A DNA stretch of 64,000 bases from Planctomycetes bacterium syqfu (GTDB lineage: Bacteria > Planctomycetota > Phycisphaerae > Phycisphaerales > Phycisphaeraceae). The DNA is taken from NCBI GenBank assembly GCA_020974905.1, contig CP087563.1, positions 310,001 through 374,000 on the forward strand, given 5' to 3'. Below are positions 1-64,000 of the stretch, one piece after another (the stretch's first letter is position 1; every line of letters begins with the position of its first letter). The position numbers and the translations under genes are program-made. A model generated the notes under the pieces. The model did not search any database and was not told the DNA's origin. It was given only the letters and a program-made list of their open reading frames with translations.

Positions 1-461
1 TTCTGGACCATCACAATGGCATGGGACATCTGCTCGAACTGTGTCACCAGATTAATCAGCAGCGGTGACGCGACGTTGTAAGGCAAGTTCGCGATGAGTT
101 TGAAAGGCTGATCACCAAGCTCGCTGACCACCTCGGGATTGATCTGGTGCTTGCCTTCAAGGACATCCCCTTTAACCAGCGTCAAACGGTCATCGCCTGC
201 AAATTGCTGCTCGAGAATCGGCCACATGTCACGGTCAACTTCCACTGCCACCACGCGGGCGTCGGCTTCGAGAAGTCGACTTGTCAATGCCCCCGTCCCC
301 GCCCCGACTTCAAGTACCAATTGACCGGGTTGCAGGTCCCCTGCCTCAAGGATGGCCTGCATCTTGTTGCCGTCATGCAGAAAGTTTTGGCCGAAGCGCT
401 TCTTGGGGCGCAAGCCAAAGCTGTCGAGAAGGTATTTGATCTGTCCGAGCGTCTGAGCCAT
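1..461 (-). CDS. rsmA: 16S rRNA dimethyladenosine transferase RsmA/KsgA (partial, N-terminal part)
   Basis: RsmA dimethylates two adjacent adenines near the 3' end of 16S rRNA during late small-subunit maturation, using SAM. The minus-strand translation begins MAQTLGQIKYLL, then has the family N-terminal KRFGQNFLHD, the SAM-binding LEVGAGTGALT and the catalytic NLPYNVASPLL. The start at 461 places GQNFL about 20 residues in, as in the family, although no strong ribosome-binding site is visible. The gene runs off the left edge, so the C-terminal domain is not seen. It is a host gene lying outside the prophage, read away from it. Confidence 0.93.
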   Translation of the reverse strand, partial: MAQTLGQIKYLLDSFGLRPKKRFGQNFLHDGNKMQAILEAGDLQPGQLVLEVGAGTGALTSRLLEADARVVAVEVDRDMWPILEQQFAGDDRLTLVKGDVLEGKHQINPEVVSELGDQPFKLIANLPYNVASPLLINLVTQFEQMSHAIVMVQ

Positions 462-649
462 CCCATTAGAGTAGCAAAAAACGCTCTCAGACGGATCATG
501 GTGTTCAATTGGCGTGGGGATCAAGAAAAAGAATCTGAGCAAAAAAGCAACTTCGCTAGCGAAAAAGCGATTGCGGCTGCGATGCAAATCACCACAATAA
601 ATTGCTTCCAAGGTGATGGTTGCAGGATTTGTACCGCCGGATGTCCAAC

Positions 650-683
650 AAAAAACACCGACACGCATCAGCACATCGGTGTT
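650..683 (-). terminator. Rho-independent terminator of the host tRNA-Gly
   Basis: On the minus strand an 8-bp stem (AACACCGA with TCGGTGTT, 654-661 and 676-683) is followed by a run of five to six T. It lies about 45 nt past the tRNA-Gly 3' end at 726, so it most likely ended the original host tRNA transcript. Confidence 0.75.
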
Positions 684-725
684 TAAAGTTTGACTCAGAA
701 CTGGCATAAATGACAGTCTGAAAAA

Positions 726-770
726 AGCGGGTGACCGGGGTCGAACCGGCAACATTCAGCTTGGAAGGCT
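726..770 (-). pseudogene. 3' half of host tRNA-Gly(TCC), split by prophage integration
   Basis: This stretch encodes the anticodon loop, the 3' side of the anticodon stem, variable region, T-arm (GGTTCGA) and 3' acceptor strand (CACCCGC, 727-733) of a tRNA. Joined at the shared core with 42,728-42,768 it gives one perfect cloverleaf with anticodon TCC. The sequence inside the prophage (771 onward) does not continue the tRNA, so this half cannot act alone. The uninterrupted gene is reconstructed by inference from the two halves. Confidence 0.9.
758..770. other. attL core of the prophage
   Basis: The 13-bp sequence AGCTTGGAAGGCT is repeated exactly at 42,728-42,740. It spans the anticodon loop with three bases of stem on each side, a known type of target for tyrosine recombinases. 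The integrase gene begins 137 bp further in. Identity stops at both edges of the core, which fixes the crossover window. Confidence 0.88.
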
Positions 771-850
771 TAGCGCAAATTTTTGCAATCTTTGTTTTTG
801 AGCCAAAAAAACGCGATTTCTGAGCCGTGGGGGCCGGCCATATTGCCACA

Positions 851-904
851 TGCGGACGCCTGCGGACACTAACGGACACCAAAATTGGTCCCAAAATTGG
901 TCCC
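851..904. repeat. Direct repeats next to attL, candidate integrase arm-type sites
   Basis: Two families of short direct repeats lie between attL and int. TGCGGAC-type words occur at 851-880 (TGCGGACGCC, TGCGGACACT, AACGGACACC), and AAAATTGGTCCC occurs twice in tandem at 881-904. A related TTGGTCCC and CTGGTCTC pair lies near attR at 42,671-42,690. Placement on both arms of the attachment site fits integrase or Xis arm binding; this is inferred only. Confidence 0.55.
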
Positions 905-906
905 CC

Positions 907-2070
907 CTAGCCAAACTTCTCTTGATACTCAACATATTTGTCATCAAACAAGTGCGCATAACCCTGCGTTGTCCGTTGATCAGAGTGGCCCATTCCGTTT
1001 TGTATCGCATCCAGTGCAGCGCCGTTCTTGCGTGCAGTTGTGGCCCATGAGTGGCGGAGTTGATTCGGGGACCATGACGGGACGCCGGCTTTGGAAATAG
1101 CGTAAACGATAGCACGGTAATATGTGGTTGACGTGTACGAATTGCCAACGCGGCGATCTGTCTTTCTGGGCTTGTTTCTGCCAATGGTCTTGCCGTGCTT
1201 GATATCCTGTTCATGACGCGATACCTGCGGACTGAAGATCGGTGCCATCAGATCCGTCTGCAAATATGGCCTGATAAATTCCTGGGCACGCTTGCCGATC
1301 AGGACCTTTCGCTTCTTGTTCAGGTGACCTGTCTTGTGCTTGCGGCCGGGATCAAATACCCACAACAGCCCGGACATGTCCAACATGCCAGTTGTGATTG
1401 AGCACACTTCCCCGGGACGCATCCCAGTCAACCGCTGCACCATGATCATCGCCCTGACCGTAGGTGATGCACATTCACACGTTCTGAGAATGACATCATC
1501 GTCCACGGCGTTTACTTCCTCAGTCTCTTTAGCCGTAGTTCGGTATGCTTTGACTGGATCGACCACACGTACCCGCTCATAGGCGTCTTGATAGATCAAA
1601 CCCTTCTTGTAAGCCCATTTGAACACGTGACGTATCCGGCGGGTGCGGGCGTTAATTACATTGCGACACAGTCCGATCTTGACCATTTCCAACTGCACCA
1701 ATTCAATGTCCTGTGTGGTGATATCGTTGGCCAGCTTTTTGCCGTACTTCGCTACCAATTCACGCGTTGCATGCTCAAAATTCACATGTTCACCGGTATG
1801 TGTCCGATCAGCCCGACGGTAGTAGTCATAGGCATGCTCGTCGAATAGTTCGACAATGCCCTTAATCGTTGTTGGCTTCTGGTTCACGCCAGGTGCGCGG
1901 ACCAAAGGGTCAGTCAGCCATTTGGCCAGGAATTCATTGAATTTTATTTGAGCCTGTATCGGATCAGAACCGAATGAACGGGTGTGTCTTTTCCCGTTAT
2001 TGTCAGTCCATCTTGTACGATACTTGCCAGACGTTTGGTCGGTTTCTAACTTGAGGGATTTAGTTGCCAT
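907..2070 (-). CDS. int: Prophage tyrosine recombinase (integrase)
   Basis: This 387-residue site-specific recombinase should integrate and excise the prophage at the tRNA-Gly anticodon arm. An N-terminal SAM-like core-binding region (about 65-160) precedes the catalytic domain, with Arg218 in RLTGMRPGEV, the second-Arg box NQLRHSWAT (Arg339, with Asn336 in place of the usual His), His362 in MGHSD and the nucleophile Tyr371 in GYAH. The start overlaps the upstream Xis-like gene by 11 nt, so the two are probably translated from one leftward message. Its stop is 137 bp from the attL core, the usual place for a phage integrase. Confidence 0.95.
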   Translation of the reverse strand: MATKSLKLETDQTSGKYRTRWTDNNGKRHTRSFGSDPIQAQIKFNEFLAKWLTDPLVRAPGVNQKPTTIKGIVELFDEHAYDYYRRADRTHTGEHVNFEHATRELVAKYGKKLANDITTQDIELVQLEMVKIGLCRNVINARTRRIRHVFKWAYKKGLIYQDAYERVRVVDPVKAYRTTAKETEEVNAVDDDVILRTCECASPTVRAMIMVQRLTGMRPGEVCSITTGMLDMSGLLWVFDPGRKHKTGHLNKKRKVLIGKRAQEFIRPYLQTDLMAPIFSPQVSRHEQDIKHGKTIGRNKPRKTDRRVGNSYTSTTYYRAIVYAISKAGVPSWSPNQLRHSWATTARKNGAALDAIQNGMGHSDQRTTQGYAHLFDDKYVEYQEKFG

Positions 2071-2311
2071 GAATTTGATCTTGAGTGAGATTTAAACACG
2101 CGTCAATATCTTTTCGACGAACTTTTTTGCCTTTTGCTCCCGGTATGTCCAATACCGTGATGCCGCAGCTTTTGCAGAATCGTTCAGCCCGTTTTTTGGC
2201 TGCTTGCTGAGTGCTTGCACCGGCGAGGTCGCAGTATTCCGCTACAGTTACCAGTGACATCAGTGCGGGCCATCGCTTTTCAGGTAAGTCACTCACTTGC
2301 CACCTCGCCAT
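2060..2311 (-). CDS. Small HTH protein, candidate excisionase
   Basis: This 83-residue protein has a central stretch VTVAEYCDLAG followed by a basic helix (QQAAKKRAERF) and ends in RRKDIDACL. That order resembles winged-helix excisionases and MerR-like DNA-binding proteins, which bend attachment-site DNA. Position supports it: the gene sits directly before int and overlaps it by 11 nt. The assignment is by pattern and context only; a small regulator of another kind remains possible. Confidence 0.55.
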   Translation of the reverse strand: MARWQVSDLPEKRWPALMSLVTVAEYCDLAGASTQQAAKKRAERFCKSCGITVLDIPGAKGKKVRRKDIDACLNLTQDQIHGN

Positions 2312-2436
2312 TCCATGTAACCTCTGACTATCAGTACGACCATTGGTATAAAAAAATACTCAAGCCAAAACCGGAATAGAAGACACGCAAATACAAAAGC
2401 AGCAAAACCGAACAATACATCTATCCATTTAATCAT
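2293..2436 (-). CDS. Small membrane protein (47 aa)
   Basis: A 47-residue reading frame starts MIKWIDVLFGFAAF and is almost wholly hydrophobic to residue 37, enough for one or two membrane spans, ending in a charged MEWRGGK tail. A strong ribosome-binding site (GGAGG, eight bases upstream) precedes the ATG. It overlaps the 3' end of the upstream gene by 8 nt and the start of the Xis-like gene by 19 nt, filling what would otherwise be a gap. No family is recognised. Confidence 0.7.
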   Translation of the reverse strand: MIKWIDVLFGFAAFVFACLLFRFWLEYFFIPMVVLIVRGYMEWRGGK

Positions 2437-2791
2437 GCTTCACCTCCGCAATCAGCATCTCCCTCAAGCGATCCAACTCACCGGCGTATCTGGAAGAGGT
2501 GTCGAAGTCTAGATCGTCCAGCCTGCCTGAATCGATCTTGAGCAAACTTTCGATCCGCAATATGTTCCGCTTGCGGGTGTGTTCACGTCGGATTTCTTCA
2601 GCGCGTTCAGGCGTGATTAACTCGGCGGTTAAAAATCGACCATCAGGATTGCACCCGTCATTTTTTAGAAACCGGACGCCGCATTCGTCAACAACCCACT
2701 TGCTTGTCATGCGGTCAATACGGCCGATATGGACTGTCGACTTGCCCTTGATCAGTAGCCAGTCGCCTTGTTTTGCGTTATGCAGGTTCAT
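2429..2791 (-). CDS. Phage protein of unknown function
   Basis: A 120-residue soluble protein starting MNLHNAKQGDWLL. The ATG at 2791 overlaps the stop of the RuvC-like gene (ATGA) and follows AAGGAG by seven bases, which decides the start over an ATG ten codons upstream. The N-terminal third looks like a small beta domain (GDWLLIKG, VHIGRID), and the C-terminal half is helical and charged. No known domain is recognised. Confidence 0.75.
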   Translation of the reverse strand: MNLHNAKQGDWLLIKGKSTVHIGRIDRMTSKWVVDECGVRFLKNDGCNPDGRFLTAELITPERAEEIRREHTRKRNILRIESLLKIDSGRLDDLDFDTSSRYAGELDRLREMLIAEVKHD

Positions 2792-3309
2792 CTCATCACT
2801 CCTTGTCTTGTCCACCACCAATCACCAAGACTGATGGCATCTGACACATCGCCGCCGCTATCTTTGAGTTTTGCACGGTCATATTTTTCATACTTCTGCT
2901 CAACCCAAATTTGACGGACTCCCTTTTTCGTGCCATTGGTCCACTGATCCGCACGCGTGGTCTGAGCGATCACGCCCGCATGACGCAGTTCATTGAGCAC
3001 CATGCCCACTGCAATACCGTAGGTTGCCAACCCCCGCATCGCTCCCCAGCGCTTGGTTTTCTTGCCAGCCTGTCCAGGTGATGGTGTTTCAACGATTGCC
3101 ACCAACTGATCAACCTCACTGTTAGGCATGTGGTTCTGGATGATATTGGCCAGATCCGGGATCATGTCACGATCCAAACGATTAATCGCATCCAGCTTGG
3201 ACGGCCCGGTGATCTTGCCAAACTCAACAAGCTGGCCATGCCCTGTGCTGACGCAATAGCCAATCGCCGTGCTGGATGGGTCCAAGGACAGGAGTTTGGT
3301 GATCTTCAT
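2788..3309 (-). CDS. RuvC-like Holliday junction resolvase
   Basis: The 173-residue protein has the RuvC/RNase H fold signature: LSLDPSSTAIGY with Asp10, IVETPSPGQ with Glu74, and DVSDAISLGDW with Asp154 and Asp157, the four acidic residues that bind metal. Phages use such nucleases to resolve branched DNA during replication and before packaging. It overlaps both neighbours by ATGA-type junctions inside the leftward early operon. Length and motif spacing match the family. Confidence 0.85.
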   Translation of the reverse strand: MKITKLLSLDPSSTAIGYCVSTGHGQLVEFGKITGPSKLDAINRLDRDMIPDLANIIQNHMPNSEVDQLVAIVETPSPGQAGKKTKRWGAMRGLATYGIAVGMVLNELRHAGVIAQTTRADQWTNGTKKGVRQIWVEQKYEKYDRAKLKDSGGDVSDAISLGDWWWTRQGVMR

Positions 3310-3890
3310 AGTTCATCCACGATAAATTGGGGGTTAGGCTGGCATGCCTGCTCAAGCTTCACAAAGTCAACTTCCAGCAAGCTTCCCATGTTCACCAACA
3401 ACACTCGATGCCCGTGGCGTTCTTTGAGCGATCTATAGAGCCCAATCGCCCCGCTGAATGTGCTACGTGTAAACACCTTCACTGAACCGTCCATAATGGT
3501 TTTTCCGACTGGTTCCAGCATGATTTGATTTTTCCATAGCCATTCCATCACTTCTGAATACTCACCAACGATTGAAACCGGCTGAACTTTGGGCATGGCC
3601 TTAGCAGTCTTGATCATGTCATCCAAACTGGCGGATTGACCAGACGTAGCACCGGTATAGCCCTCGGTGTACAGCCTCGCAGCCATTTCAGCAGATACGA
3701 TCCGCCATGCTGGTGGATACAGTTGATATGGGGGACGGTCGATAGACCGGTTGTCCCAAACTTGCCAGACAGTTCTCATTTCGTGCTCCTTAATTTGATC
3801 AAGCTTCTGCTCAATCCGATCGAACTGTTTAAACAATTTGTAAAAAACGAATCCGGTAACACACGCAACAATGAATGACTCAATCGACAT
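3306..3890 (-). CDS. Phage protein with N-terminal membrane anchor and a second internal start
   Basis: From the ATG at 3890 the product is 194 residues: a single hydrophobic span (IVACVTGFVFYKLF), a short coiled coil (EQKLDQIKEHE), then a soluble domain beginning MRTVWQ. A much stronger ribosome-binding site (AAGGAG, six bases spacing) sits just before an in-frame ATG at 3779, so a soluble 157-residue form may also or only be made. No family is recognised. The 3' end overlaps the RuvC-like gene by 4 nt. Confidence 0.65.
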   Translation of the reverse strand: MSIESFIVACVTGFVFYKLFKQFDRIEQKLDQIKEHEMRTVWQVWDNRSIDRPPYQLYPPAWRIVSAEMAARLYTEGYTGATSGQSASLDDMIKTAKAMPKVQPVSIVGEYSEVMEWLWKNQIMLEPVGKTIMDGSVKVFTRSTFSGAIGLYRSLKERHGHRVLLVNMGSLLEVDFVKLEQACQPNPQFIVDEL

Positions 3891-4287
3891 GGCTATCCCC
3901 ATCGGCAACACGTCGAATGTCGTCTGCCCCGGCTGTGCCTTCCTTATCAAGCAACTTCAAACATTGATCACCGATGTCGATTTCCAGGTAGGGATTGCCC
4001 CCATCGAGCATCCGCCCTGTGCCGATTGAGAATGTAATCCCGTAGGTCTCACAGTAATCGCCCAGTCCCGTGATGGCATTCTCCATCACCCCACACTCAT
4101 GCTGCAGTTGGGGCATGTTAAACACCATATTGCCGTTGTCGATGACCGGATTGGCTGGCGTGTAATCACATATTTCAACACTGCCATCCTGGTTGATCAC
4201 CGTTTCGCGGATGACGATGGGGTAGTCGGTGACCGTCGCGTCCGGCGCGATCAGGTCAGTAACGTGGCGCGTGGTAGTGGGATTCAT
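3880..4287 (-). CDS. Phage protein of unknown function
   Basis: A 135-residue acidic protein (MNPTTTRHVTDL) with two segments: an N-terminal beta-like part (YPIVIRETVINQDG) and a C-terminal part (YLEIDIGDQCLKLLDKEG). It overlaps its neighbours by 4 and 11 nt, so it belongs to the same translation unit. No domain is recognised. Confidence 0.75.
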   Translation of the reverse strand: MNPTTTRHVTDLIAPDATVTDYPIVIRETVINQDGSVEICDYTPANPVIDNGNMVFNMPQLQHECGVMENAITGLGDYCETYGITFSIGTGRMLDGGNPYLEIDIGDQCLKLLDKEGTAGADDIRRVADGDSHVD

Positions 4288-4745
4288 TGAACACCCCCAG
4301 GCAAGGCAATACGGGGCATCTGACCGGTCTTGGATGCTTCGATCAGCTTGGGCATGGCAAATTCGCCGAAGGTCACACCGTTGGGCATAACGACGAACGC
4401 CATGAACTCGTGCTCAAGTGTTGTGACGCCTTCGGCGATACCGTTGAGTTTGGCTTTGATGGTCAACAGGAGCACGCGCCACTTCTGACGGGATGCCTGT
4501 TCCCATTCCTTGATCATCTGCTGATCCGTTCGACGGCTGCGTTTGCTCGGTGACATTCTGAACGCTTCCTTTGCAGGCAACTTGATCGACATCTGGATCA
4601 GGAGTTTTTGATATTCAAAAGCCACGGTCGCTTGGTTGTCATCCTCAATGATTCCAACACGCCCAGCACCGTGACGCCTGAGCATTTCCTTGATTTCAAT
4701 TTGTGACTTTTCAATGCTGACGTTTGTGTTTGATGCGTATGACAT
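4284..4745 (-). CDS. Conserved phage protein, about 153 aa
   Basis: The product begins MSYASNTNVSIEKSQ and carries an IEKSQIEIKEMLRRHGA helix followed by the strand pair AGRVGIIEDD and ATVAFEY. From memory, proteins of this type recur in siphophage early regions beside replication genes, but their role is not known to me. The ATG at 4745 has AGGA five bases upstream; a second ATG two codons earlier is possible. Confidence 0.72.
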   Translation of the reverse strand: MSYASNTNVSIEKSQIEIKEMLRRHGAGRVGIIEDDNQATVAFEYQKLLIQMSIKLPAKEAFRMSPSKRSRRTDQQMIKEWEQASRQKWRVLLLTIKAKLNGIAEGVTTLEHEFMAFVVMPNGVTFGEFAMPKLIEASKTGQMPRIALPGGVQ

Positions 4746-4747
4746 TT

Positions 4748-6034
4748 TCATCCTGCCATTTCAAAAAGGGTTATTTCGGTTTCGGGCTGAATGCACGCTG
4801 GGGAAAACCAGATGCGTTCCCGGTCTTTGTTGGTGTTCTCAGCGTTACGGTTGGCATAGCCGCCGTGGGCTTTCCAGGCTTCGACCGTCCAACCGTGCTG
4901 CTCGAGGATGTCGTGTTCGCCTGCGTAACCGCAAAGAGCGATGCGCATTTGCTTGTCCTGCCCCTGCTCAATGCACCAATGCAACACCCTGGCGACCAGG
5001 TGGTCAACGTCCTGCGATTTATCGTTGGCATAAAGATCACCATGTCGCTGTTGGTTGCCTTTGTCATCCGATGGTGGGTCGCCCTCACCTTGAAGATGCT
5101 TTAGCCATGCGTGCATGCGGTCAATCGACTTTGCATAGGGCGGGTCTAGGAACACGCCGGTCAAACCGATGCGCGTGGTGGTGGTTCGGGATCCGCAAAC
5201 GCGGGACCAGTCGCCGTAGCAGGTACGCACGAGACGCAGGCGGTCAGACAGGCGATGCATCCAATCCGTCAGCCACGCCCGACGCTGCTCACATGTGCCT
5301 GCATGTTTGTTGCCCAGAACACCCCTGCCAATGTCAAAGACGTCGCCGAGTTGGGGACGGCCGCATGACAGCACACCGCGACCGACGGCGCCAGAGTCAC
5401 CAGCAAGATCGGGAAGTTGGCTAGGCATGCACACGCCAGTGCCTGGGCCGTTGAACGATGCCAGCCTGAAGCGCTTGGCTTGACCGTGGACACCAGGGCC
5501 ATAACTGGAATTGCCGAGCACAGTGATAGGTCTGCGGTTGCTGAGTGTGTGATTCACGCCCTCTGATTTGAATGATGGCCGCCCCTGACAATCCGGTGAT
5601 GCAGCCAGTGGATTCCCACTGCACCATCCCCCACCAATCCAACAGCACTGTCCCCACACCCACCAACCGGCAATCCGGGCGTCATATGCAAGCGGGTCAT
5701 GCGTCATCCGTTCACGGAAGTCTGCGGACGTATGGGATTGCATCAGCCACCGGTGCCGCGCGTGCAGATCCGCCTCACTCACAGGCCAGTCGGCATGTTT
5801 GGCAACACCTGCAGGATCATGTAGCACTGCACGCCAGAAGTTGGTGACGAAGTGGTTGGTATCGCTAATCGTCTCAACCTTGCCGGTGTGGTCAGCAGGT
5901 CGACGCAGCAGCACAGCCACCGAACCAGCGAACGGCTCAATGTAATTGGAGACATCGCCCAAGCGGGACCATACCAGGTCAGCCACCTTAGACTTACCTC
6001 CGAACCACGGGAATGGGGCTTTCAATACACTCAA
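4748..6034 (-). CDS. DNA adenine methyltransferase, D12 (Dam) class
   Basis: The 428-residue protein should transfer a methyl group from SAM to adenine N6 in DNA. It shows PFPWFGGKS (residues 7-15, motif X/I), YIEPFAGS (31-38, SAM-binding region) and DPPY (296-299, catalytic motif IV). Residues about 135-245 are a Gly-rich variable insertion of the sort seen in phage Dam proteins, probably target recognition or filler. It is translationally linked to the C5 methyltransferase upstream by an ATGA-type overlap, so the two modification enzymes are made together, probably early in infection, as protection from host restriction. Confidence 0.9.
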   Translation of the reverse strand: MSVLKAPFPWFGGKSKVADLVWSRLGDVSNYIEPFAGSVAVLLRRPADHTGKVETISDTNHFVTNFWRAVLHDPAGVAKHADWPVSEADLHARHRWLMQSHTSADFRERMTHDPLAYDARIAGWWVWGQCCWIGGGWCSGNPLAASPDCQGRPSFKSEGVNHTLSNRRPITVLGNSSYGPGVHGQAKRFRLASFNGPGTGVCMPSQLPDLAGDSGAVGRGVLSCGRPQLGDVFDIGRGVLGNKHAGTCEQRRAWLTDWMHRLSDRLRLVRTCYGDWSRVCGSRTTTTRIGLTGVFLDPPYAKSIDRMHAWLKHLQGEGDPPSDDKGNQQRHGDLYANDKSQDVDHLVARVLHWCIEQGQDKQMRIALCGYAGEHDILEQHGWTVEAWKAHGGYANRNAENTNKDRERIWFSPACIQPETEITLFEMAG

Positions 6035-8130
6035 GCCGTCACCGCCTCTCTGCGGGCTTTGGCACGCTTAGCAGGCTTGGGCCAGTGCGGGATGACGTTG
6101 GCGCGGATGATTGCCTGCATTGGCGGTGGGCTGACACTGTTGCCAATCAATCGCACCTGCACGCGCTTTGAGAGTTTCTTGCCGTCTGCGCCTTCATCGA
6201 TCACATAGTCATCGCGGAAGCCTTGAGCGCGTGCCAGTTCGCGGGGTGTAAGCATCCGCATCAGTATGTCCACGATGGCCCAAACCTCACGATTGATGAT
6301 CACCGTCACCAAACCAAAACGCTCATGGGTCGGTATGGTGTGCAATGGTTCATCGTGGGATTGGCCGTAGCCTTGCCCGTAATACTTAATCAGAAATTCA
6401 GAGATCAAAGCGTAATGTGTCCCGCCAGCCTGCACGGTGGCCAGTGGATCAGTGGCCGGTTGACCATCTTTGCAGGTGCCTTTGAGTTTGACGATATGGG
6501 CAGCGGTAACACCCATCGAATGAGCTGCACCACCACCCTTACCCGTTGCAGGGCCTGCCGTGATGGTATGAACCGGATCGGAGAGTTTGGTCCCTGGGGA
6601 TGTGCCCTTAAACTTGTTGAGATACGCAGCGACAAGAGCGTGCTTGCCGCTACCACTGACCACGGTCCCCAAAGGCTTGTCGAGTCCAGGCACGCGGGGA
6701 GACTGGCCGGCACGTTCGCCGTAACCGATCTGGATGAGGGTTGGTGCTACAACCGCATGATGCGTACCACCTGCGACAATCGTTCGGACCGGCTCATCTG
6801 CTCGGTAGTGTGGTTTTTCACCGAAGTTGCTTTTAACAATGACCGGAGTCACAACCGCATGGTGTCCGCCACGCGGATAAGCGGTGACCGTAGACAATGG
6901 ATCGTTGGCGGACTTGGTCTGTGCATGGTCGTTGCCATAGTTGGCGATTGACATGATATATGGTTTTGACTCAGGCTCGTCTGTGCAGCCTGCGCTATTG
7001 CATGTGATGTCATCGATACGATAGCCGTTGCAAAGATGGACGATGTACGGATCAGCCGCATTGAGCACATGCCGATCCAGACCGGCAAAAATCCGTTTCA
7101 TGGTGTTTTCGGCCAGCGGTCGACGTGGGCATGGTCGTTTGTGCTGTTTCGCCCATGCCTTGGCCTCGTCCGGTGTGGCAAAGATGCTGCACATCGGTTC
7201 GGACCAGTCGATGATTTCGGCTGCGGTGCGGTAGGGTTTTAATCCGGTGTCTTGACCAGGTCGGGATTTGCCGCCTGCCACCGCTCGATTCTTTCCGCGA
7301 ATTGAATCACATTTCCGTGACCTTCCGCGTTTCCGTCCAGTGCAAGCATTCCCGCATACATCCGCACGGCTTTGGCTGCGTGCCGATCCTTTGCCCGAAT
7401 GATGAAAACCGGTTCGGTTGGTGGAATGGTTTCCCCGGTCTGATTGTTCGTGATTTTCAGTGTGTACTTGTCCATGTGTTTTCTCCGGCCAATTAATTGG
7501 TTTGCCATCGCAACGCGCGATGAGAAATAGTCTGTCACGTGTTGTAGGTGCGCCATAATCGCACGCACGCAGGCGGTGCCATTCGACCACGTAGCCCAGG
7601 TATCTCAGGATGTTGACGAAAATCTGGAAGATCGCACCGTCACGCAGCGGGATGCCGTTTTCGTCAAGTTCGCTCCACTGCTCAAACTCCGGCACGTTCT
7701 CCAGCGTGATGACGCGCGGCTTGTTTTGCGGGCCCAGTGCCCATATCCAGCGGATAACCACCCATGCCAGGCTTCGTCGCTGTACCGTGCGTATCGGCTT
7801 GCCACCCTTTGCCCTTGAAAAGTCGGTACAGTCGGGTGATGCGTGCAGATGGGCAACCGGCTTGCCATCGGTCACTTCCACCGGGTCAACGTCAAACACG
7901 TCGGTCTGAATGTGATCAGTCATCGGATGATTGCGGGTATGACAGGCAATCGCGTCAGGATCGTGGTTGATGGCAATATCGACATGACGGTTGATACCAG
8001 CTTCGGCAAACGCCTGCTCAATGCCGATAGATGCCCCGCCGCCGCCTGCAAACAGGTCAACGATCAGACCATCCATGGTGGTGTCGTATAGGCCATGGTC
8101 TTTGACCCGTGGGGGTACAGCCATCAGCAT
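6031..8130 (-). CDS. DNA (cytosine-5) methyltransferase with large insertion
   Basis: A 699-residue C5 methyltransferase: motif I VDLFAGGGGAS (24-34), motif IV ASPDCTDFS with catalytic Cys101, motif VI ENVPEF (144-149), motif VIII-like RDRLFLIAR (198-206), and the C-terminal motif ARAQGF with GNSVSPP. Residues about 221-296 are a hydrophilic, Arg/Ser/Gly-rich insertion between the conserved WPEKTHG and GLKPYRTAAE; another gene is encoded there in a second frame. Residues about 395-605 contain six related units with a D-P-L/V-x-T-V/I signature followed by HH/HAVV-like strands, the likely target-recognition region. The start could be 8130 or 8124. Confidence 0.9.
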   Translation of the reverse strand: MLMAVPPRVKDHGLYDTTMDGLIVDLFAGGGGASIGIEQAFAEAGINRHVDIAINHDPDAIACHTRNHPMTDHIQTDVFDVDPVEVTDGKPVAHLHASPDCTDFSRAKGGKPIRTVQRRSLAWVVIRWIWALGPQNKPRVITLENVPEFEQWSELDENGIPLRDGAIFQIFVNILRYLGYVVEWHRLRACDYGAPTTRDRLFLIARCDGKPINWPEKTHGQVHTENHEQSDRGNHSTNRTGFHHSGKGSARSQSRADVCGNACTGRKRGRSRKCDSIRGKNRAVAGGKSRPGQDTGLKPYRTAAEIIDWSEPMCSIFATPDEAKAWAKQHKRPCPRRPLAENTMKRIFAGLDRHVLNAADPYIVHLCNGYRIDDITCNSAGCTDEPESKPYIMSIANYGNDHAQTKSANDPLSTVTAYPRGGHHAVVTPVIVKSNFGEKPHYRADEPVRTIVAGGTHHAVVAPTLIQIGYGERAGQSPRVPGLDKPLGTVVSGSGKHALVAAYLNKFKGTSPGTKLSDPVHTITAGPATGKGGGAAHSMGVTAAHIVKLKGTCKDGQPATDPLATVQAGGTHYALISEFLIKYYGQGYGQSHDEPLHTIPTHERFGLVTVIINREVWAIVDILMRMLTPRELARAQGFRDDYVIDEGADGKKLSKRVQVRLIGNSVSPPPMQAIIRANVIPHWPKPAKRAKARREAVTA
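7239..7475 (-). CDS. Small protein overprinted inside the C5 methyltransferase gene
   Basis: A 78-residue frame starts MDKYTLKITNNQTG and continues with EPVFIIRAKDRHAAKAV and a regular, well-mixed composition, unlike the biased residues in the methyltransferase frame over the same DNA. A GGAGA ribosome-binding site lies six bases before the ATG. The start falls within the codons of the conserved WPEKTHG motif of the methyltransferase, and the TAA stop falls where GLKPYRTAAE resumes. No function is known. The coding quality suggests this is the original gene of the stretch, carried as an in-frame insert in its host gene. Confidence 0.72.
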   Translation of the reverse strand: MDKYTLKITNNQTGETIPPTEPVFIIRAKDRHAAKAVRMYAGMLALDGNAEGHGNVIQFAERIERWQAANPDLVKTPD

Positions 8131-8438
8131 GAGGCACCATCCTTGCTAGCCATGCGTGCCTTGGCCTCAGCAACCAGTCGTTTACGCCATCCGTTAGTGA
8201 TGTCCACTAATTCACGATCTGTGAGTTCTTTGGCACCGGCCTGAATCGCTCTCACTCGCCTGCTGGCCGTCAAGTCATAATGTGGGGAGGTACGCATTTT
8301 TTGTGCCCAGGATCGCTTTAGTCCGATGGATTGGGCGAACCGATGCAGTTCATCAAGTTCGCAATCGGGTGAGATAACCAGGTGGCAAGACTTTCCGTAT
8401 CGCCAACCCCAGTCGCGGAGTTTGTCGACACCGATCAT
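8124..8438 (-). CDS. DUF4031 family protein
   Basis: A 104-residue protein starting MIGVDKLRDWGWRYGKSCHL, with DELHRFAQSIGLKRSW and PHYDLTASRR further on. This order (VDKLRDWGW, a cytoplasmic His/Asp-rich middle, IGLKRSW, HYDL) is the DUF4031 pattern, a small phage and bacterial family of unknown function. The ATG at 8438 is chosen because it overlaps the preceding stop in ATGA form; an ATG eight codons upstream is less likely. Confidence 0.8.
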   Translation of the reverse strand: MIGVDKLRDWGWRYGKSCHLVISPDCELDELHRFAQSIGLKRSWAQKMRTSPHYDLTASRRVRAIQAGAKELTDRELVDITNGWRKRLVAEAKARMASKDGASC

Positions 8439-9607
8439 TGAGCACCCCCGATCACCGGCCACTGCCGGCAGTCGCGGAGGTCATCGGGCCATTCAGATGG
8501 GTCTGCACCCTTGGAAGATTTGAACATCTTGCCGGTGTGTTCCCAGCCACCAAACGCAAGTGCACTGACCGGCACCGCTACAGCGCCGCCGCAACGCCGG
8601 TTGGCTTCGTCAATGTAAAAGGGCTTGCTGCCCAACTGTTTCACAAACACAGGCACGCCAGCCTGCTTGCACTGCTCTACCGTGCTACGCAACCACTCGA
8701 TGTTGCAGGGACGGGCGCCGGGACCGGATTCACCGCCGGTGATGATCCAGTCAATTGCATCAGGCTCAAGCCAACCGCGGTATGAGCCGCATTCGCGATC
8801 ATGTTCTTGGCACCAATAAACACTTCCATGCTCATCACGTGCCAATACCATTTCATCAGCAGATTCACAAAATTCGCAGCCCACAGGATCAAAGTCAACC
8901 GCCCCCAACAACGGTTCGGCACTGACGAACCGGACGGCAGCCGGACACTTGAGCAGATGCGGGATACGGGCGTCAGCAGTCGCCTGATCCTCGACACTGG
9001 TGCCAAGCCAGACGTTGGGGAGTGGCCAGTTCCATGACCAGTCATGTACTCCGTATTGCATCCCCATTTCAAGTGAAAGCAATTTCAAACGTTCTGATGT
9101 TGAGTGATGGCCAGCACCGTCTTGATACGCTCGCATCACCTGATTCAGATACTCCGCCATCCGCTCCGGTCGCTTGGTCAACAGCAGCCAATCCACATCG
9201 GGACGCAGAGCGAACACGGCAAACAGCTTGTCCAACATTTCAAACGGCACCCAGTCGCCAAACAGGTCGGTCATATCACCGACGAACACGAGTGCGCGAT
9301 TACGATGGATCTTTAAACGCCCCACTCCATTAAGGCGTGGTTTTGCCCATCGCCTAAACGGTCCTTTCGGGCGAAAACGCAGCATGTGCTGAATCTCTTT
9401 TTTGACCAGCACCGGCGTGGCTTTGGCCATTGCCTGGGCAGCATACTCAACGCGCTTGAATCGCTTCGTGATGGCGGAGGCATAGCAATTACGGCATCCT
9501 TCGGAGCATGGAATGCACAAGTTGATTGGATGCTTCTGGCCTGGTAACTGGAAGCGAATCGGATTCACCGAATAGTCGCACCATTCGATTTTGGTTTTGT
9601 TAATCAT
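8435..9607 (-). CDS. DUF5131 (phage Gp37/Gp68) family protein
   Basis: A 390-residue protein beginning MINKTKIEWCDYSVNP, with a Cys cluster IPCSEGCRNCYA, then VFVGDMTDLFGDWVP, LLTKRPERM, a SAEPLLG segment, an extra Cys-rich loop (CEFCES), ITGGESGPGARP, and PVFVKQLG near the end. These are hallmarks of the Gp37/Gp68 family common in phages. The fold is thought to relate to radical-SAM TIM barrels, and C-x3-C-x2-C is visible, but the reaction is unknown. It lies next to the methyltransferases, so a role in DNA or RNA modification is plausible. Confidence 0.85.
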   Translation of the reverse strand: MINKTKIEWCDYSVNPIRFQLPGQKHPINLCIPCSEGCRNCYASAITKRFKRVEYAAQAMAKATPVLVKKEIQHMLRFRPKGPFRRWAKPRLNGVGRLKIHRNRALVFVGDMTDLFGDWVPFEMLDKLFAVFALRPDVDWLLLTKRPERMAEYLNQVMRAYQDGAGHHSTSERLKLLSLEMGMQYGVHDWSWNWPLPNVWLGTSVEDQATADARIPHLLKCPAAVRFVSAEPLLGAVDFDPVGCEFCESADEMVLARDEHGSVYWCQEHDRECGSYRGWLEPDAIDWIITGGESGPGARPCNIEWLRSTVEQCKQAGVPVFVKQLGSKPFYIDEANRRCGGAVAVPVSALAFGGWEHTGKMFKSSKGADPSEWPDDLRDCRQWPVIGGAQ

Positions 9608-10368
9608 CACGCACCTGCCTTTGCAAGTGCAGGCATGCTGGAAACGTTAAGAACGGTTCGGCAATGACTGCATAGGCCAGATTCGTCGATGCGGCTATCT
9701 GATAAGGAGTCCCATTCGTACAAATTGCACATGGTGCAAGGCTCCATATTCCCGTCTATCTGGTACCATCCAAGCTCACGCAGAATAGACATTCCGCGTT
9801 CATTTAAAGGCAAACAGCCTTCACCAAATTCTTTTGCGTAATAGTCAGCAGCAGAAATACGACGGCACGACAGATCGGTAAAGTCATCAACGAACGTCAT
9901 AGCATCATCGTGAAAAGCCATTGACTTGGCTTTTGAAGCTTTGCGGGCAAAAACCAATACTGACGCTTCGTGATCATCACATGAGACTTGGAATGCGCGA
10001 AGCTGAAAAGGTTCCGGGCGAGAAAGCCCAAGCCTTTTTCGAAGCTTTACAGTGTCCTCATCAGCGCCAATATATTCAGCGAAGCTCAGGTCTGTTTCAG
10101 AATCCAAATACTCTTGGTATCGTTCTTTTGCTCGTGCTTTTTTCTTGGACAGATTGGCATACTTTGAGCGAACCTTGCCCGTTTCAAGATATTCAACATG
10201 ATCAGTTGGATGCACATTGAAGACAACACCAGGTTCATCTTTGTCAAAATTCACGCCGATATAGTGACCTCGATCCTCGGCGATAATTCCCGGTTTTCCG
10301 TTATGAATGATTCGCCTGCCAATCTCAGCAGGAACTCCGTAATACTGTCTTACATATTCACAATTCAT
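9607..10368 (-). CDS. Phage protein with CxxC zinc-ribbon-like C-terminus
   Basis: The 253-residue product has an N-terminal domain (residues 1-60) beginning MNCEYVRQYYGVPAE with GRRIIHNGKPGIIAED and YIGVNFD, a recurrent beta-rich phage module. A basic helical linker follows, and the C-terminal segment has CTMCNLYEW and GLCSHC, which could bind one zinc. Function unknown. The ATG follows AAGGGATAACAGGG and the gene is 5 nt from its upstream neighbour's stop. Confidence 0.75.
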   Translation of the reverse strand: MNCEYVRQYYGVPAEIGRRIIHNGKPGIIAEDRGHYIGVNFDKDEPGVVFNVHPTDHVEYLETGKVRSKYANLSKKKARAKERYQEYLDSETDLSFAEYIGADEDTVKLRKRLGLSRPEPFQLRAFQVSCDDHEASVLVFARKASKAKSMAFHDDAMTFVDDFTDLSCRRISAADYYAKEFGEGCLPLNERGMSILRELGWYQIDGNMEPCTMCNLYEWDSLSDSRIDESGLCSHCRTVLNVSSMPALAKAGA

Positions 10369-10373
10369 CCCTG

Positions 10374-10697
10374 TTATCCCTTCTGATTTTCCGATGTGAG
10401 TTTGCGTTTTTTGAAAAAGCCGATGAACTGCGGGTCGGTTTCTTCGAGTAGTCGCACATAGCGGCTGGTGAAATTGTTGTTGACTTTGAATTCCTCACCC
10501 GCTTTGTTGTTGACCATGTAATGCCAGCGAATTCGCTCAAAAATCGCTTTTGCGCCAAATGCCTCACGTCCCGATTGCTTGGCCTCCAACGCGAACTTGC
10601 GGAACAATTCAAACACCTCGGGATGCTCTGCGTGATAGGCTTCAAATGCTGCTTGAATCCTGGACTCACGCTTGGCAAGCTGGTCAAACAGGGGCAT
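10374..10697 (-). CDS. Conserved phage protein, about 107 aa
   Basis: Starts MPLFDQLAKRESR and contains FRKFALEAKQSG, FGAKAIFERIRWHY, and VNNNFTSRYVRLL. This helical pattern (AIFERIRWH followed by NNNFTS-YVRL) recurs in prophage early regions; its role is unknown to me, possibly DNA-associated. The ATG at 10,697 has AAGGA six bases upstream. A U-tract and a complex RNA structure lie just ahead of it. Confidence 0.78.
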   Translation of the reverse strand: MPLFDQLAKRESRIQAAFEAYHAEHPEVFELFRKFALEAKQSGREAFGAKAIFERIRWHYMVNNKAGEEFKVNNNFTSRYVRLLEETDPQFIGFFKKRKLTSENQKG

Positions 10698-10737
10698 GTC
10701 CATTCCTTGGTGTGCCTGCATCTTCGATCTCCGATCG

Positions 10738-10857
10738 ATTCAAAAAACGTGGCGGCAGCCGGTTGAATAAACGATCTATTCAATGTGGTCCAACGAGGAC
10801 CGGTTTGCGTTTTACTCTCCCAAACCACTTGGGCGAGACTGATGGCCGGCTGCCGCC
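10738..10857 (-). ncRNA. Multi-arm structured RNA or elaborate terminator
   Basis: A perfect 12-bp inverted repeat (GGCGGCAGCCGG at 10,751-10,762 and its complement at 10,846-10,857) encloses three hairpins: TTGAATA/TATTCAA (10,763-10,783, 7 bp), GGTCC/GGACC (10,787-10,801, 5 bp) and CCCAA/TTGGG (10,819-10,833, 5 bp). Read leftward, the closing stem is followed by ACG and six T. It lies between the PAPS-reductase-like gene and the next gene. This is either a terminator-ended small RNA, a leader element, or an unusually branched terminator. No known family is recognised. Confidence 0.6.
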
Positions 10858-10871
10858 GGCGTTACGGTTAT

Positions 10872-11720
10872 TCATTCACACAGTCCATATTTAGATTCAC
10901 AGGATGGACGCTGTTGGAGCACATGCAGCCCAAGTTGCCTGCCACCGTTCACAGTCTTCGACCATGCAACCACGTCATCGATCCAGTTAATTGCCATGCC
11001 GGGAACCTTTGGAGCAAAGAACGTGCGACCTACTCGCTTTTCCCATTCACGGATTTTGTCGATCATCTCTGGCGAACGGTCAGCCCATGCTCGAATGTCA
11101 TCTTTGCCGCTGTTAATGCATGGGGCGCATCCGACGCGATTAAAACCGAGCGTGTAAAGCTCGTTGATCTTTTCGCCGTGGGCTTGCACATAGCCAAAGC
11201 ACATCTGTTTCGTCCAGTCGGCAATCGGGTGATGTAGTTCGCAATCGAAGTATTCATCCCATGTTTCAAAACATGCTGATGCACGCCGGCGGCTTTCGTC
11301 ACGACGAACACCCGCATACCGAATCACCTCACGGTCTGGCCATAGTTTCTCGATTACTCTTTTCTGTGGGAGCAATTTCAGATGTTCAGTGCAAAACTGA
11401 GCGCGTGACGATGGCCATCGCTGTTTTAGGATTGCCAGTAGATCGAATGTCAACGGATCATCGGGCTGCAAACCGAGTTCCTTGATTTTTCCCTTTGCCC
11501 TTCCAGCCATGTCCGCAACGATTGGCTTGACCATCATGACCGGATAGATATTGGCCGAGTACCATTCGATGAACGCTGTGGTTATTGGATGCTCGTTACC
11601 ACCTGCGTCAGAGTTGATCAAAACAACCTGATCAGCAGGGAATCGATTCAATACCCAGCGGGCACAGGCTTGGCTGTCGATGCCGCCAGAAAATCCAACT
11701 ATATGCAAGGTTTCATGCAT
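10872..11720 (-). CDS. PAPS reductase / PP-loop family protein
   Basis: The 282-residue protein has a PP-loop ATP-pyrophosphatase motif GFSGGIDSQAC (residues 9-19), the following strand VVLINSDAGG, a CTEHLK segment, VIRYAGVRRDESRRR and GCAPCINSG (a CxxC). This is the phosphoadenosine-phosphosulfate reductase family as found in phages, where members may take part in adenylation, thiolation or DNA modification rather than sulfate reduction. Adjacent methyltransferases and DUF5131 favour a nucleic-acid role, but the substrate is not visible from sequence. Confidence 0.82.
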   Translation of the reverse strand: MHETLHIVGFSGGIDSQACARWVLNRFPADQVVLINSDAGGNEHPITTAFIEWYSANIYPVMMVKPIVADMAGRAKGKIKELGLQPDDPLTFDLLAILKQRWPSSRAQFCTEHLKLLPQKRVIEKLWPDREVIRYAGVRRDESRRRASACFETWDEYFDCELHHPIADWTKQMCFGYVQAHGEKINELYTLGFNRVGCAPCINSGKDDIRAWADRSPEMIDKIREWEKRVGRTFFAPKVPGMAINWIDDVVAWSKTVNGGRQLGLHVLQQRPSCESKYGLCE

Positions 11721-11721
11721 T

Positions 11722-12795
11722 TTATTTTTTCCTCATCGCAAAGGCGTCCAACGCGCTTTGCAAAATGGGGTGTTCAAGTTTCATGCGGCTGTAGCTTTGA
11801 GCGGTGCGAAGACTTGCCGGATCCCCCTGCTCACGCAGATGCTCGACAAGCTGCTGACGGAGGGCTTCACGGTCCTCGACCTGGCCAAACATTTCGAGCA
11901 TTGCCTGGTCTTGTTCACGTTTGATCTGCTCACGGGCAGCTTGTTCAGCTTCCTGCTCACGCTTCTGCTTGATCTGTTCGGCCTTCTCTGCTTTCTGGCG
12001 GGCTTGGATCACTGCCGGATGCTCTGGCATTCCCTTGGTCAAATGCGTAATGACCATGGCTCGCGGATTGCCGATAGGCTTGCCACCAACGGTGATTTTG
12101 TGCTTGAGCATGTACTCGATGTTCATCACCGCGTTGATCACAGCCTTTTGGCCGAATTCACGAATCTGCCTGCGTGCATCGTCAGCACAAAAGCCGACAC
12201 CACGCATCGCCTGCACGGCCTCTGCCTCGGAAAAGAGGCCATCGGCAAAAATCTCGTCGTCGTTTCCGGCGGCTGCGACAGCAGTGCCCTTTTCGACGAT
12301 TACTTCTCTTGGAACCTTCTTTACCGACTTAGGGTGCAGATTTGTGCGCCTGTCGCGCGTGAATCTGCACCCATCCCCCGCAGATTCATGCGCTTGATGC
12401 GCGTCAAAATCATCCGAATGCTGATCGATCTGATAACTCAACGGCTCGAAATCCCCGAAAACGAAAGTGTCCGTTGCACGATTCATGTACCCCTGCCCCA
12501 TACGTGTGAGGAATTGACGATCATGCGCCACCAACGATTTGAGGGCCTCCTGCACGACGCGAACGCCCCGGCCGGTTTTGGCCGCGATTCGTTTGACGCT
12601 CGGCCATGCTTGGCCTTGGTGATTGGCATGTCTCCACAATGCAATGAGCACGGGCAACTCCGATTTCTTGAGGCTTGCGATCAGTCCGCTGTCATAGGCC
12701 CAGCGAAGCCATTCCGTCCGCTTGAAGCCTGCGTATGCCTTGGCCTGGGCATCCTGCCCACGATCAGGTTTGTGATGACGCAACGATTGGGTCAT
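11722..12795 (-). CDS. Phage replication initiator with winged-helix N-terminus
   Basis: A 357-residue protein. Residues about 25-95 form a helix-turn-helix domain (KKSELPVLIALWRHAN, WPSVKRIAAKTGRG, VQEALKSLVA) like those of lambda O-type and plasmid initiators. The middle is a low-complexity linker (about 115-165). The C-terminal half is helical with a Glu/Gln/Lys-rich coiled coil (residues 265-315). DNA encoding the linker holds iteron-like repeats, the arrangement expected when the origin lies inside the initiator gene. Confidence 0.72.
   Translation of the reverse strand: MTQSLRHHKPDRGQDAQAKAYAGFKRTEWLRWAYDSGLIASLKKSELPVLIALWRHANHQGQAWPSVKRIAAKTGRGVRVVQEALKSLVAHDRQFLTRMGQGYMNRATDTFVFGDFEPLSYQIDQHSDDFDAHQAHESAGDGCRFTRDRRTNLHPKSVKKVPREVIVEKGTAVAAAGNDDEIFADGLFSEAEAVQAMRGVGFCADDARRQIREFGQKAVINAVMNIEYMLKHKITVGGKPIGNPRAMVITHLTKGMPEHPAVIQARQKAEKAEQIKQKREQEAEQAAREQIKREQDQAMLEMFGQVEDREALRQQLVEHLREQGDPASLRTAQSYSRMKLEHPILQSALDAFAMRKK
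12336..12411. other. Iteron-like repeats, candidate phage replication origin
   Basis: Two imperfect 30-32 bp repeats begin at 12,336 and 12,380 (44-bp period). Each reads GCAGATT, then TGCGC, TTG/CTG, GCGCGT and AATC. A perfect 9-bp inverted repeat GTGCAGATT/AATCTGCAC (12,334-12,342 and 12,362-12,370) flanks the first unit. They lie within the linker region of the initiator gene, as in lambdoid phages. Confidence 0.5.
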
Positions 12796-13460
12796 TGACC
12801 TGGTGCTTCCTGTTCTTCGGGGGTCGTTGTGACGGTGACAGCGGGTTGCGGGCGGATGACGATCACCGCAGCCCCGCCCAAGGTGCCTTGACGATCGCGT
12901 CCACGTTTGATGATCCCCTGAACGAACTGCTCAACACCGAGGCGTGTCGTATCAATCTCAACGTCAACATCAACGGTGTGATATTGCCCCTTGTCATCAC
13001 GGACACATAACGATCCATAGTGCATGGTTCGCTTGTGTTCCGGCTTTGACTTAATTTGCTCAAGCAGATGCTTGCGTATCGCTCGAAACTCATTGTTGCG
13101 ATATGAACCTTCCGCGTAGATGCGGGTTTCTTTCAGGTTGTGGCCGTTGATCTCGAGATAGTCTTTACAGCCCTGCTCAGTGAAGCATGCGGTTACGAAC
13201 TCCCAACGGTCGCGGTAAAATGTCTTGCGCCAATTCGAGCCAACGGTTTCGCCAGCGTCTTCCAAAGCATCGAGGTGTTCAGCTTCTTCTTCGTTTGCCT
13301 CAGCACAATCGCAATCAAGGTCCATCCACACATAATCATCACACCAATCCGGATGCAGACCATAATCCCGCACCTTTTGCTGCACGATGAACATTGGCTG
13401 GTCTGTGCATCGGTTGTCCTGATGAATGATATTGTTGGTAATATCAAATAAAGGATTCAT
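12792..13460 (-). CDS. Conserved phage early protein
   Basis: A 222-residue protein starting MNPLFDITNNIIHQ, with FIVQQKVRDYGLHPDW near the N-terminus, an acidic Glu-rich stretch, WRKTFYRDRWEFVTACFTE, and GHNLKETRIYAEGSYRN. This combination recurs in siphophage early operons without known function. The ATG at 13,460 overlaps the stop of the RdgC-like gene in ATGA form; ten codons upstream in the same frame are excluded on that basis. Confidence 0.78.
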   Translation of the reverse strand: MNPLFDITNNIIHQDNRCTDQPMFIVQQKVRDYGLHPDWCDDYVWMDLDCDCAEANEEEAEHLDALEDAGETVGSNWRKTFYRDRWEFVTACFTEQGCKDYLEINGHNLKETRIYAEGSYRNNEFRAIRKHLLEQIKSKPEHKRTMHYGSLCVRDDKGQYHTVDVDVEIDTTRLGVEQFVQGIIKRGRDRQGTLGGAAVIVIRPQPAVTVTTTPEEQEAPGQ

Positions 13461-14707
13461 GATGTAGCCTTCTTCCGTGACTTGATCCACTTGCTGATGG
13501 CTTCCTTGCGGGATGACCAGGTAGTGGGGTCCATGCGGACTGTCAAAAACGTTTGGAACATGCCGGTGAAAATCTCAGCGATCCGGCGACAAGAGAGAAT
13601 GCGGGCTTCGATCACTTCCCGTGGCGACTGGGCTTCATCAGGATCAGGCAGTTTCACGGATGCGAGAATCATCTGATCCGCCTGGAACGTGAGTTCCCAC
13701 TGTTCGCTGGTGCCTTCGTCCGCGACGATCATGCCTGCCTTGCGTGGCCACTTGCCGGTGACCAGTGCGTCAGCCGCTTCCACCAGGCGGGTCGGGCCAT
13801 CGCCCTTGAGTGTCTGCTTACCGCCGATTTCCCATGCACAATCCATGTGGACCGTGCGGTCAAAGAGAATGCCGATCGAATCCTTACGGGCCATGCCCAT
13901 GACCTGGATTTCGATGGTGCCTTCGTGTTCTTCGAGAATCCACCACATCCACAGCAGAAACTCATTGCCGAGAAAGTCCTTCATGTCGATGCTGGATGTC
14001 GCCCAGGGAACCAGCGGGATGCTGATGTCGTGCCCTGGTGCTGATTCGTCGTGATTCTCCGTCGCACCTGCAGGCGGAGCGGTGAAGGCAGACGGGCGGA
14101 TATCTTCAAAGTCGCGCGTTTCGCCCTTGGCAGAGAGAATCTGCCGAGCAATCCCGCCGGAGGTCAGTTGATCCAGGTCGACGTTGAAGCTGTCACGCAT
14201 GATCTTGTGCAGTTCATCGATGATGTTGTTACTGACCGCGCCGCAAAACAGTTCCTTGCGCTTCAGGTCCCAGAGGATCGGCACCATCTTGTTCTTGCGG
14301 TATTTGCCTGCTGCCATTTCTTCCTGGAGTTGACGGTTGGTCATTTCGGTGACTTCACGCTTCTCAGCTTTGGACAAAAAGCCCAGCGAATCCTCTTTGC
14401 CATCTTTGACAGCCTGCTCATGCTGTCGCTTGTAGGCTTGCTTGATGTCCGATGGCACCTTGTGGGTGTCGATCCGCATGGCAAAGAGCAATGCCGGGCC
14501 AAAGCCGTTTTTGGCATAGGTGAATTGCGTGTCAAAGACATGCTCGCCGGTGACAAAGCCGACTTCGATTTCCTGCGGCACGCCGATGGATTGTTCCTTG
14601 AATGCAAACTCAGTGAGAATGGAGATGCAAGCCTCGTCAGCAGTTGCAGGCGCATCGCCCGAGACGGCAAAGCGACAGAATGTGACACGTCCAGTGTTAA
14701 ATGACAT
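13457..14707 (-). CDS. RdgC-like recombination-associated protein
   Basis: The 416-residue protein begins MSFNTGRVTFCRFAVSG and has EVGFVTGEHVFDTQF, a long Lys/Glu-rich helix with SKAEKREVTEMTN, VPILWDLKRKELF, and FLGNEFLLWMWW in the C-terminal third. The layout matches RdgC-like proteins of prophages, ring-shaped DNA-binding proteins that modulate RecA and recombination. Assignment is from remembered family features. It lies among replication genes and overlaps the next gene by 4 nt. Confidence 0.65.
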   Translation of the reverse strand: MSFNTGRVTFCRFAVSGDAPATADEACISILTEFAFKEQSIGVPQEIEVGFVTGEHVFDTQFTYAKNGFGPALLFAMRIDTHKVPSDIKQAYKRQHEQAVKDGKEDSLGFLSKAEKREVTEMTNRQLQEEMAAGKYRKNKMVPILWDLKRKELFCGAVSNNIIDELHKIMRDSFNVDLDQLTSGGIARQILSAKGETRDFEDIRPSAFTAPPAGATENHDESAPGHDISIPLVPWATSSIDMKDFLGNEFLLWMWWILEEHEGTIEIQVMGMARKDSIGILFDRTVHMDCAWEIGGKQTLKGDGPTRLVEAADALVTGKWPRKAGMIVADEGTSEQWELTFQADQMILASVKLPDPDEAQSPREVIEARILSCRRIAEIFTGMFQTFLTVRMDPTTWSSRKEAISKWIKSRKKATS

Positions 14708-14716
14708 GATGGGTCC

Positions 14717-15325
14717 TTATGCTGCAATGACAGATGATGAATCAGCTGATGAATCGGCTGGTGATGTTTCAGTAATTGGCGAGTTATTGGGAATTGCATT
14801 GTCAGCACGCATTGGCATCTGAATAAAACCTCCCGCGCCTTCGTCAATGTCGAATTGAACCGGCTTATTTGGGGCTTCATTGCGAACAGATGTGATGGTC
14901 ATACCTTCCAGTGCGGCAAGCAAAGGTTGTTTTAAGCATGTTCCATATCTTGCGGCGATGTAATAGGCCAAAGTGCTAAAACAATGTTGTTCGCAGATGT
15001 ATGTCCATTCGGTTTTGAATTTCGAATCAATCAGGATGTCATTCAATGGTGGGAATTCGGATTGTTCATCCTGACTTGCAAGCCAAACCGTTTTTTTTGC
15101 ATTTTTCAGGACGCGATAGTGACCATCCGGAATGTTGTTGAAGATTGACTCATCGTTGATCCATGCTGCACGCATACCATCGGAAGCCTTGACCTTGAGT
15201 GTGCTATTTCTGTCAATGGCCAACACCCCCATGTTGAATCGCATTGAACGATTCTTGGCAACGCACTGCGCCAGCATCCTGAAATAAGACACTTGCTTGG
15301 TGTCTGTCAGTTCGATGAAATTCAT
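14717..15325 (-). CDS. Phage protein of unknown function, possible clamp-like fold
   Basis: A 202-residue protein starting MNFIELTDTKQVSY, with short strand-like segments (GVLAIDRNSTLKVKASDG, GHYRVLKNAKKTVWLAS, FPPLNDIL), then a Ser/Pro-rich tail. The DG...A-W and FPPLNDIL spacing is reminiscent of sliding-clamp-like proteins, but this is weak. It lies in the replication segment. The ATG follows AGGAGAACGTC. Confidence 0.7.
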   Translation of the reverse strand: MNFIELTDTKQVSYFRMLAQCVAKNRSMRFNMGVLAIDRNSTLKVKASDGMRAAWINDESIFNNIPDGHYRVLKNAKKTVWLASQDEQSEFPPLNDILIDSKFKTEWTYICEQHCFSTLAYYIAARYGTCLKQPLLAALEGMTITSVRNEAPNKPVQFDIDEGAGGFIQMPMRADNAIPNNSPITETSPADSSADSSSVIAA

Positions 15326-15469
15326 GACGTTCTCCTATGCACCATTGAGTGCTTTAAAATGTGACTGGTTGAAATTCGTTCGATTGACGCGGTCGATGTC
15401 AACCGGTTTGATGGGGCCGATACTGCGATCCGTAGCGAAAGCGCGTGGTTTGGCTGGGGTTTTGACGTT

Positions 15470-15667
15470 TCATCCCTGCCCCCTGACTTTGCTGTAGATC
15501 AACAGGCTTGCCAGTGTCAGAGCGACGATGCTGTAACCCAGAAGCAAAGCTTTGTAACCCAAGCACTGCACACAATCACGGTGCTGACTGGCAAAGCTTG
15601 CTGCGGCTGCTCTACGGGCCTGATCAGAGATTTCAACGGTGTCGGGTTGTCGGCGACAGGCTGACAT
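15470..15667 (-). CDS. Small membrane protein with Cys-rich N-terminus
   Basis: A 65-residue protein starting MSACRRQPDTVE. A soluble, Ala/Arg-rich stretch with a C-x2-C pair (CVQC) precedes one transmembrane segment (LLLGYSIVALTLASLLIY). The ATG at 15,667 has GGAG nine bases upstream; longer starts exist but lack support. The following 135 nt stay open in the same frame after the TGA, without a credible start codon. Confidence 0.6.
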   Translation of the reverse strand: MSACRRQPDTVEISDQARRAAAASFASQHRDCVQCLGYKALLLGYSIVALTLASLLIYSKVRGQG

Positions 15668-15752
15668 GATGCTGATCTCCATTGAATGTTGGCGCACGGA
15701 TCGCGCCGCGACCCTCGCGGTGGTTGTCCGTGCAGATTTCTGTCGTGTTCAA

Positions 15753-15826
15753 TAACAGCGGCAGGATTCGAACCTGCGACCTCCAGGTTATGAGCCTAGC
15801 GAGATGACCAACTTCTCCACGCTGCG
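15753..15826 (-). tRNA. tRNA-Met (CAT), initiator-like
   Basis: A full cloverleaf on the minus strand: acceptor CGCAGCG with CGCTGTT, D-arm with AGTTGGTCA, anticodon stem CTAGG/CCTGG with loop CTCATAA (anticodon CAT), T-arm GCAGG-TTCGAAT-CCTGC. Position 1 pairs C with T at 72, a mismatch typical of initiator tRNA, and the D-arm sequence is also initiator-like. The three G-C pairs usual in the initiator anticodon stem are not fully present. It is carried by the prophage, between early genes. No CCA is encoded. Confidence 0.8.
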
Positions 15827-15875
15827 TCCGGTTTAAACACCTGATCAGCCGTCAAGCCGACCAGGTTGTGAGGTT

Positions 15876-15905
15876 CAAAAATCAGGCAATCTGAAACGCC
15901 TGATT
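15876..15905 (-). terminator. Rho-independent terminator before tRNA-Met
   Basis: On the minus strand AATCAGGC and GCCTGATT (15,898-15,905 and 15,880-15,887) form a perfect 8-bp stem with a 10-nt loop, followed by TTT. It would end the message of the small genes to its right, just before the tRNA. Confidence 0.6.
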
Positions 15906-15916
15906 GGGTTAATCAG

Positions 15917-16009
15917 CTATTCATATCTAACCCTTTCAATATGCGAATCTGATATTTCTTGGTGCCTGGCGGGGCATATCTTCATCTGGTCTAGTCGCCC
16001 GGGGTTCAT
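15917..16009 (-). CDS. Possible small protein (30 aa)
   Basis: A short frame beginning MNPGRLDQMKICPARHQE follows a GGAGG sequence, which is only two bases from the ATG; a second ATG lies nine codons in. Composition is protein-like but the frame is short and unrecognised. It ends 12 nt before a terminator stem, so it would be the last gene of its message. Confidence 0.3.
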   Translation of the reverse strand: MNPGRLDQMKICPARHQEISDSHIERVRYE

Positions 16010-16019
16010 CCCCTCCAAG

Positions 16020-16160
16020 CTAACCAGGTTGGCACAATGGCCACGTATGTTCGTCCGAAATGCCGGACGCATCAGTGTCAATATCAAGAACCATCCCGCT
16101 TACGGGCAATGATGTCAGCAGGTACACGGTTCCAAAAATTGTTGAGACGCCGTAAAACAA
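16020..16160 (-). CDS. Possible small hydrophobic protein (46 aa, TTG start)
   Basis: Starting at a TTG with GGAG five bases upstream, the frame reads FYGVSTIFGTVYLLTSLP then an acidic region (DIDTDASGISDEHTW). A hydrophobic first half could be membrane-inserted. The region is otherwise gene-free, and the frame is in phase with the upstream gene after its stop. The non-ATG start keeps confidence low. Confidence 0.4.
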   Translation of the reverse strand: MFYGVSTIFGTVYLLTSLPVSGMVLDIDTDASGISDEHTWPLCQPG

Positions 16161-16187
16161 TTCATCTCCAATCAATTCAGGCAATGG

Positions 16188-16460
16188 TTAATGTGACAAC
16201 GTGCTTGTTGGCACGATGTCGTAGAACACTTCACGGTGATGCTTCACACCCATGTATTGACAAATCAGGCGGTCAAACTGGCCTTGATGGTAAGGTTCAA
16301 GCTTGTCCCACGTTTCTTTCCAGATGCCAACTTTCAAACTGACGACACTCACAAAGACAATCATCGCATTGGCCTGAAGTTGTTTCATGCGATGCTCAAC
16401 ATCGCCAGATTCATCAGCGAGCACGTCAACAACTTTCTTGAATAAAGGTTCACTGACCAC
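16188..16460 (-). CDS. Phage protein of unknown function
   Basis: A 90-residue helical protein read from a GTG at 16,460 that has GGAGG nine bases upstream; no ATG fits better. It contains VVDVLADESGDVEHRMKQ and a hydrophobic stretch MIVFVSVVSLKVGIW. No family recognised. The gene follows its neighbour by 3 nt, so they are co-translated. Confidence 0.65.
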   Translation of the reverse strand: MVSEPLFKKVVDVLADESGDVEHRMKQLQANAMIVFVSVVSLKVGIWKETWDKLEPYHQGQFDRLICQYMGVKHHREVFYDIVPTSTLSH

Positions 16461-16463
16461 GCT

Positions 16464-16796
16464 TTACTTCCTCCCTACTTCAAGGTCTTCGATTTTTCGC
16501 TTTTGCTGATTAATGATGTCCATCAATCGGGTTACTTCGCCAAAATGGTTGTCCAGGATTCGGGCCACAATGCTGACTTGATGAGGTTCGATGTAGCCGT
16601 AGCTGCGTAAACATTCAGCAGCCTGGATGCTGTGCGGTTTTCCGTCCAATTGGGAGACATATTTGTCAAAAGCAACCACGACATCCACAGCATCGGCAGG
16701 CGGTATCCATCCGTCAGTAGACCCAGCCATGCTGAGCATGTTGATCATGCGATCAATAATGTTTGCTGCATTCGGATTGATCAAAGACAAACTCAT
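16464..16796 (-). CDS. Phage protein of unknown function
   Basis: A 110-residue protein (MSLSLINPNAANII), with helix-rich segments (DAVDVVVAFDKYVSQLD, AAECLRSYGY) and a C-terminal short coiled coil (IINQQKRKIEDLEVG). No domain recognised. It lies 14 nt downstream of csrA in the same leftward direction, so it may share csrA regulation. Confidence 0.7.
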   Translation of the reverse strand: MSLSLINPNAANIIDRMINMLSMAGSTDGWIPPADAVDVVVAFDKYVSQLDGKPHSIQAAECLRSYGYIEPHQVSIVARILDNHFGEVTRLMDIINQQKRKIEDLEVGRK

Positions 16797-16810
16797 TGGC
16801 TACTCCATAA

Positions 16811-17023
16811 TCAGTGGCTTGTCGTGGTGCGGACAACGCGATCTTGCTTCGGATTGGTGCCCTGCTTTTTGGCTTGGCGAATCTCCGCACGGTCAACGCT
16901 CACGTCGGCAGGCGCCTCAATACCCAGGCGGACTTTGTCACCTTGGATGCTGATGATCTTGACAATCACATCGTCACCGATGCAAATCTCTTCGCCGCTA
17001 CGTCTTGTCAGTCCTAATGGCAT
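16811..17023 (-). CDS. csrA: Phage-borne carbon storage regulator CsrA
   Basis: CsrA dimers bind GGA-containing hairpins in mRNA leaders to block or alter translation. The 70-residue product begins MPLGLTRRSGEEICIGDD and continues IVKIISIQGDKVRLGIEAP then DVSVDRAEI, matching the CsrA core strands, including the conserved Arg in LTRR and the RLGIEAP strand. A GGAGG lies five bases before the ATG. An open frame extends 126 codons upstream, but that part lacks CsrA similarity and overlaps strong hairpins, so it is rejected as coding. The prophage could use it to reprogram host translation or control its own early genes. Confidence 0.9.
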   Translation of the reverse strand: MPLGLTRRSGEEICIGDDVIVKIISIQGDKVRLGIEAPADVSVDRAEIRQAKKQGTNPKQDRVVRTTTSH

Positions 17024-17043
17024 GTCAGCCTCCATGCAAAAGT

Positions 17044-17082
17044 GTGTTGACGGGCCGGGGTTGATCAGTGACCCGTCAACAC
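17044..17082 (-). promoter_or_regulatory. Long hairpin immediately upstream of csrA
   Basis: A perfect 11-bp inverted repeat GTGTTGACGGG/CCCGTCAACAC (17,072-17,082 and 17,044-17,054 read leftward) with a 17-nt loop. It ends about 20 nt before the csrA start and is followed by ACACTTTTGC. It may act as terminator or attenuator, or shape CsrA binding near the csrA ribosome-binding site. Confidence 0.6.
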
Positions 17083-17090
17083 GTTGTAGG

Positions 17091-17140
17091 TAAAAAACAC
17101 CGCCGTCCCGAGGGTATGGGGCATCTACAGGACGGCGGTG
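17091..17140 (-). terminator. Strong rho-independent terminator in the csrA leader
   Basis: An 11-bp perfect stem CACCGCCGTCC/GGACGGCGGTG (17,130-17,140 and 17,098-17,108) is followed on the minus strand by six T. It sits 68 nt before the csrA start, so transcription into csrA from the upstream promoter would need read-through or antitermination. Confidence 0.75.
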
Positions 17141-17219
17141 GATCCGGGGTAAAGGAAAAGCCCAGCCGGATGTCATCACAGCAACCATCACGAAGCTGAC
17201 CGGCTGGCCTCGAGTTGTC

Positions 17220-17251
17220 GCCGCATCCAGCGGCATGTCCACATCCATGTA
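17220..17251 (-). promoter_or_regulatory. Candidate CsrA-binding site in the csrA leader
   Basis: Read leftward, 17,251-17,241 is TACATGGATGT, which differs from the known CsrA-binding consensus (RUACARGGAUGU) at one core position. Directly after it, GCCGC-TGGAT-GCGGC (17,234-17,220) forms a 5-bp hairpin with GGA in the loop, the presented form CsrA prefers. Autoregulation or titration of host CsrA is inferred. Confidence 0.5.
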
Positions 17252-17424
17252 AAAACCCGACGATCGCAAACGTGGCGAGTCGCCGGGCTTCCGGGGGCAA
17301 GTGTTGGACGTGATGGTCTGTGTGATTGACATGGTGAAAGTATTGCAGGGGGACTTTAATTTGTATGTGTACAACGTGTGTACTTCGGTGTGACTGCACA
17401 CGCCAACCTTTAATTTGCAATGGT

Positions 17425-17829
17425 TTAAGAGATAACATAACCATGCCCTGGCTTATTAATCACGCCAACGAGCTTTAGATTCCCGTCATTTTTCAGAAGT
17501 TTGCGGACGTAATCTGAAGACTTGTAACCAAAATGATCTGCAATCTCATCAGAAGTGATCGGACCTTTGTCTTCGATTAATTCGTAGATTGCGCGTTCCT
17601 GCTCTGTCAGTGATTCAAGTGATATCTCCGGTGTGAAGTTGTGCATGTCATCACCGCAACACCAGCAGCGATATGGGCGATTGCGCGTCTTTGTAAATTG
17701 CCAGTCCCGCGGATCAGTTGGAACATGTGCCCCGCAATGCGGGCACACTTGCTCATCCACCGTATGTAGCAGCGCTCCACGATTGCAATGGATATTAGAT
17801 ACCGTGGCTGTTAAAATAGACTCAGACAT
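17425..17829 (-). CDS. Zinc-ribbon / winged-helix early regulator
   Basis: The first gene of the leftward early operon, 134 residues from the ATG at 17,829 (GGGAGG seven bases upstream; an ATG two codons earlier is also possible). It has CPHCGAH and CWCCGDD, a four-Cys zinc ribbon at about residues 27-60, then LTEQERAIYELIEDKG and ITSDEIADHFGYKSSDYVRKLL, a winged helix. Opposite orientation to the XRE repressor gene and first position suggest an early transcription regulator. Confidence 0.72.
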   Translation of the reverse strand: MSESILTATVSNIHCNRGALLHTVDEQVCPHCGAHVPTDPRDWQFTKTRNRPYRCWCCGDDMHNFTPEISLESLTEQERAIYELIEDKGPITSDEIADHFGYKSSDYVRKLLKNDGNLKLVGVINKPGHGYVIS

Positions 17830-17895
17830 GTGCATACCTCCCAACAAGGTCGTGCGTGTTTAGAGCCTGATTGAAGGTGCAAACTTTAGTCAGGC

Positions 17896-17930
17896 TTGTT
17901 TTTCTCCGATCATTATCTATAATCGTAGAT
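17896..17930 (+). promoter_or_regulatory. Repressor promoter with palindromic operator
   Basis: -35 TTGTTT (17,896-17,901), 16-bp spacer, perfect -10 TATAAT (17,918-17,923), 34 nt before the XRE gene. An inverted repeat ATCTA-TAATCG-TAGAT (17,915-17,930) covers both opposing -10 elements and is the likely operator of the switch. Confidence 0.65.
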
Positions 17931-17940
17931 AAAAAATCAA
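17912..17940 (-). promoter_or_regulatory. Leftward early promoter
   Basis: Read leftward: -35 TTGATT (17,940-17,935), 17-bp spacer, -10 GATAAT (17,917-17,912). It would drive the early operon starting at 17,829. Its -10 abuts the -10 of the rightward repressor promoter. Confidence 0.65.
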
Positions 17941-17956
17941 CACTTAAGGAGAAAAC

Positions 17957-18157
17957 ATGGGAAACTTTTTTCGGCAATTGACAAAGAACCGTATGGATGA
18001 AATGGGATTGACCCAGCAGGAGGTCGCTAAAATGGCAGAAATGACACAGCCTCAGCTTTGTGCTTATTTGTCCGGCAAAAAAAACAGCATCACTGATGAC
18101 ACAGTTGAGAAACTCTGCAACGCCCTCGGTATCGACCTGAACAAACTCAAAGATTGA
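17957..18157 (+). CDS. XRE-family HTH regulator, candidate prophage repressor
   Basis: A 66-residue protein made of one XRE/Cro helix-turn-helix: MGLTQQEVAKMAEMTQPQL followed by YLSGKKNSITDDTVEKLCNALG. AAGGAG is placed eight bases before the ATG. It is transcribed away from the early operon, over a shared promoter and operator region, so it is likely the CI- or Cro-like element of the lysogeny switch. It lacks the C-terminal dimerisation/cleavage domain of full-length CI, so induction by self-cleavage is unlikely. Confidence 0.85.
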   Translation: MGNFFRQLTKNRMDEMGLTQQEVAKMAEMTQPQLCAYLSGKKNSITDDTVEKLCNALGIDLNKLKD

Positions 18158-18455
18158 AATGCATTCCCTTGCTGGCCCCATACTCGCATCATGCGGCATG
18201 CCCGGATCGTGAGTCAACAGCATTACTCAAGCCCCTGATAAAAAGACCCCACACTGCCATGGACTTAAAGCGTATACCCTGTCAATTACCTGGTGTCTCA
18301 ACATGATGAGACTGCGACGAAAAATCGCTTTATATGGGGTTTCATCGAATACCTGGCAGGCACGACGGGCTGGCAGAACGATAAAATGATTGACACCCCA
18401 GAGACGGCGCGGGAGGATGAAGGAATACTCACAATTGCAACTACCGGGAGAGTTC
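18158..18455 (+). other. Spacer with hairpins, no gene recognised
   Basis: No convincing frame lies here. GTCTCA-ACATGA-TGAGAC (18,295-18,312) is a perfect 6-bp hairpin, followed by GCGA-CGAAAAA-TCGC and TTTAT, which could end the repressor message. A TTGACA at 18,390 has no good -10 partner. Confidence 0.4.
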
Positions 18456-18737
18456 ATGGCAACTAAACTTCCATTTCTTGAATGGAGCGCAAATCGTATT
18501 GGACAATGCGCTGGCCAGTTTCGAATAGTTAAGCGCAAAATCAGAGGACATTCAAATAACGTTCTCAAGCGTTTTGTTGAATTGCCTGCAAACATCGCAA
18601 TGCATAAAGGGCACGGTAAGAAAAATCACTGGCGGGCAGTTTGCTGGATTTGTCTTTTTCTTCCGCCTGGATGGTTCCTATGGATGACGATGTTAATTAA
18701 AGCCAGTAGGTTAAACGACAGAGGAGACAAATCATGA
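18456..18737 (+). CDS. Small membrane protein of the lysogeny cassette
   Basis: A 93-residue basic protein starting MATKLPFLEWSANRIG, with a hydrophobic span near the C-terminus (VCWICLFLPPGWFLWMTMLI). GGGAG precedes the ATG by six bases; frames starting further upstream lack support. Its stop overlaps the start of the secreted-protein gene (ATGA), so both are co-expressed. Its place behind the repressor suggests expression from the prophage, as for superinfection-exclusion or conversion proteins; no family recognised. Confidence 0.6.
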   Translation: MATKLPFLEWSANRIGQCAGQFRIVKRKIRGHSNNVLKRFVELPANIAMHKGHGKKNHWRAVCWICLFLPPGWFLWMTMLIKASRLNDRGDKS

Positions 18738-19405
18738 TCGCACGAATTGCAATTATTTTCGCACTGATGGCTGCAACGTGTTTTGCTGAGGCCAAGCCAT
18801 TCGACGAGCAGCCCAGGAACACGCAGAATCTTTTCAAGCGTTACGCCAAGGACTTTATTGTTGTGGGTGAGAAGCAGTTTTATGTTGGCGTGTGGATCGA
18901 TTCTCAAACAAGACGGGGCGACCAGTACGAATCTAACGAAACGCCTTTATTGTTTGATCCAACAATTAAACAGGGGACACCAAAACCAGAAAATGCAATA
19001 TCAAATGCATCTGGAGAAAAAATTTACAATCAAGAGGTTACATATATAAAGCAGTTAGATCAGGGATATTTTGTTCTTCTCTATCAAAATGCATTAGCTT
19101 CAAAGTTCATTGTCGGTGATCCACCAAAAGTTTCAGGTAATGGGGATCATGAGTACGTTTGGATAAAAAAGGTAGAGGGAAAAAAGAAGTACTATTCTTC
19201 GAATGGCAATGTTACTGATATTCCGATGTACAAAGAAATTGACGTATTGAACTATTACAAACATCCCGAACCCGAACAACTCTTCCAATACTACATTGAT
19301 CACAATCTATCAGAATTCCCCCGCTTTCAACCTCGCCGCAAAGATGGCGAATGGACGTGGATCAACCGGCCGTTGAAAGTTCGGATTGAGGAAGTTGAGA
19401 AATAA
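18734..19405 (+). CDS. Secreted protein of unknown function, candidate lysogenic conversion gene
   Basis: The 223-residue product has a clean signal peptide (MIARIAIIFALMAATCFAEA, likely cut after Ala20) and a Tyr/Lys/Asn-rich mature part with strand-like segments (QFYVGVWID, YFVLLYQNALASKFIVG) and WTWINRPLKVRIEE at the end. The middle (18,950-19,260) is clearly more AT-rich than its surroundings, hinting at separate origin. No family recognised. The ATG follows GAGGAGACAAATC. Confidence 0.7.
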   Translation: MIARIAIIFALMAATCFAEAKPFDEQPRNTQNLFKRYAKDFIVVGEKQFYVGVWIDSQTRRGDQYESNETPLLFDPTIKQGTPKPENAISNASGEKIYNQEVTYIKQLDQGYFVLLYQNALASKFIVGDPPKVSGNGDHEYVWIKKVEGKKKYYSSNGNVTDIPMYKEIDVLNYYKHPEPEQLFQYYIDHNLSEFPRFQPRRKDGEWTWINRPLKVRIEEVEK

Positions 19406-19427
19406 TCCGATATTTTGAATATTGGTG

Positions 19428-19455
19428 TTGACATTCAAATTGGTTGGCCTATAAT
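19428..19455 (+). promoter_or_regulatory. Consensus sigma-70 promoter
   Basis: TTGACA (19,428-19,433), 16-bp spacer, TATAAT (19,450-19,455): both boxes are perfect. It stands 57 nt before the gene at 19,512 and should be active in the lysogen unless repressed. Confidence 0.8.
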
Positions 19456-19511
19456 TATGGCAGATGAGTCAATGAGACTCACAAAGACAAACGCTGAATT
19501 AGGACACAGCC

Positions 19512-19904
19512 ATGAAAACCATCACCGAACAGCAGATCAATGACTGGGCAGAACAGATCGCAGGCGCAGGCTCAGACTTTGAAGCATCTAGCGTTGAAGA
19601 TTGTGACAAGGCTCGTGAAGTTTTTGACGCACAAGTTGACATGATGATCAATGCCGTGGCTGCCGCGTTTGAATTGACCACAACACAAGATTACGACTCC
19701 ATGACAAGTCGCTACGTCGATTTCTGGGGAGTCGATGAAGATGGTGATGAGGAAAGCAAGTTTCAGATCCGCGTCAGCAACCACAAAATGCGATACTCTG
19801 GCCCGGTAACAAGCATTGAAACGACCAATTCAGCCAAGCTGGTGAAGATCGGAATCCAGACCATCATTGAAGAAGCTGAAAATGCAACTTGCCAACAAGC
19901 CTAA
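19512..19904 (+). CDS. Acidic protein of the lysogeny cassette
   Basis: A 130-residue acidic protein starting MKTITEQQINDWAEQ, mostly helical at the N-terminus, with YVDFWGVDEDGDEESKFQIRVSNH, a strand-rich middle. No family recognised. It has its own perfect promoter and its own terminator, so it is a monocistronic unit probably expressed in the lysogen. AGGA lies upstream of the ATG. Confidence 0.75.
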   Translation: MKTITEQQINDWAEQIAGAGSDFEASSVEDCDKAREVFDAQVDMMINAVAAAFELTTTQDYDSMTSRYVDFWGVDEDGDEESKFQIRVSNHKMRYSGPVTSIETTNSAKLVKIGIQTIIEEAENATCQQA

Positions 19905-19908
19905 TTTG

Positions 19909-19983
19909 GCGTCCCGTCCGTCACCAAGCTGGTTGGGTTGATTACACGCTTCCTTATAGCTGCGACGGGCGGGCGTCTTTTTT
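19909..19983 (+). terminator. Rho-independent terminator
   Basis: GTCCCGTCCGTC and GACGGGCGGGCGTC pair across a long loop, followed by TTTTTTATT, just after the acidic-protein gene. The loop has an internal CCAA/TTGG stem. Confidence 0.65.
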
Positions 19984-19986
19984 ATT

Positions 19987-20181
19987 ATGACAGACAAACA
20001 AGAAAATAGAGGCGGTGCGAGGAAAGGCGCAGGCAGGCCACGTAAGCGGCCAGAAGATCAAGTGCGCCTATCAACCACTGTCAGGCCGGAAACCCGCGAC
20101 CGGCTCAAAGCGTTGGCCGACCAGCAAGGCTGTACGATCGGCGACATTCTCGACAAAAATTTCAGTGTCAAAGGAAAATAA
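19987..20181 (+). CDS. Small ribbon-helix-helix-like DNA-binding protein
   Basis: A 64-residue basic protein: Arg/Lys/Gly-rich tail (GGARKGAGRPRKRPEDQ), a single strand (VRLSTTVRPETRD), and two helices (RLKALADQQG, TIGDILDKNF). That is the pattern of small ribbon-helix-helix regulators. It starts 3 nt after the upstream terminator T-run, so its own transcript may depend on read-through or an unseen promoter. A role in cassette regulation is inferred. Confidence 0.65.
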   Translation: MTDKQENRGGARKGAGRPRKRPEDQVRLSTTVRPETRDRLKALADQQGCTIGDILDKNFSVKGK

Positions 20182-20182
20182 C

Positions 20183-20389
20183 ATGTTCCAGCAAATTACC
20201 ACTGCTGTCTCGATGGCAGCCAAGCACACCGCCAAACAGTTGATCGTTGATTTTCTCAGTGATCCAAAAAACCGTCGCGCGATTGAACGCTCGGTTCATG
20301 ACGGATGCAAGGCTGCGTTGAATCGTGCCTGGATGGAAATTGATCAGCGTCTTAACCGCGTCAATGATTCGCCAGCGATTGCAGATTAA
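20183..20389 (+). CDS. Small helical protein
   Basis: A 68-residue protein starting MFQQITTAVSMAAKHTAK, with SDPKNRRAIERSVHDGCKAAL and AWMEIDQRLNRVND. The ATG is one base past the stop of the preceding gene and follows AAAGGA by seven bases; the longer frame upstream is a shadow. No family recognised. Confidence 0.6.
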   Translation: MFQQITTAVSMAAKHTAKQLIVDFLSDPKNRRAIERSVHDGCKAALNRAWMEIDQRLNRVNDSPAIAD

Positions 20390-20541
20390 AGCCCTAATTT
20401 TTTTTGGGTATCCTGCATAAAGAAAGGAAGTTACACATCTTGACACCAACCCCTGCGGACAAACACCCCCTATCCCCATAAGGACCCAACACTTATATCA
20501 ATCACACTCTTTGTGAGTGCGGAATAAGACACAAATAACGG

Positions 20542-20628
20542 TCACCTCATCACCCCCAACACCAACCACACCCCAGCCAGCCAAAGCAGCACCTCAACCA
20601 CTTCGCGCCAGTTGATGTGGGGTTTCAC
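20542..20628 (-). CDS. Possible tiny membrane protein (28 aa, GTG start)
   Basis: From a GTG the frame encodes KPHINWREVVEVLLWLAG followed by VWLVLGVMR, an amphipathic start and one membrane span. It lies just after the metallophosphoesterase gene in the late direction. No good ribosome-binding site is visible. The rest of 20,390-20,637 shows no gene. Confidence 0.35.
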   Translation of the reverse strand: MKPHINWREVVEVLLWLAGVWLVLGVMR

Positions 20629-20637
20629 AAGGTGACG

Positions 20638-21528
20638 CTAATTGACTTGGTGTCTCGTGAAAAGTCCACACGCAGCACCGCCCCGCCCTGCCCCCCCAGG
20701 TTTCATTGCTCGGTCGGCTGCATAGTTTCCCCGTCTACCGTGCTTGGCGATGCTCTGTGGCGTCTGCTGGCCGTATGTGTCCATGTATGCACCAGTGACA
20801 ATGTTTCGGCGTTGCTTGGCAACGATGTTGCCGCCTGCATCCATGCTCATGACCGTGTCGTGCGTGGTGACGCGATTGTGTGTGTGGCCTGTCCAGATGA
20901 TGTCCACACCTTCAACCCAATTGCCCATGCGAAACAGGTTTGGTAAGCCCTGAGATACCGGTGATGCCCCACCGCTGCCATGATGGTAGAAGATGCGGAG
21001 CGACTGCCGTGAGTTCCCGCCCTTGCACTGGAAGCTGTACCGGACAATGCCGCAATAACCGCCGTGGTGAATCACATGGTCTTTGGCTGTGATGGCTGGT
21101 TTGAGTTTGTCTATCAGCATGGCAACCAGATCAACCGAACCGTATTTCTCGATACTTGTCTCATGGTTTCCGACGCCAATCATGTCGATGATTTCGGCAT
21201 AAGGTGACAGGATTTCAAACGCCCAATCAACCGCAGCATTCAGGATGTCATCTCGCCCATGCAAGCGGCTGTGAATCGCAGTAGGTGAAAATCGTTTCGC
21301 ATCCTTGGTGATGATCGCATCGAACACATCGCCATTGATCATGACACGCCAACCGTTTTGCTTGGCAATCTCAAGTTCGGCTTGGATCAGCCTGTAATTG
21401 ACTGTCGGTGCGCCAATGTGCAGATCGCTCATCAGGTGGACATAAAACGACGATCCAGCTTTGTATGTTCGCTTGGGCATGATGACTGGGGTGATGCCGC
21501 CAAGGATTTGCGTGCTACTTGCTACCAT
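20638..21528 (-). CDS. Metallophosphoesterase (calcineurin-like)
   Basis: A 296-residue enzyme with SDLHIGA (motif D-x-H), INGDVFD (GD-x2-D), GVGNHET (GNH), an isolated H in FYHHGSGG, and WTGHTHNRV (GH-x-H): all metal-binding motifs in order. Substrate is unknown; phage versions may act on nucleic acids or nucleotides. The ATG at 21,528 follows GGAGACAACA, preferred over a start 17 codons upstream. It is the last clear gene of the leftward late operon, past the tail genes. Confidence 0.85.
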   Translation of the reverse strand: MVASSTQILGGITPVIMPKRTYKAGSSFYVHLMSDLHIGAPTVNYRLIQAELEIAKQNGWRVMINGDVFDAIITKDAKRFSPTAIHSRLHGRDDILNAAVDWAFEILSPYAEIIDMIGVGNHETSIEKYGSVDLVAMLIDKLKPAITAKDHVIHHGGYCGIVRYSFQCKGGNSRQSLRIFYHHGSGGASPVSQGLPNLFRMGNWVEGVDIIWTGHTHNRVTTHDTVMSMDAGGNIVAKQRRNIVTGAYMDTYGQQTPQSIAKHGRRGNYAADRAMKPGGAGRGGAACGLFTRHQVN

Positions 21529-21910
21529 TGTTGTCTCCTGTTCTCTCACTGCTCCACTTCCCATGCGGACAAGCTTCACCAGCCAGTGTTATTTTCTTTT
21601 TGAGCCAACACCCACATTCGGAGCATCGCCGGATATCGCCATGTGCGTCGAGTTGCACCAATGGACATGCTTTGCAGATCGCACGTCTGTTGGCCTGTGT
21701 GGACTCGCTGCACTGATCGATACCGAGTGTCGCTTTGGCCAGTCCTGCGGCGCCGTGGGCTATTCTGGATAGACCGGTTGGCTGTTTGGGTTCGCGCGGC
21801 TCGTGCGTCATTTCAACCACCTCGTTTTGATCGTTCCAGACGATGCGGAACTTGCCGAACTGGGTGTCGCCTTCGAGTAGGCGACCGTTTTGGTGTGGTT
21901 TGTAGATCAT
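21515..21910 (-). CDS. Zinc-finger protein of the tail region
   Basis: A 131-residue protein with a C-terminal Cys cluster: ICKACPLVQ, RRCSECGCWLKK, and GEACPHGKW, enough for one or two zinc sites. The N-terminal half begins MIYKPHQNGRLLEGD. Proteins with this RC-x2-CGC-x-L and CP-x-GKW ending occur near phage tail-tip genes; their function is unknown to me. It overlaps both neighbours. Confidence 0.72.
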   Translation of the reverse strand: MIYKPHQNGRLLEGDTQFGKFRIVWNDQNEVVEMTHEPREPKQPTGLSRIAHGAAGLAKATLGIDQCSESTQANRRAICKACPLVQLDAHGDIRRCSECGCWLKKKITLAGEACPHGKWSSERTGDNNGSK

Positions 21911-22947
21911 GATATTTCAACAGTGACTGTGCCACCATATCCTGCATTATTGGCTCTACCGCCATCGCAAGTTGTCTGGCAGTTGCAAAGAACAAAATCG
22001 TTGTTCGCGGGATTGTTGGCATTAACGTTGTTATTGAAAAATAAATTAAAATAACACGTGTTCTCTTGGTAATGCCAATATAGAAAGCTTGGGCATGAAT
22101 CTGGAAGCATCTGTGCACGAATCACGCTGCTGTACGTCCATCCCGTATATGACGGTATAGTGTTAATTGTGACAATGATCCTGAAGTCCGCATTGATGCT
22201 CGATTCATTAAAAGTTGCTTGAAGACCAAGTGACGAACTGTCGATTGTAAACGTGCACCCAGGCTCAGAAGCAATTGACGCCATTTGGTAAGCACCGTTA
22301 ATGTCTCCAGAAAATCGAGAGTAGTATGTTTCAGGACAACATGGACCACCTGCGTCCACAACCCCACAACCTACTGTTACACCTGAAAATGTAACAGTTA
22401 TATCAGAGGGTGTGATTTTATCCACATCATCACCAGTGACATATTCATCGATCAAAGAAATGTCAACATGATTTGCCCCATCTGGTATGCCCTCCAGCAA
22501 TGAGGGGTTGCTGTTTACACGATATTTATTCCCATTGTATACGCTATAGTATGTGCTGATTTTGCTTTCATAATCCTCTCTGTTTGCTATGATTAAACTA
22601 GCTTTAACGCACTCATCTGGCCTAAGTACGATGTACTTGTTACAGCATCCAGAATTACTTGGGTTGATCAAATCAGCTGCATCAGTGATGTTGCTTCCTG
22701 CTGGAGGCGTTCCGTCTAAAAGTGTTGTTCGCATACATCTATCTATTGCTGTCCATCGATAATACGGATATACGGCGCCTGTTTGAGCAATTAGGTTACT
22801 TTCTTTGACGTACACGATCTGGCTATCTGTGTATTGACAGTCGGATGACAACCTCCACCATGTATCACAACACCCGCACCCCAACGCCAAATGACCATTA
22901 GGGCCAAGTGCAAGATGACCGCTTGCTGTTCTTCCAAGGTGTGGCAT
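21907..22947 (-). CDS. Cys-rich virion or tail-tip protein
   Basis: A 346-residue protein starting MPHLGRTASGHLALG, with many Cys (CGCCDTWW, GCCNKY, GGPCCPETYY, CNCQTTC) and Asn/Ser/Thr-rich beta-like segments in the C-terminal half. GGAGG precedes the ATG at 22,947. No domain recognised; position between the tail proteins and the zinc-finger gene suggests a tail-tip or adhesin function. The Cys pairs might form disulfides or bind metal. Confidence 0.65.
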   Translation of the reverse strand: MPHLGRTASGHLALGPNGHLALGCGCCDTWWRLSSDCQYTDSQIVYVKESNLIAQTGAVYPYYRWTAIDRCMRTTLLDGTPPAGSNITDAADLINPSNSGCCNKYIVLRPDECVKASLIIANREDYESKISTYYSVYNGNKYRVNSNPSLLEGIPDGANHVDISLIDEYVTGDDVDKITPSDITVTFSGVTVGCGVVDAGGPCCPETYYSRFSGDINGAYQMASIASEPGCTFTIDSSSLGLQATFNESSINADFRIIVTINTIPSYTGWTYSSVIRAQMLPDSCPSFLYWHYQENTCYFNLFFNNNVNANNPANNDFVLCNCQTTCDGGRANNAGYGGTVTVEIS

Positions 22948-23612
22948 CAGGAGCAATCCTCCGGCGAATCAATTTCATACCGGGTTTCGCCAGACACCGA
23001 CACAAGCTGTCCTGCTGTGTTGAACGTCAAGTCGCGGGAATAGCCGTAGAGAATCGGTGTTTCGGCGGTATCGTCAAAGTAGGTGCGGGTCTGGACGGTG
23101 AGGGTAACCGGCGTGCCATCGCTGATATTCCACTCGGTCGTGTCTGCGGCAAGCGTGCCCTCGCCGGATACGGTCAGGTCGGTTGGGGAGTCAACCGATC
23201 CGATCCTGGAGTCAAAATAAAACACAGGGTTATTTGACGAATCTAAACCGCCAAGCATGACACGGACCTTTGTGCCTACAAGCACCTGGTCAGTTTCTGC
23301 GACATCGTAAGCGTAGTCGCTGGTATATGCAGGCGAGGCGTCTGTCAGACCGCCTGAGCCATCTGGCTGCAATCGCTTGAAGCTGTATCGGCCTGATCCG
23401 TTGTTGGCTGTTATCTCAGCCCACCAACCACTTGAGTTGGCGAGCGTACCAGGCGAAACGCCGGCAAGTGAAATTATCAAATCTTCGCCGGACTGTGTGG
23501 CTAAAATCCCGTTGCCACCGAGAATGCGTCTTGGCTGTGCATTCTTTGAGGCGTTGAGCCATGATGCGAGGATATCGCTACCGCGTTGGATGTCATCAGG
23601 ACGTTCAGGCAT
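22947..23612 (-). CDS. Tail-associated protein of unknown function
   Basis: A 221-residue protein starting MPERPDDIQRGSDILASWL, then a beta-rich body (RILGGNGILATQSGEDLIISL, KVRVMLGGLDS, GSVDSPTDLTVSGEG). Such N-termini (GSDILASWLNA) are seen on phage tail or neck appendage proteins with a DIQ-helix. It overlaps the next gene by a TGATG junction. Confidence 0.65.
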   Translation of the reverse strand: MPERPDDIQRGSDILASWLNASKNAQPRRILGGNGILATQSGEDLIISLAGVSPGTLANSSGWWAEITANNGSGRYSFKRLQPDGSGGLTDASPAYTSDYAYDVAETDQVLVGTKVRVMLGGLDSSNNPVFYFDSRIGSVDSPTDLTVSGEGTLAADTTEWNISDGTPVTLTVQTRTYFDDTAETPILYGYSRDLTFNTAGQLVSVSGETRYEIDSPEDCS

Positions 23613-23614
23613 GA

Positions 23615-24454
23615 TCAATTACCAAAGTCGGCGTTGAAATCCTTTGCTGGGTAGTATTCGATTTTCTTTAACCCTCCCTCATCCGTGAATGATGCATTGC
23701 CTGGGCGACCACCTGTAGACCTTAGCCTAAATGCTAAGGTGGTATCGTTGTCCCACGTCTGATCGTCATATTCAAATCTGAAAAACAGATCATAGACAGG
23801 CGGCGAAACAGAATCATCGACAAGCTTAAAAGTGGCAGAGGTGCACATCCATGTGCGAGGTTCACCGTCACGCCATTTGGCTGCATTCACACGCCCCGTA
23901 TAAGCTTTTGTGATTTCCAACGGATCTGGAACTCTGAAACGTAGCGAACCTTCAAGCGTTGTCATAGGAACTAGAACGCGAATTGTTCCCTTTTGCTTTT
24001 CAAGCTTACCGGCAAGCGGCGTCTGATCAGGAGCAATCTCGTTTGAATCCTCAGGGTATCGATATGAAACTTCCATTTGATTCTTATCACGATCCAGATA
24101 TGTCTCAACCTGCTTGAGCGTCGTGCCGCCTTGAAGTGTGGGGACGGTGTATGAGTTGCCCTCTGGATCAGTGACAGTTGTCCCCTCACCGCGTTTGTAA
24201 GTAACTCGCACGCGGGCATAGCCGAGAGGTGTATCATCGCCAGCATCCATTTCCTCGGTGTCGTAGTAAAGCAGCGATCCGTTCACGGCGACCGCACCGC
24301 GTGGTATGGCACTGGATTGGCTGATTTGTGCAGCGTAGCCATCACCGTCTGAAGCGGTGAGGCCCTTGACGATAAAATCGCGGACCAGTTCTTTAACAAC
24401 TCTCCGCTCACTGCGTGAACTGACATCAAACACTTCTTCCACTTCGATTGCCAT
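23615..24454 (-). CDS. Tail protein of unknown function
   Basis: A 279-residue beta-rich protein (MAIEVEEVFDVSSRSER), located directly after the tape measure, where distal tail or baseplate-hub proteins are coded. It contains GYARVRVTYKRGEG and FFRFEYDDQTWDNDT. No family recognised; role inferred from order only. Confidence 0.65.
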   Translation of the reverse strand: MAIEVEEVFDVSSRSERRVVKELVRDFIVKGLTASDGDGYAAQISQSSAIPRGAVAVNGSLLYYDTEEMDAGDDTPLGYARVRVTYKRGEGTTVTDPEGNSYTVPTLQGGTTLKQVETYLDRDKNQMEVSYRYPEDSNEIAPDQTPLAGKLEKQKGTIRVLVPMTTLEGSLRFRVPDPLEITKAYTGRVNAAKWRDGEPRTWMCTSATFKLVDDSVSPPVYDLFFRFEYDDQTWDNDTTLAFRLRSTGGRPGNASFTDEGGLKKIEYYPAKDFNADFGN

Positions 24455-24458
24455 GGTT

Positions 24459-26249
24459 TTATCCTGCCGTTGCGACGGTCTTTCGATTGTTCCTGGGGTT
24501 GGTGTTTCGGTCGATGTTTCGGAGTACGGTTAGCTGATCTATCTCCACCTTGTTTTGTTCGCTACCTCCGCCCGCAGCGATTCGGCTTGCTGAGACCTGC
24601 TCGAATTCCTGCCGACGTGCAACTTTGCTTTGTGTGTCTTTGACGCCTATGCCGCTGATTTCAATGTCGCGTAACTTGCGGGACAAGTCTGCACCAACCT
24701 GATTGCCAGCCTCTTCGAGCCGGTCAATTTGCTGCTGGAAGCGTCGTCGGATGGCTTCCTCCTGGGCGCCAGCTTCGTCCCCCTGTTGTTGCAGGCGAGT
24801 TTCACGGATGCGGGAACGCAAGTCCTCATTTTGTTGGAGCATTTCCTGAGCCCGCATTTCAGCATTGGCACGATCACGATCAATCTGCTCTTGTTCCCGG
24901 GCGTCAATCAAGCTGGATCGGGCATCGTAAAATGCATTGATGTCGTTGATGAGCGAGCCATTTCCCTCGGCCTGTGCGTTACGAATCGCAGCTGCTCGTT
25001 CTTCGGCAAGCCGGATGCGATCAGCCTGGAACGGATCCCCTCCCAATTCAGTCTCAAGGGCAGCAGCGTTGGCACGAAGGCGATTGCTCGCATTGGTTCG
25101 CATCAATTCAGCACGACGCTCCTGTTCGGCTGTGATCTCCTGCTCCTGTTTTAATTGGTCTTGGGCTTCCTGGATTCGTTGCCGGGCAGCACGACGCATG
25201 GACTCTTGTGATTGGCTGCGTTGTTGCTGTAGCTTTTCAGTTTGCATTCGGTTCCGCTCGGTAATCTCATCAATCCATCTCTTAGATGTAGCGTTGTCGA
25301 TTTCCCCAGCAGCAAGTCGCTCCCGGACAGATGCTTTTTGAGCGGATGTAAACTTGTTGAGCCGCTCCTGTAGTTGGTCGTACTGTCGCATACGCATGTC
25401 ATAGATTTGCTGTGATTCGATCATGGCACGTTGCGGGCCATCAGATCCGGCAAGTTGCGAGGCGTTGCGGTCGGCCAAGCTCAAATTGCCAGCCTCAGCC
25501 AAGTTGTTTTTTGCAAAATCGGTGAACTGTTGACGGATCTGCAACAGTTGATTGGTTTTTTCAATCTCCTGGTTTATCTTGTTGATTTGACCAGCAAGAT
25601 TGGTATCGATGCCGAGCATCCTTGCGATGATGCCAGGCGTGGACATGTTAACCAGGCCATTCACTGCACGGCCTAACAAATTGACTTCAACTCTGCCGTC
25701 CTTAACTTTGGAAGCCAAAGAGGCCAATACCTCAGTAGACTTGCCAGCGTCATCTGAAAAAATCAAAAACGCTTTTGATGCGAGCGATCCGACGATTGGA
25801 ATGCGTCCAAGAGCATCAGCGAATTCAAGAGCCTTTTGCGATGTTCCGTCCATGCCCTTAAAAGCCTCGATCATGTCGATAGCATCTTCACGAACACGCA
25901 ACACCTTGTCGCTTAAAAGACCAAGCACGCCAATGCCTGCAACGCCTAATGCAACCATTGCCGCGCTGGCGGCTGCGGTTGACCTTGCAACCTGCACTAA
26001 ACCGTTTGCAATGCTTTTAATTTTCCCCCTCACAGTACTTGAGAATGTGCTGATCGATGCAAGAAGATGAAGCACGCCATCTGAAACACCGTCTCCACCT
26101 TGCGATATATCTTCAAACACCCGTTGCTGTGACTGGACAAGCCGGTTTTCTGACTGCTGAATCATCATTTCAGCGGCGCTAAGATCACGCTCAAGCACAT
26201 CAAGGCGCGTCCGCAAAATAACATCAGCTTCACCAAATGTTTCAGCCAT
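24459..26249 (-). CDS. Tail tape measure protein
   Basis: A 596-residue protein with long heptad-rich helices (residues 200-560, rich in Gln, Arg, Glu and Ala), a hydrophobic segment at about 85-120 (ASAAMVALGVAGIGVLGLL), and a start that overlaps the chaperone extension by 8 nt. The order tail tube, chaperone with frameshift, tape measure is conserved in long-tailed phages. The short length implies a tail of roughly 90 nm by the usual 0.15 nm per residue rule. Confidence 0.85.
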   Translation of the reverse strand: MAETFGEADVILRTRLDVLERDLSAAEMMIQQSENRLVQSQQRVFEDISQGGDGVSDGVLHLLASISTFSSTVRGKIKSIANGLVQVARSTAAASAAMVALGVAGIGVLGLLSDKVLRVREDAIDMIEAFKGMDGTSQKALEFADALGRIPIVGSLASKAFLIFSDDAGKSTEVLASLASKVKDGRVEVNLLGRAVNGLVNMSTPGIIARMLGIDTNLAGQINKINQEIEKTNQLLQIRQQFTDFAKNNLAEAGNLSLADRNASQLAGSDGPQRAMIESQQIYDMRMRQYDQLQERLNKFTSAQKASVRERLAAGEIDNATSKRWIDEITERNRMQTEKLQQQRSQSQESMRRAARQRIQEAQDQLKQEQEITAEQERRAELMRTNASNRLRANAAALETELGGDPFQADRIRLAEERAAAIRNAQAEGNGSLINDINAFYDARSSLIDAREQEQIDRDRANAEMRAQEMLQQNEDLRSRIRETRLQQQGDEAGAQEEAIRRRFQQQIDRLEEAGNQVGADLSRKLRDIEISGIGVKDTQSKVARRQEFEQVSASRIAAGGGSEQNKVEIDQLTVLRNIDRNTNPRNNRKTVATAG

Positions 26250-26840
26250 TTTTCATGTGCTTTCTTTTGCGCTTCATTTGCTTAAGCTTGGTTTGGATTT
26301 GAGCCTGTGAATCGCCGCTTTGCATCGCCAGATTGTCATGGATGCGTTCTATCGACGCGTCCCACCTCGCCGGCGTAAGCGACCAAGGATCGCCAAGCCC
26401 CGGCGCATGGGTCGCGATTGTGACCGCTTCGGCCGCATAGTCGCGCAGGTCGACATAGGGTCCGAGCGCTTCTTATCCTCCTGGGCTTCGACCTGTTCTT
26501 CTTCGCCAGTTAAGAGACTTTCGGCAACGACCAGGGACGCAACGGTTGTTTGCGTGGAGATGCTGCCCCATGCATTAGATTTTTCATCTGACACGACTGC
26601 AATTTGTGTTTCGAGTCGATCAGCATCAGAGTCCTCTGGTATTGAGGCGAGGGCAATAACAATCGCTGAGCCTTCGGCAGTCTGGGACCATCTGTAAACG
26701 TCATAGACTGTTGGCGTGGTATCCGATGTGATACGTGATTCCAAACGAGAAAAGTCACGACGTGTTAAACGCCGTAACTCTCGCTTTTTCTCGCCAAGCT
26801 TGATGCACAAAGGCGCACCGGATGATCGTTGATGATTCAT
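26242..26840 (-). CDS. Tail assembly chaperone, -1 frameshift product (gpGT-like)
   Basis: In the -1 frame from about 26,463 to a stop at 26,242 lies a protein-like extension of 73 residues (GPYVDLRDYAAEAV, LTPARWDASIERIHDNL, ending in a Lys-rich helix). It has no start of its own, and an in-frame stop at 26,473-26,475 limits where the shift can occur. The extension covers the gap to the tape measure gene. This is the lambda G/GT arrangement. No classic slippery heptamer stands out, so a mutation or sequencing error is not excluded. Confidence 0.68.
26349..26840 (-). CDS. Tail assembly chaperone, unshifted form (gpG-like)
   Basis: The zero-frame product is 163 residues starting MNHQRSSGAPLCIKLGEKKREL. 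The first 130 residues look like an ordered protein, while the last 30 are Arg-rich and out of character (RSQSRPMRRGLAILG), because the true coding passes into the -1 frame there. Position before the tape measure identifies it as the chaperone. Confidence 0.7.
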   Translation of the reverse strand: MNHQRSSGAPLCIKLGEKKRELRRLTRRDFSRLESRITSDTTPTVYDVYRWSQTAEGSAIVIALASIPEDSDADRLETQIAVVSDEKSNAWGSISTQTTVASLVVAESLLTGEEEQVEAQEDKKRSDPMSTCATMRPKRSQSRPMRRGLAILGRLRRRGGTRR

Positions 26841-26843
26841 CGT

Positions 26844-27257
26844 TTACAAACCCTCATCCCATGTGCGACCAGGCTGGCCAGTAAAAGTGAATGCATAATT
26901 AACAGTCATACGATCTGCTGCGGGACGATTCATGCCGACACGTGTAATATTTGCCGTGCCCGTAAATGTACACCCTGTCGAAGCAGTCAAGGTCATGCTG
27001 ACATTTTTAAATGAATCAGCGTCAATACCGCTACTGTCAGGAACAGGAGCGGTATTAGACTCGCCTTTTTGCACAGTACCGGTAAATTGACCAGTCATTT
27101 TAATGGCGACATTTGCACTGTTTTCCCACTCGCTATCAAATGGTCGCCATGACGTTTCACGAACAGCAATCTCCGCACTCCAAGCATCTACATCACAGTT
27201 AAAGCCGCTTGCTGCAACGGCGCCATCAGTTCCGCCAACAATATTAGTCAGTGCCAT
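26844..27257 (-). CDS. Major tail tube protein
   Basis: A 137-residue beta-rich protein (MALTNIVGGTDGAVAASG), with AWSAEIAVRETSWRPFDSEW and AIKMTGQFTGTVQKG and a final YAFTFTGQPG strand. Size, composition and position directly before the chaperone fit the tail tube protein of a siphovirus. Confidence 0.7.
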   Translation of the reverse strand: MALTNIVGGTDGAVAASGFNCDVDAWSAEIAVRETSWRPFDSEWENSANVAIKMTGQFTGTVQKGESNTAPVPDSSGIDADSFKNVSMTLTASTGCTFTGTANITRVGMNRPAADRMTVNYAFTFTGQPGRTWDEGL

Positions 27258-27564
27258 TTTCTAAACCCTCCTTACCCTTGTTTTTGGGGGTACTGGATTT
27301 GCTGTTGTTGTCCGTTGTGCTGGTGGACACAATGTCCTCCGGCCAAATACCACTGATACCACGGACGATCGTGTCTTTGTCATCCGCGATATCAGGATTG
27401 ATAATCCATTCAACCGGACCTTTGCCAAACCGCTCGCGTAGCTTGTCAATCAGCAGATTGACTGCAATATGCTCCTTTGCGGATTCGGCAGTGATGTCCG
27501 GCATATGTGGTGTTGATGCAACCCACATTTCATTTTTGATTTTTGTGTAAACGATGGTTTTCAT
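27244..27564 (-). CDS. Phage structural-region protein of unknown function
   Basis: A 106-residue protein, MKTIVYTKIKNEMW, with short strands followed by a Ser/Asn/Lys-rich tail. It overlaps both neighbours (14 nt and 4 nt). No family recognised; position between the neck proteins and the tail tube suggests a minor tail role. Confidence 0.65.
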   Translation of the reverse strand: MKTIVYTKIKNEMWVASTPHMPDITAESAKEHIAVNLLIDKLRERFGKGPVEWIINPDIADDKDTIVRGISGIWPEDIVSTSTTDNNSKSSTPKNKGKEGLENGTD

Positions 27565-27944
27565 TTTGCTGTCCCAAAAAAGCGATATTCGCTTGTGATT
27601 CTGTAATACGGTTTTTCTTTGAATGGCTTACCGCGTTTGGTGCAGATACATTGAACGCTCGAAAAGCCTTCAACTGTTATTGATTGCCTATCCAACGCGC
27701 TGCGAATTGACTGGTCGACAGGCCATGCGTTGGTTGAGTCTGCTCGGTCAGCATAAACATCGATCTGCATATCAAGCGTGATGTTGTCGCTACTGGCCAG
27801 CCTTTGGTGTGGCGTGTCATTGAGGATTGCAAGCCGCACAGATGGCATGTCTGCGCCGTCAGGCAGTTGGTCGGAGTAAACTCGTTCAATTGGTACAGCC
27901 GTAAGCTTGCTTGACACGCCGGTGTAGAATGGATGATCAGACAT
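27561..27944 (-). CDS. Tail terminator-like protein
   Basis: A 127-residue protein starting MSDHPFYTGVSSKL, with PSVRLAILNDTPHQ, ITLDMQIDVYADR and FKEKPYYRITSEYRFFG. The alternating strands ending in a Y-x-I-T-x-E-Y-R-F motif and the location upstream of the tube protein fit tail terminator or completion proteins. By context. Confidence 0.55.
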   Translation of the reverse strand: MSDHPFYTGVSSKLTAVPIERVYSDQLPDGADMPSVRLAILNDTPHQRLASSDNITLDMQIDVYADRADSTNAWPVDQSIRSALDRQSITVEGFSSVQCICTKRGKPFKEKPYYRITSEYRFFGTAK

Positions 27945-28302
27945 CGCCCTGATCCTCCCCAACCATGATCCTCATTACACGATCACGGCTTCTCATCAAC
28001 ACTGGAAACAACAATGGTCTTGGTGCCATGCTGGACGTGCCGCGTTCCATGAACAAATGTCTGTACAGATTCGTTCCTGCTGCACCCTCAATTAAACTGC
28101 CTCGATCAACTGCGGGATAGTTTTGCATGGATGCAGCAAGTTCTCCGGATTTGCTGATCGGTGATTCGCCGGGGCCTGATACACCGTCACCACGTTCAAG
28201 CGTTTCAACCAGGTTATTGCGAATAACCGCAGTTGATCGATCAACTCGTTCTTTGGCGGTTTGCTTGATCGAATTGATCAATTGTCGATTGAATCGAGCC
28301 AT
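27937..28302 (-). CDS. HK97 gp10-like neck protein
   Basis: A 121-residue basic protein beginning MARFNRQLINSIKQTAKE with RGDGVSGPGESPISKSGELAASM and HLFMERGTSSMAPRPLL. The S-G-x-L then ER-GTSSM-x-PRPLL order is typical of the gp10 family of head-tail joining proteins. It overlaps the next gene by 8 nt. Confidence 0.72.
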   Translation of the reverse strand: MARFNRQLINSIKQTAKERVDRSTAVIRNNLVETLERGDGVSGPGESPISKSGELAASMQNYPAVDRGSLIEGAAGTNLYRHLFMERGTSSMAPRPLLFPVLMRSRDRVMRIMVGEDQGDV

Positions 28303-28646
28303 CAGGTTTGCACTTCCAGTAAAACACAGCCTGCGTTTTGCTTAAGTATCCGGTTGATAAACATCCATCTCACGGAAGCCCCAAGCGGATAATCAATCTC
28401 AATCTGGCTTGAATCGTTGACAACCTCATCAGGTGTCACACCAGCATCCGAGTCATTGCGAACCATGACATGGATCACTGCCCGTCGATGTCCTGGGTAC
28501 GGCCCGTCTGAATCTTCCTCCAACGGATTTCGATTCACGTTGGCAGAGATTTCTCGGGCCGTACCCTCGGAGTTGATCCGAAATCGCAATGATTCTCCAA
28601 AATCAGAGACAAGCATTGCGCCATCGATGGACAGATCAAGAGCCAT
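28302..28646 (-). CDS. Head-tail joining region protein
   Basis: A 114-residue protein (MALDLSIDGAMLVSDFG), strand-rich, ending in SVRWMFINRILKQNAG. It lies between the decoration-like protein and the gp10-like neck protein, where head-tail adaptors are coded. No direct family match. Confidence 0.55.
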   Translation of the reverse strand: MALDLSIDGAMLVSDFGESLRFRINSEGTAREISANVNRNPLEEDSDGPYPGHRRAVIHVMVRNDSDAGVTPDEVVNDSSQIEIDYPLGASVRWMFINRILKQNAGCVLLEVQT

Positions 28647-28649
28647 GGT

Positions 28650-29381
28650 TTACTGATCCATCAGGCCGGCAGCCTTGAGTGCCGAAATTATCGCGGCTTG
28701 CTTTGTAGCAAGCTCGGTGATGGCGTCAGTCAAAGCAGCAATGGCCGTATTGTTGGCAGCTTGCTTTGTGATGTAGTCCGCATGGTCAGCAACCAATTTG
28801 TCTTGCTCTGCTTTTTGAGCAGCAACATCGGCACGCAGAGCGTCACATTCAGCACCGCTGAACGTCGTGCCATCAGCGCCTGAACCGGTGCCAGCAGCAG
28901 GCGATGTCAATGCGGCAGATGTGACAGCGGTTGCAGCAGCGGCTGCACCTGGAGCGGTCACAACCGCGATCGTTCCATCAGCAGCGGAACCGCCGGAGTT
29001 GTCGATCAGGGCCGTGACGGCTGCAGCACGGGGAACACTTGAGGACGAGCCGATCAATTTGACTTGCACGGTCGTAGCGGACGAAGCTTTTGCAGCAAAG
29101 CACATCCCTGCGGACACCGTATTGGCGTTGGCGGTCTTGGTCGCTTCTTTGGCACTAGTATCCCAGAACAATTCGTCGCCCTGGGAAAATGCAGCGTCGT
29201 TTTCGGCGGCCACTGTGGCCACGCCTTCAATTTGCACAGCGCCGGTGCCGGTGGTTGCAGCAATGTCAGTTATTGCAATGCCGATGCTGTTGCCAATGAC
29301 AACCACATCGCCTGAACTGATTGCAGATCCTGCGTTGTCGTAAGTGATGGTTTTACCATCGCGTGTGATATTCGTAGCCAT
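28650..29381 (-). CDS. DUF2190-like capsid decoration protein with Ala-rich tail
   Basis: Residues 1-110 (MATNITRDGKTITYDN, SGDVVVIGNSIGIAIT, ALFWDTS-like and VKLIGSS) resemble DUF2190 proteins, often capsid decoration or minor head proteins. After a long Ala/Thr/Gly-rich linker, residues 170-243 form a coiled coil (ALRADVAAQKAEQDKLVADH). The tail may project from the capsid or oligomerise. Confidence 0.65.
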   Translation of the reverse strand: MATNITRDGKTITYDNAGSAISSGDVVVIGNSIGIAITDIAATTGTGAVQIEGVATVAAENDAAFSQGDELFWDTSAKEATKTANANTVSAGMCFAAKASSATTVQVKLIGSSSSVPRAAAVTALIDNSGGSAADGTIAVVTAPGAAAAATAVTSAALTSPAAGTGSGADGTTFSGAECDALRADVAAQKAEQDKLVADHADYITKQAANNTAIAALTDAITELATKQAAIISALKAAGLMDQ

Positions 29382-29387
29382 GATCGA

Positions 29388-29687
29388 TTACTCGCTTTCG
29401 TTTTCGGCGGTTTCGCTGGATTCGGGCTGATCATCCTGAACGATGGAAGCCTTCTTGCTGGACTTGGGCTTGGGGATAGGCCACTGATCGACAACGCGAC
29501 CATCAGCCAGACGCGCGGCCACGTGACCAAGCGCAACATAATCTTCGAGACCTTTTTCGGGCTTGAAATTGCCTGTGCTTTTTTCGAAGTCGACATCACC
29601 AGTGCCAAGCACATCGCCAGGGTTAAACGCCTTGCTTTGGATCGACAGCGGTTTTGCCACGTAGTATGTATTGGTTTTCTTTGGCAT
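29388..29687 (-). CDS. Small head-region protein
   Basis: A 99-residue protein, MPKKTNTYYVAKPLSIQS, with GDVLGTGDVDFEK and a Ser/Glu-rich acidic tail. No family recognised. It lies after the major capsid gene. Confidence 0.65.
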   Translation of the reverse strand: MPKKTNTYYVAKPLSIQSKAFNPGDVLGTGDVDFEKSTGNFKPEKGLEDYVALGHVAARLADGRVVDQWPIPKPKSSKKASIVQDDQPESSETAENESE

Positions 29688-29730
29688 GATTGACCTTGTT
29701 TCTGATGGTTAAAGGAAGAATTGAAAAGGA

Positions 29731-31398
29731 TTACGCATCAACGCCATCGCTGCGAACCATGCCCTTGTAATCAATTGCCTTGGCAGCAGCATTCTGGCGA
29801 ACCTTGACCTTGCGACAGTCGGTGTCGAACTCGTCTTCTTCTTCGACGACCGGCGATTCTTCACCTTCCAGGAACGCCATTTCCACAGTGTCGATCTCGT
29901 CATAGCTGGCGAACAAATACCATTGCGTAGTCGAATCGGCATCCAAACGTGCACTGGGAACAACTTGAAGGGTGTTGCTGAACGGGTTGTTGGCAGCATT
30001 CGACTTGGCAGGGTCAACCGTTGAGTAAACAAGTTGTTCGGCTAACGTGCGGATGGTTTCCGGGACGTACAGAATTGCAGGTGTGAGTTCCAATGGATCG
30101 TCTGAGCCGAGTGCGGTCTGACGACGCATCTTGGCACGAGCGGCACCCAACGAAGTCACGCTGAGCGTGCCCGTTGCCAGGTTGCCATGGTCAGCGTGGA
30201 ACAATGCAATGCCATCGGCCAAAGCGGCATTGGTTGTGATGACCGAGTTGCCAAGCACTTCAAGCTTTCGAGCAGCTGCGTTGGCTAGACGAGTCGGTAC
30301 GATATCAAACGCGCGAAGATCATCATTGATCATCATTTGCCGAGTAAACTTGATGCCCTTGCCAAAGGTGGACAGACGGTACACCTCACGGCTCTCGCTG
30401 AGGCCCGCGTATGTGTATTCGTCGCCTTCTGGAATTTCTTCCAGATCCGCCGCTTCGGAAAGCTGCATCGGCTTGATGTCCTTGAAATCAGGGGCGGTGG
30501 TACGACGGCAGAAGGCTTGCCATGTGTGGGGCGCAAGTGCGTACTGGGCACGCAACACTTTGCCCATGGTGTCAGCGAGCAGGTATGTGAAGTCGCCGGT
30601 TGATTGGGAGAGAAACACACCGCTAAGCGCATCACGCAGACGGGATTTGTTCATGAGCAACGCAACAAGCTGCGTCTTGTTCATGGAATCGGCTTGACGG
30701 TAGCCAAGCGCAAGCAGGTATCGCCGACCCATTTCAACCAGGGTATGACCACGGAACTGATCGGCTCGTTCGTGGGGGGTGATGATTTCCGGGGTCTGGT
30801 TGGCAGACAAGCATACCCCGCCCGATTGGTTGAACTTGACAAACTTCCGCACGCCGGCACGAAGCATGAGAGCGTGCTGAACAGCCTGGTTGATGGACTC
30901 TCGGTTAAGGTCCGAGCCGACCTGGACATTGCTTGTTGGCATATCATTGGGTCCCCTGTTGAGACTGGACAGCGCAATGCGGCGCACTTCGCCGATTGCA
31001 GTTCCATTGTTGATGTACTGATTCGCCCATGCGGTGTCATGGCCGCATTTCAAAGCGATCTGGTGAATTTCATTGATGCGGGCACGTTCGGCTTTGCGAA
31101 CCTTGTCAGGGTCAGTCGACAACGCGACTTGCGGGGCCGGAGTGTTAGCGGATGCGGTCATGCCGGAAGCGGTTTCATCTTCTTCTTCCGTGGCTTCCAC
31201 GGCCGGAGTCGTGGAAGTGGCACCAGCAGAAGATTCAGCAGCTTCGGCGGCGGCCTCCACTTCTTCGGATTCTTTCAAGGCTGCAAACTGAGCCTTTTGG
31301 TCATCGCTCAGGGCGTTGATGAAATCTGCCGTCTGTTCGTCGGTTGCTTCCCACGGCAAACCCACGGAACGCAGAAAATCTCTCTGTTTCTCATTCAT
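29731..31398 (-). CDS. Scaffold-major capsid protein from internal start
   Basis: The in-frame ATG at 31,398 begins MNEKQRDFLRSVGLPWE and has GAAGGA seven bases upstream, a better ribosome-binding site than that of the full frame. The 555-residue product would hold an acidic helical scaffold-like N-terminus (about 1-110) and the capsid domain. This parallels lambda C/Nu3, where an internal start makes the scaffold. The higher translation rate would supply the many capsid copies. Confidence 0.6.
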   Translation of the reverse strand: MNEKQRDFLRSVGLPWEATDEQTADFINALSDDQKAQFAALKESEEVEAAAEAAESSAGATSTTPAVEATEEEDETASGMTASANTPAPQVALSTDPDKVRKAERARINEIHQIALKCGHDTAWANQYINNGTAIGEVRRIALSSLNRGPNDMPTSNVQVGSDLNRESINQAVQHALMLRAGVRKFVKFNQSGGVCLSANQTPEIITPHERADQFRGHTLVEMGRRYLLALGYRQADSMNKTQLVALLMNKSRLRDALSGVFLSQSTGDFTYLLADTMGKVLRAQYALAPHTWQAFCRRTTAPDFKDIKPMQLSEAADLEEIPEGDEYTYAGLSESREVYRLSTFGKGIKFTRQMMINDDLRAFDIVPTRLANAAARKLEVLGNSVITTNAALADGIALFHADHGNLATGTLSVTSLGAARAKMRRQTALGSDDPLELTPAILYVPETIRTLAEQLVYSTVDPAKSNAANNPFSNTLQVVPSARLDADSTTQWYLFASYDEIDTVEMAFLEGEESPVVEEEDEFDTDCRKVKVRQNAAAKAIDYKGMVRSDGVDA

Positions 31399-31950
31399 GG
31401 TCTTTTCCTTCAATTGGATTTTTTTTGTAGCCGACAACATGCCAGCAGGATTTGCGGCTGGATCATCTGTCCAGTCGATTGCATCGATTTGGGTTAGTCG
31501 CAGGACCATGCCGGTCTGCGCAGTGGGATCTGGTTCGACGGTTGCCGTTGCAGACACGATTGAAACGCCGACATCATGCGGTTCTTCTTCTACCAGACCA
31601 CAGAGCATGACTTTGCTGTCTTCGGTGGCATAGCTTCCAAAGTAGAAATCAGCGTAGACCTTGTCGCCTTCAACAACTGCGTTTTTGAAGTTGCCCACAC
31701 GCTTGGTGATGCCATCCTCGCCGGTTGCTTCTGGGTGCGTCACGCGCGACTTGGTCTTATCAACAGCATTGAGGACAGCAGCAGCTTGTTGGAGCGTGAT
31801 GTCGTCGATATCAAAAGGCGAACCAAGCTCACCGGAACTTGGTTTGGTAACACCTTTGGTGATAATCGGAACACGACGAATGATGCCGTTTTCACGATCT
31901 ACACGATCTGGCATTGAAATCATTGATGTGCGCAGGGAAATCTCAGGCAT
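29731..31950 (-). CDS. Prohead protease - scaffold - major capsid polyprotein
   Basis: The 739-residue frame starts MPEISLRTSMISM (GAGGTG ahead of the ATG, overlapping the portal gene by 8 nt). The first 185 residues look like a prohead protease domain (SRVTHPEATGEDGITKRVGNFKNA, YADFYFGSYATED). A Glu/Ala/Ser/Thr-rich linker with scaffold character follows, then a major capsid domain (about 300-739) with TFGKGIKFTRQMMINDDLRAF, RRQTALGSDDPLELTPAIL and IDTVEMAFLEGEESP. A strong internal start at 31,398 may separate the capsid part. Confidence 0.8.
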   Translation of the reverse strand: MPEISLRTSMISMPDRVDRENGIIRRVPIITKGVTKPSSGELGSPFDIDDITLQQAAAVLNAVDKTKSRVTHPEATGEDGITKRVGNFKNAVVEGDKVYADFYFGSYATEDSKVMLCGLVEEEPHDVGVSIVSATATVEPDPTAQTGMVLRLTQIDAIDWTDDPAANPAGMLSATKKIQLKEKTMNEKQRDFLRSVGLPWEATDEQTADFINALSDDQKAQFAALKESEEVEAAAEAAESSAGATSTTPAVEATEEEDETASGMTASANTPAPQVALSTDPDKVRKAERARINEIHQIALKCGHDTAWANQYINNGTAIGEVRRIALSSLNRGPNDMPTSNVQVGSDLNRESINQAVQHALMLRAGVRKFVKFNQSGGVCLSANQTPEIITPHERADQFRGHTLVEMGRRYLLALGYRQADSMNKTQLVALLMNKSRLRDALSGVFLSQSTGDFTYLLADTMGKVLRAQYALAPHTWQAFCRRTTAPDFKDIKPMQLSEAADLEEIPEGDEYTYAGLSESREVYRLSTFGKGIKFTRQMMINDDLRAFDIVPTRLANAAARKLEVLGNSVITTNAALADGIALFHADHGNLATGTLSVTSLGAARAKMRRQTALGSDDPLELTPAILYVPETIRTLAEQLVYSTVDPAKSNAANNPFSNTLQVVPSARLDADSTTQWYLFASYDEIDTVEMAFLEGEESPVVEEEDEFDTDCRKVKVRQNAAAKAIDYKGMVRSDGVDA

Positions 31951-33454
31951 TGGCTGCCACCTCATCAAACAAAGTTTTCTCGGCTGGCTGTACGACAGGT
32001 TGCGGCTGATCAGGGGCAGGTGATTCACGTCCATCGCCATTGAGACGATTAACAAGTTCGATTGTGCCATCCTCTTTGGCCTGCTTGTCGAGTTGCTTAA
32101 CGGTGCGTCCAAGCTCGTTTGCTTCGATAGTTCTGGTGGTCAATCCAAGACGTAGCTTGCGTTCAATGGCTTTGCCCTGAGCCTCCGGATCGACCCAATC
32201 AAAACCTTGGCCTTGCCATGGGATTTCATCCATGTCATCCAATAAGAAATAGTTGCCTGATTGTTCGGGATTCTGCATCGCCCAGACAAACTGAAAATCT
32301 TCCATGATCGGTTCGCAGAGCTGGGTTTTGAGCAACTCTTGATTCACCCCAAATTCACGCCGGCTTTCAATTGCGCCCATCCGGCTGCTGCTAAATGAAC
32401 CTTCGCTGTTGTCTCGTGCCACCTGGTCATAAGACAAGCCGACGCCGGCGGCATTGCGCTTGCCTTGAGTTTTGACGAACGGGTCGTAGCCGCCTCCTGG
32501 CCGTTGCGGGACAAATGGCGTCACACTCTCATCCTCACCGACATAAGCAACGCCAAGGCCATCAAGCATCAGCGGGTCAGTATCATCATCACCGCCATGA
32601 ATAATCAGCCCAATGCTTGCTTCTGCCCGTGCTGTGCGTAGTTGGGCTGCGTCATATTCGGTCATATCACGCAGCGACCGAATGATTGGCCGTAACCAAC
32701 TGATGCCATGTGTCTGGCGGGCTCGATCAGGGTCAAAGACATGGCAGACCATCTCAGCATCAATACGGATTGACTCCAAAGCCATTGGAGCGGGTCGGGC
32801 CATACCACGAATGTCGTGAGGGTGATTTCTGTAAAAGTGATAGGCAACTGCAGCACCATTCTCGTCTACTTCAATGCCGTGGCGGACTTCGTTGCCAGTA
32901 AGTGGCTCTTGAATTTTGTATTGATCAAGTTGCTCAAATTCATAGCATTGCAATACAAGTCGGCCCTTGATAATCCAGCGAACCACAAACGCCTCGCCGA
33001 CTGTTACCAGTTCAGACATAGCCCACTTTTCAATCATCAAGAGATTGCGTTTTTTCTCGATGTCGATGAGTTTGGGTTTACGTGAAAACTTTTCCCAATC
33101 TCTTTGAAATGGCTGGCCGTCGATGTTGGGTGTGATGCCCGTTCCAACGACGTTACGGCAAAACGCTTTGACAATGGATTTGGCCCAGGGATCGTCCCGA
33201 ACTAACTGACGTGCCCGGGCGTTTACGCGGATGAGATCGGAAATAATTTCGGAATCTGCCGAGGTGCTTGGCGCAATCCAGTCATTGGTAAACCGGTTTT
33301 GTTCGGCAGCACGGCTTACACTGAGCATTCTTCGACGCTGCTTAAGATTGTCACGTCGCAAACGGATATGCTCTCGTTTGAAATTCGCCTGCTCTTTCTC
33401 AAGGCGGGCTTTGGCCTCAGCAGCCAATTCAACTTGTGTTCGTCGTTTTGCCAT
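31943..33454 (-). CDS. Portal protein, lambda GpB family
   Basis: A 503-residue protein. After a basic N-terminal helix come NARARQLVRDDPWAKSIVKAF and GTGITPN, the hallmark stretch of lambda-type portals, then GEAFVVRWI, HVFDPDRARQTHGISWLRPI and the AEASIGLI segment. The portal ring is the DNA gate at one capsid vertex. Its start overlaps the gpW-like gene by one base (TAATG). Confidence 0.9.
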   Translation of the reverse strand: MAKRRTQVELAAEAKARLEKEQANFKREHIRLRRDNLKQRRRMLSVSRAAEQNRFTNDWIAPSTSADSEIISDLIRVNARARQLVRDDPWAKSIVKAFCRNVVGTGITPNIDGQPFQRDWEKFSRKPKLIDIEKKRNLLMIEKWAMSELVTVGEAFVVRWIIKGRLVLQCYEFEQLDQYKIQEPLTGNEVRHGIEVDENGAAVAYHFYRNHPHDIRGMARPAPMALESIRIDAEMVCHVFDPDRARQTHGISWLRPIIRSLRDMTEYDAAQLRTARAEASIGLIIHGGDDDTDPLMLDGLGVAYVGEDESVTPFVPQRPGGGYDPFVKTQGKRNAAGVGLSYDQVARDNSEGSFSSSRMGAIESRREFGVNQELLKTQLCEPIMEDFQFVWAMQNPEQSGNYFLLDDMDEIPWQGQGFDWVDPEAQGKAIERKLRLGLTTRTIEANELGRTVKQLDKQAKEDGTIELVNRLNGDGRESPAPDQPQPVVQPAEKTLFDEVAANA

Positions 33455-33690
33455 TAATCAGCGACTCGTTTAAATCCAATTCCTCCGAACCGAGTCCCGC
33501 GATTAAGGCGGGTCAGTTCATTGCGAATTGCTTGCTCAGCTTTTTGCAGTTCCTTTAAGCTCCGGTAGCTGACACCCTGAATTTCAGTGCTGTAGCTTGA
33601 TGCGTGCCCGTTTGTCAGCGCGTTGGTGATTGCGTTTTGAATCAATATCAAACGCGCCTCAAGCACTGCTTTTCGATCTGCTACGCTCAT
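33454..33690 (-). CDS. gpW-like head-tail joining protein
   Basis: A 78-residue helical protein, MSVADRKAVLEARLILIQNA with VSYRSLKELQKAEQAIRNEL. Size and location between terminase and portal match lambda W, which completes the head before tail joining. Confidence 0.7.
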   Translation of the reverse strand: MSVADRKAVLEARLILIQNAITNALTNGHASSYSTEIQGVSYRSLKELQKAEQAIRNELTRLNRGTRFGGIGFKRVAD

Positions 33691-33733
33691 ATGACAAAAC
33701 TACCTCTCATGTGTAGAGGGTTAAATGGTCACC

Positions 33734-33750
33734 GTTCCAACTTTTGGAAC
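33734..33750. repeat. Small inverted repeat in the late operon
   Basis: GTTCCAA-CTT-TTGGAAC is a perfect 7-bp hairpin in the 76-nt gap between the zinc-finger and gpW-like genes. A T-run follows on the plus strand only; it may be an RNA processing site or a protein site. Nothing more can be said. Confidence 0.35.
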
Positions 33751-33766
33751 ACACTGTGATTTTTTC

Positions 33767-34012
33767 TTATCCCGCCCAGGTCCCGGTTACCTTGCGAGCT
33801 TTCTTGATTTCGTCTTTGATCAGAACAATCTGGAACCCATGACTGCACTCACGGCACTTGCGATATTGCACTTGTGCCCGATGCGGCTTGCCTTCATGAC
33901 TCAATTTGACGCCTTTGCTACGGCAGGTTGCACAATTGATGGATCCGCATACCGGGCACCTTGGGGCTACAATTACATGTGGCACATTGTCATAGTCTTT
34001 TAAGATGCCCAT
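33767..34012 (-). CDS. Zinc-ribbon protein next to terminase
   Basis: An 81-residue protein starting MGILKDYDNVPHVIV, with RCPVCGS, CATCRS and YRKCRECSHGF: three Cys pairs. It resembles transcription-factor-type zinc ribbons. The start at 34,012 overlaps the terminase 3' end by 13 nt. A role in late regulation or DNA packaging is possible but unproven. Confidence 0.7.
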   Translation of the reverse strand: MGILKDYDNVPHVIVAPRCPVCGSINCATCRSKGVKLSHEGKPHRAQVQYRKCRECSHGFQIVLIKDEIKKARKVTGTWAG

Positions 34013-36084
34013 GCTCCTGTTACTCGCCGACGTTTCTTTTTGCCAGTTGACTTGTGTTGGTTCTGGCTGATTCTTAACTTGCAACCCATCATTGATGCCG
34101 CAATACATACGCCTGTTGTGCAGTCAAAAAGGTCGTTGTCGCACAATCGTGTTTCTTCCCACTCATCAACAGTCCTGCCGTTAGCAGTGACTGGATTGGG
34201 AACTTCAGATTTTGCGATGTGATCTGCATACATTGCGTGCCGATTCGACGAGTCTTTGTAAATCAACATTGATCCACTTGATCCGACTGGTGACAAAATT
34301 CTATTCCAGACAAAGGTTTTCCAGTGATTGGGGTTATGAATCACATGACGAGTCGAGCCATTGACCACCTTTACACGCCTCCAATGTTCACCGAGCGTTT
34401 CGCCTTTGCGTTTCTGGTAGTCCTCAAAGGGTTTCTTCTTGGCACCAATTGCGTCACCCTTTGCTGGCATGATGCGGGAAGCATATTCCGATCGTTTGCA
34501 AAATTCGTAAATCGTCGGCGTCTTGAACCCTTCATCGATCAGGCACATTTCAATGTCCATGTCTGCGCCATCTTCACGCTTCCATTTTCGCCCCAAAAGC
34601 TGCCTGGTCGTCAGATCTAAAGCGTTCCAAATCTGGGTCTCGAGCGGATCGTCAGGCCATGTACTGGCAAATGTCTTTTTCGAATCAGATTTTGTGTAAT
34701 AAATGCGGCCTTGTTCTGGTGTCGTGCCATATTGCACGATGCACCCATCAAACTCATCGCTGAACGCTGCGACGACGTACCAAAGCATGGTTTGCTGGAT
34801 ATCAATAAACGCTACAACATGTGAAGCCCATGACGGAACAATGCCGCGTTTTGGACCGATCGCTTTGTCCAGCACATTTTCAGTCTCAATGAGCACCGAC
34901 GCAGATAATCGCTCTGGCGGTTCATTTTGATATTCGGCAGCAAATACATCCGGACCATCATCGATCAGGGCGTTGTAAGCGTGCTGGATTGCACTGATTT
35001 CGCACGCTTCGTCAAAACAGTACTTCCATGTGACTTCACAACCGCTATCCATTTTCTTGCGGTTTTTGCGATAAAACTTGGTCGCCTCAAGCTCAGCACG
35101 CTCTTTGTCACCAGGCAGGTCTCGGTCATAATCTTTACGAATGCTTGCGTACTCATCCAGCCACATTGTTTCGTGGACATCCGACCAGGCCAAAACCATC
35201 TTGCTTCTGCTGCCCTGGAATTGATGGTTCTGCTGTGGGTCCAGCAGCCGGTGCACCAAGTCATCTTTTTCAATGATCGTGGCAGCAATGTAAACGGCAA
35301 GCTGCTTGTTATGACCGGCAAGTTTCAGGACAGTACGCTTAAGCTTTTCATCGCGCTTTTGTACCTGTCCGGGCGTTCTGGCAGACTCATCTGTCTGAGG
35401 ATCGTCGACAAAAACAAAATCCGGCCGAACTTGCCGACCGTCTGAGTGCTTATGCTTCATCCCGCGAGAACAAGCCATCAGCGATTGAGGCTTAATGCAC
35501 ACGCTGGAAGATTTCGCACCTGCGACTGTCGGCAAAACTATTTCGTCAGCCGTCCAGCCGATTCTCGTCAACTCGCCATCCAAAGTCTGTGTTGCTGCCC
35601 GCTGGTTACGCCCTTCCATTGATACAATGGGGTGGCAAATCTCCGGAAAATCCTCGTAAAGCAGTTCGTTTGTTTCAAACTCTGCCTTGATCGATTCCAG
35701 GTTTGCCTTACAAGCATCCTTGTCAGCCCCGATCAAAACCAGAAACTCACGATGCCCGTAACAGGCAGCCCAAATACACGCGTTCTCGCCAATTGTCGTT
35801 TTGGCGTAACCGCGAAACACTGCCTTGATCATTTTTCCGCCCTTGAGAATGCAATGCTGCAAACGGGCGATCATCTCTTTGTGATCTTCGCTAAACGGTT
35901 TAAGACCTGTCGAATTTGGGAAATACTTAATCAGGAATTTCAGCAGATTTTTTTCACATGCTTTTTTTCGGCGCGGATTTACAACTTTGGGCAGTGGGCC
36001 TATTTCCGCAGTAGCTTTGGACTGCTCACGAGACCGCTGGGCCATCCGCTCGCGATGTCGTTGGCCCGCGTTTTTACCAGGCAT
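34000..36084 (-). CDS. Terminase large subunit
   Basis: The 694-residue packaging motor has a degenerate Walker A (VFRGYAKTTIGE, about 89-100), Walker B PDFVFVDDPQTDE (221-233), a coupling-like motif IAATIIEKDD, and a C-terminal nuclease region with VAFIDIQQTMLWYVVAAF (first Asp) and DIEMCLIDEGFKT. This order fits phage terminase ATPase-nuclease proteins. No convincing small subunit lies next to it. Confidence 0.88.
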   Translation of the reverse strand: MPGKNAGQRHRERMAQRSREQSKATAEIGPLPKVVNPRRKKACEKNLLKFLIKYFPNSTGLKPFSEDHKEMIARLQHCILKGGKMIKAVFRGYAKTTIGENACIWAACYGHREFLVLIGADKDACKANLESIKAEFETNELLYEDFPEICHPIVSMEGRNQRAATQTLDGELTRIGWTADEIVLPTVAGAKSSSVCIKPQSLMACSRGMKHKHSDGRQVRPDFVFVDDPQTDESARTPGQVQKRDEKLKRTVLKLAGHNKQLAVYIAATIIEKDDLVHRLLDPQQNHQFQGSRSKMVLAWSDVHETMWLDEYASIRKDYDRDLPGDKERAELEATKFYRKNRKKMDSGCEVTWKYCFDEACEISAIQHAYNALIDDGPDVFAAEYQNEPPERLSASVLIETENVLDKAIGPKRGIVPSWASHVVAFIDIQQTMLWYVVAAFSDEFDGCIVQYGTTPEQGRIYYTKSDSKKTFASTWPDDPLETQIWNALDLTTRQLLGRKWKREDGADMDIEMCLIDEGFKTPTIYEFCKRSEYASRIMPAKGDAIGAKKKPFEDYQKRKGETLGEHWRRVKVVNGSTRHVIHNPNHWKTFVWNRILSPVGSSGSMLIYKDSSNRHAMYADHIAKSEVPNPVTANGRTVDEWEETRLCDNDLFDCTTGVCIAASMMGCKLRISQNQHKSTGKKKRRRVTGAWAS

Positions 36085-36092
36085 TACTTACC

Positions 36093-36347
36093 TCATCCGC
36101 AACCACAATCACCTGTTTGCGAATCTGCAAGATCGATCGACTCAATACTGCTGATCTTATAAGTTGCCATGGCCCCTAGCCCCTGATCGATCACCAGGTA
36201 GTCAGACAACTTGCCGCGGCGTGTCATGCCTTTAATGTCGATGGGCGATCCTTTGCATGTTTTTTCAGGGCAATTTTCAGTCTTGCTCAACTTGATGCAA
36301 CACAACTTGCCTTTATATGCATTCAAATCAATATCACTGGTTAACAT
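36093..36347 (-). CDS. Cys-containing small phage protein
   Basis: An 84-residue protein, MLTSDIDLNAYKGK, with LCCIKLS, CPEKTCKGS and a final GDCGCG. It might bind a metal. No family recognised. It lies 8 nt before the terminase gene. Confidence 0.6.
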   Translation of the reverse strand: MLTSDIDLNAYKGKLCCIKLSKTENCPEKTCKGSPIDIKGMTRRGKLSDYLVIDQGLGAMATYKISSIESIDLADSQTGDCGCG

Positions 36348-37825
36348 GTAATACCTCGCTCATTTACACTTGCATATCCAGTCGAAAACGTCGGGCAACT
36401 ATCCGCACCATCTGTCGCACCAGCTTGCCAAGTGTAGGCGTTATCTGTGTTGACCCTGAACGGCTGGCCAAGAGGCTTGGTGTCAAGCGCCATGCCTGCT
36501 GTGCTCGCTTTGGGTATGACAAACACCACATACTGGCCTGCGGTATCGGCGTCATAGAGCGTGCCGGTAACTTCAACGGAATCAGAGCCAGTGTTGTCGG
36601 TTATCTTGGTAAACGCTATTTTGGGTGTATGCCCGCTAAGCGGCAAAGTTGTTCCGTCAACATAAATGGTGATCGTCCTGGATTCTCCCTGGAATATCGT
36701 AATATTCCCGCCATCAAGTGTTGTTTCCACAACGATCGGGGCAATGGTGATTAGGTTGGTTTTCGAGCCAATTCTTGCCAAGGAGTCGGTTGTATTATCA
36801 AAATCGCTGGCATCAGCCGTTGCACTGTCACTGACCAGTTGTGCAATGATCGAATCATCCGCAATGTCTGTGTCAAAGTCTGCCGCAGCACTGACAAGAT
36901 GGTCTAGTCCGTAAGCCACGATTCGAGCATTAATCACCGTCGCCGCGTTCGTCCAGTCCGTCACCGTCCCAATCGTCGAGTTTGCCGCGTTGTAGCCGGT
37001 CCCGTCGTACATCAGTTCCAAGTTGTCTGCCGCAGTCGCATCCCCACTGATCTGCACCGTGTTTGCTTGAATCGGCGTTTGCAGCGTAATGGTGGTTGAC
37101 GCGCCGCCGTGCGCACCGTCTGCGAGTGTTGCCGCGTTAACCGTGCCGATCGTCACGCCAGATTGATCTGCTATCAGGTTGACAGACTCTTTTGCAGCCC
37201 AAACAGCCGTGGCAATGTCGCCTGTTGTTGGTGCAGATCCGGCTTGGTTGTCGCGGATCGCCTCAAGCGTGTCTGTGCCGCTATTCCATGTGGCACCCTT
37301 GATCTCGGTAAATGCTGCTGCCATCTGTGTGAGTGTCGGTCCGGCATAATCGGCTAGAGCCGTATCGACCTCTGCGTTGACCCCTGCCGCATTAATGTCA
37401 TTCAAATCATCAAACGTATTCTTTGTTCCCTGAACGCCTGCAACGCGGTTTGATCCATCGACTGTCGGCAGACCGCCATTTGCCGCTGCATTTGCGTTTG
37501 GCAGTGCAGTTAAACCGAGTCGCACCGCGTCAAGCACGTTGTGTGCCACAACGAAAAATTCATCGTCCGTATCGTCTGCGCCAGACGCCTCGGCGTGCAG
37601 CAGTAGTGGGCCAAGCGTGTTTTCGTCGGTTGCATTGCCCGCAACCTTGTAATAGCCATTGCCAATTTCAGACACTGTGCCTGATGGCGATGCGAAAGAT
37701 CCACCGTTTTTGCTGATGGTTACAGTTGGCGTCAAGCCAGTCTTGCCAGTCAGGTGATCTGTTGAGTCGACCATGAGAAACACCAGTGGTGTCGCGGTCT
37801 GGTTTTGTGTGATCGGGTATCCCAT
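36341..37825 (-). CDS. Phage appendage / tail-fiber-like protein
   Basis: A 494-residue protein whose N-terminus (MGYPITQNQTATPLVFLM, DHLTGKTGLTPTVTISKNGG, GNGYYKVAGNATDENTLG) is a recurrent phage module, followed by a long Ala/Thr/Asp/Asn-rich repetitive body (LTALPNANAAANGGLP, TIGTVNAATLADGAHGG) and a C-terminal beta domain. Features suggest a fibre or capsid-appendage protein. It precedes the terminase, an unusual place for fibre genes. Confidence 0.62.
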   Translation of the reverse strand: MGYPITQNQTATPLVFLMVDSTDHLTGKTGLTPTVTISKNGGSFASPSGTVSEIGNGYYKVAGNATDENTLGPLLLHAEASGADDTDDEFFVVAHNVLDAVRLGLTALPNANAAANGGLPTVDGSNRVAGVQGTKNTFDDLNDINAAGVNAEVDTALADYAGPTLTQMAAAFTEIKGATWNSGTDTLEAIRDNQAGSAPTTGDIATAVWAAKESVNLIADQSGVTIGTVNAATLADGAHGGASTTITLQTPIQANTVQISGDATAADNLELMYDGTGYNAANSTIGTVTDWTNAATVINARIVAYGLDHLVSAAADFDTDIADDSIIAQLVSDSATADASDFDNTTDSLARIGSKTNLITIAPIVVETTLDGGNITIFQGESRTITIYVDGTTLPLSGHTPKIAFTKITDNTGSDSVEVTGTLYDADTAGQYVVFVIPKASTAGMALDTKPLGQPFRVNTDNAYTWQAGATDGADSCPTFSTGYASVNERGITC

Positions 37826-38082
37826 TAAATCAACCTCATAGCCGGTTTAGCCGTTCGTGTGCCTGTGCGTGCAGTGACAGGCGTTCTTCGTTGATAATTT
37901 GATGTTAAGCTATCAAGACCCGTCATCGTCGCCGATGCCATGGAATAAGCCGCTGTGATCGTTGTTGCAGACCACGTTACATCGCCGGACAATTCAAAAT
38001 CAATGCTGTCATTTGCAGGTATGGTATAAGCCTGCAATGCAAAATCAATGCTGTCATATGATGGAACGGTATAAACTGGCAC
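37825..38082 (-). CDS. Small appendage protein
   Basis: An 85-residue protein with a short tandem repeat (VPSYDSIDFALQAYTIP and IPANDSIDFELSG) and ATTITAAYSMASATM, a motif that recurs in the LamG protein nearby. It ends in a basic tail. Probably a virion appendage piece. Confidence 0.55.
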   Translation of the reverse strand: MPVYTVPSYDSIDFALQAYTIPANDSIDFELSGDVTWSATTITAAYSMASATMTGLDSLTSNYQRRTPVTARTGTRTAKPAMRLI

Positions 38083-38528
38083 TAGCTGGGGACCGTCAAT
38101 TCAAAATCAGCATTTTGAAGCGTTGCATCATTGCCATTTGTCGCCCCGCTAATCGCCCATGCAGCAATCAGCCTTGAATCAGTGTCATCACTAACACCCT
38201 CTTTGATCAGGATAGCATGCGTTGGCGTTGCACCACTTCCAAGTGATGTCCACGTGATATCGGCAAGTGACACAACAAGTTTATTAGTGCTTTGTGTCAG
38301 TGTAACAGTAGCAGTTTTTCGCCCTGAACCGCCCCATCCGCCTGTGTATCCTGTCACGCTTATTTCAGCATCAACAGGATCGCTTGCGCCAGCTTCGTCA
38401 ACATAATCATCCGTATTTGCAGGCGTGTATGTTGAGTTGCAAATCATCACTTTTAGCGTGTCTGTGTCCAGATCGATAGTGCCGTCGTGGATTTCCTCTA
38501 CAGCGCCGAGATATAGTGTGTTTGCCAT
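38082..38528 (-). CDS. Phage virion-associated protein
   Basis: A 148-residue protein, MANTLYLGAVEEIHDGTID, with LKVMICNSTYTPANTDDY and GRKTATVTLTQSTNKLVVSLADITW and AILIKEG. This layout is common to a family of small phage virion proteins (from memory), of unknown detail. It adjoins the LamG protein gene with a 3-nt gap. Confidence 0.65.
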   Translation of the reverse strand: MANTLYLGAVEEIHDGTIDLDTDTLKVMICNSTYTPANTDDYVDEAGASDPVDAEISVTGYTGGWGGSGRKTATVTLTQSTNKLVVSLADITWTSLGSGATPTHAILIKEGVSDDTDSRLIAAWAISGATNGNDATLQNADFELTVPS

Positions 38529-38531
38529 CTT

Positions 38532-39848
38532 TTAAGTGTCCAAATAAGGCGCAGACAGAGCAGTGTATTTGGTGCCACCGCTGTCATGCTGTGTAAAAGC
38601 TGTATATGTTTTGTCAAATGGAACAACACGCGACCAGTCGCCATTCGTGTCTGTGATAGCAGTTTCAAGCGTTTCATCGGTTTGGTTTGCCAGAAATACA
38701 GAAGCACCATTAACAGGTGAACCAGACAGCGTGACTGTTCCCGAAAGTTTAAGGCCAAATCGTGCAGTGGCCATAGAGTAAGATGCTGTGATGGTGCTTG
38801 CTTGCCAAACAAGAGATTCGCTATCGTAAACTGGAGCATCCCATGCAGAAGCTGGGGCAGCTTCGATATTGACGCCAGTCTGCCAATACGCAGCAGAACG
38901 GGCAGGCCCTAATTTTACGTGACCAATTTTCCCGGAATACCACCCGCTCCCGTAACTGTCATCGCCAATGGTGAATGCTTTATTCGCGTTGGTCAGATCG
39001 TATGGACCGCCATCTGACAAGCGCGATGCCTCAAGTGCCCCGTCCAGGTATAAGTAGCAATTCGCACCATCACGGACAAAAGCAACATGATGCCAATTGC
39101 CGTCATTGACTGCGGTGGTACCAACCAAATCAGCAGCAGCGCCCGACACATCAACCGCATTGGCATTTAAAACGTTGTTGTAGATAAATATCCCGTAGTT
39201 CGCATATGGTGATGAATCATCAATCTTATAGATCAACATGTCATAGTTAGTGCTGCCTGTGGTAGCAGTGGTGTTGAACCAGCATTCCAAGCTAAATGAT
39301 GATGTTCCGGGATTCAATGAAGCGTCAGTGCCACAATCAATTTTGCCGTTGCTTCCGTTGAGTGATACCGAATCACCAAGTTGGCCTGTCGTGTTTGTGA
39401 CGCCTCCACTGACGGTGCCATGATTGGCATTGGCTGTTCGATCCAGCATCTGTGGTGATCCAGCAGTTGGATCATTCGATAAAGGCCAGTAACCCAGCAT
39501 GCTTGGATAGGTGGCGTGCTGTCCGTATGTGCTGCCAGCAGCTTCAGCAGTATCTACACCATTGGCCCACACTTTGATATAGGTTTTAGCGTTGTAATTC
39601 CACACCCCGTAAATTCGGATCGATTCAGCATTGCTGGATGCATCCAAAATCACGTCATGGGCCAGGCGTGTCGTGCCATCATCTTTCGTGACGCGCAGGT
39701 CCGCACCATCACTGCTCATCAATGCTTGTAAGGAGGCTGACAGACTGCTGATTGGTAGCACAACGTCCATCGTCTGATCTGACGTGTCGACCATCGTCTC
39801 TTTCAGACTGATGCGATCTCGGTATGTGTATCCAGTCGGGAAAGCCAT
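38532..39848 (-). CDS. LamG (concanavalin-like) domain appendage protein
   Basis: A 438-residue protein. Residues 1-125 resemble a DUF2341-like domain (YRDRISLKETMVDTS). Residues about 130-320 are a LamG fold (YWPLSNDPTAG, SVSLNGSNGKIDCG, FSLECWFNT, DGNWHHVAFVRDG, YLDGALEASRL, KIGHVKLGPA). The end has a regulatory-like beta domain (SGTVTLSGSPVNGASVFL). LamG domains bind glycans, so it probably helps the virion bind the host surface. Confidence 0.85.
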   Translation of the reverse strand: MAFPTGYTYRDRISLKETMVDTSDQTMDVVLPISSLSASLQALMSSDGADLRVTKDDGTTRLAHDVILDASSNAESIRIYGVWNYNAKTYIKVWANGVDTAEAAGSTYGQHATYPSMLGYWPLSNDPTAGSPQMLDRTANANHGTVSGGVTNTTGQLGDSVSLNGSNGKIDCGTDASLNPGTSSFSLECWFNTTATTGSTNYDMLIYKIDDSSPYANYGIFIYNNVLNANAVDVSGAAADLVGTTAVNDGNWHHVAFVRDGANCYLYLDGALEASRLSDGGPYDLTNANKAFTIGDDSYGSGWYSGKIGHVKLGPARSAAYWQTGVNIEAAPASAWDAPVYDSESLVWQASTITASYSMATARFGLKLSGTVTLSGSPVNGASVFLANQTDETLETAITDTNGDWSRVVPFDKTYTAFTQHDSGGTKYTALSAPYLDT

Positions 39849-40138
39849 TACTCTTTATCGTCCCCGCTTGTAATCAATTTCAACATGGTGTCTTGCTGAC
39901 TTTCGATACGACTGAGTTTGTCGATAATCATCTTGCTGTCGCGGACGTATGGACCTGTGCTTTCGATCATAGCTTCAACCTGTGGCCTGGTGACAATATC
40001 TTTAGGAACCATAGACTCAACTTCTGAGCGGGTGACTACATCGCGGCCCAACACCATAAATGAACCAAGGCCAGTAATGACAATACCCGCCAACAGGATG
40101 GCAATTGGACGCCAGATCTGCTGATCCTTTTCAGACAT
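39848..40138 (-). CDS. Small membrane protein with a soluble repeated tail
   Basis: A 96-residue protein with one N-terminal span (IAILLAGIVITGLGSFMVLG) and a tail with two related units (DVVTRSEVESMV and DIVTRPQVEAMI), then a coiled-coil end. Such proteins occur in phage lysis regions. Lysis role inferred from context only. Confidence 0.6.
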   Translation of the reverse strand: MSEKDQQIWRPIAILLAGIVITGLGSFMVLGRDVVTRSEVESMVPKDIVTRPQVEAMIESTGPYVRDSKMIIDKLSRIESQQDTMLKLITSGDDKE

Positions 40139-40140
40139 GG

Positions 40141-40497
40141 TCACTTTACAATCCTCGATTCGTCGCGGATCTTCTTAACCTTGGCTTTCGTCGCCTCGGA
40201 CATGTGACACCCGGCCACATCAAGGTCAACGATCTTGGGATCTTCCGCGTCTTTGCCGGTTTCGATTGCCCGCACGATCTCTTTCGTCTGGCGGTTGGCT
40301 AAACGTTGCTTGAACGCTTCCAAACCAGCCGAGAGCATGACCGCTACAACTGCGGCAAGGGCTTTGCCTGCATTACCAGCCACATCATTGGCGGTCGCTT
40401 CTGACACGCCAAACCAAGTCACTGCGGCAACGGACAACAGGTGTGTAACCGCTGCGGCAAATTTAGATTCTATCAGGGAGATCAGCTTGTCTTTCAT
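40141..40497 (-). CDS. Holin-like membrane protein
   Basis: A 118-residue protein, MKDKLISLIESKFAAAVTH, with two hydrophobic stretches (VTHLLSVAAVTWFGV and ALAAVVAVMLSAGL) and a basic, charged C-terminus. GGAG lies seven bases upstream. Size and topology fit a holin, beside two lipoprotein genes, but no endolysin is recognised nearby. Confidence 0.55.
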   Translation of the reverse strand: MKDKLISLIESKFAAAVTHLLSVAAVTWFGVSEATANDVAGNAGKALAAVVAVMLSAGLEAFKQRLANRQTKEIVRAIETGKDAEDPKIVDLDVAGCHMSEATKAKVKKIRDESRIVK

Positions 40498-40754
40498 CGG
40501 TGCTTCTCCACGAATGACGGGGGAACGATGTAGTAACCGGCCCGGAACTTCCAAAATGCTTCTATGTCGCCTTGGCTGCCGATGGGGTACTCTTTCCACT
40601 CGCCCTTTTCCATCACCATGACATGCCCCATGTCACGGCCTACCCGTTGTGGTGCCTGCTCGGTGGTGTAGATCACCTGTCGCGGCGCTTGGGATGTGCA
40701 GCCAACAAAAAAGGCGACCGTGATGGCCGCCAAGATCAATTTAATCAGTCGCAT
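40494..40754 (-). CDS. Small lipoprotein of the lysis region
   Basis: An 86-residue protein starting MRLIKLILAAITVAFFVGC: a signal peptide with lipobox FVGC. The mature part is short and soluble. It overlaps the next gene by 14 nt. Could be an outer-membrane spanin subunit (Rz1-like) but Pro content is low. Confidence 0.65.
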   Translation of the reverse strand: MRLIKLILAAITVAFFVGCTSQAPRQVIYTTEQAPQRVGRDMGHVMVMEKGEWKEYPIGSQGDIEAFWKFRAGYYIVPPSFVEKHR

Positions 40755-40935
40755 TGTCTCGCTGCTCCTTTTCCCATTGAGCAATGTTCTTGCCAAGTGT
40801 GTCCTGCATGTCCTCGTTTTCATCAGCAAAAATCGGGGTTTCGTCCTGCTTGATCTTGGCGTCTTTGGATTTGCCAACATGACCGAAAAACGCTTCGGCT
40901 ATGGCTTTGGCAATAGCGACGATCCAGGCTTTCAC
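40741..40935 (-). CDS. Small protein of the lysis region
   Basis: A 64-residue protein (GTG start that overlaps the previous stop), with an amphipathic N-terminal helix (AWIVAIAKAIAEAFFG) and a charged, Asp/Glu-rich tail. It may bind membranes. No family recognised. Confidence 0.55.
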   Translation of the reverse strand: MKAWIVAIAKAIAEAFFGHVGKSKDAKIKQDETPIFADENEDMQDTLGKNIAQWEKEQRDNATD

Positions 40936-41342
40936 TTGTCAGACTCCGGCATGTACGCCTCAATCCGGTTCAAGATGGACATTGCCAACCGCAAACCGAC
41001 TTGCACCTTGAGCTTCATGTCATCATCCAGATCGGAAGCATCGACAACCGGACCGGCTGCGACAATCGTCAACTGCACAAGGTCAATTGCGTCGTTCACA
41101 TCTGCCGCGTCACCAATGGCACCATGCAGTGCATCCAAAGCGGTGGCGACAAGTTCCAACTGCTGGGCAAGTTCATCATCGCCGTCCAAAAGCTTGGCAA
41201 TATCGCGGATATCTGCCGCACCCTGTTGAGACTCAACCTTGACGATCTGCTGCCAAGAGACGCCGGAACCATCGCCGGTCGATGCACAGCCAGCCAGCAA
41301 CGACATAGCCAGCACGATCAGAATTGCAAAGCAGTATTTCAT
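40932..41342 (-). CDS. Phage lipoprotein
   Basis: A 136-residue protein with a lipoprotein signal (MKYCFAILIVLAMSLLAGC) and a helical acidic mature part (DIRDIAKLLDGDDELAQQ, ALDALHGAIGDAADVND). It is the first gene after a terminator, so it may have its own promoter. Envelope lysis or superinfection role possible. Confidence 0.65.
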   Translation of the reverse strand: MKYCFAILIVLAMSLLAGCASTGDGSGVSWQQIVKVESQQGAADIRDIAKLLDGDDELAQQLELVATALDALHGAIGDAADVNDAIDLVQLTIVAAGPVVDASDLDDDMKLKVQVGLRLAMSILNRIEAYMPESDK

Positions 41343-41473
41343 GGGAATCTCCAGGGGTAAAGCAGTAAAAAACCGTCCAACGGCTGCCACACATGTGGCA
41401 ATGCCGCTCGCTGAAACACTCCCTCAAGTATTGATCACGGTGCGACAAGCCGAGGGACGGTTGTGAAGTGCAT

Positions 41474-41535
41474 TAAAAAAGCCCCGGCACACCTGACCGA
41501 GTTGGAAACTTGGCCGTAGCGGTGCAAACAGGGCT
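41474..41535 (-). terminator. Rho-independent terminator
   Basis: On the minus strand AGCCC and GGGCT close a long stem (further pairs GCACC with GGTG), followed by six T at 41,480-41,475. It separates the HTH gene from the lipoprotein gene. Confidence 0.6.
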
Positions 41536-41554
41536 ATTCGGGACACATTAAGCG

Positions 41555-41818
41555 TCAGGCCGCAGATTCTCTCTGCGGGGTGGATTCTGGTTTAGGCAAT
41601 GGCCATTTTTCTGGCCAAAGTCCACATCGTTGCAGCTTGTCCCGCATGCGCGAGATCAACCGCGATACAGCAGCCTTTGAGCAATTGCGGTACTCGGCAA
41701 TTTGGGTAACAGACAACCGATCATCAAACCGCTGACGCAAGACTTCGCTGTTGCCTTCGCCAACGATCTCGCAGATGATCGCCCACTGCTGTTTTTCGTT
41801 GAGAGTTACACTCGCCAT
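41555..41818 (-). CDS. HTH protein resembling sigma region 4, candidate late regulator
   Basis: An 87-residue protein starting MASVTLNEKQQWAIIC, then SEVLRQRFDDRLSVTQIAEYRNCSKAAV and SRLISRMRDKL: the two helices of a sigma-70 region 4-type HTH. It lies at the start of the late block, so it may activate late genes; a small terminase subunit is the other possibility. Confidence 0.6.
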   Translation of the reverse strand: MASVTLNEKQQWAIICEIVGEGNSEVLRQRFDDRLSVTQIAEYRNCSKAAVSRLISRMRDKLQRCGLWPEKWPLPKPESTPQRESAA

Positions 41819-41862
41819 TATATAAATAGGCACATAGTTAACATGTGATGTAAACTATTGGG

Positions 41863-42357
41863 TCAAATCTGAGAATTGCCAAGATTTTTCACATTTTTTT
41901 TGACGAGATCAGCGTCATACGCAGCGTCAGATGCGGTCACGCACTGACCCCATCCAAGATCGATGCCAGCTTCTTCAAATTCTCGGGCGGCTTCCCGAAG
42001 ACGATCTTCTCGGCACGAATCACACTCGCCGCCGACATGGGCATGCTGACGGGTGCCTTCAGAGCAACCGCAGACCGGGCAAAGCATGTCATTGAGATCG
42101 ACACGCAGTGTGCCATTGCCATCGATGGGCAATGCGCATTGCTCGTGGTCACGACGCCAACGGATTTCAGATTCGCCTTTGACTTTGTGGCCGTATGAGA
42201 CTTTGCCTTTGGCAGAGTCATGCCTGGGCCAGACGGCAATGAGTTTGCCGCATTTGGATATGCACGATTTTACATCGCTCTTACTAGGCTGAGACTTTTC
42301 TGGTGCATCCTTGCGTGCCTGTGTCTCATAAACAGGCGTGAGGGAGGTTTTCGCCAT
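41863..42357 (-). CDS. Zinc-ribbon phage protein
   Basis: A 164-residue protein with MLCPVCGCSEGTR and GGECDSCRED, a four-Cys zinc ribbon near residue 95-120, plus Cys in SCISKCGK. The N-terminal part is basic. First gene of the late block beside the right attachment site; function unknown. Confidence 0.68.
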   Translation of the reverse strand: MAKTSLTPVYETQARKDAPEKSQPSKSDVKSCISKCGKLIAVWPRHDSAKGKVSYGHKVKGESEIRWRRDHEQCALPIDGNGTLRVDLNDMLCPVCGCSEGTRQHAHVGGECDSCREDRLREAAREFEEAGIDLGWGQCVTASDAAYDADLVKKNVKNLGNSQI

Positions 42358-42548
42358 TGGTTTGATTGTATCGGATGATGTATCTCATTCCGCATCGATT
42401 TTTAAAAAAGTTTTCCACAATCACGCAACCAGGTATATCTGACCGTGGCTTGAGCGGTGCCACACAGTGCGGCTTGAATAAAATTCGGCATAAATGCGCA
42501 CGGTTTTGTGCACCTGAACATGAAATTGGTTTTGTATCCGATACCAGA

Positions 42549-42582
42549 AATAAGAAAACCCCACGGGTTTAATCGTGGGGTT
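42549..42582 (-). terminator. Terminator of the phage-borne tRNA-Gly
   Basis: On the minus strand AACCCCACG/CGTGGGGTT (42,574-42,582 and 42,557-42,565) forms a perfect 9-bp stem with TTTCTTATTT after it, seven bases past the tRNA 3' end. Confidence 0.8.
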
Positions 42583-42588
42583 CTGTAG

Positions 42589-42661
42589 AGCGGGTGACCG
42601 GAGTCGAACCGGCAACATTCACCTTGGAAGGGTGACGCTCTGCCAATTGAGCTACACCCGC
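42589..42661 (-). tRNA. tRNA-Gly (TCC), prophage-carried replacement
   Basis: A complete cloverleaf: acceptor GCGGGTG/CACCCGC, D-stem GCTC/GAGC, anticodon stem TCACC/GGTGA with loop CTTCCAA (anticodon TCC), T-arm GCCGG-TTCGACT-CCGGT, discriminator T, no CCA encoded. It differs from the reconstructed host tRNA-Gly at only five bases: two compensatory pairs (D-stem and anticodon stem) and one T-loop base. It lies inside the prophage, 67 nt from the attR core, in the same orientation as the split host gene. Confidence 0.93.
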
Positions 42662-42670
42662 TTTTTACTA

Positions 42671-42690
42671 TTGGTCCCGATACTGGTCTC
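42671..42690. repeat. Candidate integrase arm sites near attR
   Basis: TTGGTCCC (42,671-42,678) and the related CTGGTCTC (42,683-42,690) echo the AAAATTGGTCCC direct repeats beside attL. Their location between the tRNA and attR suits arm-site function. Inferred. Confidence 0.4.
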
Positions 42691-42727
42691 AATAGTCGTA
42701 AGTTGTTATTTTGCAGGGTAGGGAGGT

Positions 42728-42740
42728 AGCTTGGAAGGCT
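42728..42740. other. attR core of the prophage
   Basis: The 13 bp AGCTTGGAAGGCT repeats the attL core exactly. To its right the sequence continues the host tRNA-Gly 5' half; to its left lies phage spacer. Confidence 0.88.
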
Positions 42741-42768
42741 GACACTCTGCCAATTGAGTTACACCCGC
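42728..42768 (-). pseudogene. 5' half of host tRNA-Gly(TCC)
   Basis: Encodes the 5' acceptor strand (GCGGGTG), D-arm (AACTCAATTGGCAGAGT) and 5' anticodon stem of the split tRNA. With 726-770 it forms a perfect tRNA in the uninterrupted chromosome. Its promoter is still attached to the right. Confidence 0.9.
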
Positions 42769-42781
42769 AATGAAGGTCAGC

Positions 42782-42811
42782 ATTATAGTCACAAAACCAT
42801 TGGAAATGCAA
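42782..42811 (-). promoter_or_regulatory. Host tRNA-Gly promoter, now reading into the prophage
   Basis: Read leftward: -35 TTGCAT (42,811-42,806), 18-bp spacer, perfect -10 TATAAT (42,787-42,782), about 13 nt before the tRNA 5' end. After integration it transcribes the 5' half, crosses attR and meets the phage tRNA-Gly and its terminator. Confidence 0.7.
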
Positions 42812-42846
42812 AATCAGTTGTATCCAAAAATCATGAAAGGCTCACC

Positions 42847-44277
42847 ATGTCCACCCCAGCCAAACGTCCCAATGTCGTTGTCTTCTTCACCGATCAGCAG
42901 CGATGGGATTGTTCCTCTCTACACGGTAACCCACTGGACCTGATGCCCAACTTCGACCGCCTTGCCAAGCAGCAAACCCATCTGGCAAACTGCTTCACCT
43001 GTCAGCCTGTTTGTGGCCCAGCACGTTCCTGTCTGCAAACGGGTCAGTATGCCACCACCACCGGGGTCTGGCGTAACGGGTTTATTTTGCCAACCGATCG
43101 TAAGAATCTGGCGACCTGCTTCAACGAAGCGGGCTATCACACCGGGTACATCGGCAAGTGGCACCTGGCGGGAATCAAGCATAATGATCGCAGTGGCGGC
43201 GGGGTCGTCCCCAAGGGCATGCGTGGTGGTTACAAACACTGGCTCGGTGTCGAAGCACTGGAGTTCAGCCGCGATGAATACCGCACCATTCTCTATGACA
43301 ATGATGACAACGAAGTCGTGCTCCCCGGTTACCGCAGTGATGCCGTGGCAGATGCAGGTATTCGCTATATCAATGAACACCAGGACGAGCCGTTCTTCCT
43401 GATGATGTCCTTCATTGAACCGCATCACCAGAATGACAAAGACGACTATCCTGCACCCGAAGGCTACCGCGAACGTTACACCGGCAAGTGGACACCCCCG
43501 GATCTTGCTGCCCTGCCTGCATGGTCCACCACACAAGGCCAAACCGAGTCCCCCACCTACAACGTCACTGGTGGCACCACCCAGCAACACCTCGGCGGAT
43601 ACTACGGCATGGTCAAGCGTCTGGACGAAGGCTTCGGGCGCATCTGTGACACCCTTAAATCGCTGGAGATCATGGACAATACCATCGTCATGTTCATCTC
43701 CGATCACGGCTGTCACTTCAAGACCCGCAACGCTGAGTACAAACGCAGTTGTCACGAATCTTCCATCCGCGTCCCCTCCCTGCTCTCAGGCCCCGGCTTC
43801 GAAGGCAAGGGCGCATTCCCCGGCGTGGTCTCACTGGTCGACCTGCCCCCCACCTTGCTTGATGCATGCGATATTAAAATTCCTGACACCATGCAGGGCC
43901 ATTCACTGATGCCCGTTTTGCGTGGTCAAACCCGTGATTGGCAGGAAGAAATCTTCGTGCAGATTTCCGAAAGTCACATCGGCCGAGCGGTTCGTACCAA
44001 ACGCTGGAAATATGCAATCGAATCGATCAAGGAAACCGAAGACGGTCATGGTGGAGCCTGTCAGTACAAGGAAGCATTCCTTTATGACCTGCATCATGAT
44101 CCATACGAGCTATGCAATCTCATTGAATGTGCCTCGCATGAAAAGGTCAAAAAGGTCATGCGTGAACGCCTGTTGCGTCGAATGGACGAAGCAGGTGAAG
44201 CCAAGCCTCAGATCATTTTGGCAGAGAATAAACCCTCCGGTCAGCGTCACGTGCGTGAAGATGAAGTGATGCTGTAA
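42847..44277 (+). CDS. Cytoplasmic sulfatase
   Basis: A 476-residue alkaline-phosphatase-fold sulfatase: FTDQQRWD (metal Asp16), CGPAR (Cys56 to Arg60, the C-x-P-x-R site whose Cys becomes formylglycine), GKWHLAG, and ISDHGCHF (metal-binding Asp/His). No signal peptide, so it acts in the cytoplasm, unlike most polysaccharide sulfatases; an organic sulfate ester or small sulfated sugar is a likely substrate. The ATG at 42,847 follows AAAGG. It lies just outside attR. Confidence 0.9.
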   Translation: MSTPAKRPNVVVFFTDQQRWDCSSLHGNPLDLMPNFDRLAKQQTHLANCFTCQPVCGPARSCLQTGQYATTTGVWRNGFILPTDRKNLATCFNEAGYHTGYIGKWHLAGIKHNDRSGGGVVPKGMRGGYKHWLGVEALEFSRDEYRTILYDNDDNEVVLPGYRSDAVADAGIRYINEHQDEPFFLMMSFIEPHHQNDKDDYPAPEGYRERYTGKWTPPDLAALPAWSTTQGQTESPTYNVTGGTTQQHLGGYYGMVKRLDEGFGRICDTLKSLEIMDNTIVMFISDHGCHFKTRNAEYKRSCHESSIRVPSLLSGPGFEGKGAFPGVVSLVDLPPTLLDACDIKIPDTMQGHSLMPVLRGQTRDWQEEIFVQISESHIGRAVRTKRWKYAIESIKETEDGHGGACQYKEAFLYDLHHDPYELCNLIECASHEKVKKVMRERLLRRMDEAGEAKPQIILAENKPSGQRHVREDEVML

Positions 44278-44307
44278 TCGGATTGATGACTGACAACTGA
44301 ATATAAA

Positions 44308-44350
44308 AACAAACACCCGCAAGCCGACCAACTTGCGGGTGTTTTTGTTT
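44308..44350 (+). terminator. Sulfatase terminator
   Basis: AAACACCCGCAAG and CTTGCGGGTGTTT (44,311-44,323 and 44,332-44,344) form a perfect 13-bp stem with an 8-nt loop followed by TTGTTT. An A-run on the other side makes it potentially bidirectional. Confidence 0.85.
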
Positions 44351-44416
44351 GTATCAAGGTTGAGATGCATTTGACGCAGAGTCTTTGAGCAGTTCATAGA
44401 TTTATTTTCCACCTTC

Positions 44417-44501
44417 CGTCACTCCCGCGCAGGCGGGAGTCCAGTGGTATCTGCAAGCGTCAACTGAATGCCACTGGATTCCCGCCTGCGCGGGAATGAC
44501 G
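44417..44501. repeat. Palindromic REP-like element, copy 1
   Basis: An 85-bp imperfect inverted repeat: GTCACTCCCGCGCAGGCGGG near the left edge mirrors CCCGCCTGCGCGGGAATGAC at the right, with CCAGTGG/CCACTGG inside. A second copy lies at 62,425-62,509. This sequence style is that of REP elements mobilised by Y1 (RAYT) transposases. Confidence 0.8.
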
Positions 44502-44540
44502 AAACTTAGGGTGGGATGGAGATTGACTGTTTGAAGTGAT

Positions 44541-45329
44541 TTAAACCAACGCTTCCTGACGGGCGACGATGATCGGCGTCAGGTTATCCGGTGATGTGAG
44601 AATGCGCACATCCACATCGTAGAGTTCTTTGATCAACTCAGGCGTGATGATGTCGCGTGGATGACCAGTCTGGATGATCTTGCCATCGCGCATGGTGATG
44701 AGTTGGTCCGCATACTGCGCTGCTGCAATCAAATCATGGAGCACAATGACAAACGCACGATCACCGGCAGAGGCAATCTTGCGCACTAAATTCAGTACTT
44801 CGACCTGATGCCCAAGATCTAGCATACTCGTCGGTTCATCCAGCAACATCAACGGTGTCTGCTGCGCCAACGTCATGGCAAGCCAGCAGCGTTGACGCTG
44901 TCCGCCTGAGAGTTGATCCAGACGACGATGCGCCAGGTCCGACAGGTGCGTGAGTTGAAGTGCTTCGGCGACAGCCAGTTGATCCTGATCCGACCATTGC
45001 TGAAAAAGTCCCTGGTGTGGATGACGCCCAAATTGCACCAGGTTGATCACCGTCATACCTTCAGGCGCTACCGGAGACTGAGGTAACAGTGAAAGTCGGT
45101 GGGCGGCCTGTCGCGGTTTGAGTTGCCAGATATCCTGATCATCAAGTGTGATCCTGCCGGAGTCCGGTCGGTGAAGTCGGGCGATGCTGCGCAAAAGTGT
45201 ACTCTTGCCACACCCATTTGGCCCGACGATGATCGTGACATGTCCCGGTTTGGCGGACATGCTCACACCCTTGAGAATTGGGTTGTTCGCTGTGTAGCTG
45301 GCATATAGATCAGTGACGTTTAATTGCAT
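44541..45329 (-). CDS. Siderophore ABC transporter ATPase (FepC/FecE type)
   Basis: A 262-residue ATPase: Walker A GPNGCGKST (36-44), Q-loop LLPQSP, signature LSGGQRQR, Walker B PLMLLDEPTS and switch His in VLHD. It powers import of ferric siderophore through the two FecCD permeases upstream. Last gene of the leftward operon, 23 nt after the permease. The ATG at 45,329 begins MQLNVTDL; longer starts are not supported. Confidence 0.92.
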   Translation of the reverse strand: MQLNVTDLYASYTANNPILKGVSMSAKPGHVTIIVGPNGCGKSTLLRSIARLHRPDSGRITLDDQDIWQLKPRQAAHRLSLLPQSPVAPEGMTVINLVQFGRHPHQGLFQQWSDQDQLAVAEALQLTHLSDLAHRRLDQLSGGQRQRCWLAMTLAQQTPLMLLDEPTSMLDLGHQVEVLNLVRKIASAGDRAFVIVLHDLIAAAQYADQLITMRDGKIIQTGHPRDIITPELIKELYDVDVRILTSPDNLTPIIVARQEALV

Positions 45330-45352
45330 TGGAAACACCTGTCGTCGGAAGA

Positions 45353-46414
45353 TCAATTGGCTTGTTGTCGGAGTACCACCCATAACAGGAAGGGACCGCC
45401 AAGTACACTGCATACCACACCCACCGGCAACTCCTGTGGGTGAGCAATGAGTCTGCCCAGCGTGTCGGCTGTGAGAACCAGCACGCAGCCGGTCCAGGCA
45501 GAGGTGAGCATGGGGACATGCGACGGACCGAGTAAACGCGAAGCAAGAATCGGCGCCGCCAGCGCGACAAAGGCTATGGGACCCGCTGCGCCAACACTCA
45601 GCCCTGCCATCACCACCACACAGCCAATCACCAGCAATCTTGCACCGCGTCTGGGTAAGCCCAACGGGATGGCAATTTCTTCATCAAATCGCATCAGGGT
45701 TAACCAACGTGTGCAGAGTAAACACACTGGCAGCGTCATGAGTAATCCAATACTCACCGGGATATTGACTTTCTCGTTACCCGTCGCAAGGCTGCCCAAT
45801 GTCCATGTGTACAGGGCTGAGGCGTGCATGAGATTCTGGCGTGAGATGATCAGTTCGTTGATGGATCGCAATAAGGCTGTGAGACCAAGACCGATGATCA
45901 GCAGGCGGTAACCTTGTGATCCGACACGTCCGCCACCGAACAGGATCAGGACCGCTGCGGTGATTGCTGCACCGATGGGCGCAACCCACCACAAACCAAA
46001 AAGACTTGATGTGCTGACGGTGATGATGACGATGATCGCCAGCGTGCCACCTTCATTGATCCCGAGCACTTCCGGCGTAGCCAAGCGGTTTCGTGCCAGG
46101 GTTTGAAGCATGGTCCCTGCAAGCCCCAATCCAAAGCCGGTCACCATGCCGGTGATCACACGCGGCAGGCGAATGTCGTTTATCAAAATCAAATGTGATC
46201 TCTCTCCATGGCCAAGCAAAGCACGGACAGTCTGCATGATGGAGATATCAAAATCACCCATGATCAATGACGCAAGCATGATCCCCGCCAGTCCAATGAA
46301 TAGCAGTAGATTCACCATCACCACACGACGCGGCACACGCAATCGCAAAGGCCCCAATCGCATCAGCCAGTCATGTTTGTAGACCGAAGGTTGTGTTGTG
46401 TTGAGCTGTGTCAT
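45353..46414 (-). CDS. FecCD-family siderophore permease
   Basis: A 353-residue protein with about nine to ten membrane spans (VMVNLLLFIGLAGIML, LILFGG, GVVCSVLGGPFLLWVVL at the end) and the family IRLPRVITGMVTGFGLGLAG and GPIAFVALAAPILA motifs. It pairs with the permease upstream; starts overlap by ATGA. The ATG follows GGAGATGCG. Confidence 0.92.
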   Translation of the reverse strand: MTQLNTTQPSVYKHDWLMRLGPLRLRVPRRVVMVNLLLFIGLAGIMLASLIMGDFDISIMQTVRALLGHGERSHLILINDIRLPRVITGMVTGFGLGLAGTMLQTLARNRLATPEVLGINEGGTLAIIVIITVSTSSLFGLWWVAPIGAAITAAVLILFGGGRVGSQGYRLLIIGLGLTALLRSINELIISRQNLMHASALYTWTLGSLATGNEKVNIPVSIGLLMTLPVCLLCTRWLTLMRFDEEIAIPLGLPRRGARLLVIGCVVVMAGLSVGAAGPIAFVALAAPILASRLLGPSHVPMLTSAWTGCVLVLTADTLGRLIAHPQELPVGVVCSVLGGPFLLWVVLRQQAN

Positions 46415-47493
46415 CGCATCTCCTTGTGCGTCAAGGTCAGCATGCGATTGCTCAACACAATCCACATCAGTAATGGTGCACCAGCCATGGCAATCATCAC
46501 ACTTACCGGTGTTTCAAAGGGTTTGACCACGATGCGACAAAGGATGTCCGCGGTAAGTAGAATGATCATTCCAAATAAACCCGACAAGCCGATCAGACTC
46601 CCGATACGGTGATGTACAAAGGATCGGGCGATATGCGGGCTAAGCAGGCCCAGGAATGTGATCGGCCCAGCCAATGCAACCGATGCGCCGGTGAGAAGTG
46701 TGACAGATAACGTGGAGAGTATGCGGATTTTTGCAGGCTGATGTCCCAGTGATTGGGCAACATCATCGCCAAGAATCAACGCGGATAAGCTTCGCGCCAA
46801 GACGACAGCGAGTAGGATTCCCGGCACAATGATCCACAGCATTTGAAGCACCATTCTCAGATGCAATCCTGCTAACGAACCTAAAACCCAGTAACGGTAT
46901 TCGTCATAGCTCGTCTGATTGGACAACAGGATCATGGCCGTGATCCCATGAAACGTCGCACCAATCCCAAGTCCTGCAAGAATCAATCGCAAAGGTGTCA
47001 CACCGGCGAGTCCCGTTGAGGCAACGAGCAAAACAAGACTCGTTCCCAACAGCGTTCCAGACATCGACCACAGCAGATAGCCCAGCGTGGTGCTGACGCC
47101 GAAGTACGTGATGCCGGTGACCACGCCCATGGCCGCCCCGCTGTTAATTCCCAGCAGGCCGGTGTCCGCCAATGGGTTGCGGGTGACGGTTTGGAGGACA
47201 GCGCCTGCAACACCCATCGCCCCACCGACAACCAATGCTCCGACGGTGCGCGGCCAACGTAATGTCCGGAGTACCATGTCCAGGTTTTCATCATTGCGTC
47301 GCAATGCATCCCCCAACAGGTATCCGATGGCATCCTTGACGGTCGTGTTGCCTGCACCCGCGATCATGGATAACACGATAAGGATCGCAAGAATGAATAA
47401 ACACAGTAAAACAAGGCATAAAACCCGCGATCGGGCATCCGATGCGGGGTTGGTGAATTGAGTTGATGAGGATGTTAACTCAGTTTCACTCAT
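46411..47493 (-). CDS. FecCD-family siderophore permease
   Basis: A 360-residue multi-span permease: LRWPRTVGALVVGGAMGVAG, NPLADTGLLGINSGA, GPITFLGLLSPHIAR, matching FepD/FecC-type proteins. It forms a heterodimer with the next permease. It overlaps the binding-protein gene by 8 nt. Confidence 0.92.
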   Translation of the reverse strand: MSETELTSSSTQFTNPASDARSRVLCLVLLCLFILAILIVLSMIAGAGNTTVKDAIGYLLGDALRRNDENLDMVLRTLRWPRTVGALVVGGAMGVAGAVLQTVTRNPLADTGLLGINSGAAMGVVTGITYFGVSTTLGYLLWSMSGTLLGTSLVLLVASTGLAGVTPLRLILAGLGIGATFHGITAMILLSNQTSYDEYRYWVLGSLAGLHLRMVLQMLWIIVPGILLAVVLARSLSALILGDDVAQSLGHQPAKIRILSTLSVTLLTGASVALAGPITFLGLLSPHIARSFVHHRIGSLIGLSGLFGMIILLTADILCRIVVKPFETPVSVMIAMAGAPLLMWIVLSNRMLTLTHKEMR

Positions 47494-48451
47494 CAGCCTG
47501 ACTCATTGCCTTTTGGATATCATCAAGAACCTGCATGGCTGCCAACGGGCCACCGACACTGGTCCACATCGAACCATCGACTGGGATCAGATGTCCGTTT
47601 TGTACGCCCTTAAGTGCTTTGAAAGCAGGCGTACTTGTTGCAGACGCCATTGCGGAAACAGCATCACCCTGCGTCATCAACGTGCCCATGAAAATCCAAT
47701 CGCCATCGAGTTGGTCAAGCGATTCCAGACTGAGAATCGGCGAATGGGGCGCGCCGCCTTTGTCCTGGTATTCAGGACGCTTCAGACCAATATCTGAGAT
47801 CACCTTGCTTGCAAAGACCGTGTTGTACATGAACATCGGCCCTTTGGGATTCCAGCGAATGATACTCACCGTGTCATGGATGTGGTCGCCAAGGCGCTTG
47901 CGGACCTGCTGAATTTTCTGATCGTACTTGATCATGAATGTGTCATACGCTTCTTGCTTGTTGAGTAATGCTGCAACGCGTTCAAAGCCTTTTTTCCAGT
48001 CTTCCCTGAGTGTATAGGTCACCACCACCGGAGCGATGGCAGAGAGTTTTGCCAAAGCCTGATCTGTGTAAAAACCGCCAAGTAAAATCAAGTCGGGCTT
48101 TTCCATGAGGATGGCTTCCATGGATGGATTGCCCAGGCGTCCGACGGAAGTAATCCCTTGCGTTTTGGAGTCATCAAGATACCGCGGGAAACCATCCTGG
48201 CCACGTCCATCCGTTGCAGCGACAGGTTGAACATCCAATGCGAGCATCGCATCCAGATCGACTTCACTTAACGCAATGATGCGTTTGGGGTGCGTTGGGA
48301 TCGTCAACTGACGACCGGCAGCATCAGTGTATGGACGGCTCAGCGTTGTATCTTGACTTCTTTGCGTTTCCGTGTTTTCGGATTGACTCTGATCACATGC
48401 AGTTAAGAGTATGCAAGCAAGAAGTATCAAACTCAGTGTTAATGTTTTCAT
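47486..48451 (-). CDS. Ferric siderophore-binding lipoprotein
   Basis: A 321-residue periplasmic binding protein with lipobox LLTAC after a signal peptide (MKTLTLSLILLACILLTAC), then PTHPKRIIALSEVDLDAMLAL, ITSVGRLGNPSMEAILMEKPDLIL: the two-lobe FhuD/FepB fold. It hands siderophore to the permeases. Start at 48,451 chosen for the signal peptide. Confidence 0.9.
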   Translation of the reverse strand: MKTLTLSLILLACILLTACDQSQSENTETQRSQDTTLSRPYTDAAGRQLTIPTHPKRIIALSEVDLDAMLALDVQPVAATDGRGQDGFPRYLDDSKTQGITSVGRLGNPSMEAILMEKPDLILLGGFYTDQALAKLSAIAPVVVTYTLREDWKKGFERVAALLNKQEAYDTFMIKYDQKIQQVRKRLGDHIHDTVSIIRWNPKGPMFMYNTVFASKVISDIGLKRPEYQDKGGAPHSPILSLESLDQLDGDWIFMGTLMTQGDAVSAMASATSTPAFKALKGVQNGHLIPVDGSMWTSVGGPLAAMQVLDDIQKAMSQADE

Positions 48452-48479
48452 GACCAAACAACTTTCAATCTTCAAATGA

Positions 48480-49325
48480 TTAATCTTCCAACGCGTGCAT
48501 GACATCGTGACGGGTGTCGTGATAGGCATCCTCATCCAGGCCACGTTTCCAGAATGGAGTGGCATACATCTGTTTGCTATCCAATCCCAATCGCTCTTTG
48601 AGATGTTGTCGAACTTGAATAACCAATGTCTGTTCACCTGCCAACCATGCCCAGAGATTTTGCTCGGGGAGTTTGAGACTTTGAATCTCGTTGACGGCTT
48701 TCACTTCACTACCCGGGGTCTCTGAACCGTAAAGCCAACTGACCGTGACGTTGTCCGGGCGGTCCAGTTCAAACACATCTTCAGGACCGGGAACGAGAAT
48801 GACGGCATGGCCAACAGCGTCGGTTGGGAGCGTGGCAAGCAAGCCCCCCATTCCTGATAGTGCGGATAAATCCCCTGCAAACAGGTAGAAATCGGACGTC
48901 GGAGGCTTGGGGCAATAACCGCCCGGACCACCAAGACCAACAATGTCCCCGGGTTTGGCATGACGCGCCCACGTTGTTGCAACACCGTAATCGTGTAACG
49001 CAAAATCCACTGCCAACGCATTATTCTGAGCATCGTAGGAACGCACGCTATACACACGGACATCCGGCTTAAGCGATTTGTCTTCAGGCCAGATCGGACC
49101 CTTGGGACCCAGTGTCGGCAAGGTTAACTGTGTCTGATGTTCTTTCTTGAACAGTAACTTGATATGGGCTGACTCCCAACCTTCGGGAAACCCCAGCAGA
49201 CCATCACCGGTGAAGATGACACGTTGGAGATGCTCGGTGATACGGATGCTCCGACGAACCGTGATGGGCCTCGGTTGCGGCGGTTTGAAGAAACCCGGTT
49301 TGGTATTCGTGTCGATATTAGGCAT
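48480..49325 (-). CDS. Siderophore-interacting protein (ViuB-type ferric reductase)
   Basis: A 281-residue flavoprotein: FAD-binding RVYSVRSYD (R-x-Y-S), a GPGGYCP stretch, and the C-terminal NAD-binding fold (WAWLAGEQTLV, RQHLKERLGLDSKQM, YWKRG-like FWKRGLDEDAYHD). It reduces ferric siderophore in the cytoplasm to release iron. It lies between the binding protein and the receptor in the same operon. Confidence 0.9.
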   Translation of the reverse strand: MPNIDTNTKPGFFKPPQPRPITVRRSIRITEHLQRVIFTGDGLLGFPEGWESAHIKLLFKKEHQTQLTLPTLGPKGPIWPEDKSLKPDVRVYSVRSYDAQNNALAVDFALHDYGVATTWARHAKPGDIVGLGGPGGYCPKPPTSDFYLFAGDLSALSGMGGLLATLPTDAVGHAVILVPGPEDVFELDRPDNVTVSWLYGSETPGSEVKAVNEIQSLKLPEQNLWAWLAGEQTLVIQVRQHLKERLGLDSKQMYATPFWKRGLDEDAYHDTRHDVMHALED

Positions 49326-49414
49326 GTGCATGATCGATCACACTCCGGCAGAAATGGACACAGGCCTACCGGCAAGATCCGGTAAGGCCTGTATCACAAG
49401 GTCAAGTGGTTGGT

Positions 49415-51421
49415 TTAGAATTTGACGGTCGCTGAGAGAACCAATTCCCGACCACGATCAGGGAAACCGATATAGCTTGAACTGCTCGGGTTCCAGTTGA
49501 AGGTGGAATGATCGTAGTAGAACTCATCAAAGACGTTGTTGATGGAAGCTGCCAAAGTCAGGCTGTCATTGCCACGCGGTTGCCAGGACAGGCCCAGGTC
49601 GAGAATGAAGTAGGATTCCTTGGGCGGAGCCGAAGCGTTGACCGTGTTTTCCAACTCTTCAACAAAGCGGCCGATGGCATAGGTGTCAAGGTGATACTGG
49701 GGGAGTGAGTAATCCACACGGGCAATCCAGGTGCGTCCGACCGTGGTGCCCAGGCCCAGGTTCTGGTCATCCAGTGCATCGCCATTAAAGCGCGAGTTGG
49801 TGTTCCACATGCCCAGTGAAATCCGCAGATTGTCCCACTGACCACCAATCTCCATTTCATAACCATCGATCTTCACGTCACCGGCATTGACCAGGTAGTG
49901 GTCGGCACCGGCGTTGGCGTAGTAGGTGTCGATGTAGTTGTAAATGTCCTGGCGGTAGATGCTGCCCTTGGCGAAAAACCAGTCTTTTTCGTACTTGACG
50001 CCAAATTCGATGTTGCTCGATTCTTCGGGATCAAGACCATTGGTGTTGGGATACAGACCCATCAAAGCGGTTTCCTTGATGATCACACCACGATAGGCTT
50101 CGGCATATCCGACGGAGAATGTCAGGCCTTGAAATGCTTCCCAGGAGAGTTTGACGTTGGGGCTGAATCCGGTGTCACTTTCAGATTGACCGACTTCCGG
50201 ATCATAGCTGAAGTGATCGATACGCATGCCGAAAGACAGCAGCAGGTCGTCAGTCAGGTCCCAGTTGTCTTGAGCATAGATACCAATGAAGTCCGCTTCG
50301 GCTGCAGACTGATCACCCGCTGAGAGTGCTGGCGGTGGGCCGACATAGATGCCACCTGCTGCATTATCGTGACGATATTCAACGCCGTAGGTAATACCGT
50401 GGGTGTCGATGATGGAGCTGTTACGCAGGTCAAAACCGTAGCTGATCATGCTGCCGTAGCTGTAGGGACCGCCGGTGTCATGACGGAAGTTGTCATAGTG
50501 ATTATCGGTGTAATACAGCGTGAGTTTGGCATCAATCAAATCACTGGCTGGATCGTACGTGTGCTGATAGGTCAGTGTTTCGCGTTGAATCTGGTGGTCG
50601 GTGAGGACTTGTGTCGGATGTGCAAAACCGATCATGTGTGGACGTGAGTAGTAAACCCCTTCGTTGTTCAGACGCTCGTAGGTCAGCGTCATGTAGTGAT
50701 CGCCGTAGTCAGCGTTGAATTTCAGATAACCGTTTTCATGGGTGTAGTTGGTCGGTTCGACGATATCGCCATGACCGTCAGCATAGTCTTCACCATCGTC
50801 ATAGGTGAAGGCACCCAGCACACCGATGTTGTCTGCGAGTTTGCCGTAGACGGAGGCAACGCCCTTATAGGCATTGTCACCACTGAACCGGTAGACACCC
50901 TTGAACAGTGCACCAACTGCCTGACCGTCACCGAGCATGTCAAAGGCATCTTTGGTGGTGAAGTGAACCGCGCCGCCCAGTGCGCCCATGCCGTTGGTGG
51001 CAGCGCCGGAACCGGCTTCCAGTTCGATGGATTTGAGGAATTCAGGTTCGATCTGGATGCGTCCCTGGTGGTGATACAACTCGCCGGACTGGGGAGCACC
51101 ATCGATGGTGATGTTGAACATGGTGTCTTCGAGACCGCGAATGTAGATTTTCTGAGCCACCGGTGAGTCACCGCCGCCGACCGTGATCGATAGTTCGTTG
51201 GAGAGGATGTCAGCGATGCTTGAGGCTTGAACCTTGGCAATCTCCGCGCTGTCCACAATCAACTCATCCGGTTTCTTGGGGGGTGTTGCTTTAACCACAG
51301 TCTGCTGTAGCTGTGTTACTTGCCCTTCGGATGGAGTGGCGTTTTCCTGAGCCTTGAGGTTGGGCAATCCCAGAAGGGTGCTGCCCGCCAATATGACGGT
51401 AAGGGGTAGTGAGTATTTCAT
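49415..51421 (-). CDS. TonB-dependent siderophore receptor
   Basis: A 668-residue outer-membrane barrel with a signal peptide (MKYSLPLTVILAGSTLLG), a TonB-box-like QQTVVKAT, plug domain (IYIRGLEDTMFNITIDGAP, ATNGMGALGGAVHFTT) and a 22-strand-sized barrel ending in LSATVKF with a terminal Phe. It imports ferric siderophore across the outer membrane using energy from the divergent TonB operon. First gene of its operon, with a promoter and Fur-like palindrome just upstream. Confidence 0.92.
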   Translation of the reverse strand: MKYSLPLTVILAGSTLLGLPNLKAQENATPSEGQVTQLQQTVVKATPPKKPDELIVDSAEIAKVQASSIADILSNELSITVGGGDSPVAQKIYIRGLEDTMFNITIDGAPQSGELYHHQGRIQIEPEFLKSIELEAGSGAATNGMGALGGAVHFTTKDAFDMLGDGQAVGALFKGVYRFSGDNAYKGVASVYGKLADNIGVLGAFTYDDGEDYADGHGDIVEPTNYTHENGYLKFNADYGDHYMTLTYERLNNEGVYYSRPHMIGFAHPTQVLTDHQIQRETLTYQHTYDPASDLIDAKLTLYYTDNHYDNFRHDTGGPYSYGSMISYGFDLRNSSIIDTHGITYGVEYRHDNAAGGIYVGPPPALSAGDQSAAEADFIGIYAQDNWDLTDDLLLSFGMRIDHFSYDPEVGQSESDTGFSPNVKLSWEAFQGLTFSVGYAEAYRGVIIKETALMGLYPNTNGLDPEESSNIEFGVKYEKDWFFAKGSIYRQDIYNYIDTYYANAGADHYLVNAGDVKIDGYEMEIGGQWDNLRISLGMWNTNSRFNGDALDDQNLGLGTTVGRTWIARVDYSLPQYHLDTYAIGRFVEELENTVNASAPPKESYFILDLGLSWQPRGNDSLTLAASINNVFDEFYYDHSTFNWNPSSSSYIGFPDRGRELVLSATVKF

Positions 51422-51430
51422 AATGGCGGC

Positions 51431-51459
51431 ATGTTATTGAGACTGCAACTCAGTGTCAA
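51431..51459 (-). promoter_or_regulatory. Receptor promoter with Fur-like palindrome
   Basis: Read leftward: -35 TTGACA (51,459-51,454), 17-bp spacer, -10 TAACAT (51,436-51,431). The spacer holds the imperfect palindrome TGAG-N7-CTCA (51,438-51,452), close to Fur boxes of the TGAGAAT-x-ATTCTCA style. Iron control is inferred from position and gene content. Confidence 0.6.
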
Positions 51460-51677
51460 TGTAAATAAAACGATTTAGGGCTCCTATACCTGCCCAATAG
51501 AGAATAAGGAATGAAATAAATCAGACGGGTGCCAATACGTCAGCGAAGACTGTATTTTCTGTAACACTCAGTGATTGTTAGGAATAAAAAAATATTCATA
51601 ACATTTTGTTGTAACTGACGGATAGATTCACAGAAGAAAAAGAGAGTCATAAAAATTTTTATTTTAAGAACTGAAAC

Positions 51678-51716
51678 TCAATTGCAATTGACGGTGTTTG
51701 TAGCCATCTCTACAAT
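51678..51716 (+). promoter_or_regulatory. Promoter of the TonB operon with palindrome
   Basis: -35 TTGACG (51,688-51,693), 17-bp spacer, -10 TACAAT (51,711-51,716). The palindrome TCAATTGCAATTGA (51,678-51,691) overlaps the -35 box and may be a regulator site. The remaining intergenic sequence 51,460-51,677 is AT-rich with no gene. Confidence 0.55.
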
Positions 51717-51758
51717 GCTGAATATGGTTGGCTGTAGTTGTGATTGAAAGTCAGTAGC

Positions 51759-52613
51759 ATGATAAATGATGTGTTTGAGCCTCAACCTGATCAATCAGGA
51801 AGGAGTCCCGATGCCACTGGGACACGCTCTGGTTTACTGGGTGTCTGTCTGTTGGGGGTGCTGTTGTGTCTGGGGAGGACTTCAGCCGTGTTTGGCCAAG
51901 TCTCCGACGAACAGTCAGTTTCCCTGCGAGAGAAGCTGACTGAGCTACAAGCTCTGAAGCGTGAGCGAATCGAACTGGTCGAGCAGATCGTACAGACTCA
52001 AAAACAACATCAGCAACGAATCGATCGGCTTGCCAATCAGGTTCAGGATGCCAAGAAGCACTTACTTGAATCACAACTCGAAAACCAACAACTGTCTTCC
52101 CGGTTGACAGAACTCAAAAAGCACCGCTCCGACGACCTGCATTGGCTGACATCTACCAGTGCCTTGGCCTTGTCAGCATCAAAGCAGATCACCCCCCCGC
52201 TGACCCTTTCACCGGAATCGGTTGCACTGCTTCAAGACAGTGTTGAACAATTGTCCAGACAGGCGGACTCCAAGGCTGATGATGTCAATCAATCCTTCGA
52301 TGCCATCATTCATTTGATCCAATGGTTGCAGACACAAAGACAGCAGGCCCGACGCGTGGAGTTGGTTAACAAGTCCATTGTCCTGCCGGATGAACGGGTG
52401 ATTCATGCCTACGTTTTGCAGGTTGGCACGGTGGCTGCGTTTTTTGCATCCGAAGATTACAGGCTATCCGGATACCGAACCGCTGCGGGTTGGCAAACCC
52501 ATCTCTCGCAAACACAGCAGCAGAATCTCGCGCAGGCCATTGCCATGCTCCGTGGCAAACTCTCCCCAGCTTTGCTATCGCTGCCTTTTGATATCCAGAA
52601 GGCAGGTCAATGA
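51759..52613 (+). CDS. DUF3450-like periplasmic coiled-coil protein of the TonB system
   Basis: A 284-residue protein with an N-terminal membrane/signal segment (LLGVCLLGVLLCLGRTSAVFG), a long coiled coil (residues 60-130, LTELQALKRERIELVEQ) and a C-terminal domain (YVLQVGTVAAFFASEDYRLSG). DUF3450 proteins precede TtpC, ExbB, ExbD and TonB genes in bacteria with accessory TonB systems. Start uncertain: ATG at 51,759, or TTG at 51,744. Overlaps the next gene by 4 nt. Confidence 0.78.
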   Translation: MINDVFEPQPDQSGRSPDATGTRSGLLGVCLLGVLLCLGRTSAVFGQVSDEQSVSLREKLTELQALKRERIELVEQIVQTQKQHQQRIDRLANQVQDAKKHLLESQLENQQLSSRLTELKKHRSDDLHWLTSTSALALSASKQITPPLTLSPESVALLQDSVEQLSRQADSKADDVNQSFDAIIHLIQWLQTQRQQARRVELVNKSIVLPDERVIHAYVLQVGTVAAFFASEDYRLSGYRTAAGWQTHLSQTQQQNLAQAIAMLRGKLSPALLSLPFDIQKAGQ

Positions 52614-54034
52614 TGCGAAACCTACTTGCACTCATTTTGTTTCTCGCTTGCACCATGACAACCCACGGCCAGTCCACTTCCGTGAACGATCAATTGGTAA
52701 AACTCGATCAGGAGTTGGCTGCTGAGAAAGCCAAGGTCAACCAACTCCGTGAAGAACGCGAGCAAATAAAATCACAACTTGCCAATGATGAAAAAAAGCT
52801 GGCAAGTGAGCTTTTTGAGTTGCAGATTCAGCAGATCAATCTTGTCAAACAAAAGCAGGAATTGGCCAACGCCCTGTCATTGGAACAACAACACGCTGAC
52901 GAACTGGCTGCCCAACGCAAACAGGTTCAACTGACGCTGACTCAGCAAGCCCAGCAGTTGGATATTGATTTACGTGAACTGCCCGGTATGTCTGCTACAC
53001 GCCATCAGATACAAAAAACACTGAAAAATAAGGGGAAATGGGACACTGAACAAGTGAACGTGTTGCTCGAACTGCTGGTTCAAACGCAGCAACGTGCATC
53101 GACCATCCATCTGAATCACGTCTCCATCCCCACAGCCGATGGCACCGTGAAAGAAGTCGATTTGCTGAATGTCGGCCACGTTGCTTTTGCTTACTCGGTA
53201 TCCGGTCGTTCGGCAGTCGGCTACGCTTTGGCAGCGCCGGAAGATGCCTCGGGCTTTCGCTGGTCCGAAGAACTCTCGCCTGCCATCGCAACGGCTTTAC
53301 AGGCATCGTTTGCACAGATTCCCAATGCTTCATCACTTGTTGAAATTCCACTGGATATCACGCAACGAATCCGTTCGGAGAATCTGCATCAAGCTGTGAC
53401 GCTTGAGGATCGCATCAAGTCCGGTGGGTTGATTATGATTCCCATGTTTGCTTTGACTGCCTTGGCTTTGCTGATGATCGCTGAGCGTTTCTTTACGCTT
53501 TACATTCTCAATGGCAAAGGTACCGATCAGGCCAGCAGCATCATCCGGGCAACCATCTCCGGCCAACTGGATGAAGCGCGCGACAAAGCATCCAATGCCA
53601 GGACCGCAGTGGCTCGGACACTTCATGCATGCTTATCACGTCATGAGGTTGGATCGCATGCCATGGAGGATGCCATCCAGGAGCAACTGCTTTATGAGAT
53701 GCCAAAACTTCAACGGTTTCTCGGTGGGATTGCCATCCTTGCAGCGGTTGCCCCCCTGCTTGGCTTGCTCGGTACGGTCACTGGCATTATTCGCACCTTC
53801 GGCGTCATTCAATCCTTTGGCAATGCCAACCCGTCTCTGATGGCAGGCGGAATCTCCGAAGCATTGATCACCACTGCTGCCGGTCTGATCATTGCCATCC
53901 CGCTGTTACTTGCACACAGTCTGCTTAAAGGTCGCGTCCAGACGATTCTCAGTGATGCTGAAAAACATGCAGCGACGTTGCTCAACACGTTGACTTACAA
54001 CACCGCCGACTCAGTCAAAGGCTCAGGGAAATAG
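52610..54034 (+). CDS. TtpC-like MotA/TolQ/ExbB proton channel protein
   Basis: A 474-residue protein: signal/membrane start, a long coiled coil (about 28-115), a periplasmic domain, then membrane spans and the MotA/TolQ/ExbB domain (APLLGLLGTVTGIIRTF, GISEALITTAAGLIIAIP) at residues 360-460. The extended N-terminus marks the TtpC type, an extra ExbB-like subunit needed in TonB2 systems. Its ExbB domain is the proton channel part. Confidence 0.85.
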   Translation: MMRNLLALILFLACTMTTHGQSTSVNDQLVKLDQELAAEKAKVNQLREEREQIKSQLANDEKKLASELFELQIQQINLVKQKQELANALSLEQQHADELAAQRKQVQLTLTQQAQQLDIDLRELPGMSATRHQIQKTLKNKGKWDTEQVNVLLELLVQTQQRASTIHLNHVSIPTADGTVKEVDLLNVGHVAFAYSVSGRSAVGYALAAPEDASGFRWSEELSPAIATALQASFAQIPNASSLVEIPLDITQRIRSENLHQAVTLEDRIKSGGLIMIPMFALTALALLMIAERFFTLYILNGKGTDQASSIIRATISGQLDEARDKASNARTAVARTLHACLSRHEVGSHAMEDAIQEQLLYEMPKLQRFLGGIAILAAVAPLLGLLGTVTGIIRTFGVIQSFGNANPSLMAGGISEALITTAAGLIIAIPLLLAHSLLKGRVQTILSDAEKHAATLLNTLTYNTADSVKGSGK

Positions 54035-54045
54035 GAGCAATTGCC

Positions 54046-54648
54046 ATGGCACAATTTCTCCAGGCCGGTGGCAGCGTCCTTATCGCCATCATCACACTTT
54101 CAACCGTGTGCTGGATTCTCATTGGCATGAAATGGTTAACGGTCATCCATGAATCATCATACGGCCGACTATGGATTCACAATGCCATGCAATTGGCGCG
54201 GTTCGGGAATCTCTGGCAGGCCTCGGCACTCTGTCAATCGCATCACTGCTTTGCAGGCCGCCTGATCAATGCCTGTCTTTCAACACATGAACCGGAGCGT
54301 CGCTTTTTTTCTGAACAACTCCAGCCAGTTTTTGATGCTGAATCCATCTCGCTACAGCGACACATGAACCTGATTGCCTGCATTGCAAGTGTGTTGCCAT
54401 TGCTTGGATTGCTGGGAACGGTGTTGGGGATGTCTGAGACATTCAGTGCCTTGACGATTCACAGCGCAGCCCAGACCGGCGAGATAGCAGGCGGGATTTC
54501 CAGTGCATTGATCACGACCCAATCGGGGTTGGTGCTTGCGTTACCGATTCTATTGATGCATCACATGCTCAGTGCTCGTATCCGTCGGTGTATCGACCAG
54601 GCGGATTTATATCTCCGACAGTTCCAGACGATTCTCTGCAAGGACTAG
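54046..54648 (+). CDS. exbB: ExbB proton channel protein
   Basis: A 200-residue protein with MotA/TolQ/ExbB features: three spans, LPLLGLLGTVLGMSETFSAL and AGGISSALITTQSGLVLALP. With ExbD it uses the proton gradient to drive TonB. Starts 11 nt after the TtpC-like gene. Confidence 0.9.
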   Translation: MAQFLQAGGSVLIAIITLSTVCWILIGMKWLTVIHESSYGRLWIHNAMQLARFGNLWQASALCQSHHCFAGRLINACLSTHEPERRFFSEQLQPVFDAESISLQRHMNLIACIASVLPLLGLLGTVLGMSETFSALTIHSAAQTGEIAGGISSALITTQSGLVLALPILLMHHMLSARIRRCIDQADLYLRQFQTILCKD

Positions 54649-54653
54649 GTGGC

Positions 54654-55067
54654 ATGTTCTCATCGATGCAACAACGCAAAAACAATGACACCGCCCCCGC
54701 AGTGGACATGGCCCCGTTGATCGACGTGGTGTTTATCCTGTTGATCTTCTTTCTGGTCACTGCGACATTCGTCCGAGAAACAGGCATTGAAGTGCAGCGT
54801 CCGCAAGCCACGGCTGCTCCGTCTTTGGATCAACAAGCGATGCGCATCAGCATCACCGTTAACGGCACGATTTACACCGAAGGCTCAGCGGTCGATCTGC
54901 AAACCCTTCGCAGCAAAGTCAGCACCTTTGTCTCAGCCAACCCCAGTTCGCCGGTGATTGTGATTCCCGATCAGGATACGCGAGCCCAGCGTGTGGTGGA
55001 TGTGATGGATGCCGCCAAACTCGCCGGTGCGGTGCATGTTGCCATTGCCACGGAAAAGAAAGGTTGA
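54654..55067 (+). CDS. exbD: ExbD biopolymer transport protein
   Basis: A 137-residue protein with one N-terminal span and the essential Asp: DMAPLIDVVFILLIFFLVTA. The periplasmic part follows (VSTFVSANPSSPVIVIPD). The ATG at 54,654 follows AGGTGGC; upstream in-frame codons overlap exbB and are excluded. Operon partner of exbB and tonB. Confidence 0.9.
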   Translation: MFSSMQQRKNNDTAPAVDMAPLIDVVFILLIFFLVTATFVRETGIEVQRPQATAAPSLDQQAMRISITVNGTIYTEGSAVDLQTLRSKVSTFVSANPSSPVIVIPDQDTRAQRVVDVMDAAKLAGAVHVAIATEKKG

Positions 55068-55072
55068 TGCAG

Positions 55073-55858
55073 ATGAGTCGCATTGCTGTTTATTCAACCC
55101 GAACATTCCAGGCCGATTATCTACAGCAGGCATCCGCCAGTGAACAACGTAGCCAGCGTTCGATGCCAGCGTTTTTGCGTTGGGGATTGATCCTTGTCGC
55201 TGCCGTGACAGTTAATGCATTGATTATCTGGATGCTCTACAGTCTTAACGCGGTGCAGTTGACCATCGAATCACGACAGGCACCGGTGATCACCATCATG
55301 CTCAATGAGCAGCCAACGTTCCAAGAGGAGCAGCAACAGCCTGAGTCTGAACCCAAGATGCAACCGGAACCGATGACGGTGAATCTGCAGATGCCCGACC
55401 TCACACCGCCAACCCCGCAGTTGGCAGCGTTGGATTTGAACCTGGCAATGCCGGACATGTCGCCGGTGTTGATATCCGTGATGACGCCCCCACCAGCAGC
55501 TGCTCCTAAAACAGTCACACGGACCGTGCCCAAGGCCAAACCGACACCGGTGACGAACAAAGTCTACAACAGTGACCAGGTGGACAACGCACCGCGTGAA
55601 CTTGCGGGTAACCCCAAACCGGAATACCCCGAGCGTGAAGCCAATCGTGGTCGAACAGGTTCGGTGACCGTCAAACTCTTGATCAACGAACGTGGTCGTG
55701 TTGAGTCTGTTGAATTGATGGATCATGTCGGTTCGCGTCGGTTTGTTAACTCGGTGATGCAGGTCATTGAGCAGTTCCGCTTCACCCCTGCCAGGCATCA
55801 TGGTCAGGTGGTCAAGGTTTGGGGCATCAAGACCATTCGTTTTGAACTTGGAGATTAA
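55073..55858 (+). CDS. tonB: TonB energy transducer
   Basis: A 261-residue protein: one N-terminal span (LRWGLILVAAVTVNALIIWML), a Pro-rich periplasmic linker (residues 85-160, PEPMTVNLQMPDLTPPTP) and a C-terminal TonB domain (NPKPEYPEREANRGRTGSV, VKLLINERGRVESVEL, FRFTPARHHGQVV). It contacts TonB boxes of receptors such as the one coded divergently. Start choice between 55,067 and 55,073. Confidence 0.92.
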   Translation: MSRIAVYSTRTFQADYLQQASASEQRSQRSMPAFLRWGLILVAAVTVNALIIWMLYSLNAVQLTIESRQAPVITIMLNEQPTFQEEQQQPESEPKMQPEPMTVNLQMPDLTPPTPQLAALDLNLAMPDMSPVLISVMTPPPAAAPKTVTRTVPKAKPTPVTNKVYNSDQVDNAPRELAGNPKPEYPEREANRGRTGSVTVKLLINERGRVESVELMDHVGSRRFVNSVMQVIEQFRFTPARHHGQVVKVWGIKTIRFELGD

Positions 55859-55860
55859 GC

Positions 55861-57030
55861 ATGCGTTTGTGTTGGCTGCTTGTGTTGAGTTTGTTGATGA
55901 CGTTACCGAGCATGGCAGCGACGTTGTCATCATCCGACGCAGCATTGTTACAACAAGCTCAAGAGGCGATTAACAGCCAACAGGCATCTGTTGCCATCGC
56001 GCCATTGAAGCAGTTGATCCAATCGCATCCGGATATGGGGCAGGCTCATCGACTGCTGGGACACGCCTACGCCATGACTGGTCAAGCCGTGTTGGCGCGA
56101 CAGCATCTGATCACCGCAATCTCGCATGGGCAGATGACGGTAGATGCGTTGGCAAGGTTGTATCAACTGGATTATGTCAACGAATTACACCTTGCCAATC
56201 TCGGGCAGCTAATGTTGCTTTTATCATTGGAGCCCAACGATAAACAATATCCGATGTTGTTGGCTCAAACGCATGAAGCGATGGGGAACACACAGTCTGC
56301 TCAAAGGATTTATCAGAGTCAGTTGAGTCGTCAACCCGCCAATATCAATCTGCTCGTTAAACTCGGGCAACTTGCCATTGAGACGGATGAAATCGATCAA
56401 GCGATTGTATACCTGCAGACTGCTGAAGCAATGGGGCAGACACCGGTTTCTGTCGAGCAAACCATCAGTCGGTTATATGCTCAGAACAGGCAATTCAGTG
56501 AAGCGTTACTTTGGCATCTCAAGGCATGGCCGGATGTGAACGAGGCACCCGTATCAGAACAGATTCAGCGTGTCACATTGCACAAGGAATCTGGTGATTT
56601 TGAAGCTGCCAGTGAATTGGCAAACAACTTGGTTGATCGGAACATCGCTGCGGATCAAGCCTTGATGATGCTTGCTCGAATTGCCATGCAGATCAATGAC
56701 CGTAAGCAAGCTCAGTCATGTTTCGAGAAACTCAGTGCGATGGGTATGGCCCCAGCCCGAATCACTGCTTATCTTGGTGCACTTGCGTTTAATGCATCTG
56801 ACTACAAACAAGCCGCACATTACCTTGCGATGTCCGACGCCAAAGAGCCATTAAGTCGCGAGCAACTCCAGAGTTTGATCATCAGCTATCTGAAAACGGA
56901 CAAGCTTTCTGAAGCCCGTCAGACCATGGAAGTTTATCTGGTTCGGTTTAGTCTGGATCAGAAACTGCAACAGGCATTGAAGCAGTGGGCGCAAAAAAAC
57001 AATCCACCGTCTAGGGACACGATGGATTGA
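55861..57030 (+). CDS. TPR-repeat protein of the TonB operon
   Basis: A 389-residue protein with a signal peptide (MRLCWLLVLSLLMTLPSMAA) and many tetratricopeptide helices (QAHRLLGHAYAMTGQAVLA, INLLVKLGQLAIETDEID). A TPR protein ends TtpC-type TonB operons and is a presumed periplasmic scaffold. Starts 2 nt after tonB. Confidence 0.82.
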   Translation: MRLCWLLVLSLLMTLPSMAATLSSSDAALLQQAQEAINSQQASVAIAPLKQLIQSHPDMGQAHRLLGHAYAMTGQAVLARQHLITAISHGQMTVDALARLYQLDYVNELHLANLGQLMLLLSLEPNDKQYPMLLAQTHEAMGNTQSAQRIYQSQLSRQPANINLLVKLGQLAIETDEIDQAIVYLQTAEAMGQTPVSVEQTISRLYAQNRQFSEALLWHLKAWPDVNEAPVSEQIQRVTLHKESGDFEAASELANNLVDRNIAADQALMMLARIAMQINDRKQAQSCFEKLSAMGMAPARITAYLGALAFNASDYKQAAHYLAMSDAKEPLSREQLQSLIISYLKTDKLSEARQTMEVYLVRFSLDQKLQQALKQWAQKNNPPSRDTMD

Positions 57031-57062
57031 GAAAGCGAATTCTGTTTTGTTTTGCTGCCGGT

Positions 57063-57584
57063 TTACCCGTTGACGGAGAACCCGCCACCGCCGTATGTTC
57101 CCGTGGCCTGTTGTTGTGGCTGAGGTTGGATGCGTGGCATCGGTGTCGTTAAGCCAGGAGCCACATTTGGGCGAGGTTGCTGCTGGGCCTGGGTGTCGTC
57201 GCTGGGCGCTTTACCAACGGTCTGCATGAGCATGATCCAGGTTTCTTTTTCATACTCAAGTAATTCAAGTGCTTCGGAAGCTGGTTTGGGATCACGCTGC
57301 ATGTTGGCATCAACGAGTAGTCGGTAGATGTAGGTGTACAGCGCACTGAGCTTATCACAGAGTTCCGGAGCGATGTCGAAGTTCAAGCTGGTGGAGAGTT
57401 CGAGGACGATTTTCTGAGCTCGCATCAGCGCGTTGTAGCTGCCTTCAAAGTCGGAAGCTTCGATACACCCCATGGCTTGACGCGTGAACTTGATTGCGCC
57501 TTCGTAAAGCATTAACCGTAGTTCTTCCGAACTGGCGGTCATGATTTTCGTTCGCAAATACGGGTTGGCCGCGGCATTACTCAT
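57063..57584 (-). CDS. fliS: Flagellin export chaperone FliS
   Basis: A 173-residue protein: NPYLRTKIMTASSEELRLMLY and EGAIKFTRQAM, ELSTSLNFDIAPELCDKLSALYTYIYRLL: the FliS helical bundle. It binds flagellin before export. The last 45 residues are an extra Gln/Pro/Gly-rich tail. It follows fliD in the same direction. Confidence 0.93.
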   Translation of the reverse strand: MSNAAANPYLRTKIMTASSEELRLMLYEGAIKFTRQAMGCIEASDFEGSYNALMRAQKIVLELSTSLNFDIAPELCDKLSALYTYIYRLLVDANMQRDPKPASEALELLEYEKETWIMLMQTVGKAPSDDTQAQQQPRPNVAPGLTTPMPRIQPQPQQQATGTYGGGGFSVNG

Positions 57585-57632
57585 TGATGGTACAACCTCA
57601 CGATACTCGAATACTCATATCCTCTAAAGGCT

Positions 57633-57640
57633 TTATCGGC
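57633..57640 (-). promoter_or_regulatory. Sigma-28-like -10 element before fliS
   Basis: The leftward sequence GCCGATAA at 57,640-57,633 is the exact flagellar sigma-28 -10 consensus, about 49 nt before fliS. A -35 (TAACGTCA) fits only partly and at 13-bp spacing. Confidence 0.45.
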
Positions 57641-57771
57641 CACTTCGTTTAAGTGACGTTAGTCGTTTCATGCACGAATTTAAGGGAAAAATTATTATTG
57701 GACGCAAGGCTGCGGAAGTTATTTGAACACTGATTCACCAGTCTGTTTGAACTATGTCATGATACCGGTCG

Positions 57772-60700
57772 TTAATTACCCCTGTTGGCTGCTGCTGATG
57801 CCAGGCCTGCCAAGGTGTCCAGGGATGAACTCTGAGACTGAAGCTCAGCCAATGCCAGTTCCATGGCATTGAATTCGGTTTCCAGGCGAGCTCGTTTGTC
57901 ATCGAGCAGGTCGTTGAGATTATCAATACGATCATTATTCAGGTCCAACTGATTTGAGATCGAGTTGAGTTTGCTCTGAACCGTACCATTCGTGTCGGTC
58001 ATTCGATTAAGCAATTGCGAGAAGTCATAACCAAAACCACTGGCAGTGACCGTTCTTTCATTGGTGTCTTCATCGGTGACCGTCGTTCGCAATGTGAAGA
58101 GTTTTTCGACCGCATCACGATCTTCTTCAAGTGCATCAATGAACTTGGCAGAGTCAAATTCAATGACGCCTCCCGAACCGACTTTCACGCCGACCTGCGT
58201 CAAAGTGGTGTAGATGCCACTGATATCACTGTTACGGCTGCTGACCAGGCTATACAAAGCACTACTGACGCGGCCGAGTGTGCTGTCGCCCAGGAGCAGA
58301 CCGCGTGTTTCGGTTTCTGTGTCGTAGGTGTCGTATGTATTAATGACTTCGATGACTGCATTGAAATCTTCAACAAACTTGTTGATTGCATCGGAGACTG
58401 ATTCGTTGTCACGATCGACCACCAGACGAACGGAAGATGTGTTGGCGTTTTTGAGGTTGAGTGTGACACCAGGAACCACGCTGGAAATGGTGTTGGACGT
58501 TGAAGTGATGGCAACACCCTGAGCAGGGTCACTTGAGCCGAAGAACACCTTGGCATTCTTGGCTTCGACGAGTGTCTGGGTGTTGAGGCCAAGACCACCA
58601 TCATCAAACACAAAGGCCCCACTTTCACCTGACTGTGACGACAGGAAACTCAGGCGGTAAGGATTGTTTTCCGAACCGTCATTGATAATGGAGACTTTGA
58701 CATTGATGTTGGCTTCGGTGATTTTGTCGACCACGTCTTCCAGGGTATCGGTGCTCAGGATATCAATGGTGGTTTCAAATGAACCATCCAGATCTTCACC
58801 CGGTGCTGAAGCGGTGCCCAGAAGCCCCAACGACTTGGCGGTGGATGAGCCTTTTTCCTCGATGGATAAGGCTACGACTCCCGGGCCGTTGTCTTCAATG
58901 AGAATGCCATCGCCCGTGTCGTTGATCCGTGCGGTGATTTGCAGTCCCTTGCTGTTGATTTCATCAATCACATCACCGACAGTGATTTCGTCACCTTGGC
59001 TTAAGTCGACGGTGGCAGAAGAGCCGGAAGAGTCGGTAATGCGGAATTGACCACGCGTGATCCCCAGCCCGTTTCGCAGGTTGTCGAGTTTGGTGGCTTC
59101 GGAGATGTACTGAACATCCAGGTCGCCGGTGTTTGCGGTACCCGAGGAATAGGTGCCTGCAAAGTTGAGTTCTGAAGCAATCCCCCCACCGACATCAGCA
59201 ATGGTCAGATCACCAGCACCGCCTGCGATGTCGGTAAACTCCAGGCCGTTGCCTGCACTGTTCAGTGAGACTTCAACACCCGCGCCTGAGTCATTGATGA
59301 TGTCAATCAAATCGCTGACACTGCGCGCGGTGGACAGGTCCACTTCCGTGGTGGTGCCTGTGGAGTTGGTGATGCTGATTTGCCCGGGACCGTATTCTTC
59401 GGTGGGTAAACGTGCTGGATCAAGGTCGTTGCCGAGGATGGTGGTTAATGACGGTGAGTCATAGAAGCCCAGATCACCAGCTGTATCGTGTGATGTGAAA
59501 CTTCTAAAGACCAGCGATTGAACACCGCCGGTATTATCTGTCAGGCGTAAAGCTGTTCCTTCGATGGACAACGTCAATGCGCCGCCGAATCGTGTGTCAA
59601 AATCGTCGATCAGATCCTGTACGGTATTGAGTGAGTCGATATCAAAGTTGGTGTTGGTGACAGTGCCTTTGTGGCTGACAATCAAGTCGTTGACTGCATT
59701 GCCCGTGGTATCGAGTCCTGCACCATTAAAGAAGCTGCTTAAGAGCGTATCACCGTTGAGTACCTGGGGCGCCAGCGAATAACCCATGGAGACACCTTGG
59801 CCTCCGCGTAGTGATTTAAGCAGCTTTGAATTCAAGCCTGCGATGACACGATCACCTTCAAGCGTACCATCATTGTCATAGTCGGTTGCGATCAATCCCA
59901 GATCGGCACCGGCTTTCGAACCATTGAGTGCAGTGATTTGTGTTGAGGTGACACCTGCGGTGTTATCGACAATTTGCAGCCCGGTTCCATCGCTGTTGAT
60001 GGATGCGGTGAAGTTCGCTCCGCCAGCCGTGTTCAAGGTATCAATGACATCGCCAATGGTTTTTTCATTGGAAAAGTTCACATCAACGGTACTACCGTCA
60101 CGCAAGGTAACTTGTATATCCGCAGCGCCTTCAAACCGGACGCCGTTGCCATCGTTGATCGTCGAAAGCAGCGTATTTTCACCGATGGTATTGACATCAG
60201 TCCCCTCGAGGGTATCACTGGCAACTGAAGCGACCAGTCCCAAGGACGTAGCCGTTCCTGTGGTACCGTGATCGGCTATGGTGAGATTTGTAGCTGAGGC
60301 CCCGGTATTGTCTTCAATGACGAACTTGTCACCACTGACAGATGCTGTGACGTTGATATTGGTTGAGTTGTTGATGGCATCAAGCACATCGTTGACGGTG
60401 GTTGCAGTACTCAGATCAACAATTTCAGAAGTACCGCTACGGTCGGTGATGCGAATCTTGCCACGATCAAAACCGTCACCGCCATTGAGTTGGCTTAGTT
60501 CTGTGTTGGTTGCCAGGCCACCATCACCAAATTCAAACGTGAACGTGGTGTCAGTATTTGTAATGGGCGTGACGTCTTTGTCGGTGAATCCGGAAGTGAC
60601 CATTTGCTGTGTTGAAACAAGCTGACTGACGACAAAGTCATAGGTGCCCGGAACCGCAGAACTACGGCTTGATGCGGTGAGAACACTTTCATTGGAGCTG

Positions 60701-60927
60701 GTAACGGAAGTTGTTCGGAAAGTATTGACGTTGGCAATGGTGTCTGATGAGAGTTTCATCGCCAGCAATTTTGTATTGAGATCCTGGAAGGCAGCCTGCT
60801 GTGCAGTGAGTGTCGCATTACGCGCTTGAATCAATGTGATCGGCCGCGAATCCAGTTGGATAAGCTGATCGATCAACGACGCGGTATCAATACCACTGAT
60901 CAGGCCTACGCTACTGGTAATCGACAT
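57772..60927 (-). CDS. fliD: Flagellar filament cap protein FliD, unusually long
   Basis: A 1,051-residue cap protein; most FliD are 450-650. The N-terminal domain (VGLISGIDTASLIDQLIQLDSRP) and C-terminal domain (FSQLLNRMTDTNGTVQSKLNSI, coiled coil) match FliD. Between them at least six repeats of a hook IN-like motif occur (TTVNDVLDAINNS, KTIGDVIDTLNTA, NTVQDLIDDFDT, RSVSDLIDIINDS, ITVGDVIDEINSK, DTLEDVVDKITEA). AAGGGG precedes the ATG. It caps the growing filament and helps flagellin fold. Confidence 0.92.
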   Translation of the reverse strand: MSITSSVGLISGIDTASLIDQLIQLDSRPITLIQARNATLTAQQAAFQDLNTKLLAMKLSSDTIANVNTFRTTSVTSSNESVLTASSRSSAVPGTYDFVVSQLVSTQQMVTSGFTDKDVTPITNTDTTFTFEFGDGGLATNTELSQLNGGDGFDRGKIRITDRSGTSEIVDLSTATTVNDVLDAINNSTNINVTASVSGDKFVIEDNTGASATNLTIADHGTTGTATSLGLVASVASDTLEGTDVNTIGENTLLSTINDGNGVRFEGAADIQVTLRDGSTVDVNFSNEKTIGDVIDTLNTAGGANFTASINSDGTGLQIVDNTAGVTSTQITALNGSKAGADLGLIATDYDNDGTLEGDRVIAGLNSKLLKSLRGGQGVSMGYSLAPQVLNGDTLLSSFFNGAGLDTTGNAVNDLIVSHKGTVTNTNFDIDSLNTVQDLIDDFDTRFGGALTLSIEGTALRLTDNTGGVQSLVFRSFTSHDTAGDLGFYDSPSLTTILGNDLDPARLPTEEYGPGQISITNSTGTTTEVDLSTARSVSDLIDIINDSGAGVEVSLNSAGNGLEFTDIAGGAGDLTIADVGGGIASELNFAGTYSSGTANTGDLDVQYISEATKLDNLRNGLGITRGQFRITDSSGSSATVDLSQGDEITVGDVIDEINSKGLQITARINDTGDGILIEDNGPGVVALSIEEKGSSTAKSLGLLGTASAPGEDLDGSFETTIDILSTDTLEDVVDKITEANINVKVSIINDGSENNPYRLSFLSSQSGESGAFVFDDGGLGLNTQTLVEAKNAKVFFGSSDPAQGVAITSTSNTISSVVPGVTLNLKNANTSSVRLVVDRDNESVSDAINKFVEDFNAVIEVINTYDTYDTETETRGLLLGDSTLGRVSSALYSLVSSRNSDISGIYTTLTQVGVKVGSGGVIEFDSAKFIDALEEDRDAVEKLFTLRTTVTDEDTNERTVTASGFGYDFSQLLNRMTDTNGTVQSKLNSISNQLDLNNDRIDNLNDLLDDKRARLETEFNAMELALAELQSQSSSLDTLAGLASAAANRGN

Positions 60928-61542
60928 GGCAGGAATCCCCTTGGCTGCGGTCTGCGTTTTGCACAGTCCGTTTGAGGCATCCGTGAGAACATCTCACGGA
61001 CAAAAAGCGCCTTATAAACTATCGGTTACCAATCATGGCAACACAACTTCCATTATTAAGTTATCGACCACTTTGTGATGTGGACTTGAAATCCAAGAAA
61101 GCAAACTGACCACGTGTTCTGGACGCAATATAAAGTCACACCGCAACGTCACAGGATGAATAAACCGGATAAAAATGAATATTTCTGGTTATTTTCCATA
61201 CCCTCTGAAGGGTAATTTGCATAGGTCGATTTCCTATACCAATAAGCCCTTTATAGGGATAGAAGGCTCAACTTTTGAGATTGGTAACAGGTGGAAACAT
61301 AGACGGTATTCATTTTATCATTCATTTTTGCAAAGGTTTATGATAACATGCCACATCATTTGATTCTCTGGATTGGGTTTCGGGAAAAAACTTCTAACTC
61401 GTTAACCTGTCTTGATTTTGGGGCTTGCATGGCAAAATAAATGCGACATAATCCTTACCAAGAAGTAGATGGAAATTGCTTATGGTCTCAAAAGGGGCTT
61501 TGAGCAAAGGGATCAACTAAACAGACTCTAACGAGGTCGACC
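60928..61542. other. Intergenic region between fliD and the LuxR-type gene
   Basis: No gene found over 615 bp. It has several short hairpins (ACCCT-CTGA-AGGGT near 61,200), AT-rich stretches, and on the minus strand ACCGATAG (61,025-61,018), a poor sigma-28-like -10 for fliD. Promoter-like elements for the LuxR gene lie at 61,425-61,452. Confidence 0.5.
61425..61452 (+). promoter_or_regulatory. Candidate promoter of the LuxR-type regulator
   Basis: TGGCA-N7-TGC (61,430-61,444) has the GG-N10-GC spacing of a sigma-54 promoter. Overlapping it, TTGCAT (61,425-61,430), 16 bp and CATAAT (61,447-61,452) could serve sigma-70. Which is used cannot be told from sequence. Confidence 0.4.
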
Positions 61543-62328
61543 GTGGGCACAGACGATGTAACAATTTTTGCCCAGCTTAATTCCTGGCAATACAGCGGGC
61601 TACACCATGTCATGGGCGTTCTGGCACCAGTGATGAGTGCACAGGTGATCGCTGCACGTTGTTTTGATGAGCTGACACATCCCAATCCCAGTGTTGTGGA
61701 TACCCGCCAACTGGATTTACCCAAGGGAGCTGATGTCGCATTACAGGATTGGCCGTTGCAAGACGAATCCGTTTTTGGCTTGGTTCAACGTAAGCAACTG
61801 ACGGATCACGTCTTTCGCCCACGGGAAATCATGGACGAAATGACATTCGCTCGACAACGGCTTTATCATCCAATCGAACCGTTTACCAAGGTGGTTGATG
61901 CCATTTGCATTACGGTCACCATGAATACGGGGTTATGGGCGATGTTTGCGTTCTTGCGATGTGGTCAAAATCCCTTTTTCACCGACGATCACTTTCAGGC
62001 CGCCGAACGCTATCAGCCTGCTGTACGCAATGCGATGGTTCATAATCACCGCAGTCCCGCCAGATCCTCTGAAAATCTGGCAGGTAAACCAGTCGTTTCT
62101 TCCATGCAGATGAACCACAATCAGTTTTCTCCAAGTGATCTACTCAGTAAACTCACACGGACTGAAAGACGCGTTCTGGAAATGCTTCGCTCCAATGCGA
62201 CGGAAAAAAACATTGCAGACAGCATGCACCGTTCACCGCATACCATCCATGTGCATGTCAAGAACATCTATCGCAAACTCGGCATCGGATCACGCAAGCA
62301 ACTGCAGGAAATTTTTGGCAGCGCTTGA
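61543..62328 (+). CDS. LuxR-family transcription regulator
   Basis: A 261-residue protein from a GTG start (GAGGT upstream). The C-terminal 60 residues are a LuxR/GerE HTH: LTRTERRVLEMLRSNATEKNIADSM, HRSPHTIHVHVKNIYRKLGIGSR. The N-terminal 190 residues have no recognised sensor or receiver motif (VMGVLAPVMSAQVIAARC). Placed between flagellar and DNA-repair genes. Targets unknown. Confidence 0.87.
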   Translation: MGTDDVTIFAQLNSWQYSGLHHVMGVLAPVMSAQVIAARCFDELTHPNPSVVDTRQLDLPKGADVALQDWPLQDESVFGLVQRKQLTDHVFRPREIMDEMTFARQRLYHPIEPFTKVVDAICITVTMNTGLWAMFAFLRCGQNPFFTDDHFQAAERYQPAVRNAMVHNHRSPARSSENLAGKPVVSSMQMNHNQFSPSDLLSKLTRTERRVLEMLRSNATEKNIADSMHRSPHTIHVHVKNIYRKLGIGSRKQLQEIFGSA

Positions 62329-62424
62329 TTCAGCCTCAATCATCTTTTCATAATGCAGCATCATCACTACTTCATCATTCATGAGGCAGTTTCGATTGCA
62401 GTATAAAAATGAATCTCCACTTTC

Positions 62425-62509
62425 TGTCACTCCCGCGCAGGCGGGAGTCCAGTGGAATTTGCAATTTTCTACTGCAGACCACTGAATTCGGGCCTGTGCG
62501 GGAATGACG
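62425..62509. repeat. Palindromic REP-like element, copy 2
   Basis: Same 85-bp palindrome as at 44,417, with TGTCACTCCCGCGCAGGCGGG identical on the left arm and several changes in the right arm. It is in the gap between the LuxR gene and the UDG gene; the rest of 62,329-62,608 shows no gene. Confidence 0.8.
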
Positions 62510-62608
62510 AAATCTTTGACCGCATGGCTATGAATTGGTTGAACTGTTCGATCCTTGAATGGAATCGTCTTGATGTTGTGACGAGATTTGGCGTCAACGA
62601 TATGATCT

Positions 62609-63496
62609 TCACTTACCCAAGCGTTCGATGACAGCTTGCAGGTCGCTCCAGACTTTCTTGCGATTGTCGTGTGTGTAAGATCGCAGCAGATACGCAGGGT
62701 GGAAAGTTGGCATCACATCAATCGACGGCCCTTCGGGTTTGAGTGCATCGAACGTATGCCACTGCCCGCGAATGCGCGTGATACCGGTTTGCGTGTTGAG
62801 CATTAACTGTGCAGCAGGTCCGCCGAGTGTGACAATGACCTTGGGTTGAATGATGGCAATTTGACGCAACAGATACCCGCCACAGGCCTGTACCTCGGTG
62901 AGTTGTGGCGTGCGATTGTTGGGTGGTCGACATTTGACGACGTTGGCAATGTACACATCTTCGCGCTTAAAGCCCATCGCCTGGATCATCTTGTCGAGTA
63001 ACTCCCCTGCACGTCCGACAAATGGTCTGCCCTGCAGGTCTTCGTTTTGTCCGGGGCCTTCACCGATGAACATAAGTTGGGCCGATGCGCTGCCTTCGCC
63101 AAAGACGGTTTGAGTTCTTGCCTTGCATAGATCACATTGACGACAGGTGGACACTTCCATGGTGTTCATCTGGTCGAGTAACTGCTGTTTTTCCTCAACG
63201 GTCAGTGATTCGTTGCCAGCAGCGTTGGGAATGGTGATCCGATTCCATAGGGATTCAATCACACTGGTTGCAGGTGGCGAAGGCTTGGGTGTTGAAGGTT
63301 GATTGGAGAGTTGGAAATTTGAGGGACGCGACGCGCTTGGGGGGGGGCTTTGCTGACGCGTAGGCATGGCCTGTTGCGGACGCTCAGACGGAGCGGGTGC
63401 TTGGGGCAAAATCGACATCGGCACGGTCCCCACGCCCATCAAGTGGTCGGTGAGAATGTGTTGACGCAGGATTCGTTGTTGCCGAAGCTCATCCAT
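62609..63496 (-). CDS. Family 4 (iron-sulfur) uracil-DNA glycosylase
   Basis: A 295-residue repair enzyme that removes uracil from DNA. Residues 1-85 are a Pro/Gln/Ser-rich extension of unknown role. The core has CDLCKARTQTVFGEG, GEGPGQNEDLQGRPF (catalytic motif A), NVVKCRPPNNR, and MPTFHPAYLLR (motif B). Cys121, Cys124, Cys189 and Cys205 are positioned to hold the 4Fe-4S cluster. Confidence 0.92.
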   Translation of the reverse strand: MDELRQQRILRQHILTDHLMGVGTVPMSILPQAPAPSERPQQAMPTRQQSPPPSASRPSNFQLSNQPSTPKPSPPATSVIESLWNRITIPNAAGNESLTVEEKQQLLDQMNTMEVSTCRQCDLCKARTQTVFGEGSASAQLMFIGEGPGQNEDLQGRPFVGRAGELLDKMIQAMGFKREDVYIANVVKCRPPNNRTPQLTEVQACGGYLLRQIAIIQPKVIVTLGGPAAQLMLNTQTGITRIRGQWHTFDALKPEGPSIDVMPTFHPAYLLRSYTHDNRKKVWSDLQAVIERLGK

Positions 63497-63612
63497 GTGA
63501 TCAAACTACCAACAAGTCATCGCCTTGGCAACGTAACGTCCTTCCCAAAGGCTTCATGTCACAGTATTAAAACTCCTTTCTTTTGCTCTCAAAGACTGTT
63601 ACCATTTGTCGC

Positions 63613-63966
63613 ATGACACTCAAGTTAATCCTGCCGATTTTGATTTGCTGTCTGTTGCTTGTTGGATGTAGTTCGAGTGTGCCTGTTTCACAGGGGACGC
63701 TTGACTCGCCCGACCCTGCTTCACGGATGTATGCTATTCGCCGCGCGGGGCAAAATCGTGATCAAAGCAAAGTTGGACAGCTCGTGGAATTACTTGACAG
63801 TGCCGACCCCGCTGAGCGTTTACTGGTGATCCAGTCGTTGGAGATGATCACAGGCACGCGTATGGATTACGATCCCTATGAGACTTCCCAGCAGCGTGAA
63901 ACCAGTATCCGTCGTTGGACGGCTGCGGTTAAGTCCAATCAATTCGTCGCGAGTTCTCAACCATGA
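63613..63966 (+). CDS. Lipoprotein with HEAT-like repeat
   Basis: A 117-residue protein with a lipoprotein signal (LILPILICCLLLVGCSSS) followed by DPASRMYAIRRAGQNRDQ and KVGQLVELLDSADPAERLLV, a HEAT/PBS-type repeat pair. The start at 63,613 gives a normal signal peptide length; an ATG ten codons upstream is possible. Its stop overlaps the next start (ATGA). Confidence 0.75.
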   Translation: MTLKLILPILICCLLLVGCSSSVPVSQGTLDSPDPASRMYAIRRAGQNRDQSKVGQLVELLDSADPAERLLVIQSLEMITGTRMDYDPYETSQQRETSIRRWTAAVKSNQFVASSQP

Positions 63967-64000
63967 TATTTGATGCCAGTGAATACCACGTGCAATTGCG
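63963..64000 (+). CDS. Start of an unknown gene (partial)
   Basis: An ATG overlapping the previous stop (ATGA) opens MIFDASEYHVQL and runs off the window edge. Too short for recognition; the overlap suggests an operon. Confidence 0.4.
   Translation, partial: MIFDASEYHVQL

What the first reader, a model, noticed from the sequence alone, without database searches (positions are those of the whole stretch)
42549..42811. The phage carries a whole substitute tRNA-Gly that captures the host tRNA promoter and is recoded at the att core
Seen: a complete tRNA-Gly(TCC) at 42,589-42,661 lies 67 nt inside attR, in the orientation of the split gene, with its own terminator. The host tRNA promoter (TTGCAT-18-TATAAT) reads through the 5' half straight into it. 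It differs from the host gene at five bases: two compensatory pairs and one T-loop base. One pair change falls in the anticodon stem and turns the core AGCTTGGAAGGCT into ACCTTGGAAGGGT. Inference: the phage replaces an essential tRNA with a copy its own integrase cannot cut, and expresses it only when integrated next to the host promoter.
Basis: partly seen in the sequence, partly recalled or inferred. Interest (0 to 1): 0.88.

Follow-up and report, generated by a model that had tools for sequence, protein, structure and literature searches.

The report
Phage replaces the tRNA it breaks
A virus lodged in a planctomycete chromosome has cut what looks like the cell's only tRNA gene of one kind in half and carries a complete spare copy placed right behind the old gene's switch, so the host probably depends on the viral copy.

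Summary
A 42-kb prophage (att cores 758-770 and 42728-42740) splits a host tRNA-Gly(TCC) in its anticodon stem-loop and carries a whole tRNA-Gly(TCC) at 42589-42661, 66 nt inside attR, behind the host tRNA promoter. A same-genus genome has the empty site; its intact gene equals the rejoined halves at 73/73 bases. The phage copy is the only tRNA-Gly(TCC) found in the host. Another same-genus genome has the same layout with a different, T7-like phage (integrases 49% identical, attP arms homologous). This meets the sequence-level criteria of 'tRNA-dependent lysogeny' (mBio 2024), so the kind is known. Not seen in the papers searched: integration places the spare behind the host tRNA promoter, and the spare is altered at the att core. 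Three of five differences are ordinary variants. The 30:40 pair is not: 95 of 95 copies counted as whole and chromosomal in an order-level scan keep the usual bases, and the second genome shows the opposite swap. Integrase escape is plausible but untested; phage tRNAs elsewhere vary freely in this stem. 'Expressed only when integrated' is unsupported, because int reads towards the tRNA in the free phage.

The parts
42589..42661 (-). whole phage-borne tRNA-Gly(TCC), the substitute
42621..42633 (.). copy of the att core inside the substitute, changed at pair 30:40 (ACCTTGGAAGGGT instead of AGCTTGGAAGGCT, + strand)
42728..42768 (-). 5' half of the split host tRNA-Gly(TCC), with the attR core at 42728-42740
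726..770 (-). 3' half of the split host gene, with the attL core at 758-770; no tRNA is rebuilt here
42662..42727 (.). 66-nt attP-derived spacer between core and substitute; aligns in register with the G002 spacer
42671..42690 (-). pair of putative arm-type integrase sites GAGACCAG / GGGACCAA, 12 nt apart (binding not tested)
885..904 (-). pair of putative arm-type sites GGGACCAA on the attL side, 12 nt apart (binding not tested)
42782..42811 (-). host tRNA promoter TTGCAT-18-TATAAT, now reading into the prophage end
   Evidence: layout conserved in 4 of 4 same-genus genomes
42555..42584 (-). terminator-like hairpin behind the substitute
   Evidence: 11 pairs; the region gives 1.3 such sites per shuffle on average
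907..2070 (-). tyrosine integrase; in the circular phage it reads towards attP and the substitute
   Evidence: PF00589 E=3.5e-20; PHROG integrase
653..684 (-). terminator-like hairpin of the original host tRNA gene, now behind the dead 3' half

Best explanation
A temperate phage integrates with its tyrosine integrase into the anticodon stem-loop of the host's apparently only tRNA-Gly(TCC) gene. The 13-bp shared core is too short to rebuild the gene, so integration destroys it (shown by sequence). The phage carries a whole tRNA-Gly(TCC) just beyond its attP arm sites, in the direction of the host gene. Integration therefore puts this copy 107 nt downstream of the original position, behind the intact host tRNA promoter and ahead of its own terminator-like hairpin (anatomy shown; transcription inferred). 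Normal tRNA processing then frees the mature tRNA from a transcript that starts with the dead 5' half (inferred). The copy keeps the anticodon loop but has pair 30:40 swapped, which changes both half-sites of the core at once. This probably makes it a poor partner for the phage's own integrase (inferred; I give this one step about 0.45).
For: Empty site with identical intact gene in G001. No tRNA rebuilt at attL. Only Gly-TCC gene among 47 typed of 49 tRNA matches, with two pattern searches in agreement; GGA is 48 of 4289 codons in nine host ORFs. Host promoter layout conserved in 4 of 4 genus genomes. Same layout at the orthologous site in G002, in a phage with a T7-type RNA polymerase; integrases 49% identical; attP arms align (6 of 2000 and 0 of 2000 shuffles as good). 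Recoding: 95 of 95 copies counted as whole and chromosomal keep AGC at 29-31, and the phage copies in G000 and G002 do not; pair 30:40 differs from the cognate split gene in both, in opposite directions.
Against: No expression data. Int reads towards the tRNA in the free phage, so a phage promoter may also serve. Phage tRNA-Gly(TCC) genes in IMG/VR vary freely in this stem: 7 of 81 have the usual one, 40 stems in all, and one (L218) has the same stem as the window copy. The G002 copy has two unpaired positions in the middle of the anticodon stem, so its function is uncertain. The RNA fold of the full leader pairs the dead 5' half with the copy's 3' end in the lowest-energy structure. Only two related cassettes are known.
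Confidence: 0.75

Rival explanations
1. The substitution is real, but the phage tRNA is mainly transcribed from a phage promoter (as the end of the int transcript before integration, or from a site near attP) and the host promoter is incidental.
For: In the circular phage int reads across attP into the tRNA and no terminator was found between them. In PMC10865867 the Fionnbharth tRNA has its own tested promoter. The spacer has a 9-of-12 match at spacing 19.
Against: After integration int is about 40 kb away from the tRNA. The -10 of the spacer match (TAAAAA) touches the tRNA 5' end, so a transcript would start inside the gene. In G002 int lies beyond the tRNA pointing at it from the other side and the nearest long ORF before attP reads away, while the host promoter is in place in both. 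The promoter scan misses even the host promoter, so its negatives say little.
Confidence: 0.15
2. The core change is not an escape from the integrase. The copy came from another lineage or drifted, as phage tRNAs do, or the change keeps the dead 5' half from pairing with the new 3' half.
For: Stem diversity of phage tRNA-Gly(TCC) genes in IMG/VR, including one with the same stem. Three of five differences are ordinary variants. Mispairing costs 2.4 kcal/mol in the window (-30.1 against -32.5).
Against: The only change not seen in the chromosomal genes read falls inside the 13-bp core and is compensatory. G002 shows a change at the same pair relative to its own split gene. The RNA effect is only 0.3 kcal/mol in G002.
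Confidence: 0.4
3. The tRNA serves lytic growth or escape from tRNA-cutting defences, and its place beside attP is chance.
For: Many phages carry tRNAs for such reasons (introduction of PMC10865867). The prophage also has a tRNA-Met.
Against: It is the only Gly-TCC found in the host while the host gene is broken. The anticodon loop is unchanged. The cassette layout recurs in an unrelated phage.
Confidence: 0.05
4. The whole gene is a leftover host duplicate or a relic of stacked elements, not phage cargo.
For: This genome has a long array of repeated tRNA-Gly(GCC) 3' ends, so stacking of elements seems to happen here.
Against: A tandem host duplicate would lie beyond the 3' half at attL, not inside attR. 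The G001 empty site has one gene. The copy lies behind attP arm sites shared with another phage.
Confidence: 0.02

Closest known systems
tRNA-dependent lysogeny of mycobacteriophages such as Fionnbharth, Gabriela and Gaia (Guerrero-Bustamante and Hatfull, mBio 2024, PMC10865867; parts 1-5 of 8 and passages read)
   Same: Tyrosine integrase, short core inside a host tRNA gene (8-17 bp in their table, 13 here), gene not rebuilt, cognate phage tRNA, single-copy host gene.
   Different: Fionnbharth's tRNA lies apart from attP, overlaps a protein gene and has its own promoter. Here it sits 66 nt from the core, where integration puts it behind the host tRNA promoter. Their authors speculated that a second plasmid may use the carried tRNA as attB; here the carried core is altered.
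tRNA replacement by prophages in Sinorhizobium meliloti (PMC11476347; section 2.3 and passages read)
   Same: A broken host tRNA gene is replaced by a prophage tRNA of the same isoacceptor, outside Actinobacteria.
   Different: In what I read, no position relative to attP, no promoter capture and no core change is described; they state there is no evidence that such tRNA genes serve as new integration sites.
T7-like cyanophages P-SSP7 and S-TIP37 (PMC8776855; passages read)
   Same: T7-like phages, as the G002 phage seems to be, with int and an attP matching a host tRNA gene.
   Different: Their attP motif is 39 bp, the first half of tRNA-Leu; a whole tRNA is not mentioned in the passages read.
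Ordinary tRNA-restoring islands and prophages (abstract start of PMC4383910, Islander)
   Same: Tyrosine integrase targets a tRNA gene.
   Different: There the element restores the split gene; here neither junction does.

Membership tests
tRNA-dependent lysogeny | tyrosine integrase acting at a host tRNA gene | tested here: met
   PF00589 integrase and split tRNA at both ends; catalysis not tested
tRNA-dependent lysogeny | short common core, functional tRNA not rebuilt at either junction | tested here: met
   13-bp core; no tRNA at attL and attR continues into phage sequence after the core
[quoted passage not shown]
   tRNA-Gly(TCC) at 42589-42661
tRNA-dependent lysogeny | the host gene has no other copy | tested here: met
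   one Gly-TCC among 47 typed of 49 matches; 150 of 272 first-look candidates were scored; patterns agree
tRNA-dependent lysogeny | phage tRNA needed for viable lysogeny | not testable with these tools
   needs genetics
ordinary tRNA-restoring integration | element restores an intact tRNA at one junction | tested here: not met
   the whole gene at attR is a separate copy with five differences, 66 nt beyond the core

The most novel reading that the evidence does not exclude
An attP-tRNA cassette shared by unrelated phages works as a promoter-swap device: integration moves the host tRNA promoter onto a spare tRNA whose stem pair 30:40 is the form that the phage's own integrase does not use. Chromosomal gene and phage copy may leapfrog between G30-C40 and C30-G40: in G002 the split chromosomal gene reads as C-G and the phage copy as G-C, the reverse of the window. 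tRNA evolution at this site would then record integrase escape.
Probability: 0.25. Interest if true: 0.78.

Novelty: new variant of a known kind. Interest (0 to 1): 0.58.

Why it matters
It extends a recently described lysogeny strategy to a planctomycete and shows a simple way to express the replacement tRNA: use the promoter of the gene that was broken. If the core change is selected, it would answer how such phages avoid integrating into their own spare gene, a possibility the 2024 authors raised, and it names a base pair that the integrase may read. It also means that an essential host gene has become phage property, so prophage loss must be exact.

Tried and rejected
Integrase relatives: three related-loci scans of IMG/VR gave one 20% identical match or none; tblastn in the phage collection gave 10 and 6 records, none covering 80% of the query. 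The one genome-contig scan returned a single contig with the length and match of G002:C373, named Phycisphaeraceae bacterium NORP295. An IMG/VR search for a core-like string followed by a whole tRNA-Gly(TCC) gave one contig, where by eye the extra string lies inside another tRNA of a cluster. A class-level search for the layout found 1 of 397 genomes, the window's own; G001 and G002 were not drawn.

The first pattern search for other Gly-TCC genes had too large a gap and missed the known gene; it was repeated with a proper gap. The promoter scan does not see the host tRNA promoter, so its negatives carry little weight. The spacer alone has no significant BLAST match in the three other genus genomes; its homology to G002 rests on direct alignment with shuffles.

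Trans-splicing of the two halves was considered and dropped: they are about 42 kb apart.

In one search, 5 of 109 matches were dropped before counting because they belong to another tRNA (CTCACGTTGG D-arm). The labels 'half' (7) and 'phage copy' (2) come; the other 95 rows were counted as whole chromosomal copies, although most were not read beyond the pattern. Only 100 of 400 genomes matched the pattern.

Paper searches that led nowhere: searches found 0 papers; (940 papers, 20 listed) added only PMC8776855.

Full report
What is there. The window is 310001-374000 of a single 7.38-Mb contig. A same-genus relative, G002, matches a contig deposited as Phycisphaeraceae bacterium NORP295, so the host is a planctomycete of that group (inference). 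A prophage of about 42 kb lies between the att cores. It has a tyrosine integrase at 907-2070, a gpA-type terminase, a portal and a head/protease protein. Its ends share the 13-nt core AGCTTGGAAGGCT. The core is the anticodon stem-loop of a tRNA-Gly(TCC) on the minus strand, whose 5' half is at 42728-42768 and whose 3' half is at 726-757.

The empty site. In the same-genus genome G001 the flanks are continuous: L127 5115-5886 matches window 1-770 and 5874-7518 matches window 42728-44372, overlapping by the 13-bp core. The intact gene there is identical at 73 of 73 positions to the rejoined window halves. G003 has the same continuity with a 13-bp overlap and an intact gene with 3 differences. 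So integration split a normal gene, and neither junction rebuilds it: ARAGORN finds no tRNA in 3 kb around attL, and at attR the half runs into phage sequence.

The substitute. A whole tRNA-Gly(TCC) lies at 42589-42661, 66 nt inside the element, in the direction of the split gene. In the host genome 49 matches to the tRNA family were found, with 150 of 272 first-look candidates scored. Of the 49, 47 were typed: 30 loci, 16 of 18 further stretches and the window's tRNA-Met. One is Gly-TCC, the phage copy; the other glycine genes are GCC and CCC. Two pattern searches agree. GGA makes up 48 of 4289 codons in nine host ORFs of the window. By the usual decoding rules (general knowledge) GGA needs this tRNA, so the lysogen very likely depends on the phage gene.

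How it is expressed. The layout TTGCA(T/A)-18-TATAAT-13-tRNA is the same in all four genus genomes. Integration leaves it in place, so it now points through the dead 5' half and the attP arm into the substitute, which is followed by an 11-pair terminator-like hairpin. The best promoter-like match in the spacer scores 9 of 12 at spacing 19, no worse in total than the host promoter at spacing 18 (also 9), but its -10 (TAAAAA) touches the tRNA 5' end, so it could not give a whole tRNA. In the circular phage, int reads across attP into the tRNA and no terminator was found between them on that strand. So the idea that the tRNA is expressed only when integrated is not supported. In the G002 phage, int lies beyond the tRNA and points at it from the other side, and the nearest long ORF before attP reads away. 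What both phages have in common is the order arm sites, core, arm sites, tRNA, and, once integrated, the host promoter.

The attP arms. GAGACCAG/GGGACCAA pairs, 12 nt apart, lie on both sides of the core (start points 42690/42678 and 904/892, minus strand); these are 4 of the 7 window matches to this motif. In G002 the attL side has GGGACCAA and GGTACCAA, while the attR side has diverged to GGGCCAG and GGGCCCG. They would explain the 66-nt distance. Calling them integrase arm sites rests on position and repetition, not on binding data.

A second instance. On contig C373 G002 has the 5' half next to an orthologous sulfatase gene, a spacer of 81 nt (84 if counted from the anticodon loop), and a whole tRNA-Gly(TCC). 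The 3' half lies on contig C451, which carries a T7-type RNA polymerase, a podovirus-type head-tail connector and a capsid protein. The window phage has a gpA terminase instead, so the two phages look unrelated in their structural genes. Their integrases are 49% identical and the attP arms align (attR side: 6 of 2000 shuffles as good; attL side: 0 of 2000). The cassette has therefore probably moved between phages. The two G002 contigs are not linked in the data, and that genome is about 78% complete.

The altered core. The five differences between host gene and phage copy are pairs 10:25 and 30:40 and one T-loop base. G10-C25 and the T-loop base occur in chromosomal genes of the family, so they are ordinary. 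In 15 different chromosomal tRNA-Gly(TCC) sequences read in full the anticodon stem is TCAGC/GCTGA. In an order-level scan, 100 of 400 genomes had the pattern, with 109 matches, five of them another tRNA. Of the other 104, 95 were counted as whole chromosomal copies, and all 95 have AGC at 29-31 (93 TCAGC, 1 ACAGC, 1 CAAGC); 6 of 7 split halves have it too. The exceptions are the window phage copy (ACC), the G002 phage copy (CGC) and the G002 split gene. In the window the host gene is G30-C40 and the phage copy C30-G40. In G002 the split gene reads as C30-G40 and the phage copy as G30-C40; the G002 5' half is one base short there, so its stem is read by assuming a lost base. One compensatory swap changes both half-sites of the core while keeping the stem paired, which fits protection from the phage's own integrase.

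Against recoding. The anticodon loop, where strands probably exchange, is unchanged. Phage tRNA-Gly(TCC) genes in IMG/VR vary freely in this stem: 7 of 81 have the usual one, there are 40 stems, and L218 has the same stem as the window copy. The sample is two related cassettes. The G002 copy has two unpaired positions in the stem, so it may work poorly or be misassembled. A different explanation, that the change keeps the dead 5' half from pairing with the new 3' half, gives 2.4 kcal/mol in the window but 0.3 in G002, so it does not hold for both. The lowest-energy fold of the whole leader does pair the dead half with the copy's 3' end, a problem the cell may or may not have.

Comparison with print. 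PMC10865867 (parts 1-5 of 8 read, and passages) defines tRNA-dependent lysogeny: short core, gene not rebuilt, cognate phage tRNA needed. The features that sequence can test are met here. It shows an own promoter for the Fionnbharth tRNA, and its authors speculate that a second plasmid may integrate into the carried tRNA gene. It also cites prophage Lj965 of Lactobacillus johnsonii as a likely case. PMC11476347 (section 2.3 and passages) reports replacement in Sinorhizobium. Searches for the phrase (18 papers listed), for phage-encoded tRNA with host promoter and attP (6 listed) and for planctomycete prophages with tRNA genes (23 found, 20 listed) showed, in titles and abstract openings, no planctomycete case, no capture of a host tRNA promoter and no altered core. 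The library holds open-licence papers only.

Rarity. The layout was seen in 2 of 51 genomes of the family, both of the window's genus, and by a stricter pattern in 1 of 397 genomes of the class (G002 not drawn). At the same target gene, other elements of the order seem to solve the problem differently: in G084 an inovirus-like element has a 5' half at one end and a whole gene at the other, with a 39-nt exact repeat, as if it brings its own promoter and 5' half.

Verdict. Observation confirmed; replacement of an essential tRNA very likely; promoter capture likely; escape from the integrase possible. New variant of a known kind.

Noticed in passing
own genome G000:C1 2491333-3218235 (outside the window): 24 copies, all on one strand, of the 3' end plus terminator of tRNA-Gly(GCC), the intact gene being the last at 3218193-3218265: it looks like stacked integrative elements over about 727 kb, a tenth of the chromosome. 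Same-genus G001 has 20 such matches and G003 nine.
   Followed up: partly
L192 (G084:C80) 2178-11997: Inovirus-like element (Zot-family, Rep_trans and integrase proteins) with a tRNA-Gly 5' half at one end and a whole gene at the other, joined by a 39-nt exact repeat; it seems to supply promoter and 5' half rather than the 3' half.
   Followed up: partly
L190/L191 (G026:C11 59127 and 117209), L194 (G015:C28 138686), L195/L196 (G052, two places): Further tRNA-Gly(TCC) 5' halves cut right after the anticodon loop, with a whole gene elsewhere; in G026 a 123-nt stretch including upstream DNA is repeated at 81% identity.
   Followed up: partly
L122 (G000:C1 1616177-1616289): tRNA-like gene (46.6 bits) of 113 nt with a variable region of about 40 nt that ARAGORN does not call; by eye its anticodon may be TGA.
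   Followed up: no
window 15753-15826: A second phage-borne tRNA, tRNA-Met(CAT), in the middle of the prophage.
   Followed up: no
window 44408-44538 and 62416-62546: Dispersed 131-nt repeat (77% identical) with a strong internal inverted repeat, outside the prophage.
   Followed up: no
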